Origin: Adhaeribacter aerolatus
GTDB lineage: Bacteria; Bacteroidota; Bacteroidia; Cytophagales; Hymenobacteraceae
NCBI RefSeq assembly: GCF_007991635.1
Contig: NZ_BJYS01000013.1
Coordinates: 1 to 64,000, forward strand
DNA length: 64,000 nt
Direction of reading: 5' to 3'
Below the pieces are notes generated by a model, which was not told the DNA's origin, did no database searches, and saw nothing but the letters and a program-made list of their open reading frames with translations. This document shows positions 1 through 64,000 of the stretch, in pieces. Each line of letters begins with the position of its first letter. The stretch's first letter is position 1. Made by a program: the position numbers and the translations under genes.

Positions 1-375
1 TTTTTCTTGCCGATTATTTGAAAGGCCATCTAATATTTCATTTACCATCTGCTGCTAAACCCAGGCAATGATTCTAACTTTTTATCGGGTAAGAAAACGA
101 GCAAATTCCTATTACCTAATTCCTTCTTGGAAATAGCACTTCTCATATATTCTTTAACTTTATAGCTTCTTCTTCTAATCTCCTATTTAGTTAATTGAAC
201 GTTTTACTTAAATACTGTATCCTTAAGAAATGTCCCTTGCTCTTTCTTATAAATAAATGTATTATTGGAATGAATAATATATTTAAAGGCATTTGCCTGC
301 TTTGCCTCTTTATGTTCTTTAATCATTTAAAGATGAATATAATGGCATTATAAACTAAACAGCTATTTTATTACT
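1..375. other. AT-rich leader region, no gene seen
   Basis: I see no convincing coding frame here. The stretch is very AT-rich and precedes the DUF1553 gene, so it probably carries that gene's promoter. A small palindrome with 7-base arms around one base (TATAATG-G-CATTATA, 338-352) lies 23 bases before the start codon. I could not match a clean Bacteroidota promoter pair. Confidence 0.5.
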
Positions 376-3126
376 ATGCTTCAGAAAAACATTTACACTT
401 CCGCTCTACTTACATTAGTGGCAGGCTTTGTGTATTTTAGCTGTTTGCGTCAGCCTGAAAGAACTATTGACTTTAATGCAGAGATTCGGCCAATTCTTAA
501 TACCAAGTGCATTTCTTGCCATGGTGGCGTAAAAGAAAAAAACGGTTTTAGCCTATTTTCCCGGTCCGACGCATTGCGTAAAACAAATTCTGGTAAACCT
601 GCTATCATCCCGGGTGATCCGGAAAACAGTGAATTTATCCGGCGCTTGACCCTTAAAGACCCAGAGGAGCGTATGCCTTATCATGCCGAACCGCTATCGC
701 CTGATGAAATTGATAAGCTAAAAAAATGGGTTGCAGAAGGAGCCGAATGGGCAGACCACTGGGCTTATATTCCGCCTAAATACCCTACGGTACCAGCCGA
801 TGAATCTGGAAAAGCTGTAAACCCAATAGATAATTTTGTATGGGCCCGGTTGCAGAAAGAAGGATTAAAGCCGTCGCTTAGTGCAGATAAAGCCACTTTA
901 TTACGGCGGCTCAGCCTGGATTTAATTGGCATACCTCCTACCGAAAGAGAAGTTCAGGATTTTATACAGGATAACTCCCCTGGAGCATACGAAAAGCAAG
1001 TAGATCGCTTGCTGGCTTCGCCGTATTTTGGTGAACGTTGGGCTGCGATGTGGCTGGACCTGGCCCGCTACTCCGATACGAAAGGTTATGAGAAAGACGA
1101 CTACCGCAATGTATGGCGTTACCGCGATTTTGTAATAAAATCCTTTAACCAGGATAAGCCTTTCAATCAGTTTACCATAGAACAATTAGCCGGCGATTTA
1201 CTGCCCAAACCCACCGAAGAACAACTTATTGCCACTGCTTACCACCGCAATACAGCTAATAACGACGAGGGTGGTACCGATGACGAAGAGTTCCGGACGG
1301 CGGCGCTGCTGGACCGGGTAAGCAATACCTGGGAGGTATGGCAGGGTACTACCATGAGCTGTGTACAATGCCATAGCCATCCCTATGATCCCTTTCGGCA
1401 CGAAGATTTTTACCAATCGATGGCTTTCTTTAATAATACCCGCGACGAAGACATTCCGAATGAATCGCCTACGCTCGTTCATTTAAAGCCCGAAGATGAA
1501 TTATTAGTTGGTCAACTAAAAGACTGGATTATTAAAGAACTACCCGCCGCGCAAAGAACAACTGAACTAACCCGCATCCAAAACCTGGTTAGAATTGGGG
1601 AACCGAAAATACATCCGCATGCCTTCGATAAATTAACCAATGCAGCCTTGGCCGATGGCAAATACTTAGGTGGTGGTCATAATGGCTATGCCCGTCTAAA
1701 AGGGGTAAACTTAACTGGTAAAACCGATTTAATATTGAGTATTGCCAACCGTAAAGGTGGGGGCACGCTTCAGATTCGGCAAGACCGATTGGACGGTGAA
1801 ATATTAGCTGAATATAAAACGGCACCCGAGCAGGAAGGGCGGGGTTACCGGCGGGAAATAATCAGCCTAAAACCGACCACCGGCAAACACGATTTATTTG
1901 TCGTGTTTCTGAACCCGGCTTTAGCCAACCCGCAGGATTATGTTTACCAACTGGAATGGCTGTTGTTTACGGAGCCGCTACCAGGGGCCGACAAACCGGG
2001 TTACGCCGAAGCTAAAAGTAAACTGCAGGCGCTCCTGAATGCCGAAGCCGAAAAGACACCGATTATACAGGAAAACCCGCAAGATTTCCGGCGGCATACG
2101 TATGTGTTTGAGCGCGGTGATTGGAAACTAAAAGGCAAAGAAGTGCAACCCGGCACACCTAAATTCCTGAACCCTTTTGCCAAATACCCGGCAAACCGCC
2201 TGGGTTTGGCACAATGGCTGGTAAGCCCCGACAACGCTTTAACTGCCCGCGTAACGGTAAACCGATTCTGGGAACAGCTTTTTGGCTATGGGTTAGTAGA
2301 GAGCCTGGAAGATTTTGGTTCGCAGGGCACCAAGCCTTCGCACCCGGAATTGTTAGACTGGCTGGCGTTAAACTTTCAGCACGAACAAGGCTGGCAGGTT
2401 AAAAAGCTATTGAAGCTCCTGGTGCTATCTAATACTTACCGGCAAAGCTCCAAAACGACGCCTGAGCTTATCCAAAAAGACCCGGCCAACCGCTTACTGG
2501 CGCGTGGCCCGCGTGTTCGCCTGACGGCCGAACAGATACGCGATCAGGCACTGGCCGTTTCCGGCTTGCTCAGTTCAAAAATGTACGGACGCAGTGTTAT
2601 GCCGCCGCAGCCCGAAGGGGTCTGGCAGGTAGTTTACAGTGGCCTGAAATGGCAAACCAGTCCTGGGGAAGATGCTTACCGGCGGGCTGTTTATACCTTT
2701 TGGCGCCGCTCCGTACCTTACCCTTCGCTGCAGACGTTTGATGCGGCTGGGCGGGAAATATGCGTTTCGAGGCGTATCCGCACCAACACGCCGTTACAAG
2801 CCTTGGTAACCCTGAACGATACCGTTTACATGCTGGCTGCGCAGGGTTTAGCCCGCAAAATGCAGGCTGCTGGTAGCGCGTCCGAAACCCAAATAAAAAA
2901 TGGTTATGCGGCAGCTCTTTTTAAAACCCCAACTGCGCCCAAGTTAAAGGCGCTCACTAAATTACACCAGCAAGCCGAAACTTACTACAATCAGCACCCA
3001 AAAGAATTAAGCGCCTTTTTAGGCAAAGAAACCGCTACACAAAATTCGGCTCCGAGCCAATTGGCTGCCTTAACATTGGTTGCTAACGCTATTTTAAATT
3101 TAGATGAGTTTGTAATGAAAGAATAA
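376..3126 (+). CDS. Planctomycete-type cytochrome c / DUF1549 / DUF1553 protein with CBM6-like insert
   Basis: This 916-residue exported protein has the PSCyt1-PSCyt2-PSD1 layout first known from Planctomycetes. An N-terminal hydrophobic segment (about 8-23) precedes a cytochrome-like domain with a CxxCH heme motif at residues 45-49. The DUF1549 region (about 150-355) holds a second CxxCH at 329-333, followed by HPYDP, as is typical of that family. Residues about 425-535 look like a CBM6-type carbohydrate-binding insert (GGGHNGYAR, LxGKTDL). The DUF1553 part runs from about 600 to 870. The exact reaction of the family is unproven; a periplasmic redox role with sugar-like substrates is inferred from the heme motifs and the binding module. 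It is followed 50 bp later by its usual partner, a DUF1501 gene, so the two probably form an operon. Confidence 0.9.
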   Translation: MLQKNIYTSALLTLVAGFVYFSCLRQPERTIDFNAEIRPILNTKCISCHGGVKEKNGFSLFSRSDALRKTNSGKPAIIPGDPENSEFIRRLTLKDPEERMPYHAEPLSPDEIDKLKKWVAEGAEWADHWAYIPPKYPTVPADESGKAVNPIDNFVWARLQKEGLKPSLSADKATLLRRLSLDLIGIPPTEREVQDFIQDNSPGAYEKQVDRLLASPYFGERWAAMWLDLARYSDTKGYEKDDYRNVWRYRDFVIKSFNQDKPFNQFTIEQLAGDLLPKPTEEQLIATAYHRNTANNDEGGTDDEEFRTAALLDRVSNTWEVWQGTTMSCVQCHSHPYDPFRHEDFYQSMAFFNNTRDEDIPNESPTLVHLKPEDELLVGQLKDWIIKELPAAQRTTELTRIQNLVRIGEPKIHPHAFDKLTNAALADGKYLGGGHNGYARLKGVNLTGKTDLILSIANRKGGGTLQIRQDRLDGEILAEYKTAPEQEGRGYRREIISLKPTTGKHDLFVVFLNPALANPQDYVYQLEWLLFTEPLPGADKPGYAEAKSKLQALLNAEAEKTPIIQENPQDFRRHTYVFERGDWKLKGKEVQPGTPKFLNPFAKYPANRLGLAQWLVSPDNALTARVTVNRFWEQLFGYGLVESLEDFGSQGTKPSHPELLDWLALNFQHEQGWQVKKLLKLLVLSNTYRQSSKTTPELIQKDPANRLLARGPRVRLTAEQIRDQALAVSGLLSSKMYGRSVMPPQPEGVWQVVYSGLKWQTSPGEDAYRRAVYTFWRRSVPYPSLQTFDAAGREICVSRRIRTNTPLQALVTLNDTVYMLAAQGLARKMQAAGSASETQIKNGYAAALFKTPTAPKLKALTKLHQQAETYYNQHPKELSAFLGKETATQNSAPSQLAALTLVANAILNLDEFVMKE

Positions 3127-3176
3127 CTCTTTTCCGGAGAAGATTATTTATTCGGTTAAGATAAAGATAAAAGAGC

Positions 3177-4676
3177 ATGAATATTTTTGAAGAAGCCCAG
3201 TTACGCCAGGCCGAGTACCTAACCCGCCGCCATTTCCTCTGGAAGTGTACTACAGGGTTGGGCGCCGTAGCCTTATCTTCGCTGATAGGCTGTAACTGGC
3301 AAAAAACCGGCAGCGACCTGGCTCCGGAAGCCAGCGGTATTGTGCGGGATTTAAGCAAGCCTTTTTTGCCGTTGCCCCCGCACTTTGCCCCAAAAGCCAA
3401 GTCGGTAATTTTTCTGCACATGGCAGGTGCACCCTCGCAACTGGAACTATTCGATTATAAACCAGCCTTAAATAAATTAGATGGACAGGACTGCCCGCCT
3501 TCGTTGCTGGAAGGTAAAAAGTTCGCGTTCATCAAAGGTGTTCCTAAAATGCTGGGGTCCCAGGCGCAGTTTAAACAATACGGGCAATCGGGCGCCTGGA
3601 TTTCGCACCACTTACCCGAATTTGCCAAAATGGCCGATGAGGTTTCTTTTCTCAAAGCGATGCACACCGACCAGTTTAACCACGCTCCGGCGCAACTGCT
3701 CATGCAAACTGGTAGCCCACGTTTGGGTAAGCCCAGCATGGGCGCTTGGGCTACTTATGGGTTGGGTTCTCTCAACGAAAACTTGCCGGGCTTTATGGTA
3801 CTGTTATCCGGAGGCAAAGCGCCGGATGCCGGAAAAGCCGGCTATGGCAGTGGCTTCCTGCCCACTGTTTACCAGGGCGTCGAGTGCCGGCAACACGGCG
3901 AACCCGTTTTGTACGTCGAAAACCCACCTGGTCTGAGCCGTGATTTGCGGAAGCAATCGATAGAAGCAATTAATGAAGTAAATAAGCTGCATTACGATGA
4001 AATGAAAGATCCCGAAACTATTTCCCGGATCTCGCAATACGAAATGGCTTTTAAAATGCAAGTTTCGGTGCCGGAGGTAATGGATATTAACAAAGAGCCG
4101 GCTTACATTCACGAACTATACGGCACGGAACCAGGTAAAGCTTCTTTTGCGAATAATTGTTTACTGGCCCGGCGCCTGGTAGAAAAAGGGGTACGGTTTG
4201 TACAGCTATTCGATTGGGGCTGGGATTCGCATGGTAATGATCCTACGAATGCACTAGATAAGGGCTTCGGCGATTTATGCAAAAAAATAGACAAACCAGT
4301 GGCGGCTCTACTCCAAGATTTAAAGATGCGTGGCTTGCTGGATGAAACCCTGGTAGTCTGGGGGGCCGAATTCGGCCGGACGCCGATGCAGGAAAACCGG
4401 GAAGGAAAGCAAATGGCTTTCAAAGGTCGCGATCACCACACCGAAGCTTTTACGGTGTGGCTGGCCGGAGGTGGCATAAAAGGTGGTTACACCCACGGCG
4501 AAACCGATGAGATTGGCTATTATGGTATTAAAGGCCGCACCGATGTCTTCGATTTACAGGCTACTATTTTAAACCAGTTGGGCATGGACCACGAGAAGCT
4601 GACTTATGCATTCCAGGGCCGCAACCACCGCCTGACTGACGTACACGGAAGGGTAATAAAAGAAATTATTGCCTGA
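3177..4676 (+). CDS. DUF1501 domain protein with Tat-type signal
   Basis: This 499-residue protein belongs to the DUF1501 family, which has an alkaline phosphatase/sulfatase-like fold. Its N terminus carries a twin-arginine signal (TRRHFLWK near residues 17-24) followed by a hydrophobic stretch ending in LIGC, so it is probably Tat-exported and may be lipidated. Family-like segments include the early HMAGAPSQLELFDYKP, the DWGWDSHGN motif and the late GAEFGRTP and GRDHH segments, where metal-binding Asp and His residues are expected. DUF1501 genes very often follow DUF1553 genes, as here. The substrate is unknown; sulfatase-like hydrolysis is only a fold-based guess. It ends at a strong two-way terminator. 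Confidence 0.9.
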   Translation: MNIFEEAQLRQAEYLTRRHFLWKCTTGLGAVALSSLIGCNWQKTGSDLAPEASGIVRDLSKPFLPLPPHFAPKAKSVIFLHMAGAPSQLELFDYKPALNKLDGQDCPPSLLEGKKFAFIKGVPKMLGSQAQFKQYGQSGAWISHHLPEFAKMADEVSFLKAMHTDQFNHAPAQLLMQTGSPRLGKPSMGAWATYGLGSLNENLPGFMVLLSGGKAPDAGKAGYGSGFLPTVYQGVECRQHGEPVLYVENPPGLSRDLRKQSIEAINEVNKLHYDEMKDPETISRISQYEMAFKMQVSVPEVMDINKEPAYIHELYGTEPGKASFANNCLLARRLVEKGVRFVQLFDWGWDSHGNDPTNALDKGFGDLCKKIDKPVAALLQDLKMRGLLDETLVVWGAEFGRTPMQENREGKQMAFKGRDHHTEAFTVWLAGGGIKGGYTHGETDEIGYYGIKGRTDVFDLQATILNQLGMDHEKLTYAFQGRNHRLTDVHGRVIKEIIA

Positions 4677-4862
4677 TTAGTTGGAAGCGTTGGCAGTGAT
4701 AAAACTACTAATGGCAATAGATTTCGTTCAAAAACAGCAATAAGAAAAAACTTCTAAGTTAAGTGGCGCCAAATTGATAATTACCATTTGAGCAAGAGCC
4801 TTCTCAGAAGGAGTTTGCAGTATCTCTTTTCAGCCTTTGCATTAAATTTGATTGAAGGCTAT

Positions 4863-4910
4863 AACAAATAAAAAGAGGCGCATTAAATAATGCGCCTCTT
4901 TTTATTTGTT
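4863..4910. terminator. Bidirectional intrinsic terminator
   Basis: A perfect inverted repeat with two 23-base arms and a 2-base centre lies between two convergent genes. The GC-rich core GAGGCGCA/TGCGCCTC is flanked by A and T runs, giving a U-tract on either strand. It should end both the DUF1501 transcript and the giant T9SS gene transcript. Confidence 0.9.
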
Positions 4911-4927
4911 AAACCAGTGTTAGTAAA

Positions 4928-7900
4928 CTACCGCACCACTACCAGCCTACGGGTTTTCACATAATTACCCGCTTTCAGGGTGTACATATAAACACCACTT
5001 GCTAACTCAGCGGCATTCAGGACAATACTGTAATTACCAGCCGCCTTTTTCTCATTAACCAAAACTTTTACCTGCCGGCCTAGCTTATCGTAGAGTGTAA
5101 GCTCAACCAATACATCTTCCGGTATGGTATAATCAATAGCCGTAGAAGCCGCGAATGGATTAGGCTTGTTTTGCGCTAAAGAAAAACCACTTTCAAAAAA
5201 CTGGTCGTTAAAGTTCAGCATATAAGGCTGTTGCATTTCGCCCACAATTTTATCGGTGATAAAAGCAATACCTTTATTTTCCGCCGCCATTTCCTCGCCA
5301 GTATTTATATTAAAAATTTTAAACTCGATAAGTTCGCCGGCGTCAGCGGCCTGCCCATAGATAGTCAGGAAGATGCGATTGGTTTTCTTTGCAGAAAGAT
5401 ATTCTGTTTGAACAAACCCACGACAAACGCCATTTATATAAGCCCCAACCGTGTACTGATTATTCGTGACGGGCAAACCATTCTGGTTCAGCATACCGGT
5501 TAGGGTCATGGTATATTCGTACTTATGTTCATCTATCTCAAAATTAGATCCATCGGTTGCTTTTTTGTGGTAACCCAAATTAGCCGGAGCCGATAATTTA
5601 AGTTTGTAGCTCTGCCCTGGGTCCAGGGTTCTTAAATCGCCCAGCCAGGCGTTTACCGCGCTGGAATAAGTAGCAAACGAGGTAAAGCTTTTTAGGAGAT
5701 CATCATTTTTAGGGACGAAAGTAGCGCCCAAAGCGGTTTTAATATCAGCATTTTGCAGTTTAGGGTAACCAATCCAGTTCCAGCCACCCGGTAACGCAAC
5801 CGGTGTAAAGGTAGTTGGCGTGGTACCTACCACACGCAAAGTGTCGGGCCGGTCCGATAAATACACCATATAGCCACTGGTTAAATTAACCGTTTTCAGG
5901 GTACCGCTCCAGCCAGACTGCGGCGTAAAGTCGGTAAAATCAGTCTGGCTTTTTACCGTTATTTTATTGCCCGAGGCTAACAAACTGCTGAATACTTTTT
6001 CGCGGGTCATGTCGGGTGTTTCTACATTCAGAGATACCCAATTCCAGCCTTTTTTGAGTGGTATAACCTGGAAAGTACCTTCTGAATGGAGCAGGTAAGG
6101 CGTAGCGGGAGAGCCGGTAATGCCGTCTATCACAAAAGGAGTTTTTTCCAAAGCACCATATTCTACCCCTGTTAAAGCATTCCACATGCGGAAGGTAATA
6201 ATTTCTTTACCTGCCCCCGCTTCGTTGCTATAAACGGTCAGGAAAGCGGCATACTTACCCGGCATACCATCTATCTTCCGGATTTTAGCTACGCCGCGTG
6301 GTACGCCGTTAACAAAAGCCGCAATAACATCCCGTTCATCGATAGAAGTAGGACTATTGCTGGGCAGGGCACTTAAAGTGTACTGCGCCACAATATTCAT
6401 AGAGTAGTTATAATCCGAGGCATTTACGCTCCAGGCAACAGGAATGGCCAGTAGTTCTAACTTGATGGGCAGTGCCTCTTTTATGCCATCAATTACAGCT
6501 TCTACTACTCCGTTGTATACGCCTGGTTTCAGCTCTTTACTGAGGGCAAATTCCAGTGGAAAGACCCCATAGGGTTGAATAACGCCTTTTTGAGCGGATG
6601 GTGTAAGCCACGACGGGTAAATGGCAAGGGTAAACGCTTTGCTGATTTCAGCCGTGTTTTTAAGTTCTGATTTTAACTTAACCCCCGAACCAATCGTAAC
6701 CGATTGCTCCAGTTTATCCGGATCCCAGAATACCGGTTTTACATTTACTTTGAAAGACCAAACCGTTGGGTATTTCTGAATGTTGCCGGCATTGTCTTCA
6801 ATTCCACTCACGGTAGCAGTCAACTCTACACCGGCCAGTGAAATATCGTTAATCGCAGATTCCGGGTCGGTTTTAATGATAATGGTATTGCCGGAACATT
6901 GTACCTTAATTTTCAGCGTACTACCATTATCCTTGCGGATCAGGGATACTTTGGAACTGAAATCCTGGGTACATTTAATGGTTTTATCGAAGGTTACGCT
7001 AATATTTTGTCCGGGCCTTAAGAAGTTATCTGCCGGAGACGGGGTGCCAAATGGTGCCACCGAGCCCCGGTCAATATTTCCTGTCAAAACTTCGGAATAG
7101 GTAGTTTGGCCTAAGGTTTCGCACGTTGCAAACGCCCTTATCTCGTACTTGCCATCCGCAAATTTTGCTAAATCCGATACATCCCAGATGTAATCTTTAA
7201 ACTGATCGATAAGTTGCGCCTTCGGAATGGTGGTTGCTGTTTCCCAGGTTTTACCTTCGGCCCGGTACTGTAACCCAACCGAAGTGAAAGTAGGATTATT
7301 TACATCATAACCGGTAAGCGTAACCGTCATTTTATTCGCACTGCCCTGATTAATCAGCCAGTTGTCACCGGGTTTACTAATCTGTACGGTACTGCACTGG
7401 CTCTGGAAATTAACGGATATCGAAACCGTGTCGGTATTCACAAAAGAGCCCCCGTTCTGGAAGATAGCATACTCGCATTCGGGGTACATCATTAGTTGAA
7501 TATCCTGGTAATTAAAAGCGTATGGCCCTCTTTCTACCGTAATGGTAATGGGAATAGATGGACCGGGTTGCAGGAAGAACACAACCGGCGTAGTATTAAT
7601 AATTTGCCCCCCCATCCGGATAATAGCTCCATCCATATTGGTGGCCGGAATTACCCGTACGGCATATTCCCGGCCTTCCTCACTTTCATTTACGTTGGCA
7701 ATATTTGCCACAAACACGGCGGGCTCGTTAGCGGGCACATTGCTAACGGTATAGCGGTTAAGGTCTATCTGGGGTTTATCGCGGGTTTGGGTACCAGGCT
7801 CGTTGGGGCAACTGCTGGTACCGGCATTTAGCTTAAACAATGGTGTATTGTAGCGCGGGTCATTGTATATATCCACGCTAAAAAAATCACCAATGTCATC

Positions 7901-10900
7901 ATCATCCAGGTGATAACCAATGGTGGTGCTTTTGGCAATGCTGGTATTGGTAGTAGTCTGACTCGACCATTTAAAATTGATCAAGGCACCCAAATCGGCT
8001 GATAAGAAGCCGCCTAAGTAGGCAAATCCGCCAATGGCAATATCGCTATTGATAAAGGTAGAGAAATCATAAGTAGTAGTGTTTTCAGTAGATTTTGTAA
8101 CTACTGAGGTAAAGGGCGCGCCGGCACTGAAGGAACGGTTCTCGATGAAGTGCTGCTGCGAGATTTCTTCCCGCTGCTTATCATTTTTATCGAGCACTTG
8201 CTGCCACACGTTAATAGAGCTGTTTAACATCTGTACCGTATCCTTTGCCGACTGCAAACCGGTTCGGGTAGCCCTTTTCTCGCTAATTTCCTTTAAGCGC
8301 TTTAATTGGGTAAGAATATTATACCGAATCTGATAATCGGTATAAGTATAAGTGGTAGCAATTGATTCGGGATTCCAGTAAATGGATACATCCGGCACCA
8401 CCTGGCAGTTTTCTACTTTTACAATATCAATCAGCCCGTAACGGATGTTGTAAGAAGCGCCTACGAATACATCGCCCTGGGAGCCGGTAAAAACATTGGT
8501 ATTGGCTGTAGAAAGTTGCTGCGTAGCGGTGATGGTAGTAGCTAAGGCATCTCCGTTAATGGCTGTTTCCCCGTTTAATAATTGGGTATCAAATTTAATA
8601 CCGGCCCCAAATTCCGGAACAAATGGGAGGCCACTAACCCCGCCGCCTATTTTCAGATTTACGAATGCACCGGTTTCTTTTGAATTAGTAACTGCCGTTT
8701 GGGTAATAAAAGTATAAGAAGAGTCTTTCTGCAGATAGCTATAACTTTGATCGCCCATGGGGTCGTGCAATATTAAATGGGGCAGCTCGGGCGTACGGGT
8801 TACAAAGGTTCCTACCCGCGGTTTGCCACCCGTTACAATGGCACTAAACGAAGCAGTTACGGGCACAGCTGAGCCTATCCTGGCTGTTACTTCAAACCTT
8901 TTTCTATATGGCGCTACAATGTTTGGTAATCCGGCTTTAAGCGAATAAGTAACCGTGCCATTGCCTACCGGCAATTTAAAAACGCCTTTATCGCCAACAT
9001 CATCGGTAATTTGCAGTTCGCCTTCGGCTACAAAACAACTGGTGTTTAAGTAGGTATTAATTTCTTTTACCTCAATTTTTATAGGGTACAAGAAATGCTG
9101 CTCCATCACATAATCGTTGTTGCACTTGGTAGTTGGCAAATCTTTAAAGGTTATAGACAGCCCTTCATGAAATACAAAAGGAGCTTTGCGCGTAACAGCT
9201 ACATTATTTACTTTTTCCTGTTGGGTCAGGTCCAATTCAATGCGACCCAGAGCTGCCATTTGTTTTAAAATATTGCTGCTGTTATGAGAAGTTTCTACAA
9301 CCTGCAGGGAGTATTTCTGGGCGGGCAATTCAATTTGCTGACTGGCGCCGTTAATTGTAATGGTTTGGTCATAACAATAAATATCGGGCTTGGCCGGATC
9401 AGCCACCGAACGGATATTCACTTTAAAAGATGCCGTAACGGCATCGCCACAGCCGGAAAGTAAACTTACCAGTACTTTCTCTGTTTGCGTATCCGTAAAA
9501 TTGGCGGTGACCAATTCCGTAGTAATCGTTACATTTTCTGATGCTTTGTTAAAAGTATGATGGTAAAAGACTGGCTTCACATTGTAGGTGCCTTCATTCT
9601 CCACGTTAATCAGGTACTTACCTTCTATGTTCGTCCGGTTACCAATATCTTTTCCATCCAGCAGCATACTTACGCCTTCCACCGGACATCCGTTGGGGTC
9701 GGCTACTGTTCCGGCAATGGTATAAACCGTATTATCTTTAAAATTCACCCCATTTACTACATACAGGTTCTGATCCAAAGTTCTTTTGTGGGTAATTGGG
9801 TCGAACTCATGATCGCCTTTGGATGGTGTTAAAGTAAATTCTGCATTATCGAAATAGTAAATATTCTTAATTTCGTAATACCCGGCAGCATCGGTTACAG
9901 CCTTAAACTCAATAGTGGTACCATTGTGATTGTAGGAGGAAATAGGCGTTCCGTTTACGATGCCGGTGGCTACTACCGTTACGCCGGCCACATTGGCCCC
10001 AAATTTAGATTGTACGGTACCGCTTATTTTACCATTAGGTAAGATATAACCAGTGTTGTCGTAAGAAGGAAAGGTTCGGCCGTCCTTGATCGGGGTAAGG
10101 CGGTAAGTATAAACATATCCCGGAATGGCGGTGTTATCGTTGTAAAAGGTGGCGTTTTTGTTTAAAATTTCAACTTCCTCAAAAGCAGTGGCATTTGGTA
10201 AACTGCGCTCTATCCGGATATTATCAGCAAAGGAAGAAATATTTAACCATTCCAGCCGAACCCGGTTAGTGAAGGCTCCATCAGAAGCATTAACCGCAAT
10301 AGATTTGGAATAGCCGGTTACAGGAACGCCGGAGGATTCGTGAACGCCCCACTTGGTTGAATAAGTACGTACGGAGTAGTTATGAGTCGCGCCCGGGTTT
10401 ACGGAGGCGTCTTTCCAGGACCGCTGATCCCCGTTGGCCGTCTGAATCAGGTTTCCATCCCGATAGATCCGGTAAACTGAATTTGAATCCGGAATATCAG
10501 TACCCTTACTCCATTTTAGTTCTATGTAATCAAACCCCGTTTGATTGGAAGCAGTTACGCCGGTTGGGTTTTTGATGGCAGCCGTAGAGGCCGCCCCTTC
10601 CACACTGTAACCCGGCGCATTATGTTCTTCTTCATTCATAGCCCTTGGGAAACCGCTCCAAACCCAGGTTAAACAGCCGCCCGAAGGGTAGCCTTCCTGA
10701 TACCTGATACTCCCGTAACCATTCTGCCCCGGGCCTACGCCCAAGACTTTTGAGCCGTTGTTTGGCAGCTTGGTGTCGGCTCTATCGACAAAATAAATCT
10801 CTTTATTTGAACCATTTGGTTTATACCTAATCTCAAGAACCGGCTCCTTTTCACTACCGCAATTTACTACATCCAATCCTTCCCAGGTATAAGTAAGGTA

Positions 10901-11089
10901 GTAATCCGAGCCGTTACTTTTTATAGTAGTTAACAAGTCAGGATATACCCGCTGGGCGGTAGCTGTGGAGGAAGAAGCCAGCAACAAGGTGACTAAGGAA
11001 AAGAAAAAGAACCATGCGAATTTCTTTTCTGCCAGAGAAGAACTTAAGCTGTCAATTCTTTTCTGTTTACTAAGTAAATGTAGATCCAT
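4928..11089 (-). CDS. Giant multidomain cell-surface protein with T9SS sorting domain
   Basis: The 2053-residue product starts with a long signal peptide (hydrophobic core about 25-45, ending ATAQ). Then come fibronectin type III-like units (about 170-350), two carboxypeptidase-regulatory-like beta domains (about 350-450 and 455-530), a long poorly recognised middle, and a Big_5-like Ig domain (about 1340-1450). A module beginning YNYSMN (about 1560) is repeated as YEYTMT (about 1857), each with a conserved stretch of the type AAFVNGVPRG/GAYINGVCRG; two GWNW modules (about 1682 and 1768) lie between them. The last 85 residues (from QNKPNPF to the end RRLVVVR) are a type A T9SS sorting domain. 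It is probably a surface-anchored or released adhesin-like or structural protein. It lies 370 bp downstream of the hybrid sensor gene on the same strand, which may control it. No catalytic motif was seen. Confidence 0.88.
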   Translation of the reverse strand: MDLHLLSKQKRIDSLSSSLAEKKFAWFFFFSLVTLLLASSSTATAQRVYPDLLTTIKSNGSDYYLTYTWEGLDVVNCGSEKEPVLEIRYKPNGSNKEIYFVDRADTKLPNNGSKVLGVGPGQNGYGSIRYQEGYPSGGCLTWVWSGFPRAMNEEEHNAPGYSVEGAASTAAIKNPTGVTASNQTGFDYIELKWSKGTDIPDSNSVYRIYRDGNLIQTANGDQRSWKDASVNPGATHNYSVRTYSTKWGVHESSGVPVTGYSKSIAVNASDGAFTNRVRLEWLNISSFADNIRIERSLPNATAFEEVEILNKNATFYNDNTAIPGYVYTYRLTPIKDGRTFPSYDNTGYILPNGKISGTVQSKFGANVAGVTVVATGIVNGTPISSYNHNGTTIEFKAVTDAAGYYEIKNIYYFDNAEFTLTPSKGDHEFDPITHKRTLDQNLYVVNGVNFKDNTVYTIAGTVADPNGCPVEGVSMLLDGKDIGNRTNIEGKYLINVENEGTYNVKPVFYHHTFNKASENVTITTELVTANFTDTQTEKVLVSLLSGCGDAVTASFKVNIRSVADPAKPDIYCYDQTITINGASQQIELPAQKYSLQVVETSHNSSNILKQMAALGRIELDLTQQEKVNNVAVTRKAPFVFHEGLSITFKDLPTTKCNNDYVMEQHFLYPIKIEVKEINTYLNTSCFVAEGELQITDDVGDKGVFKLPVGNGTVTYSLKAGLPNIVAPYRKRFEVTARIGSAVPVTASFSAIVTGGKPRVGTFVTRTPELPHLILHDPMGDQSYSYLQKDSSYTFITQTAVTNSKETGAFVNLKIGGGVSGLPFVPEFGAGIKFDTQLLNGETAINGDALATTITATQQLSTANTNVFTGSQGDVFVGASYNIRYGLIDIVKVENCQVVPDVSIYWNPESIATTYTYTDYQIRYNILTQLKRLKEISEKRATRTGLQSAKDTVQMLNSSINVWQQVLDKNDKQREEISQQHFIENRSFSAGAPFTSVVTKSTENTTTYDFSTFINSDIAIGGFAYLGGFLSADLGALINFKWSSQTTTNTSIAKSTTIGYHLDDDDIGDFFSVDIYNDPRYNTPLFKLNAGTSSCPNEPGTQTRDKPQIDLNRYTVSNVPANEPAVFVANIANVNESEEGREYAVRVIPATNMDGAIIRMGGQIINTTPVVFFLQPGPSIPITITVERGPYAFNYQDIQLMMYPECEYAIFQNGGSFVNTDTVSISVNFQSQCSTVQISKPGDNWLINQGSANKMTVTLTGYDVNNPTFTSVGLQYRAEGKTWETATTIPKAQLIDQFKDYIWDVSDLAKFADGKYEIRAFATCETLGQTTYSEVLTGNIDRGSVAPFGTPSPADNFLRPGQNISVTFDKTIKCTQDFSSKVSLIRKDNGSTLKIKVQCSGNTIIIKTDPESAINDISLAGVELTATVSGIEDNAGNIQKYPTVWSFKVNVKPVFWDPDKLEQSVTIGSGVKLKSELKNTAEISKAFTLAIYPSWLTPSAQKGVIQPYGVFPLEFALSKELKPGVYNGVVEAVIDGIKEALPIKLELLAIPVAWSVNASDYNYSMNIVAQYTLSALPSNSPTSIDERDVIAAFVNGVPRGVAKIRKIDGMPGKYAAFLTVYSNEAGAGKEIITFRMWNALTGVEYGALEKTPFVIDGITGSPATPYLLHSEGTFQVIPLKKGWNWVSLNVETPDMTREKVFSSLLASGNKITVKSQTDFTDFTPQSGWSGTLKTVNLTSGYMVYLSDRPDTLRVVGTTPTTFTPVALPGGWNWIGYPKLQNADIKTALGATFVPKNDDLLKSFTSFATYSSAVNAWLGDLRTLDPGQSYKLKLSAPANLGYHKKATDGSNFEIDEHKYEYTMTLTGMLNQNGLPVTNNQYTVGAYINGVCRGFVQTEYLSAKKTNRIFLTIYGQAADAGELIEFKIFNINTGEEMAAENKGIAFITDKIVGEMQQPYMLNFNDQFFESGFSLAQNKPNPFAASTAIDYTIPEDVLVELTLYDKLGRQVKVLVNEKKAAGNYSIVLNAAELASGVYMYTLKAGNYVKTRRLVVVR

Positions 11090-11459
11090 AAGTTTTTGTT
11101 TTTATTGGGTTTATTAATTATTGGATAAAGCAAAGTGAGTACAAAGACAGCATAAGAAATAATGCTGAAAGAAGGCTTTTCAGGATTCGGCCTGATTCTG
11201 TAGGCTATGTCCAGGATTTGTTTCAGATTGTTGGGCTAAATAAAACCGCCCTTGGTATAACCTATCCGGAGCTAGTTGGCCGTAATAATTATTGCCTTAT
11301 TCTAAGGTAAAAGTAGATTCTGTAGAGGTAAACCGTTAGCAGAAAATGGCCATTCTTTGCAATTAATTGGCCACAGAAGCAAAATAACAGGCTTTACAGT
11401 AAAACATAGCCGGATAAAAACAGCAAAGTGCTTTTACCGCTTTATTCTCCAGGTTAAGA
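11090..11459. other. Intergenic region before the giant surface protein gene
   Basis: This 370-base gap separates the stop of the hybrid sensor gene from the start of the giant T9SS gene. No open frame is convincing. A weak -7-like TGTCTTTG on the minus strand (one mismatch to TAnnTTTG) lies about 50 bases before the start codon without a clear TTG partner. It is the likely promoter and regulator-binding region of the giant gene. Confidence 0.4.
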
Positions 11460-14400
11460 TCAAGCATATTGGGAGGGAGAAACAGAAAATTGCTCTTTAA
11501 AGCATTTAGAAAAGTAAGAAAGGCCTTCGAAACCGGTCAGCTCGGCAACCTCCGAAACAGAATGCCCTTCCCGCAAAAGCATGGCCGCTTTATTCAGCCG
11601 ATAAGTCCGGATGAGCGTGTTGGCGTTCATATCGGTGAGGGCTGCTAATTTTCGGTGCAGGGTTCGGGTACTCACGTTCATATTATCAGCCATTTGCTCT
11701 ACAGCAAAGTCAGCGTTGGCTAATTCGCGGTTTAATATTCTATATAACTCTTGTAAAAAAGGATCTTCGGCTGGTTCTACCGGTAAGTTAAGCGGCGGTT
11801 CTCCGGAGTCGGGTTGAGAAAATTGGCGGAACCAGTATTGGCGCGACGTCTGCTGATAACTGAGCCAATTGGCTACCCGCAATTGTAGTTCCTGCAAGTT
11901 AAAGGGCTTGGTTAAATAATCATTAGCACCTGCTGTCAGCCCCTGTACCCGGTTGCCGGCAGAGGTACGGGCCGTTAATAAGATAACCGGAATGTGGGTA
12001 GTAAGCGGCGTACCCTTTATCAATTGACTCAGCGTAAACCCGTCCATTTGGGGCATGGTTACATCGGCAATTATTAGATCGGGCAATTCCTGCTGCGTTA
12101 ATCGCCAGCCTTCTGCCCCATCGGCAGCCATTATTACCCGGTATTCTAGGGTTAGGCCCTGGCTAACAAAAGCACGCAATTCGTCGTGGTCTTCTACTAC
12201 TAATATTAAAGGGGCATCTTCAGCTACCAGAGGTAAGGGTGGGGATAAAATTTCCTCTTCCGGCATAATAACTGGCAACGCCGCCACCAGCTTGCCCGGA
12301 ACCACATTATCCGCTTTCCGCATTGGCAAGGTTACCCTAAAAATTGTTCCTTTTTCTACCTGACTTTCTGCTTCAACCTGTCCGCCTAATAATTGTGTTA
12401 ATTCCTTTACCAAAGACAAGCCCAAGCCTGACCCGGCCAAAAATTGTGTGCGCGGGTCATTTACCTGTTGAAACCGGTCGAATATTAAAGGCAGTTGCGC
12501 GGCCGGAATACCAATGCCGGTATCCGTAACCTGCAACTGCAACAAGTCTTCTGCTCTCACAACTCTGGTCCAAGTCAGGTCTATCTGCACGGTGCCACCG
12601 GCCGGGGTAAATTTAAGGGCATTAGAAAGCAGATTATAAATAATATTTTCCAGCTTTTCCGCGTCAAAAAGGTGTTCAGCCGGTTTTCCTTCGGCATGGA
12701 AGTCCAATCGAATGAATTTCTTTTGGGCTTGTAAGCGAAACGTTTCCACGATATTTCCAACAAACTCAACCACATTACCTTGCGACTCATTTAAATTCAT
12801 GCTGCCAGCTTCCAGTTTAGCAGAATCCAATAATTGAGTTATCAGGCGCAGTAAACGTTGGGCATTCCGGTATATAATTTTATGCTGCTGTCTGATTATT
12901 TCGGGGGAAGCCAGCGCCGGCTGGGCGCGTAACTGCTCCAGCGGCCCCATAATAAGGGTTAAAGGGGTGCGGAATTCGTGGGTAATGTTGGTGAAGAACT
13001 GAGTTTTTAATTGGTTTAACTCTTGCAGTTTTTCGTTTTGTAAATGTTCTAAAGCAAATTTGTTTTGCAAACGGATACGGCTTAGCTGAACATAGAAAAT
13101 GGCCCCTATAATAACTAAGGCTACCAAGGTATAAAACAGATAAGCTGCCGTAGATAGGTAAAAAGCCTGCCCCACCAAAACAGGTATGTGGAGTTCTTTA
13201 CCCCAGGTACCATTGCTGCTCTTTGCTTTGATGCTTAAGGTATATTTGCCGGCAGGCAAACCAGCTAATTGTAAATAATTTACGGCGCCAATGTTTTGCC
13301 ATTCATCCGAAAGACCTGCCAGCCGGTAAGCAAACTGGAGTTGGTTGTTGTGCGGTCCGAAATAATTTTTTAGCGCAAAATAAACCGAGAAGAACTTGTC
13401 CTGGTAATGGAGGTTAATGGTTTTTAAACTGTTAATGTCCAGGGTAGTTTCTTCTATTTTGTTTTTCAGGCCATTGTGCTGCACCAGTTTAGTGAGCCTG
13501 ACCTGAGATACTTGGGTTGGCAGCATCAATTTATTCGGATTAAAATAAATAATGCCATCCATCGAACCAAAATATAAGTTACCATCGGTTCCGGCTAAAG
13601 CCGATCCTTGGTTAAATTCATTTGTGCGCAGGCCATCGCGGGTGTAAAAATTACGAAACAATTTATGCTGCAGGTTTAAACGGGATAAGCCGTTGAAAGT
13701 GCTTATCCATAGTTGGTTTTCTGCCCCGGGCAAAATGGCACAAACTTTATTATCTGCTAACCCGTCCTTTTCGGTATAGTGCTCCTCTACCCGGCCATTT
13801 TCCGGATTAAACACATTTATACCACCACCTTTTGTGCCCAGCCACAGCCAACCCTTTTTATCTTCGTAAATACAGTTTATAAAATTATGCGTTAATCCTG
13901 GCTTGCTAGCGCCTGGCGTGGCCGAACTGTAATGTAAGATTAAACCTTGCTTTTTGTTTATGCGGTATAGCCCGTAATCGGTACCTAACCAAATAGATTT
14001 GTCGCGGCCCTGGTGTATAGCCAGGATCTGTAAAAGCGGAAAACTTTTCTTTTCCTTTCCCCAGTTAAACAACTGCGCCTGGCCGTTCTGCGGGTTAAGG
14101 GTGTACAAATTATTATAGCCGCCCAACCAAAGTAAGCCTTCGTCATCCTTTAACAAAGAAAAATTATGCGTTGATATAATAGGAGTCTTATCCTTTACTG
14201 AAGCCTTGGGTTTATCCAGGTAAGCGGTAAGTGTATGGCTGTTTAGATTAAAATGACCTAACCCAAATGCTTCGGTAGCCATCCAAATAGTTCCGTCGTT
14301 ACCGCGTACCAAGGCTCGGGCCAGCGGGTTTACCCAGGTATTATCCCTTTTAACTTTATACTCTTTAAATTTATTAAGAGCCAAGTTGTATTTAAAAAAG

Positions 14401-15548
14401 CCACTATAACTGCCAATAAGCAAATCGCCATCGGCCGACTGCAGCAAGCCCCGCGTGCTAAAATAAGGATAGGCCCCAATACCTTTGGGCAGGGAAATAG
14501 TTTTGAAAATACTCTCCCGGTTATTTAGCTTGTAAACGCCAAAATAAGAACCCAGCCAGAGTTGTTCGTTAGCATCCTCGTACAGGCATTCAATCTGAAA
14601 ATAGCCGGCCCCGCTTTGCATAAACTGCCCGGTGAAATTTTCAATTTGCTTTGATTTCAGGTCGAAGCGAAATAATTCACTTTGGGTAACCAGCCAGAGG
14701 AAGCCTTTTTTATCCTGGTAAAAGTGCTTAATTGGATCTTTTAACAAACTAAGCTGTTCCTCATTTACCAGGAGAATAAATTTATTTAAAGCCGGCCTGT
14801 AAACATAAATCTTTCGCTGATCGGCGTAGAAGCGAATAGCTTTATTTGTAAATGAAGCCAAACAAAGTCTGTTCGCCGGAAGCGAGAAGTCATGCAGCAA
14901 CTGGCCCTGCGGGTTTAATTCCCGGAAACCATGCTGCTTATCGGCAACCCATAGCTGCTGTTTATCATCTTCAGAGATTTGAAGTACAATCCGTTGCAGA
15001 CCTGTATAGTCAGCGGCAAACGAGTTCGGAATACGTGAAAAAGATTCTCTATCAGTAGAACGATATAAGTAACCATCGTCGGAACTACACCAGATAGCTC
15101 CATCGTGCGTTTGGGTAATCGCATAGATGGCTTTTTTAGCTTCTGTCACAGCGCCTGCTGTAACCAGGTAAGACTTAATGGATTTCCGGTCAGCACTAAG
15201 CCTTTGTAAGCCATTACCCGTGCCAATCCACAGGTTACCTTGGTGGTCTTCATAAAGCGCCAGCACCAAATCGGCCGTTAACCGGATACCAACGGAGGAC
15301 GTATTAATTAATTCGGCATGGTAGCCATCGTACCGGTATAAGCCGGTTTCGCTACCAAACCACATAAAGCCATAGGTATCTTTTAAAATACACTTAACTT
15401 TCAGGCCGTCGAGGTGGGCGATTTTAAGAATTTGCGTTTTACTAATAGCTGCTTCCTGGGCCTTTCCGGAAATATTTAAGGTGCAGCTTACTAATATCAG
15501 CATGGGCAGCCATTTTAAACTTAACACAAAATTTAAAGAATGGTGCAT
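11460..15548 (-). CDS. Hybrid two-component system: propeller sensor, histidine kinase, receiver, AraC output
   Basis: This single-chain regulator has 1362 residues. A signal peptide is followed by many Reg_prop beta-propeller repeats (DxxGxLWxGT-type units, about 40-690), a Y_Y_Y domain (about 740-800) and one membrane segment (about 808-830). The cytoplasmic part holds HisKA with the phospho-acceptor His in HEFRTPLTL (about 859), HATPase with NLLSNALKFTP, DTGIGIP and GSGLGLSLV, a receiver with VEDHDE and the Asp of IIADVTMPQMDG (about 1162), and an AraC DNA-binding domain (about 1260-1362). In Bacteroidota such proteins sense carbohydrates in the periplasm and switch on nearby polysaccharide genes. 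No SusC/SusD pair is present here; the nearest gene on the same strand is the giant T9SS protein, the most plausible target. The ligand is unknown. Confidence 0.95.
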   Translation of the reverse strand: MHHSLNFVLSLKWLPMLILVSCTLNISGKAQEAAISKTQILKIAHLDGLKVKCILKDTYGFMWFGSETGLYRYDGYHAELINTSSVGIRLTADLVLALYEDHQGNLWIGTGNGLQRLSADRKSIKSYLVTAGAVTEAKKAIYAITQTHDGAIWCSSDDGYLYRSTDRESFSRIPNSFAADYTGLQRIVLQISEDDKQQLWVADKQHGFRELNPQGQLLHDFSLPANRLCLASFTNKAIRFYADQRKIYVYRPALNKFILLVNEEQLSLLKDPIKHFYQDKKGFLWLVTQSELFRFDLKSKQIENFTGQFMQSGAGYFQIECLYEDANEQLWLGSYFGVYKLNNRESIFKTISLPKGIGAYPYFSTRGLLQSADGDLLIGSYSGFFKYNLALNKFKEYKVKRDNTWVNPLARALVRGNDGTIWMATEAFGLGHFNLNSHTLTAYLDKPKASVKDKTPIISTHNFSLLKDDEGLLWLGGYNNLYTLNPQNGQAQLFNWGKEKKSFPLLQILAIHQGRDKSIWLGTDYGLYRINKKQGLILHYSSATPGASKPGLTHNFINCIYEDKKGWLWLGTKGGGINVFNPENGRVEEHYTEKDGLADNKVCAILPGAENQLWISTFNGLSRLNLQHKLFRNFYTRDGLRTNEFNQGSALAGTDGNLYFGSMDGIIYFNPNKLMLPTQVSQVRLTKLVQHNGLKNKIEETTLDINSLKTINLHYQDKFFSVYFALKNYFGPHNNQLQFAYRLAGLSDEWQNIGAVNYLQLAGLPAGKYTLSIKAKSSNGTWGKELHIPVLVGQAFYLSTAAYLFYTLVALVIIGAIFYVQLSRIRLQNKFALEHLQNEKLQELNQLKTQFFTNITHEFRTPLTLIMGPLEQLRAQPALASPEIIRQQHKIIYRNAQRLLRLITQLLDSAKLEAGSMNLNESQGNVVEFVGNIVETFRLQAQKKFIRLDFHAEGKPAEHLFDAEKLENIIYNLLSNALKFTPAGGTVQIDLTWTRVVRAEDLLQLQVTDTGIGIPAAQLPLIFDRFQQVNDPRTQFLAGSGLGLSLVKELTQLLGGQVEAESQVEKGTIFRVTLPMRKADNVVPGKLVAALPVIMPEEEILSPPLPLVAEDAPLILVVEDHDELRAFVSQGLTLEYRVIMAADGAEGWRLTQQELPDLIIADVTMPQMDGFTLSQLIKGTPLTTHIPVILLTARTSAGNRVQGLTAGANDYLTKPFNLQELQLRVANWLSYQQTSRQYWFRQFSQPDSGEPPLNLPVEPAEDPFLQELYRILNRELANADFAVEQMADNMNVSTRTLHRKLAALTDMNANTLIRTYRLNKAAMLLREGHSVSEVAELTGFEGLSYFSKCFKEQFSVSPSQYA

Positions 15549-16299
15549 ACCAAATTGAATTCTCCTGTTAAGTTATTGAAATATATTTATATAAAAAATT
15601 CTACTAAACGTTTAAACTTTCACCTGATTACAGACAACAGCCGCTTAATGTAATAAAAGCTTGTATTTACTGGTAGAGAACGCGCTCGTTTTTGAGGAAA
15701 GTAAAAGGCGGCAATAGCATTCTGACAATAAAAAATTAATCAAACCGCACTGACTTTGAGCCCGATTAAGTTTTAATCTGATGGAGACTTCATGTAATTG
15801 GGTATTGATTTCATTAATATTCCGTTGGCTAAGCATTGCGCAGCGGCACCTACTAAGGCACCAAAGGTACAGGCATTGGTTACAGCGAAAACGGGGATTA
15901 TTACCGCGGCAGCTAGTGGCCGGCTTAAAGCTGGTTTAAATGGGCTCTACGCTACTATTAACCGGTCAGTGCAGCCCGGCAAGAAGGGTTGGTAAGAGAA
16001 TTTTTATTATTTCAATTATGAACGGAGTTGCAAATGCTTGTTGAGCTACTTGGTTTTAAGCACCTTTAAAATGGTTTAACCCTAAATCAGTCAGCAACCT
16101 GACCTACCTACTGGCAACAGCAAACGAATGGTTTTCACTGGCATAAGCAACTAATTATACCGGCTATATTTATGCTGTTTACCTACTAAAAGTTCGAACC
16201 AGGTCGCTCAGAATAACTAATAACCAGACTAGCGGCAACTACTAAATTATTCGCAGATAATAAAAAGAATATTTTAACTATCAAAAAAAGCTTAAAGGT
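15549..16299. other. 751-base gene-poor region
   Basis: No gene is supported here. A GC-richer patch at about 15,800-15,990 contains a 65-codon open frame, but the product matches no family I recognise and has no signal or motif, so it may be a decayed gene or chance. The remainder is AT-rich and likely holds the promoter of the hybrid sensor gene. Confidence 0.4.
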
Positions 16300-17052
16300 T
16301 TAAACCCAGCGGTTTATAAACTTGTTAAAGGCATCTTTGTATTGGTCACTCACCGGAATATTAGCGGCGCCAATCTGAACGCTTTGCCGGGTAACCGATT
16401 GTATTTTATCCAGGGCTACAATAAAGGACCGGTGGATGCGCATAAACTTCTTAGCGGGTAATTTTTCTTCGAGGGCTTTCAGGCTGATGAGCGATAGAAT
16501 AGGTTTAGGAGCGCTTTGCAGGTGTATTTTCACGTAATCTTTTAACCCTTCAATGTAAAGAATATCGTTCAGCGCTACCCGCACCAACTGGTACTCTACT
16601 TTCAGAAAAATATATTCATCGTCCGCCGCTGCCGGGGCAGTTACTACCGGGTTGGGCTCCGTTGGTTTCTGCCGGAGTTCGGCGTAAGCCAAAGCTTTAT
16701 TGGCGGCTCTAATAAATTCGGCGTAGTTAAATGGTTTTAATAAATAATCCAGCGCATCGAGCCGGTAACCTTCCAAGGCATACTGGTTAAAAGCGGTGGT
16801 AAAAATAATCCGCGGCCCTTGGCCAGGCTGGCCTTTATCTAGTACGCGCGCCAAATCCGTACCACTTAAATCCGGCATCTGAATATCCAGAAATATTAGA
16901 TCTACCGGCTGCTGGTGCAGGTGGTTCAGGGCGGCCAGGGCGCTGGTATACCGGCCGGCTAGTTGCAGAAAAGGCGTTTGCTTGATAAAGGTACAAACCA
17001 ACTCCAGTGCCAGGGGTTCGTCGTCAACGGCAATGCAGGTTAAAGTCATCAT
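16300..17052 (-). CDS. LytTR-family response regulator
   Basis: This 250-residue regulator has a receiver domain (about 1-120) with acidic residues DDE at 10-12, the phospho-acceptor Asp56 in FLDIQMPD and Lys in the LLKPF motif, followed by a LytTR DNA-binding domain (about 145-250) with the typical FMRIHRSFIV segment. Its start overlaps the stop of the sensor gene by four bases (ATGA at 17,049-17,052), so the two are translationally coupled and form one two-component system. Targets are unknown; LytTR regulators in Bacteroidota often act on nearby secreted-protein genes, and the small secreted protein at 18,459 is the closest candidate. Confidence 0.95.
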   Translation of the reverse strand: MMTLTCIAVDDEPLALELVCTFIKQTPFLQLAGRYTSALAALNHLHQQPVDLIFLDIQMPDLSGTDLARVLDKGQPGQGPRIIFTTAFNQYALEGYRLDALDYLLKPFNYAEFIRAANKALAYAELRQKPTEPNPVVTAPAAADDEYIFLKVEYQLVRVALNDILYIEGLKDYVKIHLQSAPKPILSLISLKALEEKLPAKKFMRIHRSFIVALDKIQSVTRQSVQIGAANIPVSDQYKDAFNKFINRWV

Positions 17053-18134
17053 AAATCTAAAGCTAAGTGCACCACAAATTCGTTTTCCGGCGTTTTCTCC
17101 GTAATATTTAAACTATAATTATGCGGGTAGAGTAAGTCGAGGCGGCGGCGGGTATTTATTAAGCCAATGCCATTGCTCTCGTCTAAGGTTACCCGCTTTT
17201 GGGTAAAAAGGGTATTGCGTACCTCAATAGCCAGGTGCTTATGTTGCTGCTTTATCCCAATGTAAATCCGGCTAGGCTCCTCCGTACTCACCCCATATTT
17301 AAAGGCATTTTCGATAAACGGCAAGAGCAACATGGGGGCAATAGGTACATCGGCTAACGAAGCGGGTTGCTCAAAAATAACCTGTACCTTGTCGGTTAGC
17401 CGCAGTTTCATCAGGTCAATATAATCCTGCACAAAAGCTAGTTCTTTGCTCAACAGCGTTCTGTCGGCTTGGGTATCGTAGAGCACGTAACGCATCATCC
17501 GCGACAACGTATGCAGGGCCTTCTGGGCCAGCTCTACGTTAAACATTGTGAGCGAATAAATATTATTGAGCGTATTAAAAAAGAAGTGCGGATTAATCTG
17601 GGCTTTCAGAAAAGAAAGTTCGGAGCTAATTTTCTCCTGTTCCAGGTCCTGCCGGACTTTTGTTTCCATACGCCATTTTTGTACGGTTGCCACGCTGGTA
17701 CTAATAAAAAGAATGAGCAGAATCATCCCGCTGGTAAAAAAATGACGGCCCATATCAAATCCCCCTTCCCGCCGGTGCGAGCGCATGGTATCCGGCCTGT
17801 TTGCATGCGTAGCCTGGTACATTAACTCCGATAAATTTAACCATTTGCTGGCTGTATTTAAAAGTATAAAAACACCCACGCTGGTGGCTAAAGCCAGAAA
17901 CATAAACAGCCATATCTTATTTTTAAATAGAAAATGAGGTACCCAAACATTGGCATTCAGATAAAACAAGCAGATAAAGACACAAAAAATAATGCCTTGC
18001 ATTATCCAGAACTGAGTAGGTAACGCAATATTCCAGCTTAAAGGCTGCAACACCAGCAGCATTACGCCCAAGGTAGTCCACACTAAAATATGAATTAGAG
18101 CAGGTAAGTAAGGCCGTAGGGAAAAAGTAATCAT
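17049..18134 (-). CDS. LytS-like sensor histidine kinase
   Basis: This 361-residue kinase has four hydrophobic membrane segments (about 13-32, 42-60, 74-94 and 133-152) and a short coiled linker, then the His_kinase (PF06580) domain with the phospho-acceptor His183 in AQINPHFFFNTLNNI. A C-terminal ATPase segment has the N-box-like LPFIENAFKYG and the GIGLINTRRRL glycine motif. There is no separate extracellular sensor domain, so the membrane part probably senses the signal. It is co-transcribed with the LytTR regulator gene that overlaps it. Confidence 0.95.
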   Translation of the reverse strand: MITFSLRPYLPALIHILVWTTLGVMLLVLQPLSWNIALPTQFWIMQGIIFCVFICLFYLNANVWVPHFLFKNKIWLFMFLALATSVGVFILLNTASKWLNLSELMYQATHANRPDTMRSHRREGGFDMGRHFFTSGMILLILFISTSVATVQKWRMETKVRQDLEQEKISSELSFLKAQINPHFFFNTLNNIYSLTMFNVELAQKALHTLSRMMRYVLYDTQADRTLLSKELAFVQDYIDLMKLRLTDKVQVIFEQPASLADVPIAPMLLLPFIENAFKYGVSTEEPSRIYIGIKQQHKHLAIEVRNTLFTQKRVTLDESNGIGLINTRRRLDLLYPHNYSLNITEKTPENEFVVHLALDL

Positions 18135-18458
18135 CTGAATATTTAGGGGTTAGAAATAAAGGCAAGCCTAACTGCTAAATTACCGCAATGGCCGCACTTG
18201 TGCTTTTTTAATCTATTAAAGTTCTGATTACATCTACCAAACCCAGCTAATTTATCTACCAACGGGAATTATATTCAAGCGCCTGCTTCTTTTATCTATC
18301 TCATCGCTTCCGTCGGCCAGGCTGTAGATGATCTTCTCAAGCCTGTCTATTCTATTTTTTACTAAACAGAAGAAGTGCCTCCTTTGTAACATCAAAACGG
18401 CTAAAAACAGCCGCTTAGTAATTTAAATCAATATTAAAACTTTATAAAAATTTAAATC
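18135..18458. other. Divergent promoter region between sensor kinase and small secreted protein
   Basis: This 324-base region separates two divergently transcribed genes. It has a small hairpin, CGGCT...AGCCG (18,398-18,413), about 45 bases before the start of the secreted-protein gene. I saw no clear pair of LytTR-type direct repeats. No gene is present. Confidence 0.4.
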
Positions 18459-18899
18459 ATGAAAAATTTATTTGCCGCCATCATCGTTGCTTTAACCGTA
18501 AGTACCACTTCTGTTAGTTTTGCTGCTACTCCCAAAAATATTGACAAGGATCATGCAGCGCAAGCTGCTCCAGGCTCCGCAACTGTTGTGCAGGTTTTAA
18601 TGTCTAAGTTAGATGTAGTAGTAGCAGAAGAAGCCAACCCCAAAACAATCATTCGTTTAATAAACGCCTCCGGAAATACTATTGCCACCAAAAAAGTATC
18701 TCATAAAGAAACGGCTACCCGGGTACGCTTTGATTTAGCCGAGTTGGCAGATGGGGTGTACTATGTAAAAGTATGGAATGGACAGAACACGCAGGTACAA
18801 AAATTTGAATTAAAAACTGCCGCCGTATCAATGACTGCTTACCAGAAGTTAGCCATTATCCAGAAACCGACCGTAATCCAAAACTTGGCCACTATATAA
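18459..18899 (+). CDS. Small secreted protein with T9SS sorting-domain-like fold
   Basis: This 146-residue product has a clear signal peptide (MKNLFAAIIVALT..., ending VSFA near residue 23). The region about 50-125 resembles an isolated C-terminal sorting-domain or DUF3244-like beta fold (IIRLINASGNTI, then LAELADGVYYVKVWNG and a final QKFEL). Unlike true T9SS cargo it has about 20 more residues after that fold, rich in A, I and Q, and little other protein. Its function is unknown. It is divergent from the LytS/LytTR pair, which may regulate it. Confidence 0.75.
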   Translation: MKNLFAAIIVALTVSTTSVSFAATPKNIDKDHAAQAAPGSATVVQVLMSKLDVVVAEEANPKTIIRLINASGNTIATKKVSHKETATRVRFDLAELADGVYYVKVWNGQNTQVQKFELKTAAVSMTAYQKLAIIQKPTVIQNLATI

Positions 18900-19065
18900 G
18901 GGGATGAAAACAGCAAGGTTGGGCCAGCTGCACCTGTATGGTTTAGAGCGTAAATTCAACCTTTAATCGGTATACTTCCGGAGAGTGTTAATTCCTAAAA
19001 CTTCAAGAAAGCAAATCTTATAGTATTGTCATCAAGAAAGCAAATTTTGAAAATAATGAGATAAA

Positions 19066-19093
19066 AAAAGTACACCTTTTCAGGTGTACTTTT
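19066..19093. terminator. Intrinsic terminator
   Basis: A 12-base stem (AAAAGTACACCT with its complement) around a TTTC loop, with A and T runs at both ends, lies just after the stop of the minus-strand flavin oxidoreductase gene and downstream of the plus-strand secreted-protein gene. It can work in both directions. Confidence 0.85.
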
Positions 19094-19107
19094 AAGGCTA
19101 AGTTTTA

Positions 19108-20493
19108 TTAGCTGCTGGCCGGTATAATATTCTGGTTCACCCGAAACAAATTATCTGGGTCGTATTTATTCTTAATTTCTACCAACCGATTATAATTGTC
19201 GCCGTAAGTTGCTTTTACCCGGTCCTGGCCTTCTTCCATCATAAAATTAATATAAGAACCACCTAAGCTATACGGATGTACGGCTTGCCAATAGTCTTTG
19301 GCCCAATTGGTAATAATATCTTTATTTCCCGAGTCGGGGTCAATGCCAGCGATAACCATGGCATAAGTAGCATCGCGGTAATTCCAGGCCGTTGCTTTTT
19401 TATCTACCCGGGCTGCTGCTCCATTTATGGGGTAAAGGTGCACAGTAGAAAGCATGGTAGGTAATTGAGAACCATATTTTATATACAGGTCAATGGCCTC
19501 ATCGGTAAGTTCTTTTACATAATCGCCCTTCCAGTACCATTGCATGCCGGTGGGCATTAAGGGGTCGAACATACTTTGCAACGCGGGTACCGGTAGTGGC
19601 CCCACTAAGTCAAGTGCCGGGGTTTTAAAATTGCGGATTGGCTCAAACGCTTTTTCTGCACTTTCCTGCGGACCAGTGTAACACCAAACTACCGCACACA
19701 TATTTTTTAGGTGCAGGTGTTCCGGAAAAGGTGCGCCGGGCGGTACGATTAGAAAAGCAAAAAAGCCATTCATTTCATCGGGCGCATGCTGAATAAATTC
19801 ATGATACCACCGCATTACCTCTTTTGCATCTTCCAGTTCCCAGAGCATAGGCCCGCCGTATACCATACTAATTGGATGGGTCCGGAATAAAAAGGAAGTA
19901 ACCACCCCGAAGTTACCGCCACCACCCCGCAATGCCCAAAATAAATCAGGGTTCTCCTTTGCACTGGCTTTCACGAATTGCCCATTCGCTAAAACCACAT
20001 CAGCTTCCAGCAGGTTATCAATGGTAAGTCCGCAACGGCGGGAAAGATGGCCTACACCACCACCTAAAGTTAGCCCGGCTATACCCGTAGTAGATTGAAT
20101 TCCCATTGGTAGCGCCATTCCGAAGGCATGCGTAGCATGGTCTACATCGCCTAAGGTACAACCTCCCTGCACTTGCACTGTACCAGCCGCAGGATCAACG
20201 TGAGAGCCTTTCATCAAAGATAAGTCGATTACCAGACCACCATCGCACATTCCCAGGCCCGCTCCGTTATGACCGCCACCTCTTACGGCAACCAGCATGT
20301 CATTTTCCCGGGCAAAGTTCACGGCTGCTATCACATCTGCCTCATCTAAACAGCGGGCAATCATAGTAGGGTGTTTATCAATCATGCCGTTATAAACTTT
20401 ACGGCAAGTTTCGTAATCCGCATCCTGCGGTTCGATGAGTTTACCCCGCAGGCTCATCTTTAGTTGAGAACTCGGTATTGCTTCTGCTAACAT
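19108..20493 (-). CDS. FAD-linked oxidoreductase, berberine-bridge-enzyme type
   Basis: This 461-residue enzyme has an N-terminal FAD_binding_4 domain (about 42-180) and a C-terminal BBE segment (YDPDNLFRVNQNI, residues about 443-456). The motif RGGGHNGAG places His75 where the family binds FAD covalently. The position of the second covalent link, a Cys in the bicovalent enzymes, is Gln or Ser here (MGIQSTTG, about 130-137), so single attachment is expected. Related enzymes oxidise sugars, alkaloids or alcohols with oxygen; the substrate cannot be told. There is no signal peptide, so it is probably cytoplasmic. It stands alone between its terminator and a long upstream region. Confidence 0.9.
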   Translation of the reverse strand: MLAEAIPSSQLKMSLRGKLIEPQDADYETCRKVYNGMIDKHPTMIARCLDEADVIAAVNFARENDMLVAVRGGGHNGAGLGMCDGGLVIDLSLMKGSHVDPAAGTVQVQGGCTLGDVDHATHAFGMALPMGIQSTTGIAGLTLGGGVGHLSRRCGLTIDNLLEADVVLANGQFVKASAKENPDLFWALRGGGGNFGVVTSFLFRTHPISMVYGGPMLWELEDAKEVMRWYHEFIQHAPDEMNGFFAFLIVPPGAPFPEHLHLKNMCAVVWCYTGPQESAEKAFEPIRNFKTPALDLVGPLPVPALQSMFDPLMPTGMQWYWKGDYVKELTDEAIDLYIKYGSQLPTMLSTVHLYPINGAAARVDKKATAWNYRDATYAMVIAGIDPDSGNKDIITNWAKDYWQAVHPYSLGGSYINFMMEEGQDRVKATYGDNYNRLVEIKNKYDPDNLFRVNQNIIPASS

Positions 20494-20951
20494 AATATTT
20501 AGTTAAAGGATATGTAAGGAGATAAGCTGATTGAAATATATTACCCAATCCAAATATTTGCACCTTTAAAGCTTGGATTGTTCCGGCGGGAGGTTTATTG
20601 CAAGGGATAAGTTATATAAAATATAGCCAAATTCCTAATATATAATAGTTATATACTTAAAATAGAGAGTAGCTCTTTAAATACTTCTGCCTTATAACCA
20701 TATAGCATTGCACTTGTCAGCCAAATTGGCAAGTTCGCCAGCAATTCAGTTTACAGATTTAGTGCTTGTAAAGAAAGCAGGCACCAGCTGTGCGGGCATT
20801 CTATAAAAATGGATGCCTAATCAAGGAACATAAGGGGATATCATTATGCATAATTAATTTTCCTGCTTGGTAGACATTGTATGCACGGAGCCCTTAGCAA
20901 CCGTGGACTCCTTACTTAATATTTATGCTCAAAATATTTATTCTTAATTAC
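20494..20951. other. Intergenic region without a gene
   Basis: This AT-rich gap lies between the divergent flavin oxidoreductase and GntR genes. It has only weak features, such as a short palindrome GCCAA-ATTGGC near 20,722. It should contain the oxidoreductase promoter. No coding frame or RNA is supported. Confidence 0.4.
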
Positions 20952-20982
20952 TTGACATTAAACAAACAACATTGTACACTTG
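20952..20982 (+). promoter_or_regulatory. Candidate Bacteroidota promoter of the GntR-slipin operon
   Basis: A TTG (20,952-20,954) is followed after 20 bases by TACACTTG (20,975-20,982), one mismatch from the Bacteroidota -7 consensus TAnnTTTG. This would start transcription near 20,990, about 35 bases before the GntR start codon. The call rests on the known consensus, not on data. Confidence 0.55.
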
Positions 20983-21000
20983 TACTATACATATAGTACA
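20981..21000. promoter_or_regulatory. Candidate GntR (YtrA-type) operator palindrome
   Basis: A perfect inverted repeat with 9-base arms and a 2-base centre (TGTACTATA-CA-TATAGTACA) overlaps the end of the candidate -7 element and the expected transcription start, 24 bases before the GntR gene. Its placement fits autorepression by the product of that gene. Confidence 0.65.
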
Positions 21001-21024
21001 TTATGATACTATAACAACAGTATA

Positions 21025-21414
21025 ATGATTGATTTTAAATTAGACCCTAAATCCGGCGCTCCTTTTTACCGGCAAATTATCGATCAGATAAAATTTGGCA
21101 TTGCAGCCGGTAAACTGAAAACCGGCGAGCAACTGCCTACTGTCCGGTCTTTGGCTGTGGATTTAAAAGTAAACCTGAATACGGTGGCCAAAGCTTACAA
21201 AGAACTGGAAATTCAGAATATTTTGGCTACCCAGCAGGGTACCGGCACCTTTATCAGTGACCTAAAAATTCAGATACCAACGGAAGAAAAGAAAAATAAA
21301 TTAAAAGAAATATGTAATGAGTTTTCTGCTATTGCCTTTAGCTATGGCTTCTCCATAGAGGATATTATTAATCAACTTCAAAAACAAAAATCAGATGAAA
21401 ACAACTACAAATAG
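21025..21414 (+). CDS. GntR-family transcriptional regulator, YtrA subfamily
   Basis: This 129-residue regulator has an N-terminal winged helix (about 10-78) with the GntR signature GEQLPTVRSLAVDLKVNLNT and a short helical tail (about 80-125) in place of a large effector domain. That size and tail match the YtrA subfamily, whose members usually repress their own operons, often with ABC transporters. Here the operon partner is a slipin gene that overlaps the regulator by 20 bases. A palindrome over the promoter is the probable binding site. Confidence 0.92.
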   Translation: MIDFKLDPKSGAPFYRQIIDQIKFGIAAGKLKTGEQLPTVRSLAVDLKVNLNTVAKAYKELEIQNILATQQGTGTFISDLKIQIPTEEKKNKLKEICNEFSAIAFSYGFSIEDIINQLQKQKSDENNYK

Positions 21415-22282
21415 ATGGTGGAATCCTATTTCGGCAACCGTGTTAATTATTCTGCTAGGCATTTCGGTCGGGCTCTTGCATTTGCAACTCGTTAATCCGG
21501 CCGTATTCGCGTTCTTGGTAATACTCTCTTTTTTCTGTGCCCGCGCCATAAATATTGCCGACCAATGGGAGAAAGCGGTGGTTTTAAGGATGGGTAAGTA
21601 CCAGGGTCTGAAAGGGCCCGGTATATTCTTTATCATTCCGATTATAGATAAAATAGATAATTACATAGACCAGCGGGTTCGAGTGACCGACTTTAAAGCT
21701 GAACAAACTTTAACCAAAGATACCGTGCCGGTTAATGTAGATGCCGTGGTATACTGGACTGTTTGGGATGTAGAAAAAGCGGCGCTCGAAGTGCAAGCCT
21801 ACGAAACTGCTATTTATTATATTGCCCAGACCGGTTTAAGAGACATGATTGGCAAACACGAATTGGCCGACTTACTGCAGGAAAGAGACAAAGTAGCCGA
21901 AGACCTGCAACAGATCATGGATCATCATACCAACCCCTGGGGAATTACCTGCCAGAGTGTGGGAATAAAAGACATTATTATTCCGCAAACTTTAGCCGAT
22001 GCCATGAGCAAAGAGGCGCAAGCCGAAAGGGAACGCCGCGCCCGGGTAATTCTGGGAACTGCCGAAACCGAGATTGCCTATAAATTTGCCGAAGCCAGTG
22101 AACAGTACCGGAATAACCCAGTAGCGTTACACCTGCGAGGTATGAACATGCTGTTTGAAGGTTTAAAGGAAAAGGGTTCGATGGTGATTGTACCTAGTTC
22201 TGCTTTAGACTCGATGAATTTAGGCGCGATGGGCGGCTTGATTTCTCTGGCCAAATCGAATGAACCGGAAAAGGTAATCTAA
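21395..22282 (+). CDS. Slipin, SPFH/band 7 membrane protein
   Basis: This 295-residue protein has two N-terminal hydrophobic segments (about 11-30 and 32-48), then the SPFH/band 7 domain (about 55-215) with typical segments such as RMGKYQGLKGPGIFFIIP and VDAVVYWTVWDVEKA, and a helical tail rich in Ala and Glu (AMSKEAQAERERRARVI) that drives oligomerisation. Slipins scaffold membrane microdomains and affect membrane stress responses. No NfeD-type protease gene is nearby, unlike many bacterial SPFH operons. Its start lies inside the end of the GntR gene, so the pair is coupled. Confidence 0.93.
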   Translation: MKTTTNRWWNPISATVLIILLGISVGLLHLQLVNPAVFAFLVILSFFCARAINIADQWEKAVVLRMGKYQGLKGPGIFFIIPIIDKIDNYIDQRVRVTDFKAEQTLTKDTVPVNVDAVVYWTVWDVEKAALEVQAYETAIYYIAQTGLRDMIGKHELADLLQERDKVAEDLQQIMDHHTNPWGITCQSVGIKDIIIPQTLADAMSKEAQAERERRARVILGTAETEIAYKFAEASEQYRNNPVALHLRGMNMLFEGLKEKGSMVIVPSSALDSMNLGAMGGLISLAKSNEPEKVI

Positions 22283-22344
22283 CTTCTGCAGTAGCCCGCA
22301 CCCGCTATATTTGGTCTATTCATTTAACTTCACAAAGCAAAATT

Positions 22345-22869
22345 ATGATACGCCTCTGTGCTCTTATTATATTCTTATTGGTTAGTCCGGTAGTTTTTGC
22401 CCAACAAGCTAATCCCCTACCAATTGTTCAACAAAAAATGCAGGCATTAAAATGGCTGACTGGTAAATGGCAAGGAACAGCTTATATAAACGGGCAAGAC
22501 GGTCAAAAGCAGGAAGTCAAACACACCTTAGAGTTTATTGATAATTTAGATAATACGGTACTACTTCTAAATGAAAGTGCTGTCCGAGGCCAGGATAAAG
22601 TTGCTCAAAATATTGGATTGCTCGGCTATAATGTTTTACAATCAAAGTACAACTTACAAGCTTATACCAACGATGGTGCTTATATCGATGCCTATGTAGA
22701 AGTGCTGGATAAGAAGATAATCTGGCGCATTCATTTTTCAGGCCATATTATTCGGTATACGGCTAAGTTAAACGAGAAAGGGCAATGGTACCAAACTGGC
22801 GAAATGAGTTCGGATGAAGGTAAAATGTGGAATCCTTTTTTCGAGTCGACCCTTACCCGAACAAAATAA
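22345..22869 (+). CDS. Secreted lipocalin-like protein of unknown function
   Basis: The 174-residue product has a signal peptide (about 1-20, ending VFAQ) and a beta-rich domain that begins LKWLTGKWQGTAY. This opening, followed by alternating strands and a Trp-containing end, resembles lipocalin-like families such as DUF1579 and DUF6265; I cannot decide between them. No catalytic residues stand out. It is 62 bases after the slipin gene and may be in the same transcript, which ends at the terminator that follows. Confidence 0.75.
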   Translation: MIRLCALIIFLLVSPVVFAQQANPLPIVQQKMQALKWLTGKWQGTAYINGQDGQKQEVKHTLEFIDNLDNTVLLLNESAVRGQDKVAQNIGLLGYNVLQSKYNLQAYTNDGAYIDAYVEVLDKKIIWRIHFSGHIIRYTAKLNEKGQWYQTGEMSSDEGKMWNPFFESTLTRTK

Positions 22870-22885
22870 TACCTTTGTAATAGAA

Positions 22886-22930
22886 TAACAAAAAAGCCCT
22901 TACACTATTCAGGTAAGGGCTTTTTTGTTA
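22886..22930. terminator. Bidirectional intrinsic terminator
   Basis: An 18-base perfect inverted repeat (core AAGCCCTTAC / GTAAGGGCTT) with a 9-base loop and A/T runs on both sides lies between the convergent lipocalin-like and copper-dehydrogenase genes. It should serve both. Confidence 0.92.
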
Positions 22931-22949
22931 TACCAGAGAAAAGCGCAAC

Positions 22950-25826
22950 TTATTTTGGTTGCAGCTCTTTTTTAATGATGGCCAATATTTCGTGGTTCTG
23001 ATGCGAATGCTCCATTTTTTCAACCCGCTGCTGCAAGTCTTGCAGCAGCTTAACAGAAGCGCCCGATTTAATGGCACCCACCCGCTGAATGGTGTAGTTT
23101 AAGATAGCGGACACCTTTGCTTGCTGCGCCATTTCCATGGCCCGGTTCATGTCCATCGGAACAATAGGCTCAAAAGCATACCACAACATTAACGGCAGAT
23201 TATGGTCGTCTTTGTCTTCGGCGTGATGCATCAGCCCGGCCAAGGTTTCCCATCTTTTCTCGGGAGCAACTCTTTGCATAGCCGAGGCCAGGTACAATCT
23301 TACCAACGCCGAATTATCTTTTTTAGCCATTTCGGCAAACTGCTTCAGCGCCACTTCCGATAACTCTTTGTCTTCGGCCATCAACTGAATAGCCCAACTC
23401 CGGATATATTCGTTTTCATGATTCAGTAACTGCAGCATTTCTTTTTCGGAGAGACCTTTGGTAACGTGCAGCGTCCAGAGGGCCCGCAGTTTACGGGTAA
23501 CATCCGGATTGTTGTACAGGATTTTTTTCAAGGCTTTGTGTACCTTCTTGTTCGGTCCGCGTTCCTGCAAAACCAATCTGGCGGTACGCACATACCATTC
23601 ATTTTGGTTTAAATGGTGCTTTACCAAATCCATACCGGAAGCCTTGGCTAAGTCTACCTGTACCCACTTATCGGTTTCGTGGCTGATTTTAAATATCCGG
23701 CCCATGGTTTTCTGGTGCACATCCGGATTAGGGCTGTGGCACTGGTTTTTGTCGTACCAGTCAATTGCAAACACCGAACCGCTCGGATCGTAGCGGAAGT
23801 TCAGCCACTGCGACCAGGTATCGTTAGTAAGTAAGAAATCTTCGTCATGACTCACCGAATAGCCGGAACCTTTGCGATTTAGCTGGTCCACGTTTACCCG
23901 GCTGCCATGAATGTTGTTCATGTAAATTTTATTCCGGTATTGCTGCGGCCATTTTTCGCTGCCCAGATAAATCATGGCACCGGCGTGGGCATGGCCGCCG
24001 CCTTTAGAATTAGAGCGGAAGTTACCGGCATGCGGGCCGCGGTCGCCTACCCAATGCACGTGGTCGCCGGACTCTTTAATATCGTTGTAGGTGTAAGGGT
24101 TAAAGTGCTTTCCGGCCTGCCGCAGGTAACGGGCACCTTGTACCACATGAAACATGTGCGGAATAACGCATACGGTTACAAACGAATGGCCGTAATCATT
24201 CCAGTCGATACCCCAGGGGTTACTGGTGCCTTCGGCAAAAAGCTCAAATTTTTTGGTAGTGGGGTGGTAACGCCATACGCCCGCGTTCAGTTTGGTTCGT
24301 TGGTCATCGGGGGTACCCGGCGCACCAACGTTGGAGTGGGTAAATACGCCGTGTGTTCCGTAAAGCCAGCCATCCGGGCCCCAGCGGAAGTTATTCAGGA
24401 TTTCGTGCGTATCGTTAATGCCCCAGCCATCGAGTAATATTTGCGGCGGACCGGTCGGCTTATCGCCCGATTTATCTACCGGAATAAATAACAGATGCGG
24501 GGCTGAGCCCAGCCATACGCCGCCCATCCCTACTTCAATAGCACTAATCAGGTTCAGGCCCTCCATAAATACGGTGCGCTTATCCAGGGTACCGTCGCCG
24601 TCGGTATCCTCAAAAATGAGCACCCGGTCTCTACCCTGACCTTCCGGCGCCCGCACTGGGTAAGTGTGTGCCTCAGCCACCCACAACCGGCCACGGGCAT
24701 CTATAGTAAAGCTGATAGGCCGGATGATTTCAGGTTCAGACGCGGCCAGTTTTACTGAAAACCCATTTTTCGTGGTCATGCTCTTAGCGGCTTCTGCACC
24801 AGACAAGCCCGAGTGGACAACCGGATCTAGCGGTGGCAGAATAATGATATCGCTGGGTTTAAGTTCATTGGTAAAGGTTGGCCGGGTAGGGTAAAATTGG
24901 AAATCATCGAAGTTAATATGGGCCCAGCGATCGTCGCCAATATAAGGGATAGTAGAGATACCGGTTTCGTTATCAACCAGCCGAATAAATATTTCCTTGT
25001 TTAACACTGGGGTTAAATCTACCACCACGGGCTGCAGGGTAGCGCGGCCAGTACCGGTTATCTGAAAGAAAACTTCGTTGTTATCGGCCCGGACCAGTTC
25101 TACGCGGGTGTCCTGCAAAGCACCACCCGAAACTTTGAAAGCGGCAAACGGCTGGGTTACGGTAAACGGCACCGAAGTAAGGGTACCGGTTTGCTTGTAA
25201 TTTTTGGTGCCGCCGCTGGTTACAAAATATTTACCCGACTTGTTGATGTTCATGTCTTTTTCGTGCACCGGCGAAGGGTCCTGCGAAATTAAAGGTTGGG
25301 TAAAAGCATCGCCGGCAGCGGTCCAATCCTGCAGGTTTCCTTTTTCAAAATTCAGGTTTAGCACCTTGCCATTCTTTTTAACGGCCTGGCCCGCAACGGT
25401 TACTTCCTTGGTAATAGCGCCTTCTACTACTTCAAATTTACCCACCATACCCGCCTGACGATGTCCCGGAATAGAACAGAAATAAATATCGCTTTGCGCA
25501 GCTTTAAAAACAATACTAGCCGTATCGCCTTTTTCCACCAGCACCCGGCTTTTAAGTCCCAGTTTTTCTAAAACAATATCATGGGTCATGGCCTCGCCGT
25601 TCACAATTTTAATGCGTACGGTTTCGCCTTTACGGGCCTGTAGTACCGGATTGCGCTTGCCATCAGCCCCAAAGTAGCCCAAAATGGTCGCCTGTAAGGT
25701 ATAATCCCGATCGTAGCGCGCAGCTACTTTACCCTTTGCTACGCTGCTTTTAGGCAAGGCGCTATAAGCGCTGGAATGTAGCAAAGCAGAAAGCAGCATT
25801 AAAATAAATAAGCGGGGCAAAATCAT
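22950..25826 (-). CDS. Cupredoxin-fused PVC-type membrane-bound dehydrogenase with HEAT repeats
   Basis: This 958-residue secreted protein starts with a signal peptide (about 1-23). Residues about 42-135 form a plastocyanin/azurin-like domain with all four type 1 copper ligands in place: His82, Cys117, His122 and Met127. Residues about 155-315 look like a beta-sandwich. About 345-700 is a six-bladed dehydrogenase-like propeller of the PVC group (IISPISFTIDARGRLWVAEAHTYP-type start). About 755-950 has HEAT-like helical repeats. Many relatives end with a c-type cytochrome domain; no CxxCH motif occurs anywhere here, so copper could be the electron carrier. The substrate is probably a sugar or alcohol (inference). 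The DUF1080 gene lies 245 bp upstream on the same strand. Confidence 0.88.
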   Translation of the reverse strand: MILPRLFILMLLSALLHSSAYSALPKSSVAKGKVAARYDRDYTLQATILGYFGADGKRNPVLQARKGETVRIKIVNGEAMTHDIVLEKLGLKSRVLVEKGDTASIVFKAAQSDIYFCSIPGHRQAGMVGKFEVVEGAITKEVTVAGQAVKKNGKVLNLNFEKGNLQDWTAAGDAFTQPLISQDPSPVHEKDMNINKSGKYFVTSGGTKNYKQTGTLTSVPFTVTQPFAAFKVSGGALQDTRVELVRADNNEVFFQITGTGRATLQPVVVDLTPVLNKEIFIRLVDNETGISTIPYIGDDRWAHINFDDFQFYPTRPTFTNELKPSDIIILPPLDPVVHSGLSGAEAAKSMTTKNGFSVKLAASEPEIIRPISFTIDARGRLWVAEAHTYPVRAPEGQGRDRVLIFEDTDGDGTLDKRTVFMEGLNLISAIEVGMGGVWLGSAPHLLFIPVDKSGDKPTGPPQILLDGWGINDTHEILNNFRWGPDGWLYGTHGVFTHSNVGAPGTPDDQRTKLNAGVWRYHPTTKKFELFAEGTSNPWGIDWNDYGHSFVTVCVIPHMFHVVQGARYLRQAGKHFNPYTYNDIKESGDHVHWVGDRGPHAGNFRSNSKGGGHAHAGAMIYLGSEKWPQQYRNKIYMNNIHGSRVNVDQLNRKGSGYSVSHDEDFLLTNDTWSQWLNFRYDPSGSVFAIDWYDKNQCHSPNPDVHQKTMGRIFKISHETDKWVQVDLAKASGMDLVKHHLNQNEWYVRTARLVLQERGPNKKVHKALKKILYNNPDVTRKLRALWTLHVTKGLSEKEMLQLLNHENEYIRSWAIQLMAEDKELSEVALKQFAEMAKKDNSALVRLYLASAMQRVAPEKRWETLAGLMHHAEDKDDHNLPLMLWYAFEPIVPMDMNRAMEMAQQAKVSAILNYTIQRVGAIKSGASVKLLQDLQQRVEKMEHSHQNHEILAIIKKELQPK

Positions 25827-26071
25827 AATTTAGTTAGTCTTTGTAGTAAAAAAGATAAAGGTGCTATAGATTAAGATATTAAATTATCAATTTATAAAAG
25901 ATAATTAACAGGTTGTGGAACAATTAACTACCGTTAAGCAGCAATGGAGAGTTTTCTAAAATACTGGTTAGAGATAACAGTAGCCAGTATTTGGTTTTCT
26001 GGTACAGGTCAGAGCAACGAGGCACTAATCAGAGAAAACAAAATTTAATCAATTTTTTCAGAAAAGCAACC

Positions 26072-26728
26072 TTATTGACGCCTGTTCTTTTGCGGCAGTT
26101 CTTCCAGCACAATATCCTTGTAATAGACTTCAACTTTGCCACCACCATGCGTCTGGAGAGCAATTAAACCCACCTGCGGAACGGTTAAATCTTCTTCGGT
26201 ATAATCAACGGTCTGTTCTCCGTTTAATTTTATGCGGATGCGCCGGCCTTCGGTATGGATTTCGTAATCATTCCAGTCGTTGGGCCGGAGCAATTTCTTT
26301 ATTTGAGCAGGGTTTGGGGTTGCCAGCAGCTTGTTCCGGCGAGATTCGTCGTACAAGCTGCCCCAGTATCCCTCTCCTATGTCGGCTTGGTAGCCAACCA
26401 TTTCGTAAGACGGATTGGCAATGCGCCGGCTGTGAAACTGTACACCACCGTTTATAAAACCTTCGGTGCCGGTCAGCTTAAATTTAAGCCTTAAAATGTA
26501 ATTAGAATAGCTTTTAGTAGTAGCAATAAATTCGTTATGGGGCACTTTCTCGGTTAGGGAGCCGCCCACCAAAACACCGTTCTGAATGCGCCAGGTCCGG
26601 AGGGTATCGCCCGTCCATCCTTTAAAAGTTTTGCCATCGAATAACCGGATTTGCTTGGGTTTCGGCGGGCTGATAAAATCAAAATTCCCTGTAATAAAAA
26701 TAACTAAACAAAAAAATAAATATCTCAT
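26072..26728 (-). CDS. DUF1080 protein, 3-keto-glycoside hydrolase-like
   Basis: This 218-residue protein has an N-terminal signal or anchor segment (about 1-16) and one DUF1080 domain (PF06439, about 27-212), seen in LFDGKTFKGWTGD near the start, NGGVQFHSRR in the middle and the closing VGLIALQTHGG. The fold is a concanavalin-like beta jelly roll; some members split 3-keto-disaccharides or 3-keto-glycosides. It lies before the cupredoxin-dehydrogenase gene on the same strand, in keeping with an oxidative sugar module. The 245-bp gap leaves open whether they share a transcript. Confidence 0.9.
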   Translation of the reverse strand: MRYLFFCLVIFITGNFDFISPPKPKQIRLFDGKTFKGWTGDTLRTWRIQNGVLVGGSLTEKVPHNEFIATTKSYSNYILRLKFKLTGTEGFINGGVQFHSRRIANPSYEMVGYQADIGEGYWGSLYDESRRNKLLATPNPAQIKKLLRPNDWNDYEIHTEGRRIRIKLNGEQTVDYTEEDLTVPQVGLIALQTHGGGKVEVYYKDIVLEELPQKNRRQ

Positions 26729-27332
26729 GGAGTGGTGATAATTGTTAGTTGCCTTGATTACATTTTAAATTTTTTAAACTGTTTAAGTTAAATATTTTTA
26801 TCTGATTAAAAAGCTTCTAACCCTTTATATCTAATCGAGGTTTAGAACAGATTGTAAAGAAATCAGCTTCGACAAAAATAACAGGCCCGATCTACCCGGT
26901 CTGGTGAAGAGTAATAAGTTTGATTTATATATGCGTTTCGGGAACACGCCAGCAAGCGTTAAAGGCAGAAGGGCATTCGTTTAAATGCAGTTCTAATTTA
27001 AACTAGTATCAAATCTTTTGGACGCTCCTCCCTCCCAGAATTATGGTTAATACCGGTTGCACAAACCTCACAGGTCTTAAAAGATATGTGAGGTGTTAAG
27101 CTATGGAAGCTAGTTTATGCGAGTTGGTACAATACCTAATTTGCTTTGATTACCAGTAATATTATAGATACCTGGCACCACCATCCTGCTAAGTGGAAAA
27201 CAAAAAGTTGATATTTAAGAGAAGGCAATTTCACCAGCCAATTCTATTCCTGTAACTGATAAATTATCTTATAGCTGCACCTGGGTTTCGGCAGAAATGA
27301 CTGACAAGAGCGTTTTGCGCTGTTAAAAGCAG
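26729..27332. other. 604-base intergenic region
   Basis: I see no gene in this stretch between the DUF1080 and recJ genes. It is AT-rich and holds one imperfect palindrome, listed separately. The part next to 26,729 should hold the DUF1080 promoter. Confidence 0.45.
27065..27094. repeat. Imperfect palindrome, possible dispersed Bacteroidota repeat
   Basis: ACCTCACA and TGTGAGGT form 8-base arms around a 14-base AT-rich centre. This outline resembles extragenic palindromes of the ACCTCACAGG type that I recall from Bacteroidota genomes, here with a degraded centre. No second copy was found in the window. Confidence 0.4.
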
Positions 27333-29042
27333 CTACTCGGCAAAGCGAATATCTTTAATGCGCAGTTGCAGGGAGGTAATCCCGCGAAATACGTTTTCCT
27401 CAACGCAGTAGCAAACATCAAACGGAATACCTTTCAGGATGCGCGGATAATAATCGGCCATACCAAAGGCAATGGCATCAATCTGGTGGCTGTCTTCCTG
27501 CATAATTTTGAGCTTCAGGTGGGTTTCGCCTACTACGCGGCACGCACCTGTATCAAACACGCACTCCGACGTAAATACCGGACCCATGTTGCCAGGGCCA
27601 AAAGGCTCCATCTGTTTAATTATTTTCAGGAAATTAGGAGTAATCTGCTTCAGCCTGATGGGCGCGTCAATTTCTATTTGCGGAATAAGTTGCTCAGCCG
27701 TAATAGTGCGACTTACCACTTCTTCGAACCGCTCCCGGAAAGCCGGAATATTTTCGACGGGCAAAGTTAAGCCGGCCGCGTACATGTGACCGCCAAACTG
27801 CTCTAATAAATCGCTGCACTCCAGAATAGCGCTGTGTACATCAAAACCATGCACCGAACGCGCCGAGCCCGAAGCTTTGCCGTTAGACTGGGTTAGAATA
27901 ATAGTAGGCCGATAATATTTTTCGATGCAGCGGGAAGCCACAATGCCCACCACACCCTTGTGCCAGGTTTCCTTAAACAATACTGTAGACCGCGAGCGAC
28001 GCAACACCTCATCCTGCTCAATCATCAGCAAAGCTTCTTTGGTTATGCTGGTGTCGTGGCCCCGGCGCTCGTTGTTCGTTTTATCAATAATATCGGCTTT
28101 GGTAAAGGCTTCTTCTTTGGTGGGGGCCAGCAGCATGTGGACCGAGCGTTTGGCATCGCCCATCCGGCCGGCGGCATTAATACGGGGTGCAAAACCAAAC
28201 ACAATGCTGTTAATATCCAGTTCGCCAGTCAGGCCGGCCAACTCTCTTAAGGCCTCTAACCCTGGCCGCAATGGAGCACCGGAGTTTAGCTGCTGCAAAC
28301 CAAAATAAGCAAATATCCGGTTCTCGCCGGTAATAGGCACAATATCAGCCGCAATACTTACCACCAGTAAATCCAGTAACCCGAAAAGCGGCGTTATATC
28401 TAAATCGTTGTGTTGGCAAAAGCCTTGCATAAATTTAAAGCCTACGCCACAACCCGATAATTCTTTATAAGGATACGGACAATCGCTGCGTTTGGGGTCC
28501 AGCACGGCTACCGCATCCGGAATGGTAGTATCGGGTAAGTGGTGGTCGCAAATAATAAAATCGATGCCTTTGGATTTCGCGTAAGCTACTTTCTCCATCG
28601 ATTTTATGCCGCAATCCAAGCTAATTACCAGGGTAAAGTTATGCTCGGCCGCCCAGTCTACTCCCTGTACCGATATACCATAGCCTTCCAAATCCCGGTT
28701 AGGTATATAAATATCAATTTCCTTTACATAATTCTGCAGGAAACTATAAACCAGGGCTACTGAAGTGGTACCATCTACATCGTAATCGCCGTAAACCAAT
28801 ACTTTTTCACCGCGATGGATGGCTTCGTTCAACCGGTCAACGGCTTTGTCCATGTCCCGGATTAGGAACGGATCGTGCAGGTCATCGAGCGAGGGGCGGA
28901 AATATTTCTTAGCCTCCTCAAAGGTGCACACGTTGCGCTGGCATAAAACACTGGCTAAAGTTTCGCTAATGAGCAGGCTCTTGGCCAAGGTGCTCACCGT
29001 GTCCTGATCAGGGGTGGTTTTTAATACCCATCGTTTCTCCAT
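27333..29042 (-). CDS. recJ: Single-stranded-DNA-specific exonuclease RecJ
   Basis: This 569-residue enzyme degrades single-stranded DNA 5' to 3' in recombination, base excision and mismatch repair. The DHH phosphoesterase domain shows YGDYDVDGTTS (about 82-92) and the DHH triad in FIICDHHLPD (about 165-168), both metal-binding. The DHHA1 domain has GRMGDAKR (about 300) and the later SGSARS motif; the C-terminal RecJ OB domain (about 460-565) completes the usual length. It is a single gene, divergent from a small membrane protein gene. Confidence 0.97.
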   Translation of the reverse strand: MEKRWVLKTTPDQDTVSTLAKSLLISETLASVLCQRNVCTFEEAKKYFRPSLDDLHDPFLIRDMDKAVDRLNEAIHRGEKVLVYGDYDVDGTTSVALVYSFLQNYVKEIDIYIPNRDLEGYGISVQGVDWAAEHNFTLVISLDCGIKSMEKVAYAKSKGIDFIICDHHLPDTTIPDAVAVLDPKRSDCPYPYKELSGCGVGFKFMQGFCQHNDLDITPLFGLLDLLVVSIAADIVPITGENRIFAYFGLQQLNSGAPLRPGLEALRELAGLTGELDINSIVFGFAPRINAAGRMGDAKRSVHMLLAPTKEEAFTKADIIDKTNNERRGHDTSITKEALLMIEQDEVLRRSRSTVLFKETWHKGVVGIVASRCIEKYYRPTIILTQSNGKASGSARSVHGFDVHSAILECSDLLEQFGGHMYAAGLTLPVENIPAFRERFEEVVSRTITAEQLIPQIEIDAPIRLKQITPNFLKIIKQMEPFGPGNMGPVFTSECVFDTGACRVVGETHLKLKIMQEDSHQIDAIAFGMADYYPRILKGIPFDVCYCVEENVFRGITSLQLRIKDIRFAE

Positions 29043-29177
29043 GTTGCTGCTGCGTTCGTGTGCGGGATTACAAAAGTAATTAATTAAAGAAGAATTTTGT
29101 GCTACAAGTTCCGTTTATATCCGGCAGCTTAATTAAATATTTTTTAATTTTGAGGTAATCAATTTTATATCAAAGCT

Positions 29178-29294
29178 TTGAGAAACCTGCGCAATTTTTA
29201 TAATAAATGGAAAGATTACATCCAGACCGACCTGCTGATGTACGCATTTTTTATCGTGTTTTTGCTTATTCTATTTATATTCTTTGGCGATTAA
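29178..29294 (+). CDS. Small single-pass membrane protein, 38 residues
   Basis: An uninterrupted frame of 38 codons from a TTG start ends in TAA. The product begins MRNLRNFYNKWKDYIQTD and continues with one strong hydrophobic helix (about 19-36) ending FFGD. The basic N terminus and single helix suggest a protein anchored with its N terminus in the cytoplasm. A TTG start is assumed because no ATG precedes the conserved-looking part; the frame is open upstream back to 29,154. It is divergent from recJ and followed by a terminator. The function is unknown. Confidence 0.6.
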   Translation: MRNLRNFYNKWKDYIQTDLLMYAFFIVFLLILFIFFGD

Positions 29295-29332
29295 TTTGTC
29301 ATTTACCTTTTTACAGGCGCATGACGCATAAA

Positions 29333-29364
29333 AAAGCCTTCTCTTTAACCCGGGAGAAGGCTTT
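29333..29364. terminator. Intrinsic terminator
   Basis: An 11-base stem (AAAGCCTTCTC and its complement) with a 10-base loop lies between the small membrane protein gene and the convergent Gly-rich protein gene. The T run after the stem on the minus strand makes it a good terminator for the latter, and it may serve both. Confidence 0.8.
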
Positions 29365-29393
29365 AAAAAAGCGCAATTTCTTTGCCTTTTGTC

Positions 29394-29684
29394 TTAAGAA
29401 TTATTTTCGGTAGCCGCTCCACCGCCACCTACATGCCCGTGGTAACCAGTGCCGGTTGGGGCACCTAAATTCCCACCCGATTCCTGGTCAGTGCCTAAGC
29501 CGGCGGTGCCTCCGGCCGCTCCTGCCATGGTGGCCGGGTTTATTTGGTCCTGATCAGCGTTCTGGGTCTCGGCATTGCCGCCGGGCGCGAAATTCTGCTT
29601 GCCTTCTTTATTTTTCTCCACCTCTTCCAGGCGTCGCTGCATGGCTTTCATGCTTTCGTCCATTCCTTCTACTTCTTTATCCAT
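29394..29684 (-). CDS. Small Gly/Asn-rich disordered protein
   Basis: The 96-residue product has an acidic helical start with coiled-coil character (MDKEVEGMDESMKAMQRRL, continuing to about residue 28) and then a Gly-, Ala- and Asn-rich tail with no hydrophobic segment (AGAAGGTAGLGTD, HVGGGG). It is predicted to be largely disordered. The next upstream gene encodes a protein of the same general kind. I do not recognise a family. The open frame and terminator behind it support it being real. Confidence 0.6.
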   Translation of the reverse strand: MDKEVEGMDESMKAMQRRLEEVEKNKEGKQNFAPGGNAETQNADQDQINPATMAGAAGGTAGLGTDQESGGNLGAPTGTGYHGHVGGGGAATENNS

Positions 29685-29804
29685 AATTATTTCTTCTAGA
29701 TACTGTTAACCCAAATATTCCACTCACCGCACCGACAAGGTTGCGGCGAAACTCCAAAATACGATACTTTTAACAAAGCTGTTATAGCGGTTTAATCCGG
29801 ATAA

Positions 29805-30050
29805 TTAAGGGATACCCATTGTCTGGTTATCGGCACTAATATCTGCTTGCGAGTCTTTATTATTATCTTCAATTCTTGCTGTTCCGGCACTACCCGAAGC
29901 CATCTCACCCGAACTACCAGCCCGAGCACCCATTTCATTTGAGTTATTAAGTTCCATATTACCTGCTTTCTGGCCATCATCTGGTCTAATAATATTCATT
30001 CGGTTCTGCGGGGCTTTAGCGCGCTCGCCCTTTACTTTGTTCTTATCCAT
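29805..30050 (-). CDS. Small hydrophilic disordered protein
   Basis: The 81-residue product (starting MDKNKVKGERAK) is rich in Asn, Gly, Ala, Asp and Ser, with no membrane segment or cysteine. It shares its MDK start, low complexity and lack of hydrophobic core with the protein encoded 120 bp downstream on the same strand. Such small hydrophilic proteins are often stress-induced in bacteria, but no such role is shown here. A competing overlapping frame on the same strand (29,792-29,980) looks less protein-like. Confidence 0.55.
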   Translation of the reverse strand: MDKNKVKGERAKAPQNRMNIIRPDDGQKAGNMELNNSNEMGARAGSSGEMASGSAGTARIEDNNKDSQADISADNQTMGIP

Positions 30051-30195
30051 AGCTATTACTTAAAACCTGAAACCTATATAAATTTACTACGCGCTAGTAT
30101 TGGAATGGTGTTTTGAATAAATACGGATTTTAGGTTGCGTCTTTAAACCAAAAATTGCCAGGCAGCAGAAGCAAACTTTTAGGGTAATGCCAACA

Positions 30196-31131
30196 TTAAA
30201 TATTAACCACCCGCTCATTTTTATTATTCCTCACCTTATCGGGCAAAGCGGCCATTATTTCTTCTTTCAAAACTTCTATCAGGCGTTTCTTTACATAATC
30301 GCGGTGCGTTACCAAACTTACCTCGCGTACGGGTGCCGGCGTATCGAAATACCGCACCAGCTTTTGTTGTTTGGTTGATAAATCTAAGGTGGCTAGTTCC
30401 GGAATAATGGTAATACCGTTGTCTTGCTCTACCATGCGGCGCAAGGTTTCGATACTGCCGGCTTCGTACTCAAAGGTTTTTCCTTCGGGCAAGGCACTGC
30501 GGAGTTCGCACAGGTTTAATATTTGCGATCGGAAACAATGGCCTTCTTCCAGCAACCAAAGCATCTTTAAATCAATATCGGTGGGCAGCACGTATTTTTT
30601 CCCGTACAGCGCATTGGCTTTAGATACGTAGGCTACCAGTTCTTCATAAAACAAAACGTGCTCTTTCAGGCTGTTGTCCTGGAGCGGCGTTACCAGCAAC
30701 CCAGCATCTAATTTATTCTGCTTCAGGCAAGAGGAAATATTTTCGGTGGTTAGTTCGGTTATTTTTAGTTTTACCTTCGGATATTTCTGTAGGAACGCTT
30801 TTAAAAATAACGGCAATAAATACGGCGCCAAGGTAGGTATTACACCCAGCCGCAACTCGCCCGCTATTTCGCCTTTCTTGTCGCTGATAATCTGCTTTAT
30901 TCCCTGCGCCTGGCTAAGCAATAACCTGGCCTGCTGAATAACTTCTACTCCTACTTCGGTGGGCACCACGGGTTGCTTACTTCGGTCGAATAATTTCACA
31001 CCCATCTCCTCCTCCAGCTTCTGAATCTGCATACTCAGGGTTGGCTGCGTTACAAAAGTTTTCTCCGCCGCTGTCGCAAAATGCCGGTAAGTATCTACGG
31101 CCACCACATATTCTAACTGTACCAGGGTCAT
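30196..31131 (-). CDS. oxyR: OxyR-type LysR regulator, peroxide sensor
   Basis: This 311-residue LysR-family regulator has an N-terminal winged helix-turn-helix (about 1-60, FATAAEKTFVTQPTLSMQIQ) and a C-terminal effector domain. Cys199 and Cys208 in EEGHCFRSQILNLC match the disulfide-forming pair of E. coli OxyR in spacing and context, so it probably senses hydrogen peroxide by disulfide switching. It is divergent from the catalase gene across 230 bp, the usual arrangement for a regulator and its target. A palindrome in between is the likely binding site. Confidence 0.95.
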   Translation of the reverse strand: MTLVQLEYVVAVDTYRHFATAAEKTFVTQPTLSMQIQKLEEEMGVKLFDRSKQPVVPTEVGVEVIQQARLLLSQAQGIKQIISDKKGEIAGELRLGVIPTLAPYLLPLFLKAFLQKYPKVKLKITELTTENISSCLKQNKLDAGLLVTPLQDNSLKEHVLFYEELVAYVSKANALYGKKYVLPTDIDLKMLWLLEEGHCFRSQILNLCELRSALPEGKTFEYEAGSIETLRRMVEQDNGITIIPELATLDLSTKQQKLVRYFDTPAPVREVSLVTHRDYVKKRLIEVLKEEIMAALPDKVRNNKNERVVNI

Positions 31132-31137
31132 TTCTTT

Positions 31138-31170
31138 AAATTATGAATTAGAAATTATGAATTATGAATG
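31138..31170. repeat. Short AT-rich direct repeats
   Basis: Copies of the unit AATTATGAATTA, partly degenerate, stand next to each other just upstream of oxyR. Simple repeats of this kind are scattered between genes in many Bacteroidota. No function is implied. Confidence 0.4.
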
Positions 31171-31280
31171 GAGAAATACAACTCAATCATTAAGAATTAA
31201 GAAGAATGAAAATCAGGGTAATCCATTAATCAGCGTCAATCAGCGGTCAAAGATAGACAAAAATTATTAGATGTTAAATA

Positions 31281-31299
31281 TTATCAATTTGATTGATAA
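31281..31299. promoter_or_regulatory. Candidate OxyR operator palindrome
   Basis: TTATCAAT-TTG-ATTGATAA is a perfect 8-3-8 inverted repeat. It contains the T-N11-A layout typical of LysR-family sites and overlaps the -33-like TTG of the candidate katA promoter. It lies 62 bases before katA and about 150 bases from oxyR. Confidence 0.65.
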
Positions 31300-31319
31300 A
31301 GCAAATTACCGGAAGTTTG
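31289..31319 (+). promoter_or_regulatory. Candidate katA promoter
   Basis: TTG at 31,289-31,291 is followed after 20 bases by GAAGTTTG (31,312-31,319), one mismatch to TAnnTTTG. Transcription would start near 31,326. The TTG is the centre of the OxyR-like palindrome, which fits redox-controlled transcription. Confidence 0.5.
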
Positions 31320-31361
31320 TAGCACTTAAGACAACAACCCCTGCCAACTGACAAACGAACG

Positions 31362-32870
31362 ATGGAAGAAAAAGAAAGAACCCACAAATTAACCACGGCC
31401 TCCGGTATACCCTACACCCAACACGAAAATTCTAAAACGGTTGGTCCGCGTGGTCCTATTTTGTTAGAAGATTTTATTCTGCACGAAAAACTGGCGCACT
31501 TTAACCGGGAGCGGGTGCCTGAGCGGGTAGTACACGCCAAAGGTTCCGGCGCTTACGGTAAATTCACGGTTACCCACGATATTACCCAATACACCCGCGC
31601 CAAAATATTTAACCAGATTGGCAAGGAAACGCCTTTGTTCTTACGCTTTTCTACGGTAGGCGGCGAAAACGGCTCGGCCGATACCGAACGTGACCCACGC
31701 GGTTTTGCGATTAAATTTTACACCGAAGACGGCAACTGGGATTTGGTAGGCAACAACACGCCCGTATTCTTTATTAAAGATCCGAAGAAATTTCCGGATT
31801 TTATTCATACCCAAAAACGCGACCCGCGCACGCACACCAAAAGCGCTACCATGATGTGGGATTTCTGGAGCCTGAACCCCGAGAGTTTACACCAGGTAAT
31901 GATTTTAATGAGCGACCGGGGTACGCCCTACGGTTACCGCCACATGCACGGTTTTGGCAGCCACACTTTTTCGTTTATCAACGCCGAAAACGAGCGCTAT
32001 TACGTGAAATTTCATTTTAAGACTTTGCAGGGCGTTAAAAACTTTACCGATGCCGAAGCTGCTGCTATGAAAGGACAAGATCCGGATTTTGCGCAACGCG
32101 ATTTAGTAGAAGCTATTGACCGGGGCGACTTTCCGCAATGGGCTTTGAAAATTCAAGTAATGACCGAAGCCCAGGCTAAAACCTATAAATGGAATCCGTT
32201 TGATTTAACCAAAGTTTGGTCGCAGAAAGATTTCCCGTTGCTGGATGTGGGTATTCTGGAGCTGAACCGCGTACCGAATAATTATTTCGCCGATGTAGAG
32301 CAATCGGCTTTTGCGCCGGCGCACGTGGTTGATGGCGTTGGCTATTCGCCGGACCGGATGCTGCAAGGCCGCTTACTGGCTTACCCCGATGCACACCGCT
32401 ATCGTATTGGCGCTAACTACGAACAACTGCCGGTTAACCGCTGCCCTTACGCCGTAAATAATTACCAGCGCGATGGTGCCATGCGCTACGATGGCAATGG
32501 CGGCAGCAAGCCTAATTATTTCCCGAACAGCTTCGATAATATTTACCCCGACGAGCAATACCAGGAACCGGCGCAGGATTTAGAGAACTCCATTGCCGGC
32601 TGGTTTGACCGGAACGGCGAAAACGAGAACGATCATTATACCCAACCCGGCGATTTATTCCGGCTAATGACACCGGATGAGCAAAAAGCCACCATCCGGA
32701 ATATTATAGGCTCGATGAGTGGTATTACGGGCGAGAAACGGGCTTTAATTATTAACCGCCAGTTGTGTCATTTCTTCCGGGCCGATATGTCGCTGGGTAT
32801 AGGCGTAGCGATGGGCTTAGGCATTAACGTGGAAAGCCAGATGATGCAACACGCTATCAGCGGAAACTAG
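31362..32870 (+). CDS. katA: Catalase, monofunctional heme type
   Basis: This 502-residue enzyme breaks down hydrogen peroxide to water and oxygen. It has the small-subunit catalase length. Key residues are in place: catalytic His58 in RVVHAKGSGAYG, the distal Asn in DLVGNNTPVFF (about 131), and the proximal heme-ligand Tyr in the RLLAYPDAHRYR motif (about 341). The strand-rich core ends in a helical C-terminal part. It is transcribed away from oxyR and followed at once by a terminator, so it is a single-gene unit. Confidence 0.97.
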   Translation: MEEKERTHKLTTASGIPYTQHENSKTVGPRGPILLEDFILHEKLAHFNRERVPERVVHAKGSGAYGKFTVTHDITQYTRAKIFNQIGKETPLFLRFSTVGGENGSADTERDPRGFAIKFYTEDGNWDLVGNNTPVFFIKDPKKFPDFIHTQKRDPRTHTKSATMMWDFWSLNPESLHQVMILMSDRGTPYGYRHMHGFGSHTFSFINAENERYYVKFHFKTLQGVKNFTDAEAAAMKGQDPDFAQRDLVEAIDRGDFPQWALKIQVMTEAQAKTYKWNPFDLTKVWSQKDFPLLDVGILELNRVPNNYFADVEQSAFAPAHVVDGVGYSPDRMLQGRLLAYPDAHRYRIGANYEQLPVNRCPYAVNNYQRDGAMRYDGNGGSKPNYFPNSFDNIYPDEQYQEPAQDLENSIAGWFDRNGENENDHYTQPGDLFRLMTPDEQKATIRNIIGSMSGITGEKRALIINRQLCHFFRADMSLGIGVAMGLGINVESQMMQHAISGN

Positions 32871-32895
32871 TTTTCATACTTCATATACAAGCAAG

Positions 32896-32928
32896 AGGCG
32901 GGAATATTTCCCGCCTTTTCTTTTTTTC
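32896..32928 (+). terminator. Intrinsic terminator of katA
   Basis: A perfect 9-base stem (AGGCGGGAA and TTCCCGCCT) with a 3-base loop is followed by a long T-rich run. It lies 25 bases after the katA stop. Confidence 0.92.
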
Positions 32929-32949
32929 TCCTTCCAGAATGAAGTGCTT

Positions 32950-33705
32950 TTACACTTCGTATATATAATGCTGCAGTTGATGGGATCTTTGCAGAATAGG
33001 CCGGGCTACATTATACACCTTAACGCCGGCCGAGGTCTGTCCTTCGAGGGTGCCTACGTGCGCATGGCCGTGAAAAACAGCCTCCACTTCCCGGCGATTT
33101 ATCGGCTCTACCAACCGGGAGGAGCCCATAAACGGCCAGATTTCGTGGGGTTCGCCTTCAATGGTTTCTTTTATGGGCGCATAGTGCATCACTACAAATT
33201 TTTTCAAATCTTCTTCGTAGTTGCTTTCCAGGTGTGCCAGGGCCCGGTCAAGTTTCAGCGCCTCGTCTACGGCTTCCTGCACAAACGACTTAAACATTTG
33301 CTCGCCAAACATCGAGAGCATATACCGGCCAAAACCGCCCCCAAAGCCTTTAATGCCGGCAAAACCAATATTATTAATTACCACCGCTTCGCCATCCAGA
33401 ATATGAATCTGGTCGCTTTCGAGCATTTTTTTAATGGTTTTCTGCTGATCACGTTCAAAATCGTGGTTACCAAGCACGGCCACAATGGGTATAGAACAGG
33501 CTTTTAATTCTTCTTTTAATATTTCGGCTTCGTTTAAATGGCCGGTATCGGTTAGGTCGCCGGCCAGAATTAAAATATCGGCTTCGCGGCCAACGTTTTT
33601 AAAATATTCGGTCCATTTACCGTGGTCGGTTTCCTTTACGTGAATATCGCCTACGGCTGCAATTCGGGTTTTCTTTTGTGGATTTCCGCCTTCAATAATC
33701 TCCAT
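32950..33705 (-). CDS. Calcineurin-like metallophosphoesterase
   Basis: This 251-residue protein has the full metallophosphoesterase motif set: GDIHVKE near residue 19, LAGDLTDTG near 49, LGNHDFE near 80, and late histidines in VMHYAP and FHGHAHVGT. These bind two metal ions. Closest in outline are small cytosolic phosphoesterases of the YfcE/DR1281 kind; the substrate (nucleotide, protein or other) is unknown. It lies 4 bp after the nucleotidyltransferase gene in the same direction, so they are probably co-transcribed. Confidence 0.92.
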   Translation of the reverse strand: MEIIEGGNPQKKTRIAAVGDIHVKETDHGKWTEYFKNVGREADILILAGDLTDTGHLNEAEILKEELKACSIPIVAVLGNHDFERDQQKTIKKMLESDQIHILDGEAVVINNIGFAGIKGFGGGFGRYMLSMFGEQMFKSFVQEAVDEALKLDRALAHLESNYEEDLKKFVVMHYAPIKETIEGEPHEIWPFMGSSRLVEPINRREVEAVFHGHAHVGTLEGQTSAGVKVYNVARPILQRSHQLQHYIYEV

Positions 33706-33709
33706 AGTT

Positions 33710-34450
33710 CTAAATAGTCTTGATGGTAATTACCTTATACTCCCAATCGGTAATATCGGTGCGGTATTGCGTTTGGTCAATGATAGGTCCGAGGCAAACT
33801 TTTTCGACCGGCAGGGGCATATCGTACTGGTTTTTAGCCAATTCAATCAGTTTATCAAATAACCATTTGGGAATTAAATCGCGCTCGGTAGGGTACACAA
33901 ACTGAAATATTAAAACCTGCGCCAGCAACAAATGCCAGTGCTGCTCTAACCTGGACCAGATGCGGTTCCAGTCGAGTTGATGGCCCCAGCGTACAATAAT
34001 GTGGTTTACATCGGCGCCATCGTACCGCTCCCGGTTTTGCACGTAAACTTTGCACCACAACAATTCTTCGGCCGGAATAAGCTTTACCGGCACCCCGTAA
34101 GCTTCGCCTTCGGTGGCATAATCGAACCAGCTATCGTCTACGGTACAAATATTATTTACGGTGTTAAATATTAAATCAATGTACATGTCGTCGCGGTACA
34201 GCTTGGCCAGCCAGCGCACATCGGTCAGTTCGGTTTTGTAGCCGTGGTCCGAGAAAAGCTTTAATATTTTAGGATATTCCCCGGCTTTACAAAATAAATC
34301 AAGGTCTTTCAGGTCGCGAACAATGCCGGTATATTGCCGGAAAGCCCAGCCACCGCCTACTAAATATTGCAAACCATTTTGGTTCAGCAGCTCTAAAACA
34401 TCACGATAATAGGTTTCAGCTTCTAATTGTTGAGCCTCAGTTTGTGCCAT
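33710..34450 (-). CDS. Nucleotidyltransferase-fold protein
   Basis: The protein contains the nucleotidyltransferase-like core YLVGGGWAFRQYTGIVRDLKDLDLF, with a GG-x(n)-DxD pattern. It is otherwise an uncharacterised family of about 250 residues. An upstream ATG at 34,495 would add 15 mainly hydrophobic residues; I prefer the ATG at 34,450 (MAQTEAQQLE), giving 246 residues. It is followed after 4 bp by a metallophosphoesterase gene. Such proteins may transfer nucleotides to proteins or small molecules; nothing more precise can be said. Confidence 0.8.
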   Translation of the reverse strand: MAQTEAQQLEAETYYRDVLELLNQNGLQYLVGGGWAFRQYTGIVRDLKDLDLFCKAGEYPKILKLFSDHGYKTELTDVRWLAKLYRDDMYIDLIFNTVNNICTVDDSWFDYATEGEAYGVPVKLIPAEELLWCKVYVQNRERYDGADVNHIIVRWGHQLDWNRIWSRLEQHWHLLLAQVLIFQFVYPTERDLIPKWLFDKLIELAKNQYDMPLPVEKVCLGPIIDQTQYRTDITDWEYKVITIKTI

Positions 34451-34858
34451 AAAAAAATATATAATTATAGTTTTGCCAGTTAACCGGCCGTACAAATTCA
34501 GATAAATTGGGTATTAAGTATATTCCGATCAGGCCCTTTGCCTATTAAAAACAGGTAGTTGCACGTGGAACAAAGTAGTACATTTACTTATTTCCAAAAT
34601 ATTTGTTGTAGTAATAAAGCGGGTTTTCTGATTAAATCAGTAGGAATATTCCTAGCTGTAAAGTATCTACTACCACAAGTAAGCCAAATACCTAAGCTTA
34701 AAGAGCTGAACTTCTACCTGGGTAAAAGTTCAGTTAATCATTGCGGTAATTAATATTTTATTCTGGCAGGGAGAAATCCACCCGAACAGCATAAAAAAAG
34801 TAAAACTCCTACTGCCTGATGGGGTATATTACCGGAGGAAATACCACAAAATTAGCTT
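34451..34858. other. Divergent intergenic region
   Basis: This stretch lies between the nucleotidyltransferase and DsbA-like genes. A 64-codon open frame on the plus strand (34,559-34,753) has no family look and is not accepted as a gene. Promoters of both flanking genes should lie here. Confidence 0.4.
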
Positions 34859-35470
34859 ATGTTGAACATCCAGGTTTATTCTGATTACGTTTGCCCCTAT
34901 TGTTTTTTTGGTGAACAGGTTTTACTGCGGGCCATTCGCGGGCAGGAAGATAAAATAAATATAGAATGGATGCCGTTTGAATTACGGCCTTACCCCACGC
35001 CTACCCTAAAACCCAAAGGTGACTACCTGCAGCAAACCTGGCAACAATCGGTTTATCCCATGGGCGAAATGCTGGATATACCCATTGTCCTGCCAAAAAT
35101 ATCGCCGCAGCCCTACACGCATCTCGCCTTCGAAGGCTATCAGTTTGCCAAGAAGCATGGCTTAGCTGATGCTTATAACCACCGGATGTTCACAGCATTT
35201 TTTCAGGAAGAACAGGATATTGGTGATATAGGGGTACTTACCAAACTGGCTACCGAAATTGGCTTAGATCCAACCGCATTTAAACAGGCCTTGGAAGAAC
35301 GAACTTATAAAAATCTGCATCAAGAGGCATTACGGCACGCCTACGAAGAGGTAAAAATATCGGCGGTTCCTACTTTTATTATCGGCAACCAAATATACCG
35401 CGGGTTATTACGCGAGCAGGACTTTAAACAAGTGATAGCTGCCCGATTAGTCGCTGACAGGAATATTTAA
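34859..35470 (+). CDS. DsbA-family thiol oxidoreductase, FrnE-like
   Basis: This 203-residue protein has a thioredoxin fold with an inserted helical domain (PF01323). The active-site CPYC pair is Cys12/Cys15 near the N terminus and the cis-proline is in SAVPTFIIGN near residue 177. There is no signal peptide, so it acts in the cytoplasm, like FrnE proteins and 2-hydroxychromene-2-carboxylate isomerase relatives. The CxxC pair favours a thiol-disulfide role over an isomerase role. It stands as a single gene. Confidence 0.92.
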   Translation: MLNIQVYSDYVCPYCFFGEQVLLRAIRGQEDKINIEWMPFELRPYPTPTLKPKGDYLQQTWQQSVYPMGEMLDIPIVLPKISPQPYTHLAFEGYQFAKKHGLADAYNHRMFTAFFQEEQDIGDIGVLTKLATEIGLDPTAFKQALEERTYKNLHQEALRHAYEEVKISAVPTFIIGNQIYRGLLREQDFKQVIAARLVADRNI

Positions 35471-35645
35471 AATTAAAAGTGCAAAGCCTTTGAATAATTT
35501 GCCTAGAGGCACCACCATGAACACAAGTTTTATTATTTTGTGCAGCTAAGCGCCAAGTTCAATTAAAACATTTGTAGTAGCAAATTTTCGTAATACTGAT
35601 TTTGCTGATACAGGAGCAATTAAGACCAACCAAAAATATTTACTT

Positions 35646-36179
35646 ATGACTAAAAAAAGCATTGCCATTGATATGGACGATGTAATGACCGATGCCGTTG
35701 GCCGGTTTATAGAACTTTACCAAAAAGAATTTAACGAAGATTTACCGGATTTACGGCTGCCCGGCCGCAACCTCGACAATACCGTACCGCCCGAGCGCCT
35801 CGCCCTTGTAAAGCAGTTTCCACATCGCCACGATTTCTTTAAGGACATGGATTTACAGGAAAACTGCCAGGAGGTGGTACGCCGGTTACAGGAAAAGTAC
35901 GAGGTGTATATTGCCACAGCAGCCATGGAATTTGAGCATTGCCTAACCCATAAGTATAACTGGCTAAAACAACATTTCCCGTTTATTTCCTGGACGCACA
36001 TTATTTTTTGCGGCCACAAAAATATTCTGGGTACCGATTATTTACTGGATGATGCGGAACGCAACCTGAAAACCTTTAAAGGAACGCCTCTGGTATTTAC
36101 CGCACCCCATAACACGCACCTTACCGCATACACCCGCCTGAACAACTGGCAGGAAGTAGCCGATTACTTTTTGAAGTAA
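35646..36179 (+). CDS. 5'(3')-deoxyribonucleotidase, HAD fold
   Basis: This 177-residue enzyme belongs to the NT5C group of HAD phosphatases, which remove phosphate from deoxynucleoside monophosphates and so help balance nucleotide pools. The catalytic nucleophile motif is IDMDDVMTDAVG (Asp9 and Asp11), and the late acidic motif is LLDDAERN. The central YIATAAMEF segment gives the second motif. Length and motifs fit the family well. It is convergent with the EamA gene with only 23 bp between them. Confidence 0.9.
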   Translation: MTKKSIAIDMDDVMTDAVGRFIELYQKEFNEDLPDLRLPGRNLDNTVPPERLALVKQFPHRHDFFKDMDLQENCQEVVRRLQEKYEVYIATAAMEFEHCLTHKYNWLKQHFPFISWTHIIFCGHKNILGTDYLLDDAERNLKTFKGTPLVFTAPHNTHLTAYTRLNNWQEVADYFLK

Positions 36180-36202
36180 CGTGTTGCGCAACTATTCTTT
36201 GC

Positions 36203-37132
36203 TTAATTTTTCCGGAGGGTAATCAGAATAATACCGGCCAGCACAATTAAGGTACCTACCATCTGAATAAACGAAACCTGCTCGCCCAGGAAAATATAGG
36301 CGAGAATAATGGTAGAAATGGGGCCAATACTGGCAATAATAGAAGCATTGCCCGCGCCTACCATCCGGATACCTTCGGAGAGTAAGTATGCCGGGGCAAC
36401 GGTGGCAATCATGGCCATTAGAAAACTGTAGCCATACACCGGCATAGGCAGTTGCAGCAAATGATGCTGCCCCGCTATTAAATAATGCGCAAATACGCCC
36501 AGGGCAGCCAAGGTCATGGCGTAAGAGGTAAAACGCACAGCGCCAAATTTCGGAATTAATTGGCCGCTGCCCATCAGGTAAGTAGCATAGGTAACCGCAC
36601 TAATAAATATTAACAGCCCGCCTTTAATCATATTGGCCTGGCTTTCGGTGTGCACATCGCCTACCAACACCAGCAAGACGCCGGCGTACGTCAGACCCAA
36701 GGCAATAAACTGGTTCCGGCTGATGGGCTTACCCAGGAAAATGGCCGAGAGTACCACTACCAACGTGGGATAAATAAATAAAATAAGCCGCTCTAAACCC
36801 GCGGTAATGTATTGCAGTCCTAAAAAATCGAACAAACTGGAGAGGTAATAACCCACAAAACCCATTAACACCAACCAGAAATAATCTTTAGCATTTATCT
36901 CTGTGTGTTGTTCGCCTTTGTTGGCTTTAGATAAATAGCCCACGATTAAAAATACCGGCACCGAAAAAGCCATACGCAGGGTAAGCAACGAAACCGAATC
37001 GACGTGGTAACGGTAGGCCAGCTTTACCATAATAGCCTTAGAAGAAAAACAAACCGCCGATAAAAAAACCAACAAGGCCCCGCCCACTTGCCGCATATTT
37101 AAGCCGGAGTGGGTACTGATTTTTTGTAACAT
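36203..37132 (-). CDS. DMT-family (EamA) transporter
   Basis: This inner-membrane protein has about ten hydrophobic segments arranged as two EamA units, as in drug/metabolite transporters such as RhaT-like and YdcZ-like proteins. The ATG at 37,132 (MLQKISTHS) gives 309 residues; an upstream ATG at 37,174 would add 14 polar residues and looks less likely. The transported compound is unknown; family members export amino acids, nucleobases or other metabolites. No regulator or pathway gene is next to it. Confidence 0.9.
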   Translation of the reverse strand: MLQKISTHSGLNMRQVGGALLVFLSAVCFSSKAIMVKLAYRYHVDSVSLLTLRMAFSVPVFLIVGYLSKANKGEQHTEINAKDYFWLVLMGFVGYYLSSLFDFLGLQYITAGLERLILFIYPTLVVVLSAIFLGKPISRNQFIALGLTYAGVLLVLVGDVHTESQANMIKGGLLIFISAVTYATYLMGSGQLIPKFGAVRFTSYAMTLAALGVFAHYLIAGQHHLLQLPMPVYGYSFLMAMIATVAPAYLLSEGIRMVGAGNASIIASIGPISTIILAYIFLGEQVSFIQMVGTLIVLAGIILITLRKN

Positions 37133-37342
37133 GCGTATTTTATGCGTAGCGTTAGGTCGGGTATCGTAAAGCAACCCGGTAAATTTAGGGCAGCAAATAA
37201 CAAAGGAAGAAGCGGATTTACTAACCTACCCTCCGGAATAATTAGGCAGCGAATATTTGTTCTGAAAATCAGAAGAGATTGGGAGTAATATTCTAGCCAA
37301 ACTAATAGCTCAAACTAATAACTAATTCCTAATTACTAAAAC

Positions 37343-39163
37343 CTAGTTTACCACATCGCCACGAAGCTTCCGGAAGCGCTTGCGGGCATCGACGGTGAAG
37401 ATACTGCCGGGATATTTAACCAATAAAGAATTATAAAGTTCCTGCGCTTTGGCTTTATCGTTCAGGTTCTCTTCGTAAATCTTTGCCATCAAAAACAAAG
37501 CATCATCGCTCAGAATATCGTACTGCGGATTGCCGACTATCTGGCTTAAATTAGTTATGGCGTGCTGAAAATCGCCGGCTTTGAGGTAAATATTAGCCTT
37601 TAAAAAATAAATCTCATCGGTAAGACTGTGGCCCGGATATTTACGCAGCATTTGGTCTAGCTTGGCCTGGGCATCTTCTTGTTTATTCTGAAATATTAGC
37701 AATTCAATAGCGGCATATTCGGCGAGGGCTGTGGTTGAGGAGTCGAGGCCGGTGTTATCGGTTATAAGCAAGCTTAAATCCATGGCATCGTTGGCAATTT
37801 CGCGGCTGGTGGCCAGCTTTAAAATATCCAGGTGCTCCTGGGCTAGTTCAAAATCACCTTTATAATAGTTTAATTTGGCATTCCGCAACTTCGCCTCGTG
37901 GCCCAACTGCATTTCTTTATGCGTTCTCTCTACCTGCGAATAAAGCAAGGTTGCTTCCCAAGGCTCACTTTTAAGCAAATAAATATCGCCCAACGTTATT
38001 TTGGCATCTGCTACAATGTCCGGATTAGCGCGGGGTGTATTAATTACTTCTTGCAGCATGGTTGTAGCTTTCTCTTTGTCGTCGAGGTAAAAAGCATACA
38101 GTTCGGCCATATTTTTCATTATTTCAACCGTCCGGGGTCCCTTTCCTAACTCGGTCAGGAGGCGTTCGTACTCGCCAACCAGTACCTGAATTTTAGTTAG
38201 ATCTACCGGGTACGTATTACGCACCTGCTCTTCGCGGGCTTTAATGGCGCGCTCGCGGGCAATCTCGTAAAAAGGGCCGGTCTTATATTCTTTTGTGATA
38301 TAGTCGTAGGCCTCTATGGCGCTTTCGTAATCTTTGTTTTTCAAGCTGATGGCCCCTAGTTCCATTACCCGGCCGCCGCCGCCTTTAGTGCGCTTGTCTA
38401 ACGAGCGCGCCTGCATCAGGGCACTAAAGAAATCTTTCCGCTGAATATATAACCAGATGAGCATTTCGCTGTAAGCCACCTGGTCGGGATATTTCTGTAA
38501 GTTAGAAATAAGCGCTTTTTCCAGCGCATCAAATTCCTTTTCCTCTTTCAGGCTGTTTTGCAGCATATTTTGGGCCAGCAGCAATTGATTGGGGTTTACC
38601 TTTACCAAATTCAGTATTTCGTTAATCAGCTTCTCCGACTGCTTTTGGTAAGAATATAACTGCATCAACTGACCGGTAAATTCCGACTCATTCTTCGATA
38701 GCTTACGGCCTTGCAGATATGTTTTCTCGGCGTATTCCAACAAATTATTCTGCTCAAAGGCATTGGCCATGGCCAGTAAAGCATTGTTGTTGACGCCATC
38801 TATTAACTTATTAAAATATTTGGCGGCATTGTCTTCATTCCCGGCGGCCTGGTACACCAGCCCCAAATCTACCTGGTAATTTGCCTGCTCGGGGCTTTTT
38901 TTGATAGCTTTCTTTACGAGCTTTTCCGCGTCTTTGTATTTCCGGAGGGCCAAAGTTGTTTTCAGGTACTCGGGGTAAATCGTAGCAAAAGCCTGGTCGT
39001 TGCGGCTTAGCTTCTCAAACATACTTTCGGCTTTTTCATACTCCTGCTTCCGGAAATATTCTTTAGCCAGCGCAATATCATCGGCCTGGGCCAAAGCAAC
39101 CTGGCCCATCAGGAACAGGATAGTGCCCAAAATTAGTATTCGGAGGGATAGGATAAAATTCAT
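37343..39163 (-). CDS. Periplasmic TPR-repeat protein
   Basis: The protein starts with a signal peptide (MNFILSLRILILGTILFLMG, ending VALAQ) when the ATG at 39,163 is used, giving 606 residues. The ATG at 39,235 would place 24 extra residues in front of the signal and is rejected. The rest is helical TPR-type repeats, such as AKEYFRKQEYEKAESMFEKL and the late SDDALFLMAKIYEENLNDK. It is probably a periplasmic or outer-membrane-associated scaffold, similar to BamD-like or T9SS-linked TPR proteins. It is separated from the upstream chaperone gene by a terminator. Confidence 0.85.
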   Translation of the reverse strand: MNFILSLRILILGTILFLMGQVALAQADDIALAKEYFRKQEYEKAESMFEKLSRNDQAFATIYPEYLKTTLALRKYKDAEKLVKKAIKKSPEQANYQVDLGLVYQAAGNEDNAAKYFNKLIDGVNNNALLAMANAFEQNNLLEYAEKTYLQGRKLSKNESEFTGQLMQLYSYQKQSEKLINEILNLVKVNPNQLLLAQNMLQNSLKEEKEFDALEKALISNLQKYPDQVAYSEMLIWLYIQRKDFFSALMQARSLDKRTKGGGGRVMELGAISLKNKDYESAIEAYDYITKEYKTGPFYEIARERAIKAREEQVRNTYPVDLTKIQVLVGEYERLLTELGKGPRTVEIMKNMAELYAFYLDDKEKATTMLQEVINTPRANPDIVADAKITLGDIYLLKSEPWEATLLYSQVERTHKEMQLGHEAKLRNAKLNYYKGDFELAQEHLDILKLATSREIANDAMDLSLLITDNTGLDSSTTALAEYAAIELLIFQNKQEDAQAKLDQMLRKYPGHSLTDEIYFLKANIYLKAGDFQHAITNLSQIVGNPQYDILSDDALFLMAKIYEENLNDKAKAQELYNSLLVKYPGSIFTVDARKRFRKLRGDVVN

Positions 39164-39398
39164 AACGTGGGATAGCATCAGATACCGGAACACAAACCAG
39201 AAAAATGTATGTTCAATATAACGGATTTTGCTCATTTTTAGTCACATCCAAACCGCCACTAACTGATTTTTATTTTTAGGTTTCAGGTTAAAGATTTTTT
39301 ATTCAACTACCAGGAGATTAGGACCAATAACTTATCATTGTTTTCCTGATGCTCTGATGAAGGTTATTATTGTTTAAGGATCAAAACGCTTAAAAGCA

Positions 39399-39429
39399 AA
39401 AGAGCCGCCCAATTACCGGACAGCTCTTT
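39399..39429 (-). terminator. Intrinsic terminator after the PpiD-like gene
   Basis: A 7-base outer stem (AAAGAGC with GCTCTTT) with some inner CG pairing lies 25 bases after the PpiD-like stop, followed on the minus strand by a T-rich stretch. It separates the large cluster from the TPR gene. Confidence 0.75.
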
Positions 39430-39453
39430 CTTAAATATTACTTAACTAAATTA

Positions 39454-41565
39454 TTAGAAGAACTTAATCCGCTCGTCTTTAATATCGGCTTTCTCCCGGA
39501 TAAGCTGGTAGGTATTACCTTCGGCCCGACCGGAACGGTTCGTTTCAATATTTTTCTTAACCCCTGACATATCGCCGGAGAAGTTAACTTTTTCCATGTT
39601 TACCAACTCGGCCACTACTACTCCGTTCTGGCCTTCGAAAGGCTTAGAGCGGGCACCTTCTTTTAAGCCGAATATTTTACCGGTAGCAACCGGGTCAAAA
39701 CCTAAACCTTCAATGGTGGCAGCAGCAAACGTTACATCATTGGCCGAACGAACTACAGCTTCAGAACCGTATTTAGTTGCCATCTGCTCTAGGGGGCCTT
39801 GCAGCTTGCTTAGTTTTTCTATAATCTGGTTGGCTTTTTGTTCGTTGCGCACGGCCGCCGTCAATTCTTCGCGAATGTCTGCTACTTTGGCATAGCCCTT
39901 TTCAGTTTCAGAAACCAAAGCGGCTACAACAAACTGGTCGCCGATTTCGAAAACAGGAGAAACTTCGCCGATGTTGGTTTTATCGTTAAAAGCCCAGCGT
40001 ACCAGTTCACGGGCATTGGTTAAATTATTTACCGAACGGTCGGCAACCCGGATATTTTTAGCTTCGGTCCTGGCTAAAGTTTTATCCTGAATAGCGCGCT
40101 GGCGCAGATCTTCCAGGCTTTTAACAGTACTTGCCAACTCATCCGCTTTCCGGAAAGCGGCATCGCGGGTAGCATCGCTCGAAGAAATAGAATGAATAAC
40201 GGTTGCAATCTGGTAGTTACGGGAAGTTTTAGGGGAAGTAACTTTCACCACGTGATAACCAAAGTCGGTTTCTACGAGGTTAGGCAATAAGCCGGCTGAA
40301 GTAGCACCAAAAACAGCTTTTTCAAAAGGAGGCACCATGGCACCTTCGGAGAAGAAACCTAAATCGCCACCCGAAGCGGCGGTACCATCCTGGCCATTCT
40401 GAGCGGCCATCTGAGCGAAATCGGCGCCGCCTTTAATTTTATTTAAAATATCCTGGGCTTTGGCTTTAGCGGCGGCTTTGGCTTCCGGGGTGTCGTTTTC
40501 TGGTTTAATCAGAATATGGCTGGCACGGGCCGAGGCTGCACCACCATCTTTTATTCCGGTTACTTTATGTATTATATAGGTGCCACCTTCGTTGTAAGGA
40601 CCGTAAATTTTACCTTGTTCCAGGGTTTGGCCTTTTAACTGTTCGGGCAATGAACCGGCATTTACCCAGCTGCCATTATACGGGGCATCAGAGTTAGCTT
40701 TCACAAACAACGAATCGTTTTCGGTAGCGGCAAATTGTTCTACTATCGAATTAATATCCTGCTGCACGGCCGCACTGTCTTCGCCGGATGGCTGTACCGG
40801 AATAGTAATGTACTCGATGCTGCGGCTTTCTTCTACTTTATATTTTTCTTTATTTTCATCGAGGTAAGCCTGCAGTTGGCTATCGGTTACCTTAACCGCC
40901 GAATCAGGAATACTGAAGTAAGGCACAAATAAATATTTAACATCGGCTTTATTTGTTTGCTCTGCCTGGTAGCGTTTGGCCTCAGCCGTAGTAACGTAGT
41001 TCGACAGCTTAATCAGGTTGTTGTATTTGATTAACTGACGCTCCGGGCTTAAGTTATTTTCGAAGTTATACCAGGCAGCCTGCTGCTCTACCGGCGCCTT
41101 CGGCAAATCATCGCGAAGGTATTTTACTACCAGCGAACGATCGAACTGACCGGTTTGCTGGTTTACAAATGTTTGCTTAATAACCGGGTGAATATTATTA
41201 CCTTGTACCATATCGACGAGTTCTTCGTCGGATACGGTAATACCTAAACGGTCAAATTCTTTTTGGTAAGCGGTTTTTAAAATTAGCTGTCCCCAGGTTT
41301 GCTCGCGCAACGAAGCCATTTCTTCTTCGCCGGGCTGGCGACCGGTTTGAGCGGCATAGTTTTGCTTTACGCTCTGCATAGCTTCCTCAAACTCCTGAAT
41401 GGTAATTTTTTCGCCGGCAATTTCACCAACTACGTTATCATTGCCACCCAGTAAACGGGAGTTTGGACCCAGCAAATCGCCCAGCACCATAAAACTAAGC
41501 AAAGCGATTGCAATGATGCCGACTGCTAATCCGGATTTTTTTCTAATGTTATTAATTAAAGCCAT
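39454..41565 (-). CDS. PpiD-like periplasmic peptidyl-prolyl isomerase / chaperone
   Basis: The protein starts MALINNIRKKSGLAVG with one membrane anchor (about 13-32) and faces the periplasm. The ATG at 41,565 gives 703 residues; the longer frame adds 20 residues that do not fit. A SurA-type N-terminal domain (about 40-200) is followed by a parvulin domain (about 345-440; SHILIKPEND, GGDLGFFSEGAMVPPFEKA, TDFGYHVVKV) and a helical/beta C-terminal part. It helps outer-membrane proteins to fold as they leave the Sec machinery. It is the last gene of a long minus-strand cluster. Confidence 0.92.
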   Translation of the reverse strand: MALINNIRKKSGLAVGIIAIALLSFMVLGDLLGPNSRLLGGNDNVVGEIAGEKITIQEFEEAMQSVKQNYAAQTGRQPGEEEMASLREQTWGQLILKTAYQKEFDRLGITVSDEELVDMVQGNNIHPVIKQTFVNQQTGQFDRSLVVKYLRDDLPKAPVEQQAAWYNFENNLSPERQLIKYNNLIKLSNYVTTAEAKRYQAEQTNKADVKYLFVPYFSIPDSAVKVTDSQLQAYLDENKEKYKVEESRSIEYITIPVQPSGEDSAAVQQDINSIVEQFAATENDSLFVKANSDAPYNGSWVNAGSLPEQLKGQTLEQGKIYGPYNEGGTYIIHKVTGIKDGGAASARASHILIKPENDTPEAKAAAKAKAQDILNKIKGGADFAQMAAQNGQDGTAASGGDLGFFSEGAMVPPFEKAVFGATSAGLLPNLVETDFGYHVVKVTSPKTSRNYQIATVIHSISSSDATRDAAFRKADELASTVKSLEDLRQRAIQDKTLARTEAKNIRVADRSVNNLTNARELVRWAFNDKTNIGEVSPVFEIGDQFVVAALVSETEKGYAKVADIREELTAAVRNEQKANQIIEKLSKLQGPLEQMATKYGSEAVVRSANDVTFAAATIEGLGFDPVATGKIFGLKEGARSKPFEGQNGVVVAELVNMEKVNFSGDMSGVKKNIETNRSGRAEGNTYQLIREKADIKDERIKFF

Positions 41566-41743
41566 TTGTATGTGTAAATAAAGAAATGCAAAATAAGGAG
41601 AATATCGCTTAAATTCAAAATTCAACCAGATGGAAATAGTTCTGTTATAAATATTTGAAGCGTATATTCACTTGGGTAGTTCCTGAGTGAGAAATTAAAT
41701 CTTGTTTTAATTTATTATTTAGGTTTTAATCCCTGAAACCAGG

Positions 41744-43030
41744 TTACTCTTCCTCCTCCGGTTTGGCCTGTTGCTCCAGTTGTACTGTATTTATCCGGTT
41801 CTCGTCCATGGTTAAAACGGTAATGGTAAACGGCGGCACCTGAATTACAGTTCCTTCGGCCGGAATATCGCCGAGCATCTCCAGAATAAACCCTCCCAAA
41901 GTCTCATAATCGCCGTAAGGTAAATTTAGTTCATATTTATCGTTCAGATAATCAATCTCTTGCCGGGCACTAAATAAATAAATTCCGGGTTGCAGTTCCT
42001 GTTCCAGCAACGATTCCTCGTCAAATTCATCGTGAATTTCGCCAATAATTTCTTCCAGTAAATCTTCGGTAGTAACCAGGCCCGATGTGCCGCCAAATTC
42101 ATCTACTACCAGGGCTATACTCCGGTGCTCAGCCACAAATTTCACAAATAATTCACTCGCCAGCATCGTTTCGGGTACAGCAATCATAGAAGTTGTAATG
42201 GAGGCAATATCGCCTGGTTTCTGAAACATGGCCAACTGGTGGCAATAACCTACCACATTATCGATGGTATCCTGGTAAACCAATATTTTGGAATGGCCGG
42301 TTTGCGTAAAAGCCTGCCGTAATGCATTAATGGGTTCCGCTATTTCGATAGCTTCTATTTCGGTGCGGGGCACCATGCATTCTCTTACTTTTACGGTTCT
42401 AAACTCCAGGGCATTATGAAATATGCGGACATCTACTTCGGGTACTTTGGTGGCTTCCTGCTGGTAAAGTCTTTTCCGGATATATTGCTCCACATCGGTT
42501 AAGCCAAAAACGGGTTTTTCTTCCGAGAACTCCATTTTCAGGATTTTAACCATTACCAGCCGGATAGCGCCTACCACCAAAAAAACTACCGGGTACAAAA
42601 TGTAATAGCTGATGAGCAGGGGCACGGCCAGCACATTCAGCATGGTATTGGCCCGAATCATGAAAAGGCTGCGGGGAATAAATTCGGCTACAATTAAAGC
42701 CAGCATAGCCGCAATAATGGTTTGAATAAAAATAATGGCCACATGGTACTGCAAAAAGGACGGCAGGTACGTACTTAAAACCGGGTGCAGTATCCGGGCC
42801 ATGCCAATGCAGAAGAGCACCAAAGCAAAAACATTACCAATCAGGAGGGTAGCCGTGAGCCGGGCTTTGCGCGTAGAAAAGTGCGTAATAATGCGGCCGG
42901 TAAGCGTATTTTGCTTTTCCTGCAGTTCGAGTTGCAACTTACTGGCGGCCATATAGGCCATTTCCATCCCCGAGAAAAAAGCCGAAAATAAAAGAGCGCC
43001 CAGTATAAGCGGTAATTGCGGGTGAATCAT
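41744..43030 (-). CDS. CNNM/CorC-family transporter (DUF21, CBS pair, CorC/HlyC)
   Basis: This 428-residue protein has a DUF21 membrane domain with about four segments (residues 1-190), a pair of CBS domains (about 205-325, starting VKVRECMVPRTEIEAIEI) and a CorC/HlyC C-terminal domain (about 340-420). Proteins of this family are annotated as hemolysin-like and act in magnesium or cobalt efflux. The Bacteroidota gliding protein GldE is also a member, but this N terminus (MIHPQLPLILGALLFSAFFS) gives no strong reason to call it GldE. It sits between a small membrane protein gene and the PpiD-like gene. Confidence 0.92.
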   Translation of the reverse strand: MIHPQLPLILGALLFSAFFSGMEMAYMAASKLQLELQEKQNTLTGRIITHFSTRKARLTATLLIGNVFALVLFCIGMARILHPVLSTYLPSFLQYHVAIIFIQTIIAAMLALIVAEFIPRSLFMIRANTMLNVLAVPLLISYYILYPVVFLVVGAIRLVMVKILKMEFSEEKPVFGLTDVEQYIRKRLYQQEATKVPEVDVRIFHNALEFRTVKVRECMVPRTEIEAIEIAEPINALRQAFTQTGHSKILVYQDTIDNVVGYCHQLAMFQKPGDIASITTSMIAVPETMLASELFVKFVAEHRSIALVVDEFGGTSGLVTTEDLLEEIIGEIHDEFDEESLLEQELQPGIYLFSARQEIDYLNDKYELNLPYGDYETLGGFILEMLGDIPAEGTVIQVPPFTITVLTMDENRINTVQLEQQAKPEEEE

Positions 43031-43114
43031 GGAACAATATAAGCGTGCGCGAAACAGCAGCCAATTAGTTTACTGCTTTTAATTTACGCATTTAAAGAGT
43101 AAAGTGTAATGCTT

Positions 43115-43276
43115 TTATTTTTCCCGGTTCCGGTAACGGTACAACATCAGGCAGGCCAGCACTATCATAAATATCCAGTAATTGGCGGCAATGCTGTTTT
43201 CGACAATAACCCGGTGAATACCAATTACCATGAAAGCCACTGCGACTGACATTAAAATTACGTTACTCAACTTCAT
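43115..43276 (-). CDS. Small two-helix membrane protein, 53 residues
   Basis: A complete ATG-to-TAA frame encodes MKLSNVILMSVAVAFMVIG..., then a short polar linker (RVIVENSIAAN) and a second helix ending MLYRYRNREK. Two hydrophobic helices (about 4-20 and 33-46) suggest a hairpin in the inner membrane with both ends in the cytoplasm. It begins only 2 bases after the lptC stop and precedes the CNNM gene, so it is probably translated in the same transcript. The function is unknown. Confidence 0.8.
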   Translation of the reverse strand: MKLSNVILMSVAVAFMVIGIHRVIVENSIAANYWIFMIVLACLMLYRYRNREK

Positions 43277-43278
43277 CT

Positions 43279-43815
43279 TTATTGTTGTAATGTAAAAACC
43301 CCGGTCGGCTTGGTTATTTTCCAGTTCGTGAAATCCTGGTTGGCCGTCATGCCATATCCTTTCAGGATATCTTCTTTGGTTTGAATGGTTACAAATTTTT
43401 CGGTGAAAATTTTACGGGTTTGCCGGTCCCATTGTAATTCTTCGGTGCGCAGGGTTTCTTCTTTATTGGGGTTGTGTACAACTACATTACCCCGGATAAT
43501 ATACATGTCTTTTTGCCGGATGTACTTGCCGTAATTGGCCCGCACAGTATTATTGACGCCCCCCTTTTCATCGAGGAAAACCAAATTGATGCCTTTGGGA
43601 TAAACCCCATCGCCCGATTCGTATTGCAATTGCAGCGGCGAGGTTAATTTAATTCTTAGTTTAGCCGAATCGCTGTATAACGTTAAAAGATCGTGGGTTT
43701 CGGCCATAGGACCTTTATAAACAACTTTCTTTTTAATATCCTCATCGGCGGGCTGACAAAAAGATAAACCGCTCAGGAATAGCAACGCCCAGCCATACAG
43801 CGCAAAACGTTTCAT
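43279..43815 (-). CDS. lptC: LPS export periplasmic protein LptC
   Basis: This 178-residue lipoprotein-like protein has a signal peptide ending LSGLSFC (Cys20). The body (about 45-178) is an LptC/OstA-like beta jelly roll with segments such as YSDSAKLRIKLTSP and KEETLRTEELQWDRQ, which bridge the inner-membrane ABC pump to LptA in lipopolysaccharide transport. In E. coli LptC is membrane-anchored rather than lipidated; a lipid anchor is common in Bacteroidota. It lies in the envelope-gene cluster downstream of an outer-membrane protein gene. Confidence 0.85.
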   Translation of the reverse strand: MKRFALYGWALLFLSGLSFCQPADEDIKKKVVYKGPMAETHDLLTLYSDSAKLRIKLTSPLQLQYESGDGVYPKGINLVFLDEKGGVNNTVRANYGKYIRQKDMYIIRGNVVVHNPNKEETLRTEELQWDRQTRKIFTEKFVTIQTKEDILKGYGMTANQDFTNWKITKPTGVFTLQQ

Positions 43816-43878
43816 CCTGCTACTATTAAGAATTGAGTTAAAATTACGCCGTCCGAATTGCTGTGCATTGCATCAGGT

Positions 43879-45186
43879 TTAATCAATTTTAGGTTTGATA
43901 AACCAGGAACTGTTTAGAGCTAAGCCTACATTAAACCGTACATAATTTTCCCGGACCAGGTTATTATCGGTGGTGCCGTTTTTACCAAATGCCAAGCCAA
44001 TATTAAGGGCGGCCTGGTTGTATTCGGGGGGACGGGGGGTAGAACCAATCGGGAAAGAAAAACCGGCGTGCAGCGCGGCATTGCTTACCTGCGCGCCTTG
44101 TAAATTAACGGGCGTTTTGGCATAGCTTAGCCCGGCCCGGTAACTTACCCGCTTTAAATAACTATCAAAAGATGCGGCATCAGGGGTATATTCGCCACCC
44201 ACGGCTACCCGGTAACTATCAGCAAAACCGCCCTGGCCAGTTTCATTAGAATATTCCGACCATTTGCGCGCTGAATATTCGACCCCGGCTACCCACGACT
44301 TATTATTATCGAAACTTAAACCCAATTGCATGTAACCCGGCAGTGCTGTTTTGCTGCTGATGGTATCGCCCACCGGATTGGTATCGCCGATAACGGTACC
44401 GTTCACATCGCGCCGCTCCTGCACCGTATGGCTCTCTACGTTTAAATCGTGCTGCAACACATAAGAGCCGCCCAGGTTCAGGTTTACTTTTTTGTTTAAC
44501 GATTGCCGGTAAGCCAGGCCGCCCTTAAACATTAGCCCGTTGTAGTTAGACTGAATATTATTAATTAATCTTTCGGGTTGTTGGGTAGCTTCGGTATCCA
44601 GAATAATGGAATAAGAGCTGCGGTCGATTACCCCAAATAAATAAGAGCCGGATACACCTAAGCTCAGCCCTTTATAAATTTTAAATCCGTTGGAGAAAAA
44701 CACCTCCGAAATATTTCCTTCACCGGAATAGCCCGTCTGCACCGGCGTATTGTTCGGGTCGTTCTGAACGGTACCCTGGGAATAGGAGCCATAGCTAACC
44801 GCACTGTAGGGGCGCAAACCAACCGCCGACCGCCAGCCTTTGGTAATAGGCAAAGCCAACGCCAAATAGCCCAGACCGGCTGTACCTACCGTCTGCGATT
44901 TTTGCGCATTGGCAATATTGGTGAGGCGGCCATCTACGGCCATTTCGAAAGTAACCCGGCTGTTGTAAATTAAAAGCGCCGGGTTTAAAAAACTGACGCT
45001 AAAACTGTTGGGCGTACTTACTCCCAGGTTACCCATGCCGAAATTGCGGATGTTTCCGGAATTATCATTTACTTCACCCACACTCATTACCTGTGAATAA
45101 GGCAAATTACCGGCATTTTGCGCTAAGCCCAACTGCGTGCAAATCAGCACCAGTACCCCGCCCAGCAAAGAAGAAACTTTATACAT
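43879..45186 (-). CDS. Outer-membrane beta-barrel protein, FadL/PorV-like
   Basis: This 435-residue protein has a signal peptide (about 1-22) and many alternating beta strands ending in aromatic or hydrophobic residues, such as GGLAYRQSLNKKVNLNLGGSY, with the final strand in VRFNVGLALNSSWFI. The early segment SRNFGMGNLGVSTPN-like (residues about 45-60) resembles the start of FadL-type barrels. It overlaps the coaX stop by 8 bases, so the two genes are coupled. It may import hydrophobic compounds; no substrate is known. Confidence 0.8.
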   Translation of the reverse strand: MYKVSSLLGGVLVLICTQLGLAQNAGNLPYSQVMSVGEVNDNSGNIRNFGMGNLGVSTPNSFSVSFLNPALLIYNSRVTFEMAVDGRLTNIANAQKSQTVGTAGLGYLALALPITKGWRSAVGLRPYSAVSYGSYSQGTVQNDPNNTPVQTGYSGEGNISEVFFSNGFKIYKGLSLGVSGSYLFGVIDRSSYSIILDTEATQQPERLINNIQSNYNGLMFKGGLAYRQSLNKKVNLNLGGSYVLQHDLNVESHTVQERRDVNGTVIGDTNPVGDTISSKTALPGYMQLGLSFDNNKSWVAGVEYSARKWSEYSNETGQGGFADSYRVAVGGEYTPDAASFDSYLKRVSYRAGLSYAKTPVNLQGAQVSNAALHAGFSFPIGSTPRPPEYNQAALNIGLAFGKNGTTDNNLVRENYVRFNVGLALNSSWFIKPKID

Positions 45187-45898
45187 TATAATTTAATATT
45201 CTATTAAGACCAATGAGCACCAGCTCCGGAACTGCAAAGATGTGTGCTTTTAAGCTAGTTTCAAAAAATGCAGCATCTCCCCCGCACAGAACTACTACTA
45301 ATTTTTCAGATTTTTCGGTATAAGCCGCTATTATACCGTTTAACTCTGCAACCGTACCGTTTAATACGCCGCTTTGCATGGCTTCGGCAGTAGTACGGCC
45401 GGCCAAAGGCACTGGTAACGTGGTCATTTCAACTAACGGCAGCTTTTGGGTAAAAGTATGCATCGCCTTGAATTTCATCTGTAAGCCCGGCGAAATGCTG
45501 CCGCCCCGGAAATTCTTTTCCGCATCTACATAGTCGCAGGTAATACAGGTACCGGCATCAATCACCAGGCAATCGAAATCCGGAAATAAATAATTAGCGC
45601 CTACGGCGGCGGCCAGCCGGTCCATGCCCAAGGTTTGCGGCGTTAAATAATGGTTTTGCAGGGGCACCGGCGTGGTGTAATCTAAGGTAATAAACGTACC
45701 AGCAGCGCTTACCTTTTTTATTAAGCCAGCGCCGCCGGTACGCACCGAAGACAAAATAATATTATCGACAGCGTTTATTTCGGGTTCCTGCAGCAGTTCT
45801 TCGGGTGTGCTTACCTGGCCGGTACGCGCCAGGGCTGGTCCGTTAAAAAAAGCGTACTTTACCGCACTATTGCCCATGTCAATGGCCAGATTCCGCAT
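45179..45898 (-). CDS. coaX: Type III pantothenate kinase
   Basis: This 239-residue kinase phosphorylates pantothenate, the first step of coenzyme A synthesis, in the cytoplasm. Motifs include the phosphate-binding AIDMGNSAVKYAFF (about 4-17), GMDRLAAAVGANYL (about 90-103) and VIDAGTCITCDYV (about 117-129). The length and lack of homology to the CoaA form identify type III. It lies 29 bp after the rluB-like gene and overlaps the outer-membrane protein gene. Confidence 0.96.
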   Translation of the reverse strand: MRNLAIDMGNSAVKYAFFNGPALARTGQVSTPEELLQEPEINAVDNIILSSVRTGGAGLIKKVSAAGTFITLDYTTPVPLQNHYLTPQTLGMDRLAAAVGANYLFPDFDCLVIDAGTCITCDYVDAEKNFRGGSISPGLQMKFKAMHTFTQKLPLVEMTTLPVPLAGRTTAEAMQSGVLNGTVAELNGIIAAYTEKSEKLVVVLCGGDAAFFETSLKAHIFAVPELVLIGLNRILNYNV

Positions 45899-45927
45899 TT
45901 TCGTCAGGCAACTACCCGCTAATTATT

Positions 45928-47694
45928 TTATAAAAAATATTTCAGCCGGATAACTTCTTTTTCCGTCAGGAAACGCCACTTGCCCCGGGGCACATCTTTT
46001 TTGGTTAAGCCTGCGTATTGCACCCGGTCCAGCGAAACTACTTCGTAGCCCAAATGTTCAAAAATGCGGCGCACAATCCGGTTCTTACCAATATGAATCT
46101 GGATACCCAAGAAATTATTCTTATCGCCAATAAGCGCTAAATCATCTACTTCGGCTTTTCCGTCTTCCAGTTCCAGGCCATTGGTTATCATTTCAAAATG
46201 TTCACGGGTAATAGGCTTATCCAGCTCTACCTGGTATATTTTCGAAATATTATTTGAGGGATGCGTTAACTTTTGGGCCAGCTCGCCATCGTTCGTAAAC
46301 AACAGTAAACCGGTAGTATTCCGGTCCAGGCGGCCAACCGGGAATATGCGTTCTTTGGAAGCAGTAGCTACTAAATCCATTACGGTTTTGCGACCTTCGG
46401 GATCTTCGGTAGTAGTTATAAAATCTTTGGGTTTATTCAGCACCACGTAAACCATTTTTTCGCGATTCAGGCGCTTCTTACCGTAAGTAACCGTGTCTTC
46501 GGGTTTAACTAGGTAGCCCATTTCGGTTATGGGCTGGCCATTTACTTTTATTTCACCGGCAGCAATCAGGTTGTCGGCTTCGCGACGCGAACAAACCCCG
46601 GCATTGGCGATGTAACGGTTAAGCCTAACTAAACCATCATCTTCTGTTTTATCGGAGCGGCGTTCGCGGGACTGGTAACGCTTTAAATCGTAATTAGGCG
46701 CTTCTTTTATTTCTTCGGAGCGGGCACCAAAAGGCTTTTTATATTCTTTACCGGCATTTCGATCGTTCTCAGTACGGTTGCGGCTAAAAGGGCGCTCGGT
46801 ACCGGAAGCAGCTGGCCGGAAACTGTTGCCCCGCGGCCGCTCTGCAGAACGGTGTTCATCCCGGTTTTCGTTACGGTTAAAGCCTCCAAAACGGTTACGG
46901 CTCTCCGGGCGCTCGCCGTCGTAATTAGCCGCGCGTTTAGGTCTTTCTGAATTCGAATTTTCGTCGTTGCTTCTGAATTTATTAAACCGGGGTTTATCTT
47001 CGTTGTTGTAGTCCGGACGGCGGTCGCCGTATGATTTGGCACCAGCTGGTTTCGCGCCGTATGGCTTGGCCGGATAAGCGGGCCGGCTACCCGTTGCCGG
47101 GCGGCGTTCTCCACGGGCAGCATAACCTTCCTCGTTATTCCGTTTATCGCCGTAGCGGGGGCGCTCCGGACGATCATTATTGTTTCTTGGGTATCTTTCC
47201 GATCTTTCCGGTCGGTCGCCACGCTCGGGGCGCTCTGGCCTTTCTGAACGGTCGGTTCTGTCAGTACGCTCGCGGTTAAAGCTGCCCCGCTCGCCCTGCC
47301 GCTCGTTGCCCTCACCAGAGCGGCTGGCACCTTTAAAAGAAGGCCCTTTGGTAAACTTAGGTCCTGATTTAAAAGAAGCACGCTTGTCGTCGAAAGAACG
47401 CGGGCGGTCGCCGCCGCTACGGTTACCCGTTTCATCGGTCGACCGGGTAAAACGTTCGCTGCGGTTGTATACTTTTTTGCCTTCGCTATTAAATTTGGCC
47501 ATCCGGTCTTCGCGGAATGGACGGGTGCCTTCGCCCCGGGCGGGCCGGCTTTCGTTATTATCGCCAGCATTTTGGTTAGGGCCGGAACGACGCGGAGTAT
47601 AATTATTAGAGTTGCCGGCAGCCGAAGCGCGGCCTTTGAATTTATTTCCGGAGGCAAACTTGCCCGAACCCGGTTTTTCTTTATTAAATGCCAT
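45928..47694 (-). CDS. RluB/RsuA-family rRNA pseudouridine synthase with long disordered N terminus
   Basis: The C-terminal half holds an S4 RNA-binding domain (about 353-400; RLNRYIANAGVCSRREADNLI) and the synthase domain with the catalytic Asp in GRLDRNTTGLLLF (about 456). This part modifies uridine in ribosomal RNA, most likely 23S U2605 as in RluB. The first 345 residues are unusually rich in Arg, Gly, Asn, Glu, Ser and Pro with repeats of the form RxERPERxD and are probably disordered and RNA-binding. Most bacterial RluB proteins lack such an extension, though Cytophagales relatives often have one. The opposite-frame open reading shadows are due to this composition. Confidence 0.93.
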   Translation of the reverse strand: MAFNKEKPGSGKFASGNKFKGRASAAGNSNNYTPRRSGPNQNAGDNNESRPARGEGTRPFREDRMAKFNSEGKKVYNRSERFTRSTDETGNRSGGDRPRSFDDKRASFKSGPKFTKGPSFKGASRSGEGNERQGERGSFNRERTDRTDRSERPERPERGDRPERSERYPRNNNDRPERPRYGDKRNNEEGYAARGERRPATGSRPAYPAKPYGAKPAGAKSYGDRRPDYNNEDKPRFNKFRSNDENSNSERPKRAANYDGERPESRNRFGGFNRNENRDEHRSAERPRGNSFRPAASGTERPFSRNRTENDRNAGKEYKKPFGARSEEIKEAPNYDLKRYQSRERRSDKTEDDGLVRLNRYIANAGVCSRREADNLIAAGEIKVNGQPITEMGYLVKPEDTVTYGKKRLNREKMVYVVLNKPKDFITTTEDPEGRKTVMDLVATASKERIFPVGRLDRNTTGLLLFTNDGELAQKLTHPSNNISKIYQVELDKPITREHFEMITNGLELEDGKAEVDDLALIGDKNNFLGIQIHIGKNRIVRRIFEHLGYEVVSLDRVQYAGLTKKDVPRGKWRFLTEKEVIRLKYFL

Positions 47695-47741
47695 GTCTTA
47701 ATTATTAAGATGCAGTATCGCTACTGGATCGGGATGAAATG

Positions 47742-48305
47742 CTAGTTTTCAGAAATTTCGCCAATGGCGTTTTCTTCTGATACGAAATCTTTTAATTGGG
47801 GAAGGTCTTTCAGGTGATTTATGCCAAAGTAGTCCATGAACTTTTGGGTGGTGCCATAAATAATAGGCCGGCCGATGGTTTCGGCCTTACCTTTTATCTG
47901 GATGAGCTCTTTTTCCAGGAGCTTCTGGATAGCATAATCGCAGCTAACGCCCCGAATTTGCTCAATACCGGACTTGGAAATAGGTTGCTTATAGGCAATA
48001 ATTGCCAGGGTCTCCAGCGAAGAAGTAGAAAGTTTTCGCTTAGACTTCTGCTTCAGAAACAGCCCGACCGCATCCTGGAAGTCGGGCTTGGTCAGGAACT
48101 GGTAACCACCGCCAATAGCGTAAATCTGGAAAGCAAAGTCGTCGGCAGCTAAACGCTCATTTATTTCTTCTATGCTTTCCAGCACATCGCTGATAGTTAT
48201 CTCGCACTGCATCACCTCCGATAAACATTTCTGTAAATCTTCGATGGCTACCGGTGCCTGGGCACAAAAAATAAGTGCCTGTATATTACTTTTTAAAATA
48301 TCCAA
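47742..48305 (-). CDS. scpB: Segregation and condensation protein B
   Basis: This 187-residue protein holds two winged-helix units (about 10-85 and 95-165) with the family motif ALETLAIIAYKQPISKSGIEQIRG and YGTTQKFMDYFG. It joins ScpA and SMC in the condensin-like complex that organises the chromosome. scpA and smc are not in the window. It starts 6 bases after the DksA-like gene stop. Confidence 0.95.
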   Translation of the reverse strand: MDILKSNIQALIFCAQAPVAIEDLQKCLSEVMQCEITISDVLESIEEINERLAADDFAFQIYAIGGGYQFLTKPDFQDAVGLFLKQKSKRKLSTSSLETLAIIAYKQPISKSGIEQIRGVSCDYAIQKLLEKELIQIKGKAETIGRPIIYGTTQKFMDYFGINHLKDLPQLKDFVSEENAIGEISEN

Positions 48306-48311
48306 CTGCTA

Positions 48312-48695
48312 TTAATCGCGGCGTTGTAATTTAGCTTCTATCGAATGCTGGGTATGCGGTACGGCCCGTAAGCGTTCTTTCGGGATAAGTTTACCGGTAG
48401 CAATGCACACGCCGTAGCTGCCATTCCGGATCCGGATAAGGGCATTCTCTAATTGCTGAATAAATTTTAACTGACGGGAAGCTAACTGGTTCAGGCTTTC
48501 CTTTTCCGCCGTATCGGCCCCATCTTCCAAAACTTTAGCAGAAGAAGCTGTATTATCGGTTCCGGTATCGTTCCGGCGGCTCAAAGTCTCTTTGATAAAA
48601 GCTACTTCTTTCTTCGCGTTATTAAGCTTTTCCTGAATAATTTCCTGAAATTCCATCAGCTCTTCGCGGGAATAACGCATTGGTTCTTGACTCAT
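48312..48695 (-). CDS. TraR/DksA-family protein lacking most zinc ligands
   Basis: This 127-residue protein has a long helical N-terminal part (about 5-90), like the coiled coil of DksA, and the C-terminal YGVCIATGKLIPKERLRAVPHTQHSIEAKL segment. In DksA this segment has four cysteines; here only Cys at YGVC remains, and the CxxC partner is Thr while the second pair is Gln and Ser. Zinc binding is therefore unlikely. It may still bind RNA polymerase and affect the stringent response; Bacteroidota homologues commonly share this loss. It leads the cluster through scpB. Confidence 0.9.
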   Translation of the reverse strand: MSQEPMRYSREELMEFQEIIQEKLNNAKKEVAFIKETLSRRNDTGTDNTASSAKVLEDGADTAEKESLNQLASRQLKFIQQLENALIRIRNGSYGVCIATGKLIPKERLRAVPHTQHSIEAKLQRRD

Positions 48696-49001
48696 GGCAG
48701 TAATGTTTGTATATAAATTATAATTTTTTAAGTTTTTAAATCAGGTAACACCAAGCTAACCATTTTAGTTTAAAAAGATTCATTATAGCGATACGCGGGG
48801 TCTCACCTACAACACTTCTAATAAAAATGGGTTTGGCTAAATTATGCGCAAAATTAATACAATTTTTACAATATTAACACCCCACGCTGCTTTATTCTTT
48901 CGTTAAATTCTGGCCTAATATCTGCTAAGGTAGTTTTTATAAAATTATCAACTTACCGTTCTTTTTAGGTTCTTTGTACTACTTTATAAAATATTAGTTA
49001 A
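48696..49001. other. Divergent promoter region
   Basis: This 306-base AT-rich region lies between the DksA-like gene cluster and the lipoprotein gene at 49,002. No gene or clear operator is seen; it should hold promoters in both directions. Confidence 0.4.
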
Positions 49002-49919
49002 ATGAGAAACACTTTTTACTTATGCCAGCTTGGCCTTCTCTTACTGGTGGCGGTGGCTTCGGGTTGTTCTACGTCCCGCACCATTACTGCCTCCGGCAAA
49101 GTAACCCCCCAGGGAAAATTTAAATTAGGCTACAATTCTGCTTTTAATGTGGCTACAGCTCCTTTGGCCGAAATAGATGATGTAACCCGTGCCGCCGTTA
49201 ACGCCGTTAAAAACCGCGACTCGTTATATTTAGAAGATGTACAACCTTTAACCGAGGGTTTGTTGGCTTACTCTTTAGACCCCGTAGGCACCAGTTCTGA
49301 ATTTTATATCCGGTATGGCCTGGCTCCCAGGGTAGATATGGGTTATAAATATGCCTCCGGGGCCCACGTGCTGGATGCCATGTACCAGTTTTTAGGTTCT
49401 ACCGGTACGCCGGCTAATCCCGGCCCGGAGGGGCTTTACGGCAGCATTGGATTACAGTACTCGGGACAGAATGCCAGTTTGCCCTCTAAACTTGGCTTGC
49501 GTACCTTGAGTTCTATTTTAAATTATGAATTATCGCGCAAAGACATTCTGATTCCGTTGGTTTTCAGCTATTCTTTAGGTCCCGAAGAAGAAGTAGGTAA
49601 TATTTCGTGGGGCCTGGTTTACAGCCATAGCTTTATTAAATACGGGTTTGCCCCCGGCAAATTATTCCGGAAGTATGCCGGTAACATGGTAGAGAAAGTA
49701 AATCCTTTCACAAACAAAGAAAACTATGCCTCATACGGGGCTTTCCTCAACGCCAAACTAGGCTACAAATATGCGTATGTAGTACCCGCCATTAGCATCT
49801 ACTACCAGAACTACGGCAACTATGAAATTTTTGGCCTTCAGAGCCGCAATTACAAAGGCGTAACGATTGTTCCTTCACTGGGCTTACAGTTTAATTTAGG
49901 CTACGACAAGAGAAGGTAA
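49002..49919 (+). CDS. Outer-membrane-type lipoprotein of unknown function
   Basis: This 305-residue protein has a lipoprotein signal (MRNTFYLCQLGLLLLVAVASGC, Cys22 of LVAVASGCS). The rest is beta-rich with aromatic strand ends (GPEEEVGNISWGLVYSHSFIKYGFAPGK, split), so a small barrel or barrel-associated fold is possible. I do not recognise the family. It is a single gene ending at a terminator. Confidence 0.75.
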   Translation: MRNTFYLCQLGLLLLVAVASGCSTSRTITASGKVTPQGKFKLGYNSAFNVATAPLAEIDDVTRAAVNAVKNRDSLYLEDVQPLTEGLLAYSLDPVGTSSEFYIRYGLAPRVDMGYKYASGAHVLDAMYQFLGSTGTPANPGPEGLYGSIGLQYSGQNASLPSKLGLRTLSSILNYELSRKDILIPLVFSYSLGPEEEVGNISWGLVYSHSFIKYGFAPGKLFRKYAGNMVEKVNPFTNKENYASYGAFLNAKLGYKYAYVVPAISIYYQNYGNYEIFGLQSRNYKGVTIVPSLGLQFNLGYDKRR

Positions 49920-49945
49920 GCCAGGCCCAAACCACTACCTTTTTT

Positions 49946-49999
49946 TATAGCCGGCAGATTAAAGCTTAACAACCTTTAGCCTGCCAGCTATATTTTTTT
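49946..49999 (+). terminator. Intrinsic terminator
   Basis: A stem of 6 plus 5 base pairs with one mismatch (TATAGC...GCTATA outer, GGCAG...CTGCC inner) around a 23-base loop is followed by seven T residues. It lies 27 bases after the lipoprotein stop. Confidence 0.75.
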
Positions 50000-50371
50000 G
50001 TTTGGGTGCTAATGTAGTTTGGTAAAATAAGCTATTCCTTCCGGTTTCAACTATGCATTTTAGTCATTCAACCGGTTGCTTCGGGCTTTCAAATACATTT
50101 TAGTGCATTACACTACATCATTCTGCATTTTTGCATTGTTCCTGGCTGGTAATAACCAGAGTTGGTTCCTTAACATTGGAGCAACCGAATTATAATAATT
50201 TTTAGCCAGAGACAAAATAAATTAGGTTTGAAACAACAATAATGTTGCTTTTTAAATATTAATTAAATTTATTTAAGCTATATTTTGATATACTATATTC
50301 TAAACACTTAATAAAATTCATCTAATAAATTAAACACTAACTATTTACATTATCTAAAAACTAAAAACCCT
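50000..50371. other. Intergenic region before the TM2 gene
   Basis: The gap between the terminator and the TM2 gene is AT-rich, with two copies of CATTTTAGT (near 50,056 and 50,095). It probably holds the promoter of the TM2/DUF2752 operon. No gene or RNA is supported. Confidence 0.4.
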
Positions 50372-50992
50372 ATGAAAACAAAAATTTCTACCCTATTTGT
50401 GGCTGTTACATTGTTACTGTCGTCGTGCGCGAAAGAATCTTTCTATTTCACAAATACCGGTACCAGCTACGGTTCTAAAAAAGTAAAATCAGAAACGCCG
50501 GCTGCCGTAGCAGACGAGCAGGTTGCCGCAACTGACTTAGTTACTGCTACCGAAACAGAAGTAACCGCTCCCGAAAACCTAACTGCCAGTACCGAAAAAA
50601 CAGCTGCTATCAATACCAAAGATTTTACCAAAGCAAAACCATTATACCAGGCTAAAGTTACCGCACCGGTAAAAGCCGAAAAAGTTTCTAAAGTAGCACA
50701 AGCCAAAGCTGCTATTAAAGTAAACAAGCAAGTAAAAGCTATTGTTAAAGAAGCCAAGAAAAACGATATTGCGGGTACTGCGGCCGAAGGTAAAAGCCAA
50801 ATGATTGCGGCTATTCTGGCCTTTGTGGTAGGTGTATTAGGAGTTCACCGCTTTTACTTAGGTTATACCGGTATTGGTATTGCCCAGCTTTTAACGTTAG
50901 GTGGTTGCGGTATTTGGTCGTTAATTGACTTAGTAAGAATTATTATTGGTGATTTGAAACCAAAAGGCGGTGATTACGCCGAGAAATTTTAA
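50372..50992 (+). CDS. TM2-domain lipoprotein
   Basis: This 206-residue protein has a lipoprotein signal ending LLLSSC (Cys19), a long Lys/Ala/Thr-rich linker (about 30-130) and a C-terminal TM2 domain (about 140-195) with two membrane helices; the motif GVLGVHRFYLG leads the domain. In Bacteroidota TM2 lipoproteins of unknown role commonly precede DUF2752 genes, as here with 5 bases between. The mixture of a lipid anchor and membrane helices is odd but recurs in this family. Confidence 0.88.
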   Translation: MKTKISTLFVAVTLLLSSCAKESFYFTNTGTSYGSKKVKSETPAAVADEQVAATDLVTATETEVTAPENLTASTEKTAAINTKDFTKAKPLYQAKVTAPVKAEKVSKVAQAKAAIKVNKQVKAIVKEAKKNDIAGTAAEGKSQMIAAILAFVVGVLGVHRFYLGYTGIGIAQLLTLGGCGIWSLIDLVRIIIGDLKPKGGDYAEKF

Positions 50993-50997
50993 GTAAA

Positions 50998-51327
50998 TTG
51001 AAAAAAGGTAATTATTTACTTGGAGTAAAAATTAGCGGCTACTTACTGGTGCCGCTAATTTTACTTTGCTTACCCGCCGACTTTTTTGATAAAGGACAGT
51101 CGCTGTGTTTAAGCAAGTTGCTGGCCGGGGTCGAATGCTATGGCTGTGGCATGACCCGGGCCATTATGCACCTGATTCATCTGGATTTTAAAGGCGCTTA
51201 TGAATTTAACAAACTGGCGTTTGTTTCTTTTCCGGTACTAAGCTTTTTGTGGCTGCAAGGTTTCCGGAAAGATTTTAATCAATTCAGGGCATATAAAAGC
51301 ACCAAAAACCAAGTCGCTGCCGGCTAA
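50998..51327 (+). CDS. DUF2752 membrane protein
   Basis: This 109-residue protein has two or three hydrophobic helices and the family motif CYGCGMTRAIMHLIHLD (about 41-57), where the two cysteines stand two residues apart. The start codon is TTG, placed 5 bases after the TM2 stop; it gives the natural MKKGNYLLGVKISGYLL beginning. Function is unknown; the pairing with TM2 genes suggests a joint role. Transcription ends at the terminator that follows. Confidence 0.85.
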   Translation: MKKGNYLLGVKISGYLLVPLILLCLPADFFDKGQSLCLSKLLAGVECYGCGMTRAIMHLIHLDFKGAYEFNKLAFVSFPVLSFLWLQGFRKDFNQFRAYKSTKNQVAAG

Positions 51328-51354
51328 ATAATTACCTGCATACTTATAAAGAAT

Positions 51355-51384
51355 AAGCCCTAACCAATAATCTGGTTAGGGCTT
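51355..51384. terminator. Bidirectional intrinsic terminator
   Basis: A perfect 12-base stem (AAGCCCTAACCA with its complement) with a 6-base loop lies between the convergent DUF2752 and ribH genes, with T-rich flanks in both directions. Confidence 0.9.
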
Positions 51385-51448
51385 GTTCTTTTATAACCCA
51401 GGCTTTAGAGCAGCCCCGACTTCTCTTTTTTCTTTTAAATTTCTACGC

Positions 51449-51937
51449 TTAATCAATAAACTGCACACCCAGCATCTGAATGGCGGCGGCGGCGGCTTCT
51501 ACGCCTTTATTGCCGTGCTTACCGCCGGCTCGGTCCCAGGCTTGCTGCTCGTCGTTGGTGGTTACCAGGCCAAAAATAACGGGTTTGTTAAACTTCAGAC
51601 CTACTTTAGTAATACCGTGGGCTACGGCGTGGCAAATATAATCATCGTGCTTGGTTTCGCCTTTTATAACTACCCCTAAACATATAACGGCATCAATATC
51701 GTTGCTTTGGGCCAAAAATTGCGCGCCTAAGGTAAGCTCAAAAGAACCGGGTACTGTTATGCGTTGAATATTTTCGGGTTTAGCGCCGTGTTTCAGCAGG
51801 GTTTCGTAAGCGCCCTGGCAAAGCACATCGGTTATGGCTTTGTTCCATTCGGCTACTACCAGGCCAAATCGTTTTCCAACAATTTCTATCAGGTTATCAG
51901 AGTTATATTCACTAAGATTTTTTAATGCTGTAGCCAT
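51449..51937 (-). CDS. ribH: 6,7-Dimethyl-8-ribityllumazine synthase
   Basis: This 162-residue enzyme joins the ribitylaminopyrimidine to dihydroxybutanone phosphate in riboflavin synthesis. The fold is clear from VPGSFELTLGAQFLAQ (about 63-78), the catalytic His in VIKGETKHDDYI, and the GLVTTNDEQQAWDRAGG end. Such proteins assemble into pentamers or capsids of sixty. No FMN riboswitch is seen upstream. Other rib genes are outside the window. Confidence 0.96.
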   Translation of the reverse strand: MATALKNLSEYNSDNLIEIVGKRFGLVVAEWNKAITDVLCQGAYETLLKHGAKPENIQRITVPGSFELTLGAQFLAQSNDIDAVICLGVVIKGETKHDDYICHAVAHGITKVGLKFNKPVIFGLVTTNDEQQAWDRAGGKHGNKGVEAAAAAIQMLGVQFID

Positions 51938-52036
51938 ATGCTTTATTTCTATTTCCGGGGCGACTTACTCCAGAAAGTTTTTAAATATTTAAAAGGTTTT
52001 GCGCCTAAAATAAACAACAAACTTCTATAAATAAAA

Positions 52037-52079
52037 CAGCGGCATCTTTATCATCGGGCTGATGACAAAGATGCCGCTG
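52037..52079 (-). terminator. Intrinsic terminator
   Basis: A 13-base stem (CAGCGGCATCTTT with its complement) with further inner pairing lies 22 bases after the stop of the minus-strand TPR gene and is followed on that strand by a T-rich stretch. Confidence 0.88.
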
Positions 52080-52101
52080 ATTTTATGTAATCTTTTATCT
52101 A

Positions 52102-52809
52102 TTACTTACCAGCCAGCAGTTCGGCGCGAGCCTTGTACTTCTTCGCATCGGTCACTTCGGCTGCATTCGGGTAACTGTTAATAATTTTATCGTAAGCTTC
52201 TACAGCCCCATTATAGTTATTGCTTTCTTCGTAAGCCATACCGGCTTTGAGTAAATATTGCGGGGAGAAAAATTCGTTGGCTTTGTAGTTAGCTGCTTTC
52301 ATATATAATTCAGCGGCTTCCTGCTTCTTGCCTAACTCCATTTGGGCATCGCCCTGTAAAGAAAGCGCCCGCCCCTGCAAAATCAGGTCATCCGATTTAT
52401 AATCTTCTAAATAATTAAGAGCTTCCTGGTATTTACCTTGTTTTAAGTAAGCTACCCCGGCATAAAATTTAGCCAGATTACCCGCTTTGGTACTGCCGTA
52501 TTCGTCGGCAATGGCTACAAAGCCTTCGTGCTGGCCATCACCTTTTAAAGCAACGTTTAAAGAATCGGCTTCGAAATAATGTACCGCCTGAAACATGGCC
52601 GCCTGGGCTTCTTCATTCTGGCTACTACGGAAGTTGTAGAACAAAAGTCCGCCTACAACCGCCGCTGCAATAACGGCAAATAAACCAAGCAACACATTTC
52701 GGTTTTTCTTCACGAAGTCTTCCGACCCGTGCGTTAAGCGATCGGCTAATACATCCGGATTTTCCAGAATTTCTAAATCGCTTTCTTTTTTAAGGGTATT
52801 CTTTGCCAT
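52102..52809 (-). CDS. Membrane-anchored TPR protein, YfgM-like
   Basis: This 235-residue protein has a short cytoplasmic N terminus (about 1-37), one membrane helix (about 38-57) and periplasmic TPR repeats (about 90-230), such as AKFYAGVAYLKQGKYQEALNYL and AGMAYEESNNYNGAVEAYDKI. The layout matches the YfgM family, which works with PpiD near the Sec translocon. A PpiD-like gene is present at 39,454, although not adjacent, which makes a shared pathway possible. Otherwise it is unassigned. Confidence 0.85.
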   Translation of the reverse strand: MAKNTLKKESDLEILENPDVLADRLTHGSEDFVKKNRNVLLGLFAVIAAAVVGGLLFYNFRSSQNEEAQAAMFQAVHYFEADSLNVALKGDGQHEGFVAIADEYGSTKAGNLAKFYAGVAYLKQGKYQEALNYLEDYKSDDLILQGRALSLQGDAQMELGKKQEAAELYMKAANYKANEFFSPQYLLKAGMAYEESNNYNGAVEAYDKIINSYPNAAEVTDAKKYKARAELLAGK

Positions 52810-52819
52810 TTTATTATTA

Positions 52820-52937
52820 ATTGTTAATCGTTATTCGTAAATGGTTGCTCGTGGTGGTAACAGAAATAATTTGTAATTTATTCAAAAAATATTTAAATAT
52901 TTATAATCGAATAACGAATAACCAACAACGAACAACA
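52820..52937. repeat. AT-rich repeats of TTCGTT/TTATTCG type
   Basis: Several copies of the element CGTTATTCG and its complement occur around an AT-rich core between the TPR and pdhA genes. They are partly in opposite orientation, but no long stem is perfect. They look like scattered simple repeats. No function is claimed. Confidence 0.4.
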
Positions 52938-52940
52938 ATA

Positions 52941-53972
52941 TTAGTCCTGTATGTAAGGGTAATCCTGCTGCGCGTAGATGTCTTTGTACAACTCGTCAGG
53001 GGTTGGGTAAGGCGATTTCTCCGCAAATTCAACCGATTCGAGCACCTGTTCTTTAATGCGGGCGTCAATTTGTTCTAAATCCTGTTCAGTAGCAAAGTTG
53101 TTGTCCAGAATGGTCTGGCGCACTACTTCAACGGGGTCCTGGTTGCGGTAAGTCTCCAACTCATCTTTGGTCCGGTATTTAGCCGGGTCCGACATAGAGT
53201 GGCCTTTGTAGCGGTAAGTTCTGAATTCCAGCAAGGTTGGGCCTTCGCCGGCACGGGCGCGTTCAGCGGCTCTAGCTACGGCTTCGTGCACATCTTCGCA
53301 ACGCATGGCGTTAACCGGCTCCGATGGCATTTCGTAAGCACTGCCCAATTTATATAATTCGGTTACGTTAGAAGTCCGTTTTACCGAAGTTCCCATGGCG
53401 TAACCATTATTTTCAATTACAAATATTACTGGCAGTTTCCACAACATAGCCATGTTTAAAGCCTCGTGGAAAGCACCTTGCCGCACGGCGCCATCGCCCA
53501 TGTAGCAGATACACAAATTGCCGGTTTTGTTATACTTCTCGGCAAAAGCAATACCGGCTCCCAGCGGCACCTGTGCGCCCACAATACCGTGGCCACCCAC
53601 AAAGTTTACTTCTTTGTCGAAAATGTGCATAGAACCGCCTTTGCCTTTAGAGCAGCCAGTCGCTTTGGCAAATAATTCGGCCATAACGGCGTTTGGCGAA
53701 GTACCTAATCCCAGCGGATGCGCGTGATCGCGGTAAGCGGTAATCCATTTATCATCTTTATTAAGCGCGGTAATAGCGCCGGCGGCACAAGCCTCCTGGC
53801 CAATATATAAGTGGCAAAAGCCTTTTATTTTTTGTTGTCCGTATAACTGCCCGGCTTTCTCCTCGAACTTACGCATCAACTGCATCATCTCGTACCAACG
53901 CAGGTAAGTTTCCTTGGAGAATTTAAGGTCCGAATTTACCTTTGTTTCGGGCATTTGTTTCGTAATTGCCAT
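52941..53972 (-). CDS. pdhA: Pyruvate dehydrogenase E1 alpha subunit
   Basis: This 343-residue thiamine-diphosphate enzyme forms the alpha chain of the E1 dimer that decarboxylates pyruvate to feed acetyl-CoA synthesis. The cofactor motif is MGDGAVRQGAFHEALNMA with the Asn about 27 residues later in VIENNGYA, and the YRYKGHSMSDPAKY segment holds the phosphorylation-loop region. The length fits PdhA of Bacteroidota. The beta subunit and E2 genes are not adjacent in this window. Confidence 0.95.
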   Translation of the reverse strand: MAITKQMPETKVNSDLKFSKETYLRWYEMMQLMRKFEEKAGQLYGQQKIKGFCHLYIGQEACAAGAITALNKDDKWITAYRDHAHPLGLGTSPNAVMAELFAKATGCSKGKGGSMHIFDKEVNFVGGHGIVGAQVPLGAGIAFAEKYNKTGNLCICYMGDGAVRQGAFHEALNMAMLWKLPVIFVIENNGYAMGTSVKRTSNVTELYKLGSAYEMPSEPVNAMRCEDVHEAVARAAERARAGEGPTLLEFRTYRYKGHSMSDPAKYRTKDELETYRNQDPVEVVRQTILDNNFATEQDLEQIDARIKEQVLESVEFAEKSPYPTPDELYKDIYAQQDYPYIQD

Positions 53973-54036
53973 AACTTATGTTCCCAATTCTGTTTAGAGT
54001 GCGAAATTAATTAAAAAATATCTATCAAAGAAATTA

Positions 54037-55143
54037 ATGATCCTCGAAAATATAAGTTTACTTTATTTTAAAAACTATGAAGAAGCGGATCTTACTTTCT
54101 CTCCTCATATAAATTGCTTTATCGGCGACAACGGCAGCGGCAAAACCAACCTGCTCGATGCTATCTATTATTTATCGATAAGCAAGAGCGCTTTCACCGC
54201 CTCCGACCTGCAGAATATTAAACAGGGCGAAGATTATTTCATGATCCGGGGTAAATTTGATACCTTACAAGCCCACAAAGATGTCATTCAGTGCACTTTC
54301 CGGACGGGTCAGAAAAAAATAATCACCCACAACAAAACACCTTACGAAAAAGTAAGCGAGCATATTGGCCGCTACCCGGTGGTGCTTATATCTCCCTATG
54401 ATACGGATTTGATCCGCGAAGGAAGCGAAGAGCGCCGGAAATATTTCGACAGTTTGCTCTCGCAACTCAATCACGAGTACCTCGAAACGCTCATCCGTTA
54501 TAACTATTTATTAAAGCAGCGCAACTCTTTATTAAAGCAGTTTGCCGACCGTAATTATTTCGACCGCGATTATTTGCAGATTTTAGATGAGCAGTTGGTA
54601 CCGGCCGGTGAGCAGATTTCAACTATTCGGGAGGCCTTTTTGGCGGAGTTTGTACCAGTATTTCAGAAACACTACGAGCATCTCTCCGACAGCCACGAAT
54701 ACGTAAGCCTGCAATATAAAAGCCATTTACCCGGCGCCAACTTCTCCTTATTACTAGCCGAAGCCCAGCGCAAAGATTTGTTGTTGCAACGCACTACGGT
54801 TGGTACGCACAAAGATGATTTTGTTTTTTTAATTGATGGCTGGCCCATAAAAAACTATGGTTCGCAGGGGCAGCAGAAATCTTACGTAATTGCTTTAAAG
54901 CTCGCCCACTTCGAGATTGTAGCCCGCTACAAAGGCCAGAAACCCCTGCTCCTGCTCGACGATATTTTTGACCGGCTAGATGAAAAACGCATTACTAAAC
55001 TGATGCAACTGGTAGCCAACCAAACGTTTGGGCAACTGTTTATCACCGATTCGCATTTGGAACGTACCAATGCAATTTTGGCCGGATTATCCGAAAATAT
55101 TGTGCGTTATGGAGTGGCAAATGGCACGGTTGCCCCTTTCTAA
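54037..55143 (+). CDS. recF: DNA repair protein RecF
   Basis: This 368-residue SMC-like ATPase loads RecA at gaps through RecFOR. Walker A is GDNGSGKTNLLDAIYYLS (about 30-47), the signature GSQGQQKSYVIALKLA lies near 275, and Walker B is LLLLDDIFDRLDE (about 305-317). It is transcribed away from pdhA and followed 35 bp later by a DciA-like gene, a common pairing around replication functions in Bacteroidota; dnaA and dnaN are not in the window. Confidence 0.96.
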   Translation: MILENISLLYFKNYEEADLTFSPHINCFIGDNGSGKTNLLDAIYYLSISKSAFTASDLQNIKQGEDYFMIRGKFDTLQAHKDVIQCTFRTGQKKIITHNKTPYEKVSEHIGRYPVVLISPYDTDLIREGSEERRKYFDSLLSQLNHEYLETLIRYNYLLKQRNSLLKQFADRNYFDRDYLQILDEQLVPAGEQISTIREAFLAEFVPVFQKHYEHLSDSHEYVSLQYKSHLPGANFSLLLAEAQRKDLLLQRTTVGTHKDDFVFLIDGWPIKNYGSQGQQKSYVIALKLAHFEIVARYKGQKPLLLLDDIFDRLDEKRITKLMQLVANQTFGQLFITDSHLERTNAILAGLSENIVRYGVANGTVAPF

Positions 55144-55226
55144 TGCGAGTAAGATTAACCCGACGATTGTAATTAATATTGCCTAAATTTAGCTTTGAAA
55201 TACAGCGCTTACTAAATATTAAACTT

Positions 55227-55571
55227 GTGGCTTATTACAAAAGACCCAACAAAAATAATTACCTGGATAAAAACATTCATGCCCGTAAGGCAGACATCCA
55301 ACCTTTAAAAGATACTATTCAGGAGCTACTCAAAGCTTACCGTATTCAGGGTAAGGTTACCCAGGCACAAATTATTGGCAGTTGGGAAAAAATAATGGGC
55401 AAAGGCATTTCGCTTAAAACAAAAGAGTTGTATTTTCAGGATCGCAAGCTTTTTGTTGCCTTAACCTCCGCCTCTTTAAAACACGAGTTAATTATGTCTA
55501 AGACGCGGGTTATTCAATTAATAAACGAAGAAATCGGACAGGATTTCATTCAGGAAATTGTATTCTTATAA
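55227..55571 (+). CDS. DciA-like DUF721 protein
   Basis: The protein contains the DUF721 domain (about the last 100 residues: IQPLKDTIQELLKAYRIQGK, SWEKIMGKGI, SLKHELIMSK). DUF721 proteins relate to DciA, which helps to load the replicative helicase in bacteria lacking DnaC. A GTG at 55,227 gives 114 residues; a longer TTG start at 55,179 would add 16 residues that look less typical. The exact start is uncertain. It follows recF closely. Confidence 0.85.
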   Translation: MAYYKRPNKNNYLDKNIHARKADIQPLKDTIQELLKAYRIQGKVTQAQIIGSWEKIMGKGISLKTKELYFQDRKLFVALTSASLKHELIMSKTRVIQLINEEIGQDFIQEIVFL

Positions 55572-55665
55572 TATCTTAAATCAATTTTTAAACAAGTTGG
55601 TATTTTGCAATTTATTACCGAACTAATTAGTTGCAGAATTCATTCAAAGGCACTTAACTTTGAGT

Positions 55666-58617
55666 ATGCCTTTGAAAAATTACATTTACCCAATCTCTCT
55701 GATTTTTCTTTTTTGTTTTGATTTAAGGGCGCAATCGGGCAGTTGGCTGCCAGTTGGGGCCGACTTAAGTTATCCCCGCACGCTTTTAAAAGCCAGTCAA
55801 GTTGCTTCTGTTCGGAATTCTTTAAGCAATGGCATAAATTTTTCGCTATACAGTGGGTTGTACAACAGCATCAACGGCTCCATTCCCGGAGATAATACAG
55901 CTAATGATGGGCGCCGGGCCCGGGCCACTTTTGCTAAAAATACTGCTTTCGTAGTTTTAATCGACCGCAAGCCGGCCGGTTCTACCCTCACCATTTTAGC
56001 GCCGGAAGAAAGAGCTAACTTCATTAACAATTTAAAAGCGGCGCTTGAAAACATAAATACTAACGTAGAGGCTTTTCCTTCTTACACCAACTGGCAGTGG
56101 CGCTCTAAAGAGCTTATTGATTACATGATAGCCTATGATCTATTGCGGGGTGTTGGTGAAGACGAAACTTCCATGGTGACCAGCAAGGCCAAATTGCAGC
56201 AATTTGCCGGGAACTTATACACCCAATCCGTTGCCAATATATTCGGATATAACTTTTACAACAGCGTTAAAAACAACCACGCCCTCATGACGGCCGCAGC
56301 TTTAGGTTTATCGGCGGTGGTATTAAACGATGCTACCAGCACAACTGCTGCCCAACAGCCTGTCAACTGGATTAATAACGGCCTGTATAACATTGATAAC
56401 GTGTTATGGCGCGATGCCAAACGGCAGTCCGATTCAACGGCAGTAGCGGGCTATGCCGAAGGTCCTTATTATTTTAAATACGCTTTTTTAAACGTGCTAC
56501 CTTTTGTGCGGGCTATGGGTAATTTTTTGCCCGATGGCAGAAACCGCTATACCTATAATGGGGCCAGCCGTAGCATCCGAAACCCTTATTATGACCACAA
56601 GTTTGATTTGCTTTATGAATGGATGTCGGCGATACTGATGCCCGACGGCCGCTACCCGGCCCTGGAAGATTCGTATGTAGACATGGGAATGCCGGAATTG
56701 GCCTTAACCGGTAAAAGCCGCTATGTACAACCGCTCGCTCTGAAAAACTTAGCCCCCAATCAGCTAAACAGCCTAACCGCACAACTCCGCGATTTAACGG
56801 TAGATATGCGGGCCGCCTACCTGGCAGCCAATATTACTCCGGCCGAAGCGGCTAACAGCACCTTAACGGTATTACCTAAAAGCGGCAACCTGGTCTTCCG
56901 GTCGGGCAACGACTCACTAGCGAATTACCTGCACCTGTACGGCAAAAATGGCTTGGCTCAATCGGTAACGGGCGGCCACAACCACGGCGATGCCAGCAGT
57001 TTTATTTTACACGCCAAAGGTCAATTGTTGGCTTTAGATGCCGGCTATCTCAGTTCCAGCTACCGCGACTCGGTAGGCAAAGCCACCAACCACAACTTAA
57101 TATTAGTAGATGGCGCCGGACCGGCTATTGGTACCGACGGCACTACCAACGACGCGGAAGCTTTTATTCAGAACACCTTTAACACCCGGCAACTGGCTTA
57201 CGGCGAAGTTCGTACTGCTTATTTAGGTACCAATATTACCCGCAAAACCCTGCAGGTCCGCAAAAATTATTACTTACTGGCTGATTTTGTAAATGCCCCG
57301 GCCGCGCATAACTACACCTGGCAACTACATGGCTACGGCCTGGAAAACGGCACTGCCGCCACCGGCACCTTTACCGATAATTTAGCTACCCAACAGGAAG
57401 GAATCTGGCAGAAAAACGGGGTAAATTTAAAAGCCCACGTTACGGCTACCGGCTCCGCTGACGCTTATACCAAAGGCACTAATATACACGAAGTAACCTA
57501 TAACAAATCGGAAAAACATACTACCTTACTTGTGCAAAAGAACGGCGTTACCCAAACGCAGTTTTTAGCACTTCTACACCCCTATACTACTAACGCTGCA
57601 ACGGTAACCACCACCAGCACAAATAATACCGCCGGCCTCGCCGCTACCAATGCCGCTTACCAGGATATTGCCTGGGCGCAGGCCGATACCAGTTACACCA
57701 CTTACAGCAACAATAATTTGCCGGAAGTTGGCTCCGATGCCCGGCTCACCTTTTATTCGCAGGATAACACCGGCAGTTTTGCACAGGCCTTTGTAGAGCA
57801 AGGCACTACTTTACAGTATGGCGCCAGCCAGGTGCTGCAATCAACCCAAAGAGCCAATATTAACTGGCAGCAAACCGATTTAACCCATTACGAAGGCTAC
57901 GTAAGCCGCAATACCAGCTTAACCCTGGCTCTTCCGGCCCCGCCTACCACAGTAGTGGGTGCTAATATCTCCGACTATAATTATAACATCACCGCCGGCA
58001 CTTTAGCTATCGAGTTTTCCGGCCCTTCTAATTTTGGAGTAATTACCCAGAATAATGCCTTACCGGTAAGATTAATTAATTTTAAAGCCGCGCGCCAGGA
58101 ACACATCATACAACTCAACTGGCAAACGGCAGTAGAAAATCAGAATGCGGGCTTTACAGTGCGCCGGAAATCCGAAGGCGAAAAAGAATTCCGGCCGATT
58201 GGGTTTGTAGCCGGCAAAGGCAATTCCCAAACCTTAAGCTTTTACCGTTTCGAAGATAAAACGGCTCCTTCCGCGGCTATTAATTATTATCAGTTAATAC
58301 AAACCGATTGGGACGGCAAAACCCATACCTCGCCGGTTATAGCGGTGCAAGGCCGAAATTACTTAAGTCCCGAACTGACGGTGTTTCCGGTACCGGCAGC
58401 GGAATATTTGCAGGTAAACCTCCGAGGTGTTGCAGCGGCTGATAATTTACATTTACAGCTTTATACTTTAAACGGCGAAGTAGTTTTACACCAGAAATTT
58501 TCGAACGAAACCAGCTTAAATGTAAGTAAGCTTAAACCCGGTTTGTATTACCTGCGGGTTCTGGATGTAAATGGTCAGGTTATTACCGCTGGAAAAAAGA
58601 TAATCATCAACCATTAA
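55666..58617 (+). CDS. Heparinase II/III-family polysaccharide lyase with T9SS sorting domain
   Basis: This 983-residue secreted enzyme starts with a signal peptide (MPLKNYIYPISLIFLFCFDL, ending RAQ). An alpha/alpha-toroid-like N-terminal half (about 25-400) is followed by a heparinase II/III-type domain (about 430-600) with the conserved GGHNHGDASSFILHAKG, where histidines are likely catalytic. It ends with a Reg-like linker and a type A T9SS sorting domain (from FPVPAAEYLQ to the end). The TTG at 55,660 is not needed; ATG at 55,666 is preferred. It probably cleaves an acidic polysaccharide such as a uronic-acid polymer, but the exact sugar is unknown. No sulfatase or SusCD genes are nearby. 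Confidence 0.9.
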   Translation: MPLKNYIYPISLIFLFCFDLRAQSGSWLPVGADLSYPRTLLKASQVASVRNSLSNGINFSLYSGLYNSINGSIPGDNTANDGRRARATFAKNTAFVVLIDRKPAGSTLTILAPEERANFINNLKAALENINTNVEAFPSYTNWQWRSKELIDYMIAYDLLRGVGEDETSMVTSKAKLQQFAGNLYTQSVANIFGYNFYNSVKNNHALMTAAALGLSAVVLNDATSTTAAQQPVNWINNGLYNIDNVLWRDAKRQSDSTAVAGYAEGPYYFKYAFLNVLPFVRAMGNFLPDGRNRYTYNGASRSIRNPYYDHKFDLLYEWMSAILMPDGRYPALEDSYVDMGMPELALTGKSRYVQPLALKNLAPNQLNSLTAQLRDLTVDMRAAYLAANITPAEAANSTLTVLPKSGNLVFRSGNDSLANYLHLYGKNGLAQSVTGGHNHGDASSFILHAKGQLLALDAGYLSSSYRDSVGKATNHNLILVDGAGPAIGTDGTTNDAEAFIQNTFNTRQLAYGEVRTAYLGTNITRKTLQVRKNYYLLADFVNAPAAHNYTWQLHGYGLENGTAATGTFTDNLATQQEGIWQKNGVNLKAHVTATGSADAYTKGTNIHEVTYNKSEKHTTLLVQKNGVTQTQFLALLHPYTTNAATVTTTSTNNTAGLAATNAAYQDIAWAQADTSYTTYSNNNLPEVGSDARLTFYSQDNTGSFAQAFVEQGTTLQYGASQVLQSTQRANINWQQTDLTHYEGYVSRNTSLTLALPAPPTTVVGANISDYNYNITAGTLAIEFSGPSNFGVITQNNALPVRLINFKAARQEHIIQLNWQTAVENQNAGFTVRRKSEGEKEFRPIGFVAGKGNSQTLSFYRFEDKTAPSAAINYYQLIQTDWDGKTHTSPVIAVQGRNYLSPELTVFPVPAAEYLQVNLRGVAAADNLHLQLYTLNGEVVLHQKFSNETSLNVSKLKPGLYYLRVLDVNGQVITAGKKIIINH

Positions 58618-58680
58618 TTTTACCGGGTTAAAAGATTAGGATTATTATCTTTCGGTGTTAATAAATTTAAGGCATTATTT

Positions 58681-59262
58681 ATGATACTTCCGGAATTCAG
58701 AGCGGTAGCCTACTCCCAAACAACTTTAACCGAATTAATGGTACCGGCTTATGCCAATTTCGGGGGCAAAATACACGGTGGCATTCTGCTCTCGCTTATG
58801 GATAAAGTGGCTTATACCTGCGCGGCCAAACACGCCGGCAATTATTGCGTTACCGTAAGCGTAGATGGCGTAAATTTTCTGCAACCCGTGGAAGTAGGCG
58901 AACTCGTATCGTTAATGGCTTCGGTAAACTACGTGGGCCGCACCTCTATTTTGCTAGGTATAAAAGTTATTGCCGAAAATGTTAAAACCGGTACCGTAAA
59001 GCACACCAATACCTCCTACTTCACCATGGTGGCCAAAGACGAAAGTAATAAACCCACCCAGGTACCCGGTCTGATACTCGAAAACCGGGAAGAGGTACGG
59101 CGCTTTCTGGAAGCGATTAAACGCAAAGAGATGAAATCCTTGTTCCAGGAAGAATTTAACAATGCCAAAACCAACTTAACTATAGAACAGGAACTCAACC
59201 GGCTGGAAGGCGAGCGATGCAAAGTAAGCTACCTGAATCTTCCGGCTTCCCGGCATAAATAA
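58681..59262 (+). CDS. Acyl-CoA thioesterase, hot-dog fold
   Basis: This 193-residue protein has a hot-dog domain (about 8-125) with NFGGKIHGGILLSLMDKVAYTCA, where the Asp of LMDKVA is in the usual catalytic place, followed by a helical tail (about 130-190). The family (YciA/BFIT-like) hydrolyses acyl-CoA thioesters in the cytoplasm. The long C-terminal tail is less usual. It is a single gene after the lyase gene with 63 bp between. Confidence 0.9.
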   Translation: MILPEFRAVAYSQTTLTELMVPAYANFGGKIHGGILLSLMDKVAYTCAAKHAGNYCVTVSVDGVNFLQPVEVGELVSLMASVNYVGRTSILLGIKVIAENVKTGTVKHTNTSYFTMVAKDESNKPTQVPGLILENREEVRRFLEAIKRKEMKSLFQEEFNNAKTNLTIEQELNRLEGERCKVSYLNLPASRHK

Positions 59263-59575
59263 AAGCTTTAATCCCACTAAGTTTCCAGACCCAATTTTTC
59301 GGTTAAAAACTTAAAAGCATCAGCACGCTGCCGGAGGAAAATATTTTATTATTAACTGTACTAAAAGCTGGCATAATCATCTACCCAATGGCGGCAGCTA
59401 ACCTCAAAATAATACCCAGCCCGGGAGAAGATAATGCGCTAATAACAGCGTAAACACATTGAACCTGAACCAGTACAGAAATGTTCTGCCTGCACCATTT
59501 ACCCGTATAATTTCTAAAGTTTAGGAAAGCTAAGCTCCGACAATCAAACTGGTACCTAAATCACAGGTTAATTTC
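59263..59575. other. Intergenic region without a gene
   Basis: This 313-base stretch between the thioesterase and DUF922 genes shows no open frame, RNA or clear hairpin. It should hold the DUF922 gene promoter. Confidence 0.4.
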
Positions 59576-60742
59576 ATGAATTATCGATATAAAGAGCGGG
59601 GGCCAGCTACGTACCATAAGGCACAGCAGGTACTTACTTATTTAAAGCCTTACCGGCTTTGGCTAGGTGGTGCCCTGCTGCTGATTATTTTCGGCGCAGC
59701 TCAAACCCAACCGGTAATGCCAACTGCTATTGTACTAAAACCAATAACTACCCCAATTACCCCTAAAGAATTTTTTGTAGCCGGGGTAGTAGATGAGCGC
59801 CGCGACCGCAAAGCCGTGGCTTATCTAGTACCGCCAACCAGTACTCCGGCAAAACCCAGTCCAACTCAGCCCATCGATTTAGAAGGAGGCGGCCTACCCG
59901 CCATCCGGCAATTCATTCTGCAGGGCATGCGCCGGAATATGAAGCTGCGGCCGGTGGTGGTACGCGTAAAAGAATTTAAATTAACCGAAACCGCTAATGC
60001 GAGCGGTTGGGTAGATGGACAGGTAAGTGTAGTTCTAGCGTTTGATATTCAGAACGAAGGCAAAACCATGCGCTCGGTAGATTATAAAGGCGGCGCACGA
60101 TATAGGAGGCACCCCAACCAGTTTACCGTAATAGAACCAACCTTGCGGCAATCGCTGACCGATGCTTTAAACTATTTGAACGGCTGGATGGAAAAGAATG
60201 CCCACCATACCGAAGAACTGGCCCAAGGGCTCAAAGTAACGTTTAAAGATTTTAACCAGAACACCGATCCTGATACGTTGTTTTACAACCCGAAAAACCC
60301 ACTGACCTGGAGCGATTTCCGGGCGGAGCCGCGGGGTGGCCGTTTTGCGGCCGCGGTTTTCCCCAGCTTTGCTTACGAAGGCGAAAGCAAAACCATTAAT
60401 GGCGTGGTGCATCTTCATATAACGGTAAAAGTTTTTGTGGTGCGCGATGCTTCCTGGGTACGGGCGGGCCGCGATGATTATGGCTTAAACCACGAGCAGC
60501 GCCACTTTGATATTGTAAAACTTATAGCCGAACGGTTCAAACAAAAAATTAAGCCCAGTGCCCTCACTGTAGAAGATTACAACAGCATTATTCAGAACGA
60601 ATTTTTGGAATCGTGGCGCGAAATGACACGATTACAGGAACAATACGATAGCGAAACCGGGCACGGCACTAACCACCCCAGTCAGGAAGCCTGGAACCTA
60701 CGCATCGACGAAGAACTACGCAAGTTCGGGGTCCGCAAGTAA
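59576..60742 (+). CDS. DUF922 putative zinc protease, membrane-anchored
   Basis: This 388-residue protein has an N-terminal membrane segment (about 33-45, LWLGGALLLIIFGAA). An alpha/beta portion (about 60-205) is followed by a DUF922 domain (about 245-385). The metal motif is NHEQRHFDIVKL near residue 305, which fits the HExxH-type zinc peptidases. It starts TTxx upstream of no clear partner and is presumably secreted or periplasmic. The substrate is unknown. The call as a protease rests on the motif. Confidence 0.82.
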   Translation: MNYRYKERGPATYHKAQQVLTYLKPYRLWLGGALLLIIFGAAQTQPVMPTAIVLKPITTPITPKEFFVAGVVDERRDRKAVAYLVPPTSTPAKPSPTQPIDLEGGGLPAIRQFILQGMRRNMKLRPVVVRVKEFKLTETANASGWVDGQVSVVLAFDIQNEGKTMRSVDYKGGARYRRHPNQFTVIEPTLRQSLTDALNYLNGWMEKNAHHTEELAQGLKVTFKDFNQNTDPDTLFYNPKNPLTWSDFRAEPRGGRFAAAVFPSFAYEGESKTINGVVHLHITVKVFVVRDASWVRAGRDDYGLNHEQRHFDIVKLIAERFKQKIKPSALTVEDYNSIIQNEFLESWREMTRLQEQYDSETGHGTNHPSQEAWNLRIDEELRKFGVRK

Positions 60743-60745
60743 GCT

Positions 60746-60763
60746 ACCAGGTTAAAACCTGGT
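60746..60763 (+). terminator. Weak candidate terminator
   Basis: ACCAGGTT-AA-AACCTGGT is a perfect 8-base inverted repeat three bases after the DUF922 stop. No clear T run follows, so termination is uncertain. Confidence 0.45.
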
Positions 60764-60885
60764 TAACAAATTGCCAGCCTGCACAAATCCCTGACAAGGC
60801 CATAAAATAGTACCCTTTATTGTGCTAAAGGAGTTGTAAGGCAGCAGCGCCTTTGCATAGAAAGTAAAAGTGACGGCTACTTGTT

Positions 60886-60944
60886 TTATTAATTATCAAA
60901 ATATATTTATCGAATAACAATAAATACATTTTGATAATTAATAA
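60886..60944. promoter_or_regulatory. Long inverted repeat, candidate operator of the DUF2975/HTH operon
   Basis: Two 24-base arms (60,886-60,909 and 60,921-60,944) match at 23 of 24 positions around an 11-base centre. The right arm covers the -33-like TTG at 60,931. The repeat ends 48 bases before the DUF2975 start. The small HTH protein made from the operon is the obvious candidate to bind it; a cruciform or other role is also possible. Confidence 0.7.
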
Positions 60945-60960
60945 ATTATTATTTCTTTTG
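60931..60960 (+). promoter_or_regulatory. Candidate promoter of the DUF2975/HTH operon
   Basis: TTG (60,931-60,933) followed after 19 bases by TTCTTTTG (60,953-60,960) matches the Bacteroidota promoter form with one mismatch. Transcription would start near 60,967, 26 bases before the DUF2975 ATG. Confidence 0.55.
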
Positions 60961-60992
60961 GTCGAGTTAAAAGCCTCTAAACTTATTATGCT

Positions 60993-61622
60993 ATGAAAAC
61001 CTTAGGCCAATATTCCCTCTCCGCTTTCCTAAAATTTATTATTTACGCCAGCTGGTATATTCAGCTTTTTTTTCTGGTGCTGCTCACGGTACTTTTAACC
61101 ATAAGCTTTATTGCTAAAGATAACATTCAAAGCGATTTAACGGTACGATTAACCCAAAGTAAGCCGATGGCGGTTACGCCTGCGCCAACTGCCACTAATA
61201 TTAATAACGTTACCTTAAAATTAAACGCCGGCGAATTGTACTTTACCCAAGACAAAAGCGTCCCTCTGGTAATTTATAACCTGGGTGTTATGTGGATTGG
61301 CTTTGCCATTTCGCTGGGCATTACCAACCTGCTGCGCAAAATATTCGACAGCCTGACGGATAACAACCCGTTTGTAATTGAAAATGCGCAACGCCTCCGG
61401 CAGATTGCCTTGTTAATTATTTTAATTGCCCCACTCACTTTTATGCGCGATTTATTTCTGAACTGGTATTTGCGGCAAAACTTTGTTATTGACGGCAGCG
61501 TCATTCAAACCCACCTGACGCTCGATTTCAAAACCGTATTTATTGGTTTAATTTTGCTGATAATTGCCGAGATATTCCGGATTGGTACCCGGTTAAAAGA
61601 AGAGCAGGAATTAACCGTTTGA
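60993..61622 (+). CDS. DUF2975 membrane protein
   Basis: This 209-residue protein has four hydrophobic helices (about 22-45, 91-112, 133-152 and 175-198) with a periplasmic-facing loop after the first and the LRKIFDSLTDNNPFVIENAQRLR segment characteristic of the family. Family members occur next to small HTH regulators, as in the yoaS-yozG pair of Bacillus subtilis. Its stop overlaps the TTG that could begin the HTH gene, showing tight coupling. It may sense or signal across the membrane, or be an effector; nothing is shown. Confidence 0.88.
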   Translation: MKTLGQYSLSAFLKFIIYASWYIQLFFLVLLTVLLTISFIAKDNIQSDLTVRLTQSKPMAVTPAPTATNINNVTLKLNAGELYFTQDKSVPLVIYNLGVMWIGFAISLGITNLLRKIFDSLTDNNPFVIENAQRLRQIALLIILIAPLTFMRDLFLNWYLRQNFVIDGSVIQTHLTLDFKTVFIGLILLIIAEIFRIGTRLKEEQELTV

Positions 61623-61627
61623 ACCCG

Positions 61628-61834
61628 ATGCCGATTTATATTAACTTAGATTTACAACTGGTAAAAAAGAAAATGTCGCTGACGGAGCTTTCGGAGCGGG
61701 TTGATATTACGATGTCTAACCTATCTATTCTGAAACAGGGTAAAGCCAAAGCAGTGCGCTTTTCTACGCTCGAAGCCATTTGCCGCGAACTGGAATGCCA
61801 ACCCGGCGATATTCTGGAATACAAAGCCGAGTAA
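61628..61834 (+). CDS. Small XRE-type HTH regulator, YozG-like
   Basis: The ATG at 61,628 gives a 68-residue protein that is nearly all one Cro/C1-type helix-turn-helix (LVKKKMSLTELSERVDITMSNLSILKQGK, split by turn) with the family end ICRELECQPGDILEY. A TTG at 61,619 would add three residues and overlap the DUF2975 stop. Such proteins pair with DUF2975 genes and probably regulate their own operon. A long inverted repeat upstream is the likely operator. Confidence 0.92.
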   Translation: MPIYINLDLQLVKKKMSLTELSERVDITMSNLSILKQGKAKAVRFSTLEAICRELECQPGDILEYKAE

Positions 61835-61887
61835 TGCCCAATGGTCGGCTATGCTGGTACTTACCAATTACTAAACTATTAATTCGG

Positions 61888-62421
61888 ATGGATGCGATTT
61901 ATTCTGAGCGCTTAAAGTTAGTACCTCTAACCAACCGGCAATTGCAATTATGGGCGCAGAGCCGGACCGCTCTCGAAAAAGAATTGGGCCTGAACGCCAA
62001 TATCATTCAGATGGATACCCAGATTGCGGCCGAGCTACAGGACGCTTTGCTGAATACCTGGCTACCCGGTACGGCGGCTCACCCCAACCATTATTTTTGG
62101 GTAACCAACTGGGAAATTATTTTGCCGGAGAAGAATATATCGGTGGGTGGTATTGGTTTTGCCGGTTTACCCGACGCGAACGGCGAAACCATGGTGGGCT
62201 ACGGCCTAGATGCAAAACACCACGGTCGAGGGTACGCTTCTGAAGCGTTGGCTTGCCTGTTACGGTGGGCTTTCGGGCACGAGACTTTAAAAGCCGTGAT
62301 AGCTACTACCCCACCCGATAATTACCCGTCGCACAAAGTGCTCACGAAAAACGGCTTTACCAACCTGGGCCACCTGGACCCGGAATATATTTACTGGCGA
62401 CTGGAGCGAAGTAATTTTTAA
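61888..62421 (+). CDS. GNAT-family acetyltransferase
   Basis: The ATG at 61,888 gives 177 residues; a longer frame would run into the HTH gene and is rejected. The acetyl-CoA-binding motif is GYGLDAKHHGRGYASEALACLLRWAF (Q/R-x-x-G-x-G/A pattern), with a following beta strand and THHKVLTKNGF-like SHKVLTKNGFTNLG. It matches the Acetyltransf_3 or RimJ/RimL-like group that acetylates proteins or small molecules; the substrate is unknown. It may be in the same transcript as the HTH gene, 53 bases upstream. Confidence 0.9.
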   Translation: MDAIYSERLKLVPLTNRQLQLWAQSRTALEKELGLNANIIQMDTQIAAELQDALLNTWLPGTAAHPNHYFWVTNWEIILPEKNISVGGIGFAGLPDANGETMVGYGLDAKHHGRGYASEALACLLRWAFGHETLKAVIATTPPDNYPSHKVLTKNGFTNLGHLDPEYIYWRLERSNF

Positions 62422-62502
62422 AGAAATAGTCAATTTTAAGGCAGAGGCTGAAATTGCTCCTGCATAACACGCATTATTATTGGTTATGTTAAGCTGTTCT
62501 GA

Positions 62503-63243
62503 CTATTGTAACCCGAACCGGAAAGGCAAAGCATGAACGTAGGCTCTTGGCACACCTTCTTCCATAGCCGGTTTAAAATCTGGCATGGCGCGCGCCACCC
62601 GTAAAGCTTCCCTATCCAACGATGAGGAGACCTTTTTTACCACTTCTGAGCTAATAAATTTGCCGGTTTCATCAATAATTACTTGCACCACAACAACTCC
62701 TTGCTCTTTGTCTCGCAGTGCCGCCGCCGGGTATCTTAAATTATTCGTCAAAAATTTAAGTAATGCGTTAGGCCCACCCGGGAATTCCGGCAGTTCTTCG
62801 TGCGGATAAAAGCTGACCGCTGTTCCGTCCTCGTTAAAACATTCACCAACTTTCAGCTCCCCCTTAATAAAGTTTTCGCGGCGCTTAAGTTGCCCGCTAG
62901 CATAGTACCCAACAGCCTGCCCTTCTTTTTTGCCTTGCCGGTACTGGGTAGTGTAATATAACTGACCATTTTTATGCCATTTTTGGGCTAAACCTTCCGG
63001 AAAAAATACACCTTCGGGAGTTTTGATAAAGTTGGTTTCGGCATGTTTCTCACCGGTTATAAAATAAGTAATTTCGGTTTTGCTGCTTTTTCCCTTATCT
63101 GTAAATTCTGTAACTTTATAATAGGCCGCGCCTTCTTTTCCGGGTAATAAATTAAATTTCTGGCCAAAATATTCCGGGTCGGTTTGGCTAAAAGCTGATA
63201 AACTAAGCGTTAAATAAGAAACTATAACAAGTAGAAAGCGCAT
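62503..63243 (-). CDS. Secreted TonB-C domain protein with MORN-like repeats
   Basis: This 246-residue protein has a signal peptide (MRFLLVIVSYLTLSLSAFS) in place of a TonB membrane anchor. Residues about 65-130 contain MORN-like units (KWHKNGQLYYTTQYRQGKKEG, split by turn) and the rest is a TonB C-terminal domain (about 155-246; PEFPGGPNALLKFLTNNLRYP and VVVVQVIIDETGKF). Such Bacteroidota proteins are probably periplasmic and may aid outer-membrane or cell-wall interactions. The role is unknown. Confidence 0.88.
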   Translation of the reverse strand: MRFLLVIVSYLTLSLSAFSQTDPEYFGQKFNLLPGKEGAAYYKVTEFTDKGKSSKTEITYFITGEKHAETNFIKTPEGVFFPEGLAQKWHKNGQLYYTTQYRQGKKEGQAVGYYASGQLKRRENFIKGELKVGECFNEDGTAVSFYPHEELPEFPGGPNALLKFLTNNLRYPAAALRDKEQGVVVVQVIIDETGKFISSEVVKKVSSSLDREALRVARAMPDFKPAMEEGVPRAYVHALPFRFGLQ

Positions 63244-63408
63244 GAATAAATTTTTTATATAAAATCAACCTATTATTTAAAATTAGGTTGATTGTTCATC
63301 CTGACAAACTTCTGTAAAAACTTATTTTGTTTTCCCGAACCATAATGTACTTGGCTAAAAAGCGATTCATTGTTTTATAGGTGTGGTTATGTGCTTTAGC
63401 CTTTTCAA

Positions 63409-63879
63409 TCAATCCAACCAGTATAGAAAGGGTGTAGTAATTGATAGGGAATATAAGTTGATAAAAAAGCATACTATTACAATGACAATCAATAAATTTC
63501 GATTATGCGTCCCTCTATCAGTTTTATCATATTTTAAGGCAAATAATATGAGGCTAGGAATTGAAAGAATTAGAAAAGAGTTTGTCGCCAAACTTTGGTT
63601 TTTATAAACTATATTTAATTCTTCTGTCTTAACTTTATCACCTAATAGATTATAATACAAATAATCAGAAAGCCCTAAAACTATTAATGGGATAATTAGG
63701 GAACCTACACCAATTAAATATCCACTACCATTTTTAATAATCCATGCTTTTATAGAATTATTTCTAAGTAACTCAGTTTTATAAACTCTTTGAGATTGAT
63801 ATACATGTGCCATTAAAACTAATGGCCCTACGATTAATAAAACTATCTTCAAATAATTCTCAAAAGTCCAATGCGCCAT
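63409..63879 (-). CDS. Four-helix membrane protein of unknown function
   Basis: This 156-residue protein has four hydrophobic stretches (about 8-25, 52-75, 95-110 and 126-146) and polar loops rich in Asn and Lys. The gene and its flanks (about 63,280-63,880) have a lower GC content than neighbours, which may point to recent acquisition or to weak selection. I do not recognise the family. Confidence 0.65.
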   Translation of the reverse strand: MAHWTFENYLKIVLLIVGPLVLMAHVYQSQRVYKTELLRNNSIKAWIIKNGSGYLIGVGSLIIPLIVLGLSDYLYYNLLGDKVKTEELNIVYKNQSLATNSFLILSIPSLILFALKYDKTDRGTHNRNLLIVIVIVCFFINLYSLSITTPFLYWLD

Positions 63880-63914
63880 TTTACTTATTTCAATTACACC
63901 TAACCATAACTAAA

Positions 63915-64000
63915 TTACACCACCGGGTACTTCCATTCGCCGCGGTACTCGCGGCTGAGTAATTTATTGGCTTCGGGGTCGTTCAGGATAATTTCTTTGT
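63915..64000 (-). CDS. C-terminal end of a probable Gfo/Idh/MocA oxidoreductase (partial)
   Basis: The minus-strand frame enters at the window edge and stops at 63,915-63,917. The visible end reads NDPEANKLLSREYRGEWKY-PVV, which resembles the C terminus of Gfo/Idh/MocA sugar or polyol dehydrogenases (...REYRxGW...). Only 27 residues are visible, so the family is a guess. Such enzymes are frequent partners of DUF1080 proteins, although that gene is 37 kb away. Confidence 0.55.
   Translation of the reverse strand, partial: KEIILNDPEANKLLSREYRGEWKYPVV

What the first reader, a model, noticed from the sequence alone, without database searches (positions are those of the whole stretch)
4928..15548. 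Hybrid sensor/AraC regulator paired with a giant T9SS protein and no SusCD
Hybrid two-component systems normally sit beside polysaccharide utilisation loci. Here the same-strand neighbour is a 2053-residue surface protein with FnIII, carboxypeptidase-regulatory, Ig-like and duplicated YNYS/GWNW modules. The sensor may therefore control adhesion or surface structure instead of a sugar-uptake locus.
Basis: partly seen in the sequence, partly recalled or inferred. Interest (0 to 1): 0.5.

Follow-up and report, generated by a model that had tools for sequence, protein, structure and literature searches.

The report
Sugar sensor wired to one surface protein
In the bacterium Adhaeribacter, a sensor protein of a kind that usually switches on sugar-eating gene clusters appears to be wired, through its own short DNA switch, to one giant exported surface protein, and related bacteria keep the sensor and switch while changing what they control.

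Summary
11460-15548(-) encodes a complete hybrid two-component AraC regulator (HTCS); the next same-strand gene, 4928-11089(-), encodes a 2053-aa T9SS cargo protein. Profiles found no SusC/SusD in the 64 kb. "FnIII" had no Pfam hit.

The pair is also adjacent in A. rhizoryzae, with different flanks. The nine nearest HTCS found in the family all have a T9SS-tailed protein next downstream, against 4 of 32 other HTCS; the seven cargo proteins scanned hit no catalytic domain.

The 370-bp gap holds a 21-nt direct repeat (11336-11373), the geometry published for HTCS operators. It is conserved in A. rhizoryzae and in a third species where the partner is an unrelated T9SS protein, and the strict pattern occurs once per genome. 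The same half-site follows sister sensors in another family, where the downstream genes vary. A sister operator's one extra copy precedes a further T9SS LRR/Ig protein.

Most likely the sensor directly switches the giant on. Binding, induction, ligand and adhesion are untested.

The giant's family spans several phyla and follows other sensor types in some of them. Its core is predicted as two long beta-hairpins, with only weak structural matches.

The parts
4928..11089 (-). Giant T9SS cargo protein, 2053 aa (P0001), the proposed target
   Evidence: homologues
11460..15548 (-). HTCS sensor/AraC regulator, 1362 aa (P0002)
11336..11373 (-). Candidate HTCS operator: direct repeat, half-sites starting 21 nt apart; 86 nt after the sensor stop, 246 nt before the cargo ATG
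   Evidence: 21-bp geometry in PMC3878776 (passages)
4937..5164 (-). T9SS type A sorting domain of P0001 (residues 1976-2051)
5225..6433 (-). Duplicated YNYS / GWNW modules of P0001 (about residues 1553-1955)
   Evidence: seen in sequence; conserved W residues
7865..8872 (-). Core domain of P0001 (residues 740-1075): two long beta-hairpins plus a helical hairpin (predicted); 97% identical to A. rhizoryzae over 741-1075
9497..9718 (-). Carboxypeptidase-regulatory-like domain of P0001 (residues 458-531), below Pfam cut-off
13389..15431 (-). Propeller (Reg_prop) region of P0002, about residues 40-720 (bounds set by eye)
12309..13043 (-). Histidine kinase region of P0002 (about 836-1080, H857)
11853..12212 (-). 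Receiver domain of P0002 (about 1113-1232, D1162)
11466..11693 (-). AraC-type DNA-binding domain of P0002 (1286-1361)

Best explanation
This is a one-sensor/one-cargo module built from PUL-type parts. The HTCS P0002 spans the inner membrane. Its periplasmic propeller binds a ligand, probably an oligosaccharide (inferred from the family). Phosphotransfer H857 to D1162 then makes the AraC domain bind as a dimer to the 21-nt direct repeat at 11336-11373 and switch on the downstream gene (inferred). That gene makes a 2053-aa multi-domain protein exported by the type IX system to the cell surface, where it most likely acts in contact or binding rather than sugar uptake (inferred). Shown here by computation: the domain make-up, the adjacency in two species, the class of protein next to the nearest sensors, and the repeat's conservation, near-uniqueness and agreement with the sensor phylogeny. 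Not shown: binding, induction, ligand, surface location and adhesion.
For: Pair adjacent in A. rhizoryzae (87% and 72% identity) with different flanking genes. Nine of nine nearest HTCS found in the family (567 bits or more) have a T9SS-tailed protein next downstream, same strand, against 4 of 32 others, Fisher 2e-6; SusC/SusD in view in 1 of 9 against 19 of 33 loci, Fisher 0.022. Seven of the nine cargo proteins were Pfam-scanned: all seven pass the Por_Secre_tail cut-off and none hits a catalytic domain above cut-off; the other two are homologues of scanned ones. SprA is in the genome. Best three-way 38-nt block between the G000, G001 and G005 gaps scores 79 of 114; 1000 dinucleotide shuffles reach at most 70. 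Pattern search of 8 Adhaeribacter genomes with up to 3 mismatches: one site each in G000, G001 and G005, all at the sensor-cargo gap, none in the other five, none for the reversed control. A GGCC-type repeat follows 7 of 62 HTCS and needs 1 change on the HTCS tree (shuffled mean 6.8; 0 of 500 as low); 0 of 61 upstream stretches hold any of the three classes. The sister GTAAC-type element has 5 copies in G005, 4 at pairs and 1 upstream of a further T9SS Recep_L/Ig/PKD protein. HTCS motifs in Bacteroides are direct repeats averaging 21 bp apart (PMC3878776, passages). In the G005 orthologue the DNA-binding and receiver domains are better conserved than the propeller (70.5% and 76.7% against 49.2%).
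Against: Six of the nine are in one genome (G005) and four of those are close paralogues, so independence is limited. The window's own repeat is not significant alone (lag-21: 94 of 300 and 37 of 300 shuffles as good), and in G005's orthologue the lag-21 score alone is no better than shuffles (261 of 300; its spacing is partly 22); significance comes from cross-species conservation. The class regexes were written after seeing most of the sites. Of seven GGCC-type sensors four are followed by a T9SS-tailed gene, one of these (L245) labelled by my own profile only. In L250, L255 and L260 a TCCC-type site is followed by a gene on the opposite strand. The extra GTAAC copy in G005 lies three genes below one of the pairs, so it is not far from an HTCS. 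The giant lacks an HTCS neighbour in G017 and G211. A LytTR/His_kinase system lies just upstream of the HTCS and could contribute. No expression or binding data.
Confidence: 0.66

Rival explanations
1. The sensor controls a distant polysaccharide utilisation locus, and the giant gene is only a chance neighbour.
For: The sensor has the full PUL-type HTCS architecture. 25 of 36 B. thetaiotaomicron HTCS are co-localised with susC/susD-like genes (PMC3878776, passages). In A. rhizoryzae a SusC/SusD pair lies about 1.2 kb beyond the far end of the giant, on the other strand.
Against: Under the strict and the relaxed pattern the only copy of the candidate operator in the window's genome is at the pair. 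Adjacency is kept with changed flanks. The nearest sensors mostly lack SusCD in view (1 of 9).
Confidence: 0.1
2. The repeat belongs to the sensor gene (autoregulation, a 3'-end function or a relic of its mobility) and does not control the downstream gene.
For: The repeats lie 30-86 nt after the sensor stop in all nine pairs, whatever follows. In L250, L255 and L260 the next gene is on the opposite strand.
Against: In G005 one copy lies 65 nt upstream of a T9SS gene with no HTCS directly beside it, though three genes below a pair. None of 61 sensor upstream stretches holds such a site. In Bacteroides the predicted HTCS sites lie in the promoter regions of the regulated operons (PMC3878776, passages).
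Confidence: 0.16
3. The pair is nutritional after all: the giant captures or tethers a polysaccharide at the surface, so sensor and cargo form a reduced PUL.
For: HTCS with this sensor type studied so far bind oligosaccharides (PMC3878776, passages). An order-level relative is followed by a protein with CBM_3 (L245). The YNYS/GWNW modules could bind carbohydrate (a guess, untested).
Against: No CBM, glycosidase or lyase domain in P0001. No SusC/SusD in the window; the four nearest neighbours scanned (PSD1, DUF1501, LytTR, His_kinase genes) are not glycosidases, though the PSD1 gene has a sub-threshold CBM_6 match; the rest of the window was not scanned for enzymes. Homologous giants follow unrelated sensor types in part of the loci.
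Confidence: 0.25

Closest known systems
Bacteroides HTCS regulators of PULs (best PDB hit of P0002 is 4a2l; recalled to be BT4663)
   Same: Same domain order; operator is a direct repeat about 21 bp apart; regulator next to its target
   Different: The neighbour is one T9SS surface-type protein, with no SusC/SusD in the window. Not unique in lacking them: 11 of 36 B. thetaiotaomicron HTCS are not among the 25 co-localised with susC/susD (PMC3878776, passages)
GppX of Porphyromonas gingivalis and TF0022 of Tannerella forsythia
   Same: Hybrid regulators whose loss alters gingipain production and localisation, or autoaggregation and surface-protein modification (PMC5706477, passages)
   Different: The passages seen do not describe pairing with an adjacent cargo gene through a private operator, and they also report a nutritional (ampG) role for TF0022; sequence relationship to P0002 not tested here
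T9SS type A surface proteins, including SprB-like adhesins (SprB recalled)
   Same: C-terminal sorting domain, large multi-domain exported protein
Secretins and aerolysin-type pore formers (fold only)
   Same: Long amphipathic beta-hairpins; top Foldseek rows for residues 740-1075
   Different: TM-scores at most 0.26, query-normalised at most 0.18; VIA Z at most 6.5, top row Rad50, best secretin 6.2

Membership tests
HTCS (hybrid two-component system) | Periplasmic propeller plus Y_Y_Y sensor | tested here: met
   Reg_prop 3.8e-40, Y_Y_Y 7.2e-10
HTCS (hybrid two-component system) | Fused kinase, receiver and AraC domains with catalytic H and D | tested here: met
   HisKA, HATPase_c, Response_reg, HTH_18; H857, D1162
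HTCS (hybrid two-component system) | Direct-repeat operator about 21 bp apart by its target | tested here: met
   Candidate 11336-11373, conserved in three species; binding itself not testable here
Polysaccharide utilisation locus | SusC/SusD pair in the locus | tested here: not met
Polysaccharide utilisation locus | Carbohydrate-active enzymes in the controlled operon | tested here: inconclusive
   P0001 has no such Pfam domain; most other window genes were not scanned
T9SS type A cargo | C-terminal sorting domain above curated cut-off | tested here: met
   TIGR04183 37.5 bits, cut-off 23
T9SS type A cargo | T9SS machinery in the genome | tested here: met
   SprA TIGR04189, 2390.7 bits; other components not searched
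T9SS type A cargo | N-terminal signal peptide | tested here: inconclusive
   hydrophobic stretch seen by eye, no predictor run
Beta-barrel pore former / secretin-like | Fold shared with secretins or the aerolysin family | tested here: inconclusive
   Foldseek top rows but TM at most 0.26; VIA Z at most 6.5
Adhesin | Demonstrated binding or aggregation role | not testable with these tools
   needs experiment
GppX-type regulator | Orthology to PGN_1768 / TF0022 | not tested
   named from PMC5706477 (passages) only

The most novel reading that the evidence does not exclude
The giant is not a plain adhesin but a T9SS-exported protein whose two long amphipathic hairpins (residues about 791-854 and 1006-1048) assemble with other copies into a beta-barrel channel or pore at or beyond the cell surface. 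Different bacterial groups place this family under different sensors. The sister sensor followed by a delta-endotoxin-domain protein (L243) would then be another case of an HTCS controlling a membrane-active secreted protein.
Probability: 0.12. Interest if true: 0.78.

Novelty: new variant of a known kind. Interest (0 to 1): 0.55.

Why it matters
HTCS regulators are commonly read as markers of sugar-uptake loci. Here a group of them, with recognisable private operators, points to single exported surface proteins instead, and the operator stays with the sensor while the neighbouring gene is swapped. If true, sensor plus operator class could be used to predict regulated surface proteins in Bacteroidota without a PUL. 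It also gives a concrete, testable handle on an uncharacterised giant protein family found, by record titles, from Adhaeribacter to Calditrichota and KSB1.

Tried and rejected
A single-sequence direct-repeat test of the window gap: not significant alone (94 of 300 and 37 of 300 shuffles); only the cross-species block is.

Sigma-70 promoter and terminator scan: about as many sites as in shuffles (22 against 25.8; 20 against 18.5). A Bacteroidetes -7 box regex (TAnnTTTG, recalled) matched in two of the nine gaps, both in G005, not in the window's. Rfam at gathering cut-offs and tRNA scan: nothing.

Fold search of residues 535-1372: Foldseek's rows are complement/macroglobulin, axonemal and similar chains at very high rmsd; VIA's are Ig-like matches, mainly to the C-terminal part. 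Core alone: secretins and aerolysin-type rows, too weak to claim. BFVD: one row at E 1e-6 but TM about 0.2 and 3% identity, dismissed. No family absent from the VIA list is taken as excluded. PDB by sequence for P0001: one row at E 0.39, ignored.

Literature: seven searches (listings and abstract starts) showed no title or abstract on an HTCS paired with T9SS cargo in this open-licence library; that is no proof of absence. Passages were read in PMC5706477, PMC3878776 and PMC12125979 (not used). No paper was read whole.

Full report
WHAT IS THERE. The two genes are at the stated coordinates. P0002 (11460-15548, minus) is a full-length HTCS: Reg_prop, Y_Y_Y, HisKA, HATPase_c, Response_reg, HTH_18, best PDB hit 4a2l, with H857 and D1162 present. 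P0001 (4928-11089, minus) is 2053 aa, with a T9SS sorting tail above the curated cut-offs, sub-threshold carboxypeptidase-regulatory and Big_5 matches, and no enzyme domain. FnIII was not detected at E<=1. SprA is in the genome. The genus is inferred as Adhaeribacter: the same-genus genome G001 is A. rhizoryzae DK36 by matching contig length and position.

SYNTENY. In G001 the same two genes are adjacent (87% and 72% identity, gap 534 bp) while the flanking genes differ; a metallophosphoesterase gene and a SusC/SusD pair lie beyond the giant on the other strand. In G005 the sensor orthologue (55-56%) is followed by an unrelated 786-aa T9SS protein with Recep_L, Ig and PKD domains. Full-length relatives of the giant in G017 and G211 (Botryobacter ruber, by contig) have a TPR protein upstream and no HTCS. 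So the pair is in 2 and the close sensor in 3 of the 8 Adhaeribacter genomes searched, the window's own included and one of them 78% complete.

NEIGHBOURS OF THE NEAREST SENSORS. The nine HTCS scoring 567 bits or more against P0002 (six in G005, one each in G000, G001, G003; one of the G005 genes is broken) all have a T9SS-tailed protein next downstream on the same strand, gaps 95-534 bp. Of 33 other HTCS loci taken from the same lists, 32 had a visible downstream gene and in 4 of those it was T9SS-tailed (Fisher 2e-6). SusC/SusD was in view in 1 of 9 against 19 of 33 (Fisher 0.022); the views were 20-35 kb for the nine and 12-20 kb for the others. Cargo domains: LRR/Recep_L plus Ig plus PKD (four), PKD (one), FG-GAP plus TIG (two), the giant (two). 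Seven of the nine were scanned; none hits a catalytic domain above cut-off. The other two are homologues of scanned ones at 78% and 87%. One search scored only three candidates per genome and one search covered 12 genomes, so further members may have been missed. Paralogues are not independent, so the p-values are generous.

WIDER RELATIVES. A search of 390 order-level genomes listed 53 matches outside the genus, up to 698 bits, some of them closer to P0002 than the G003 and G005 paralogues. I fetched the 20 best. A gene with a T9SS tail by my own profile is next downstream in 5 of 20 (L245, L253, L254, L256, L259) and SusC/SusD is in view in 2 of 20. Of the four of those five that were Pfam-scanned, only one shows Por_Secre_tail at E<=0.01, and below cut-off, so 5 of 20 is an upper figure. 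Other downstream genes include a chorismate-binding enzyme, a DUF418 protein and a protein with a delta-endotoxin N-terminal domain. The one-sensor/one-surface-protein pattern is therefore clean among the nine in Adhaeribacter and loose further out.

THE OPERATOR. The gap between the genes holds TGGCCAATTAATTGCAAAGAA followed by TGGCCATTTTCTGCTAA, half-sites starting 21 nt apart (11336-11373). Taken alone it is not significant. The best three-way 38-nt ungapped block among the gaps of G000, G001 and the G005 orthologue is exactly this element: 79 of 114 pair matches against a maximum of 70 in 1000 dinucleotide shuffles. This holds although the G005 neighbour is a different protein. A degenerate pattern with up to 3 mismatches hits once in each of these three genomes, at the sensor-cargo gap, and never in five other Adhaeribacter genomes; the reversed control never hits. 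A looser pattern, tried on the three genomes, adds one 3-mismatch hit in G001. The other pairs carry other half-sites at the same spacing: TGTCCCAAAA in G003 and G005 (one copy each) and GTAAC (a GCAAC variant in one) in the four G005 paralogues. The GTAAC element has five copies in G005: four at pairs and a fifth 65 nt upstream of a 1082-aa T9SS protein with Recep_L, five Ig stretches and PKD. That gene has no HTCS directly beside it but lies three genes below the L086 pair. In the nine pairs the repeat starts 30-86 nt after the sensor stop.

OPERATOR AND SENSOR PHYLOGENY. Over 62 HTCS from both fetches, a repeat of the three classes follows 19 sensors and lies upstream of none of 61 (the broken L084 sensor was given no upstream stretch); mononucleotide shuffles give about 0.2 per set. 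The GGCC class (7 sensors: three Adhaeribacter, four from another family) needs one change on the tree (support 89/79, 91% of bootstrap trees; shuffled mean 6.8, none of 500 as low). The TCCC class needs 2 changes, the GTAAC class 3 (36 of 500 shuffles as low). The four outside GGCC members are followed by an endotoxin-domain protein, a 545-aa protein without Pfam hits at E<=0.01, a CBM_3 protein with a T9SS tail by my profile, and a DUF418 protein. The regexes were written after seeing most of the sites, and near-copies inflate clustering, so these numbers are supportive rather than clean tests. Published HTCS motifs are direct repeats with an average 21 bp between tandem sites (PMC3878776, passages read).

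THE GIANT FAMILY. The core was used to scan the GTDB species genomes: 150 stretches encode relatives, 79 distinct loci were kept, by record titles from Adhaeribacter, Draconibacterium, Mariniphaga, Neolewinella, Chitinophagaceae, Calditrichota, KSB1 and others, many of them MAGs. In family f1 it was found in 10 of 204 genomes: short form (about 2050-2100 aa) in four, long form (about 2770-3135 aa, split in G002) in six, both in none, but only 2 candidates per genome were scored there and 7. Of 97 giants seen, 60 had usable upstream sequence after dropping truncated, duplicate and short-flank ones. Directly upstream on the same strand a signalling gene lies in 12 of 60 against 0 of 42 T9SS controls of 700 aa or more (Fisher 0.0012); within two genes 16 of 60 against 1 of 42; in family f1 alone 5 of 10. 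So 44 of 60 usable giants have no signalling gene within two genes upstream. The types differ: HTCS (Adhaeribacter; split into several ORFs in the Calditrichota locus L149), propeller kinase (L168), kinase-receiver-AraC (L176), kinase plus LytTR (the Adhaeribacter long forms, L172, L190), AraC (L140, L166). The controls come from 39 loci in eight of the nine genomes searched, chosen from a truncated list, and the giants span many phyla, so the comparison is rough.

CORE FOLD. AlphaFold2 of residues 740-1075 with 79 sequences gives pTM 0.68, mean pLDDT 74, and two hairpins with strands of about 20-28 residues, low-confidence tips, and a long helical hairpin. Four hairpin segments show strong in/out hydrophobic alternation across the family (p 0.001 or less); other segments of the same strands and the third hairpin are weak or not significant. 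Foldseek's best rows are secretins, then aerolysin-type proteins, all at low TM; VIA's top row is Rad50 at Z 6.5, then secretins from 6.2. This is compatible with, but does not show, an oligomeric barrel. The core and the following Ig region are the most conserved parts between G000 and G001 (97% and 96%), the first 60 residues and the tail the least (60% and 61%).

MECHANISM AND STATUS. Shown by computation: domains, adjacency, class of neighbour, repeat conservation and near-uniqueness. Inferred: oligosaccharide ligand, phosphotransfer, activation through the repeat, surface display, contact function. Precedent for hybrid regulators acting on surface properties exists in GppX and TF0022 (PMC5706477, passages). 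I file the sensor as an HTCS, reject PUL membership on absent SusCD, and call the module a new variant of a known kind.

Noticed in passing
window 16300-18134 (-): A LytTR response regulator and a His_kinase sensor lie directly upstream of the HTCS on the same strand; long-form giants in four other Adhaeribacter genomes follow a kinase plus LytTR pair.
   Followed up: partly
window 376-4676 (+): A PSCyt1/PSCyt2/PSD1 protein next to a DUF1501 protein, an arrangement better known from planctomycetes (recalled).
   Followed up: no
L085, L086, L087, L242 (G005:C2, 209,526-base contig): One small contig carries three HTCS plus T9SS pairs and a further T9SS LRR/Ig gene with the same operator; it looks like a store of swappable surface proteins.
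   Followed up: partly
L243:6298-7875: A protein with a delta-endotoxin N-terminal domain (8e-22) is the next gene after the highest-scoring HTCS relative outside the genus, with a GGCC-type repeat between them.
   Followed up: partly
L133, L134, L146, L155 (JAUIGE010000006.1): Several copies of the giant family, some in tandem, on one contig of a Bacteroidia MAG.
   Followed up: no
G002 giant, L084, L100, L102, L149: Several sensors or giants appear split over two or more ORFs in relatives.
   Followed up: no
family f1: Short and long forms of the giant were not found together in any of the 10 carriers, with few candidates scored per genome.
   Followed up: no
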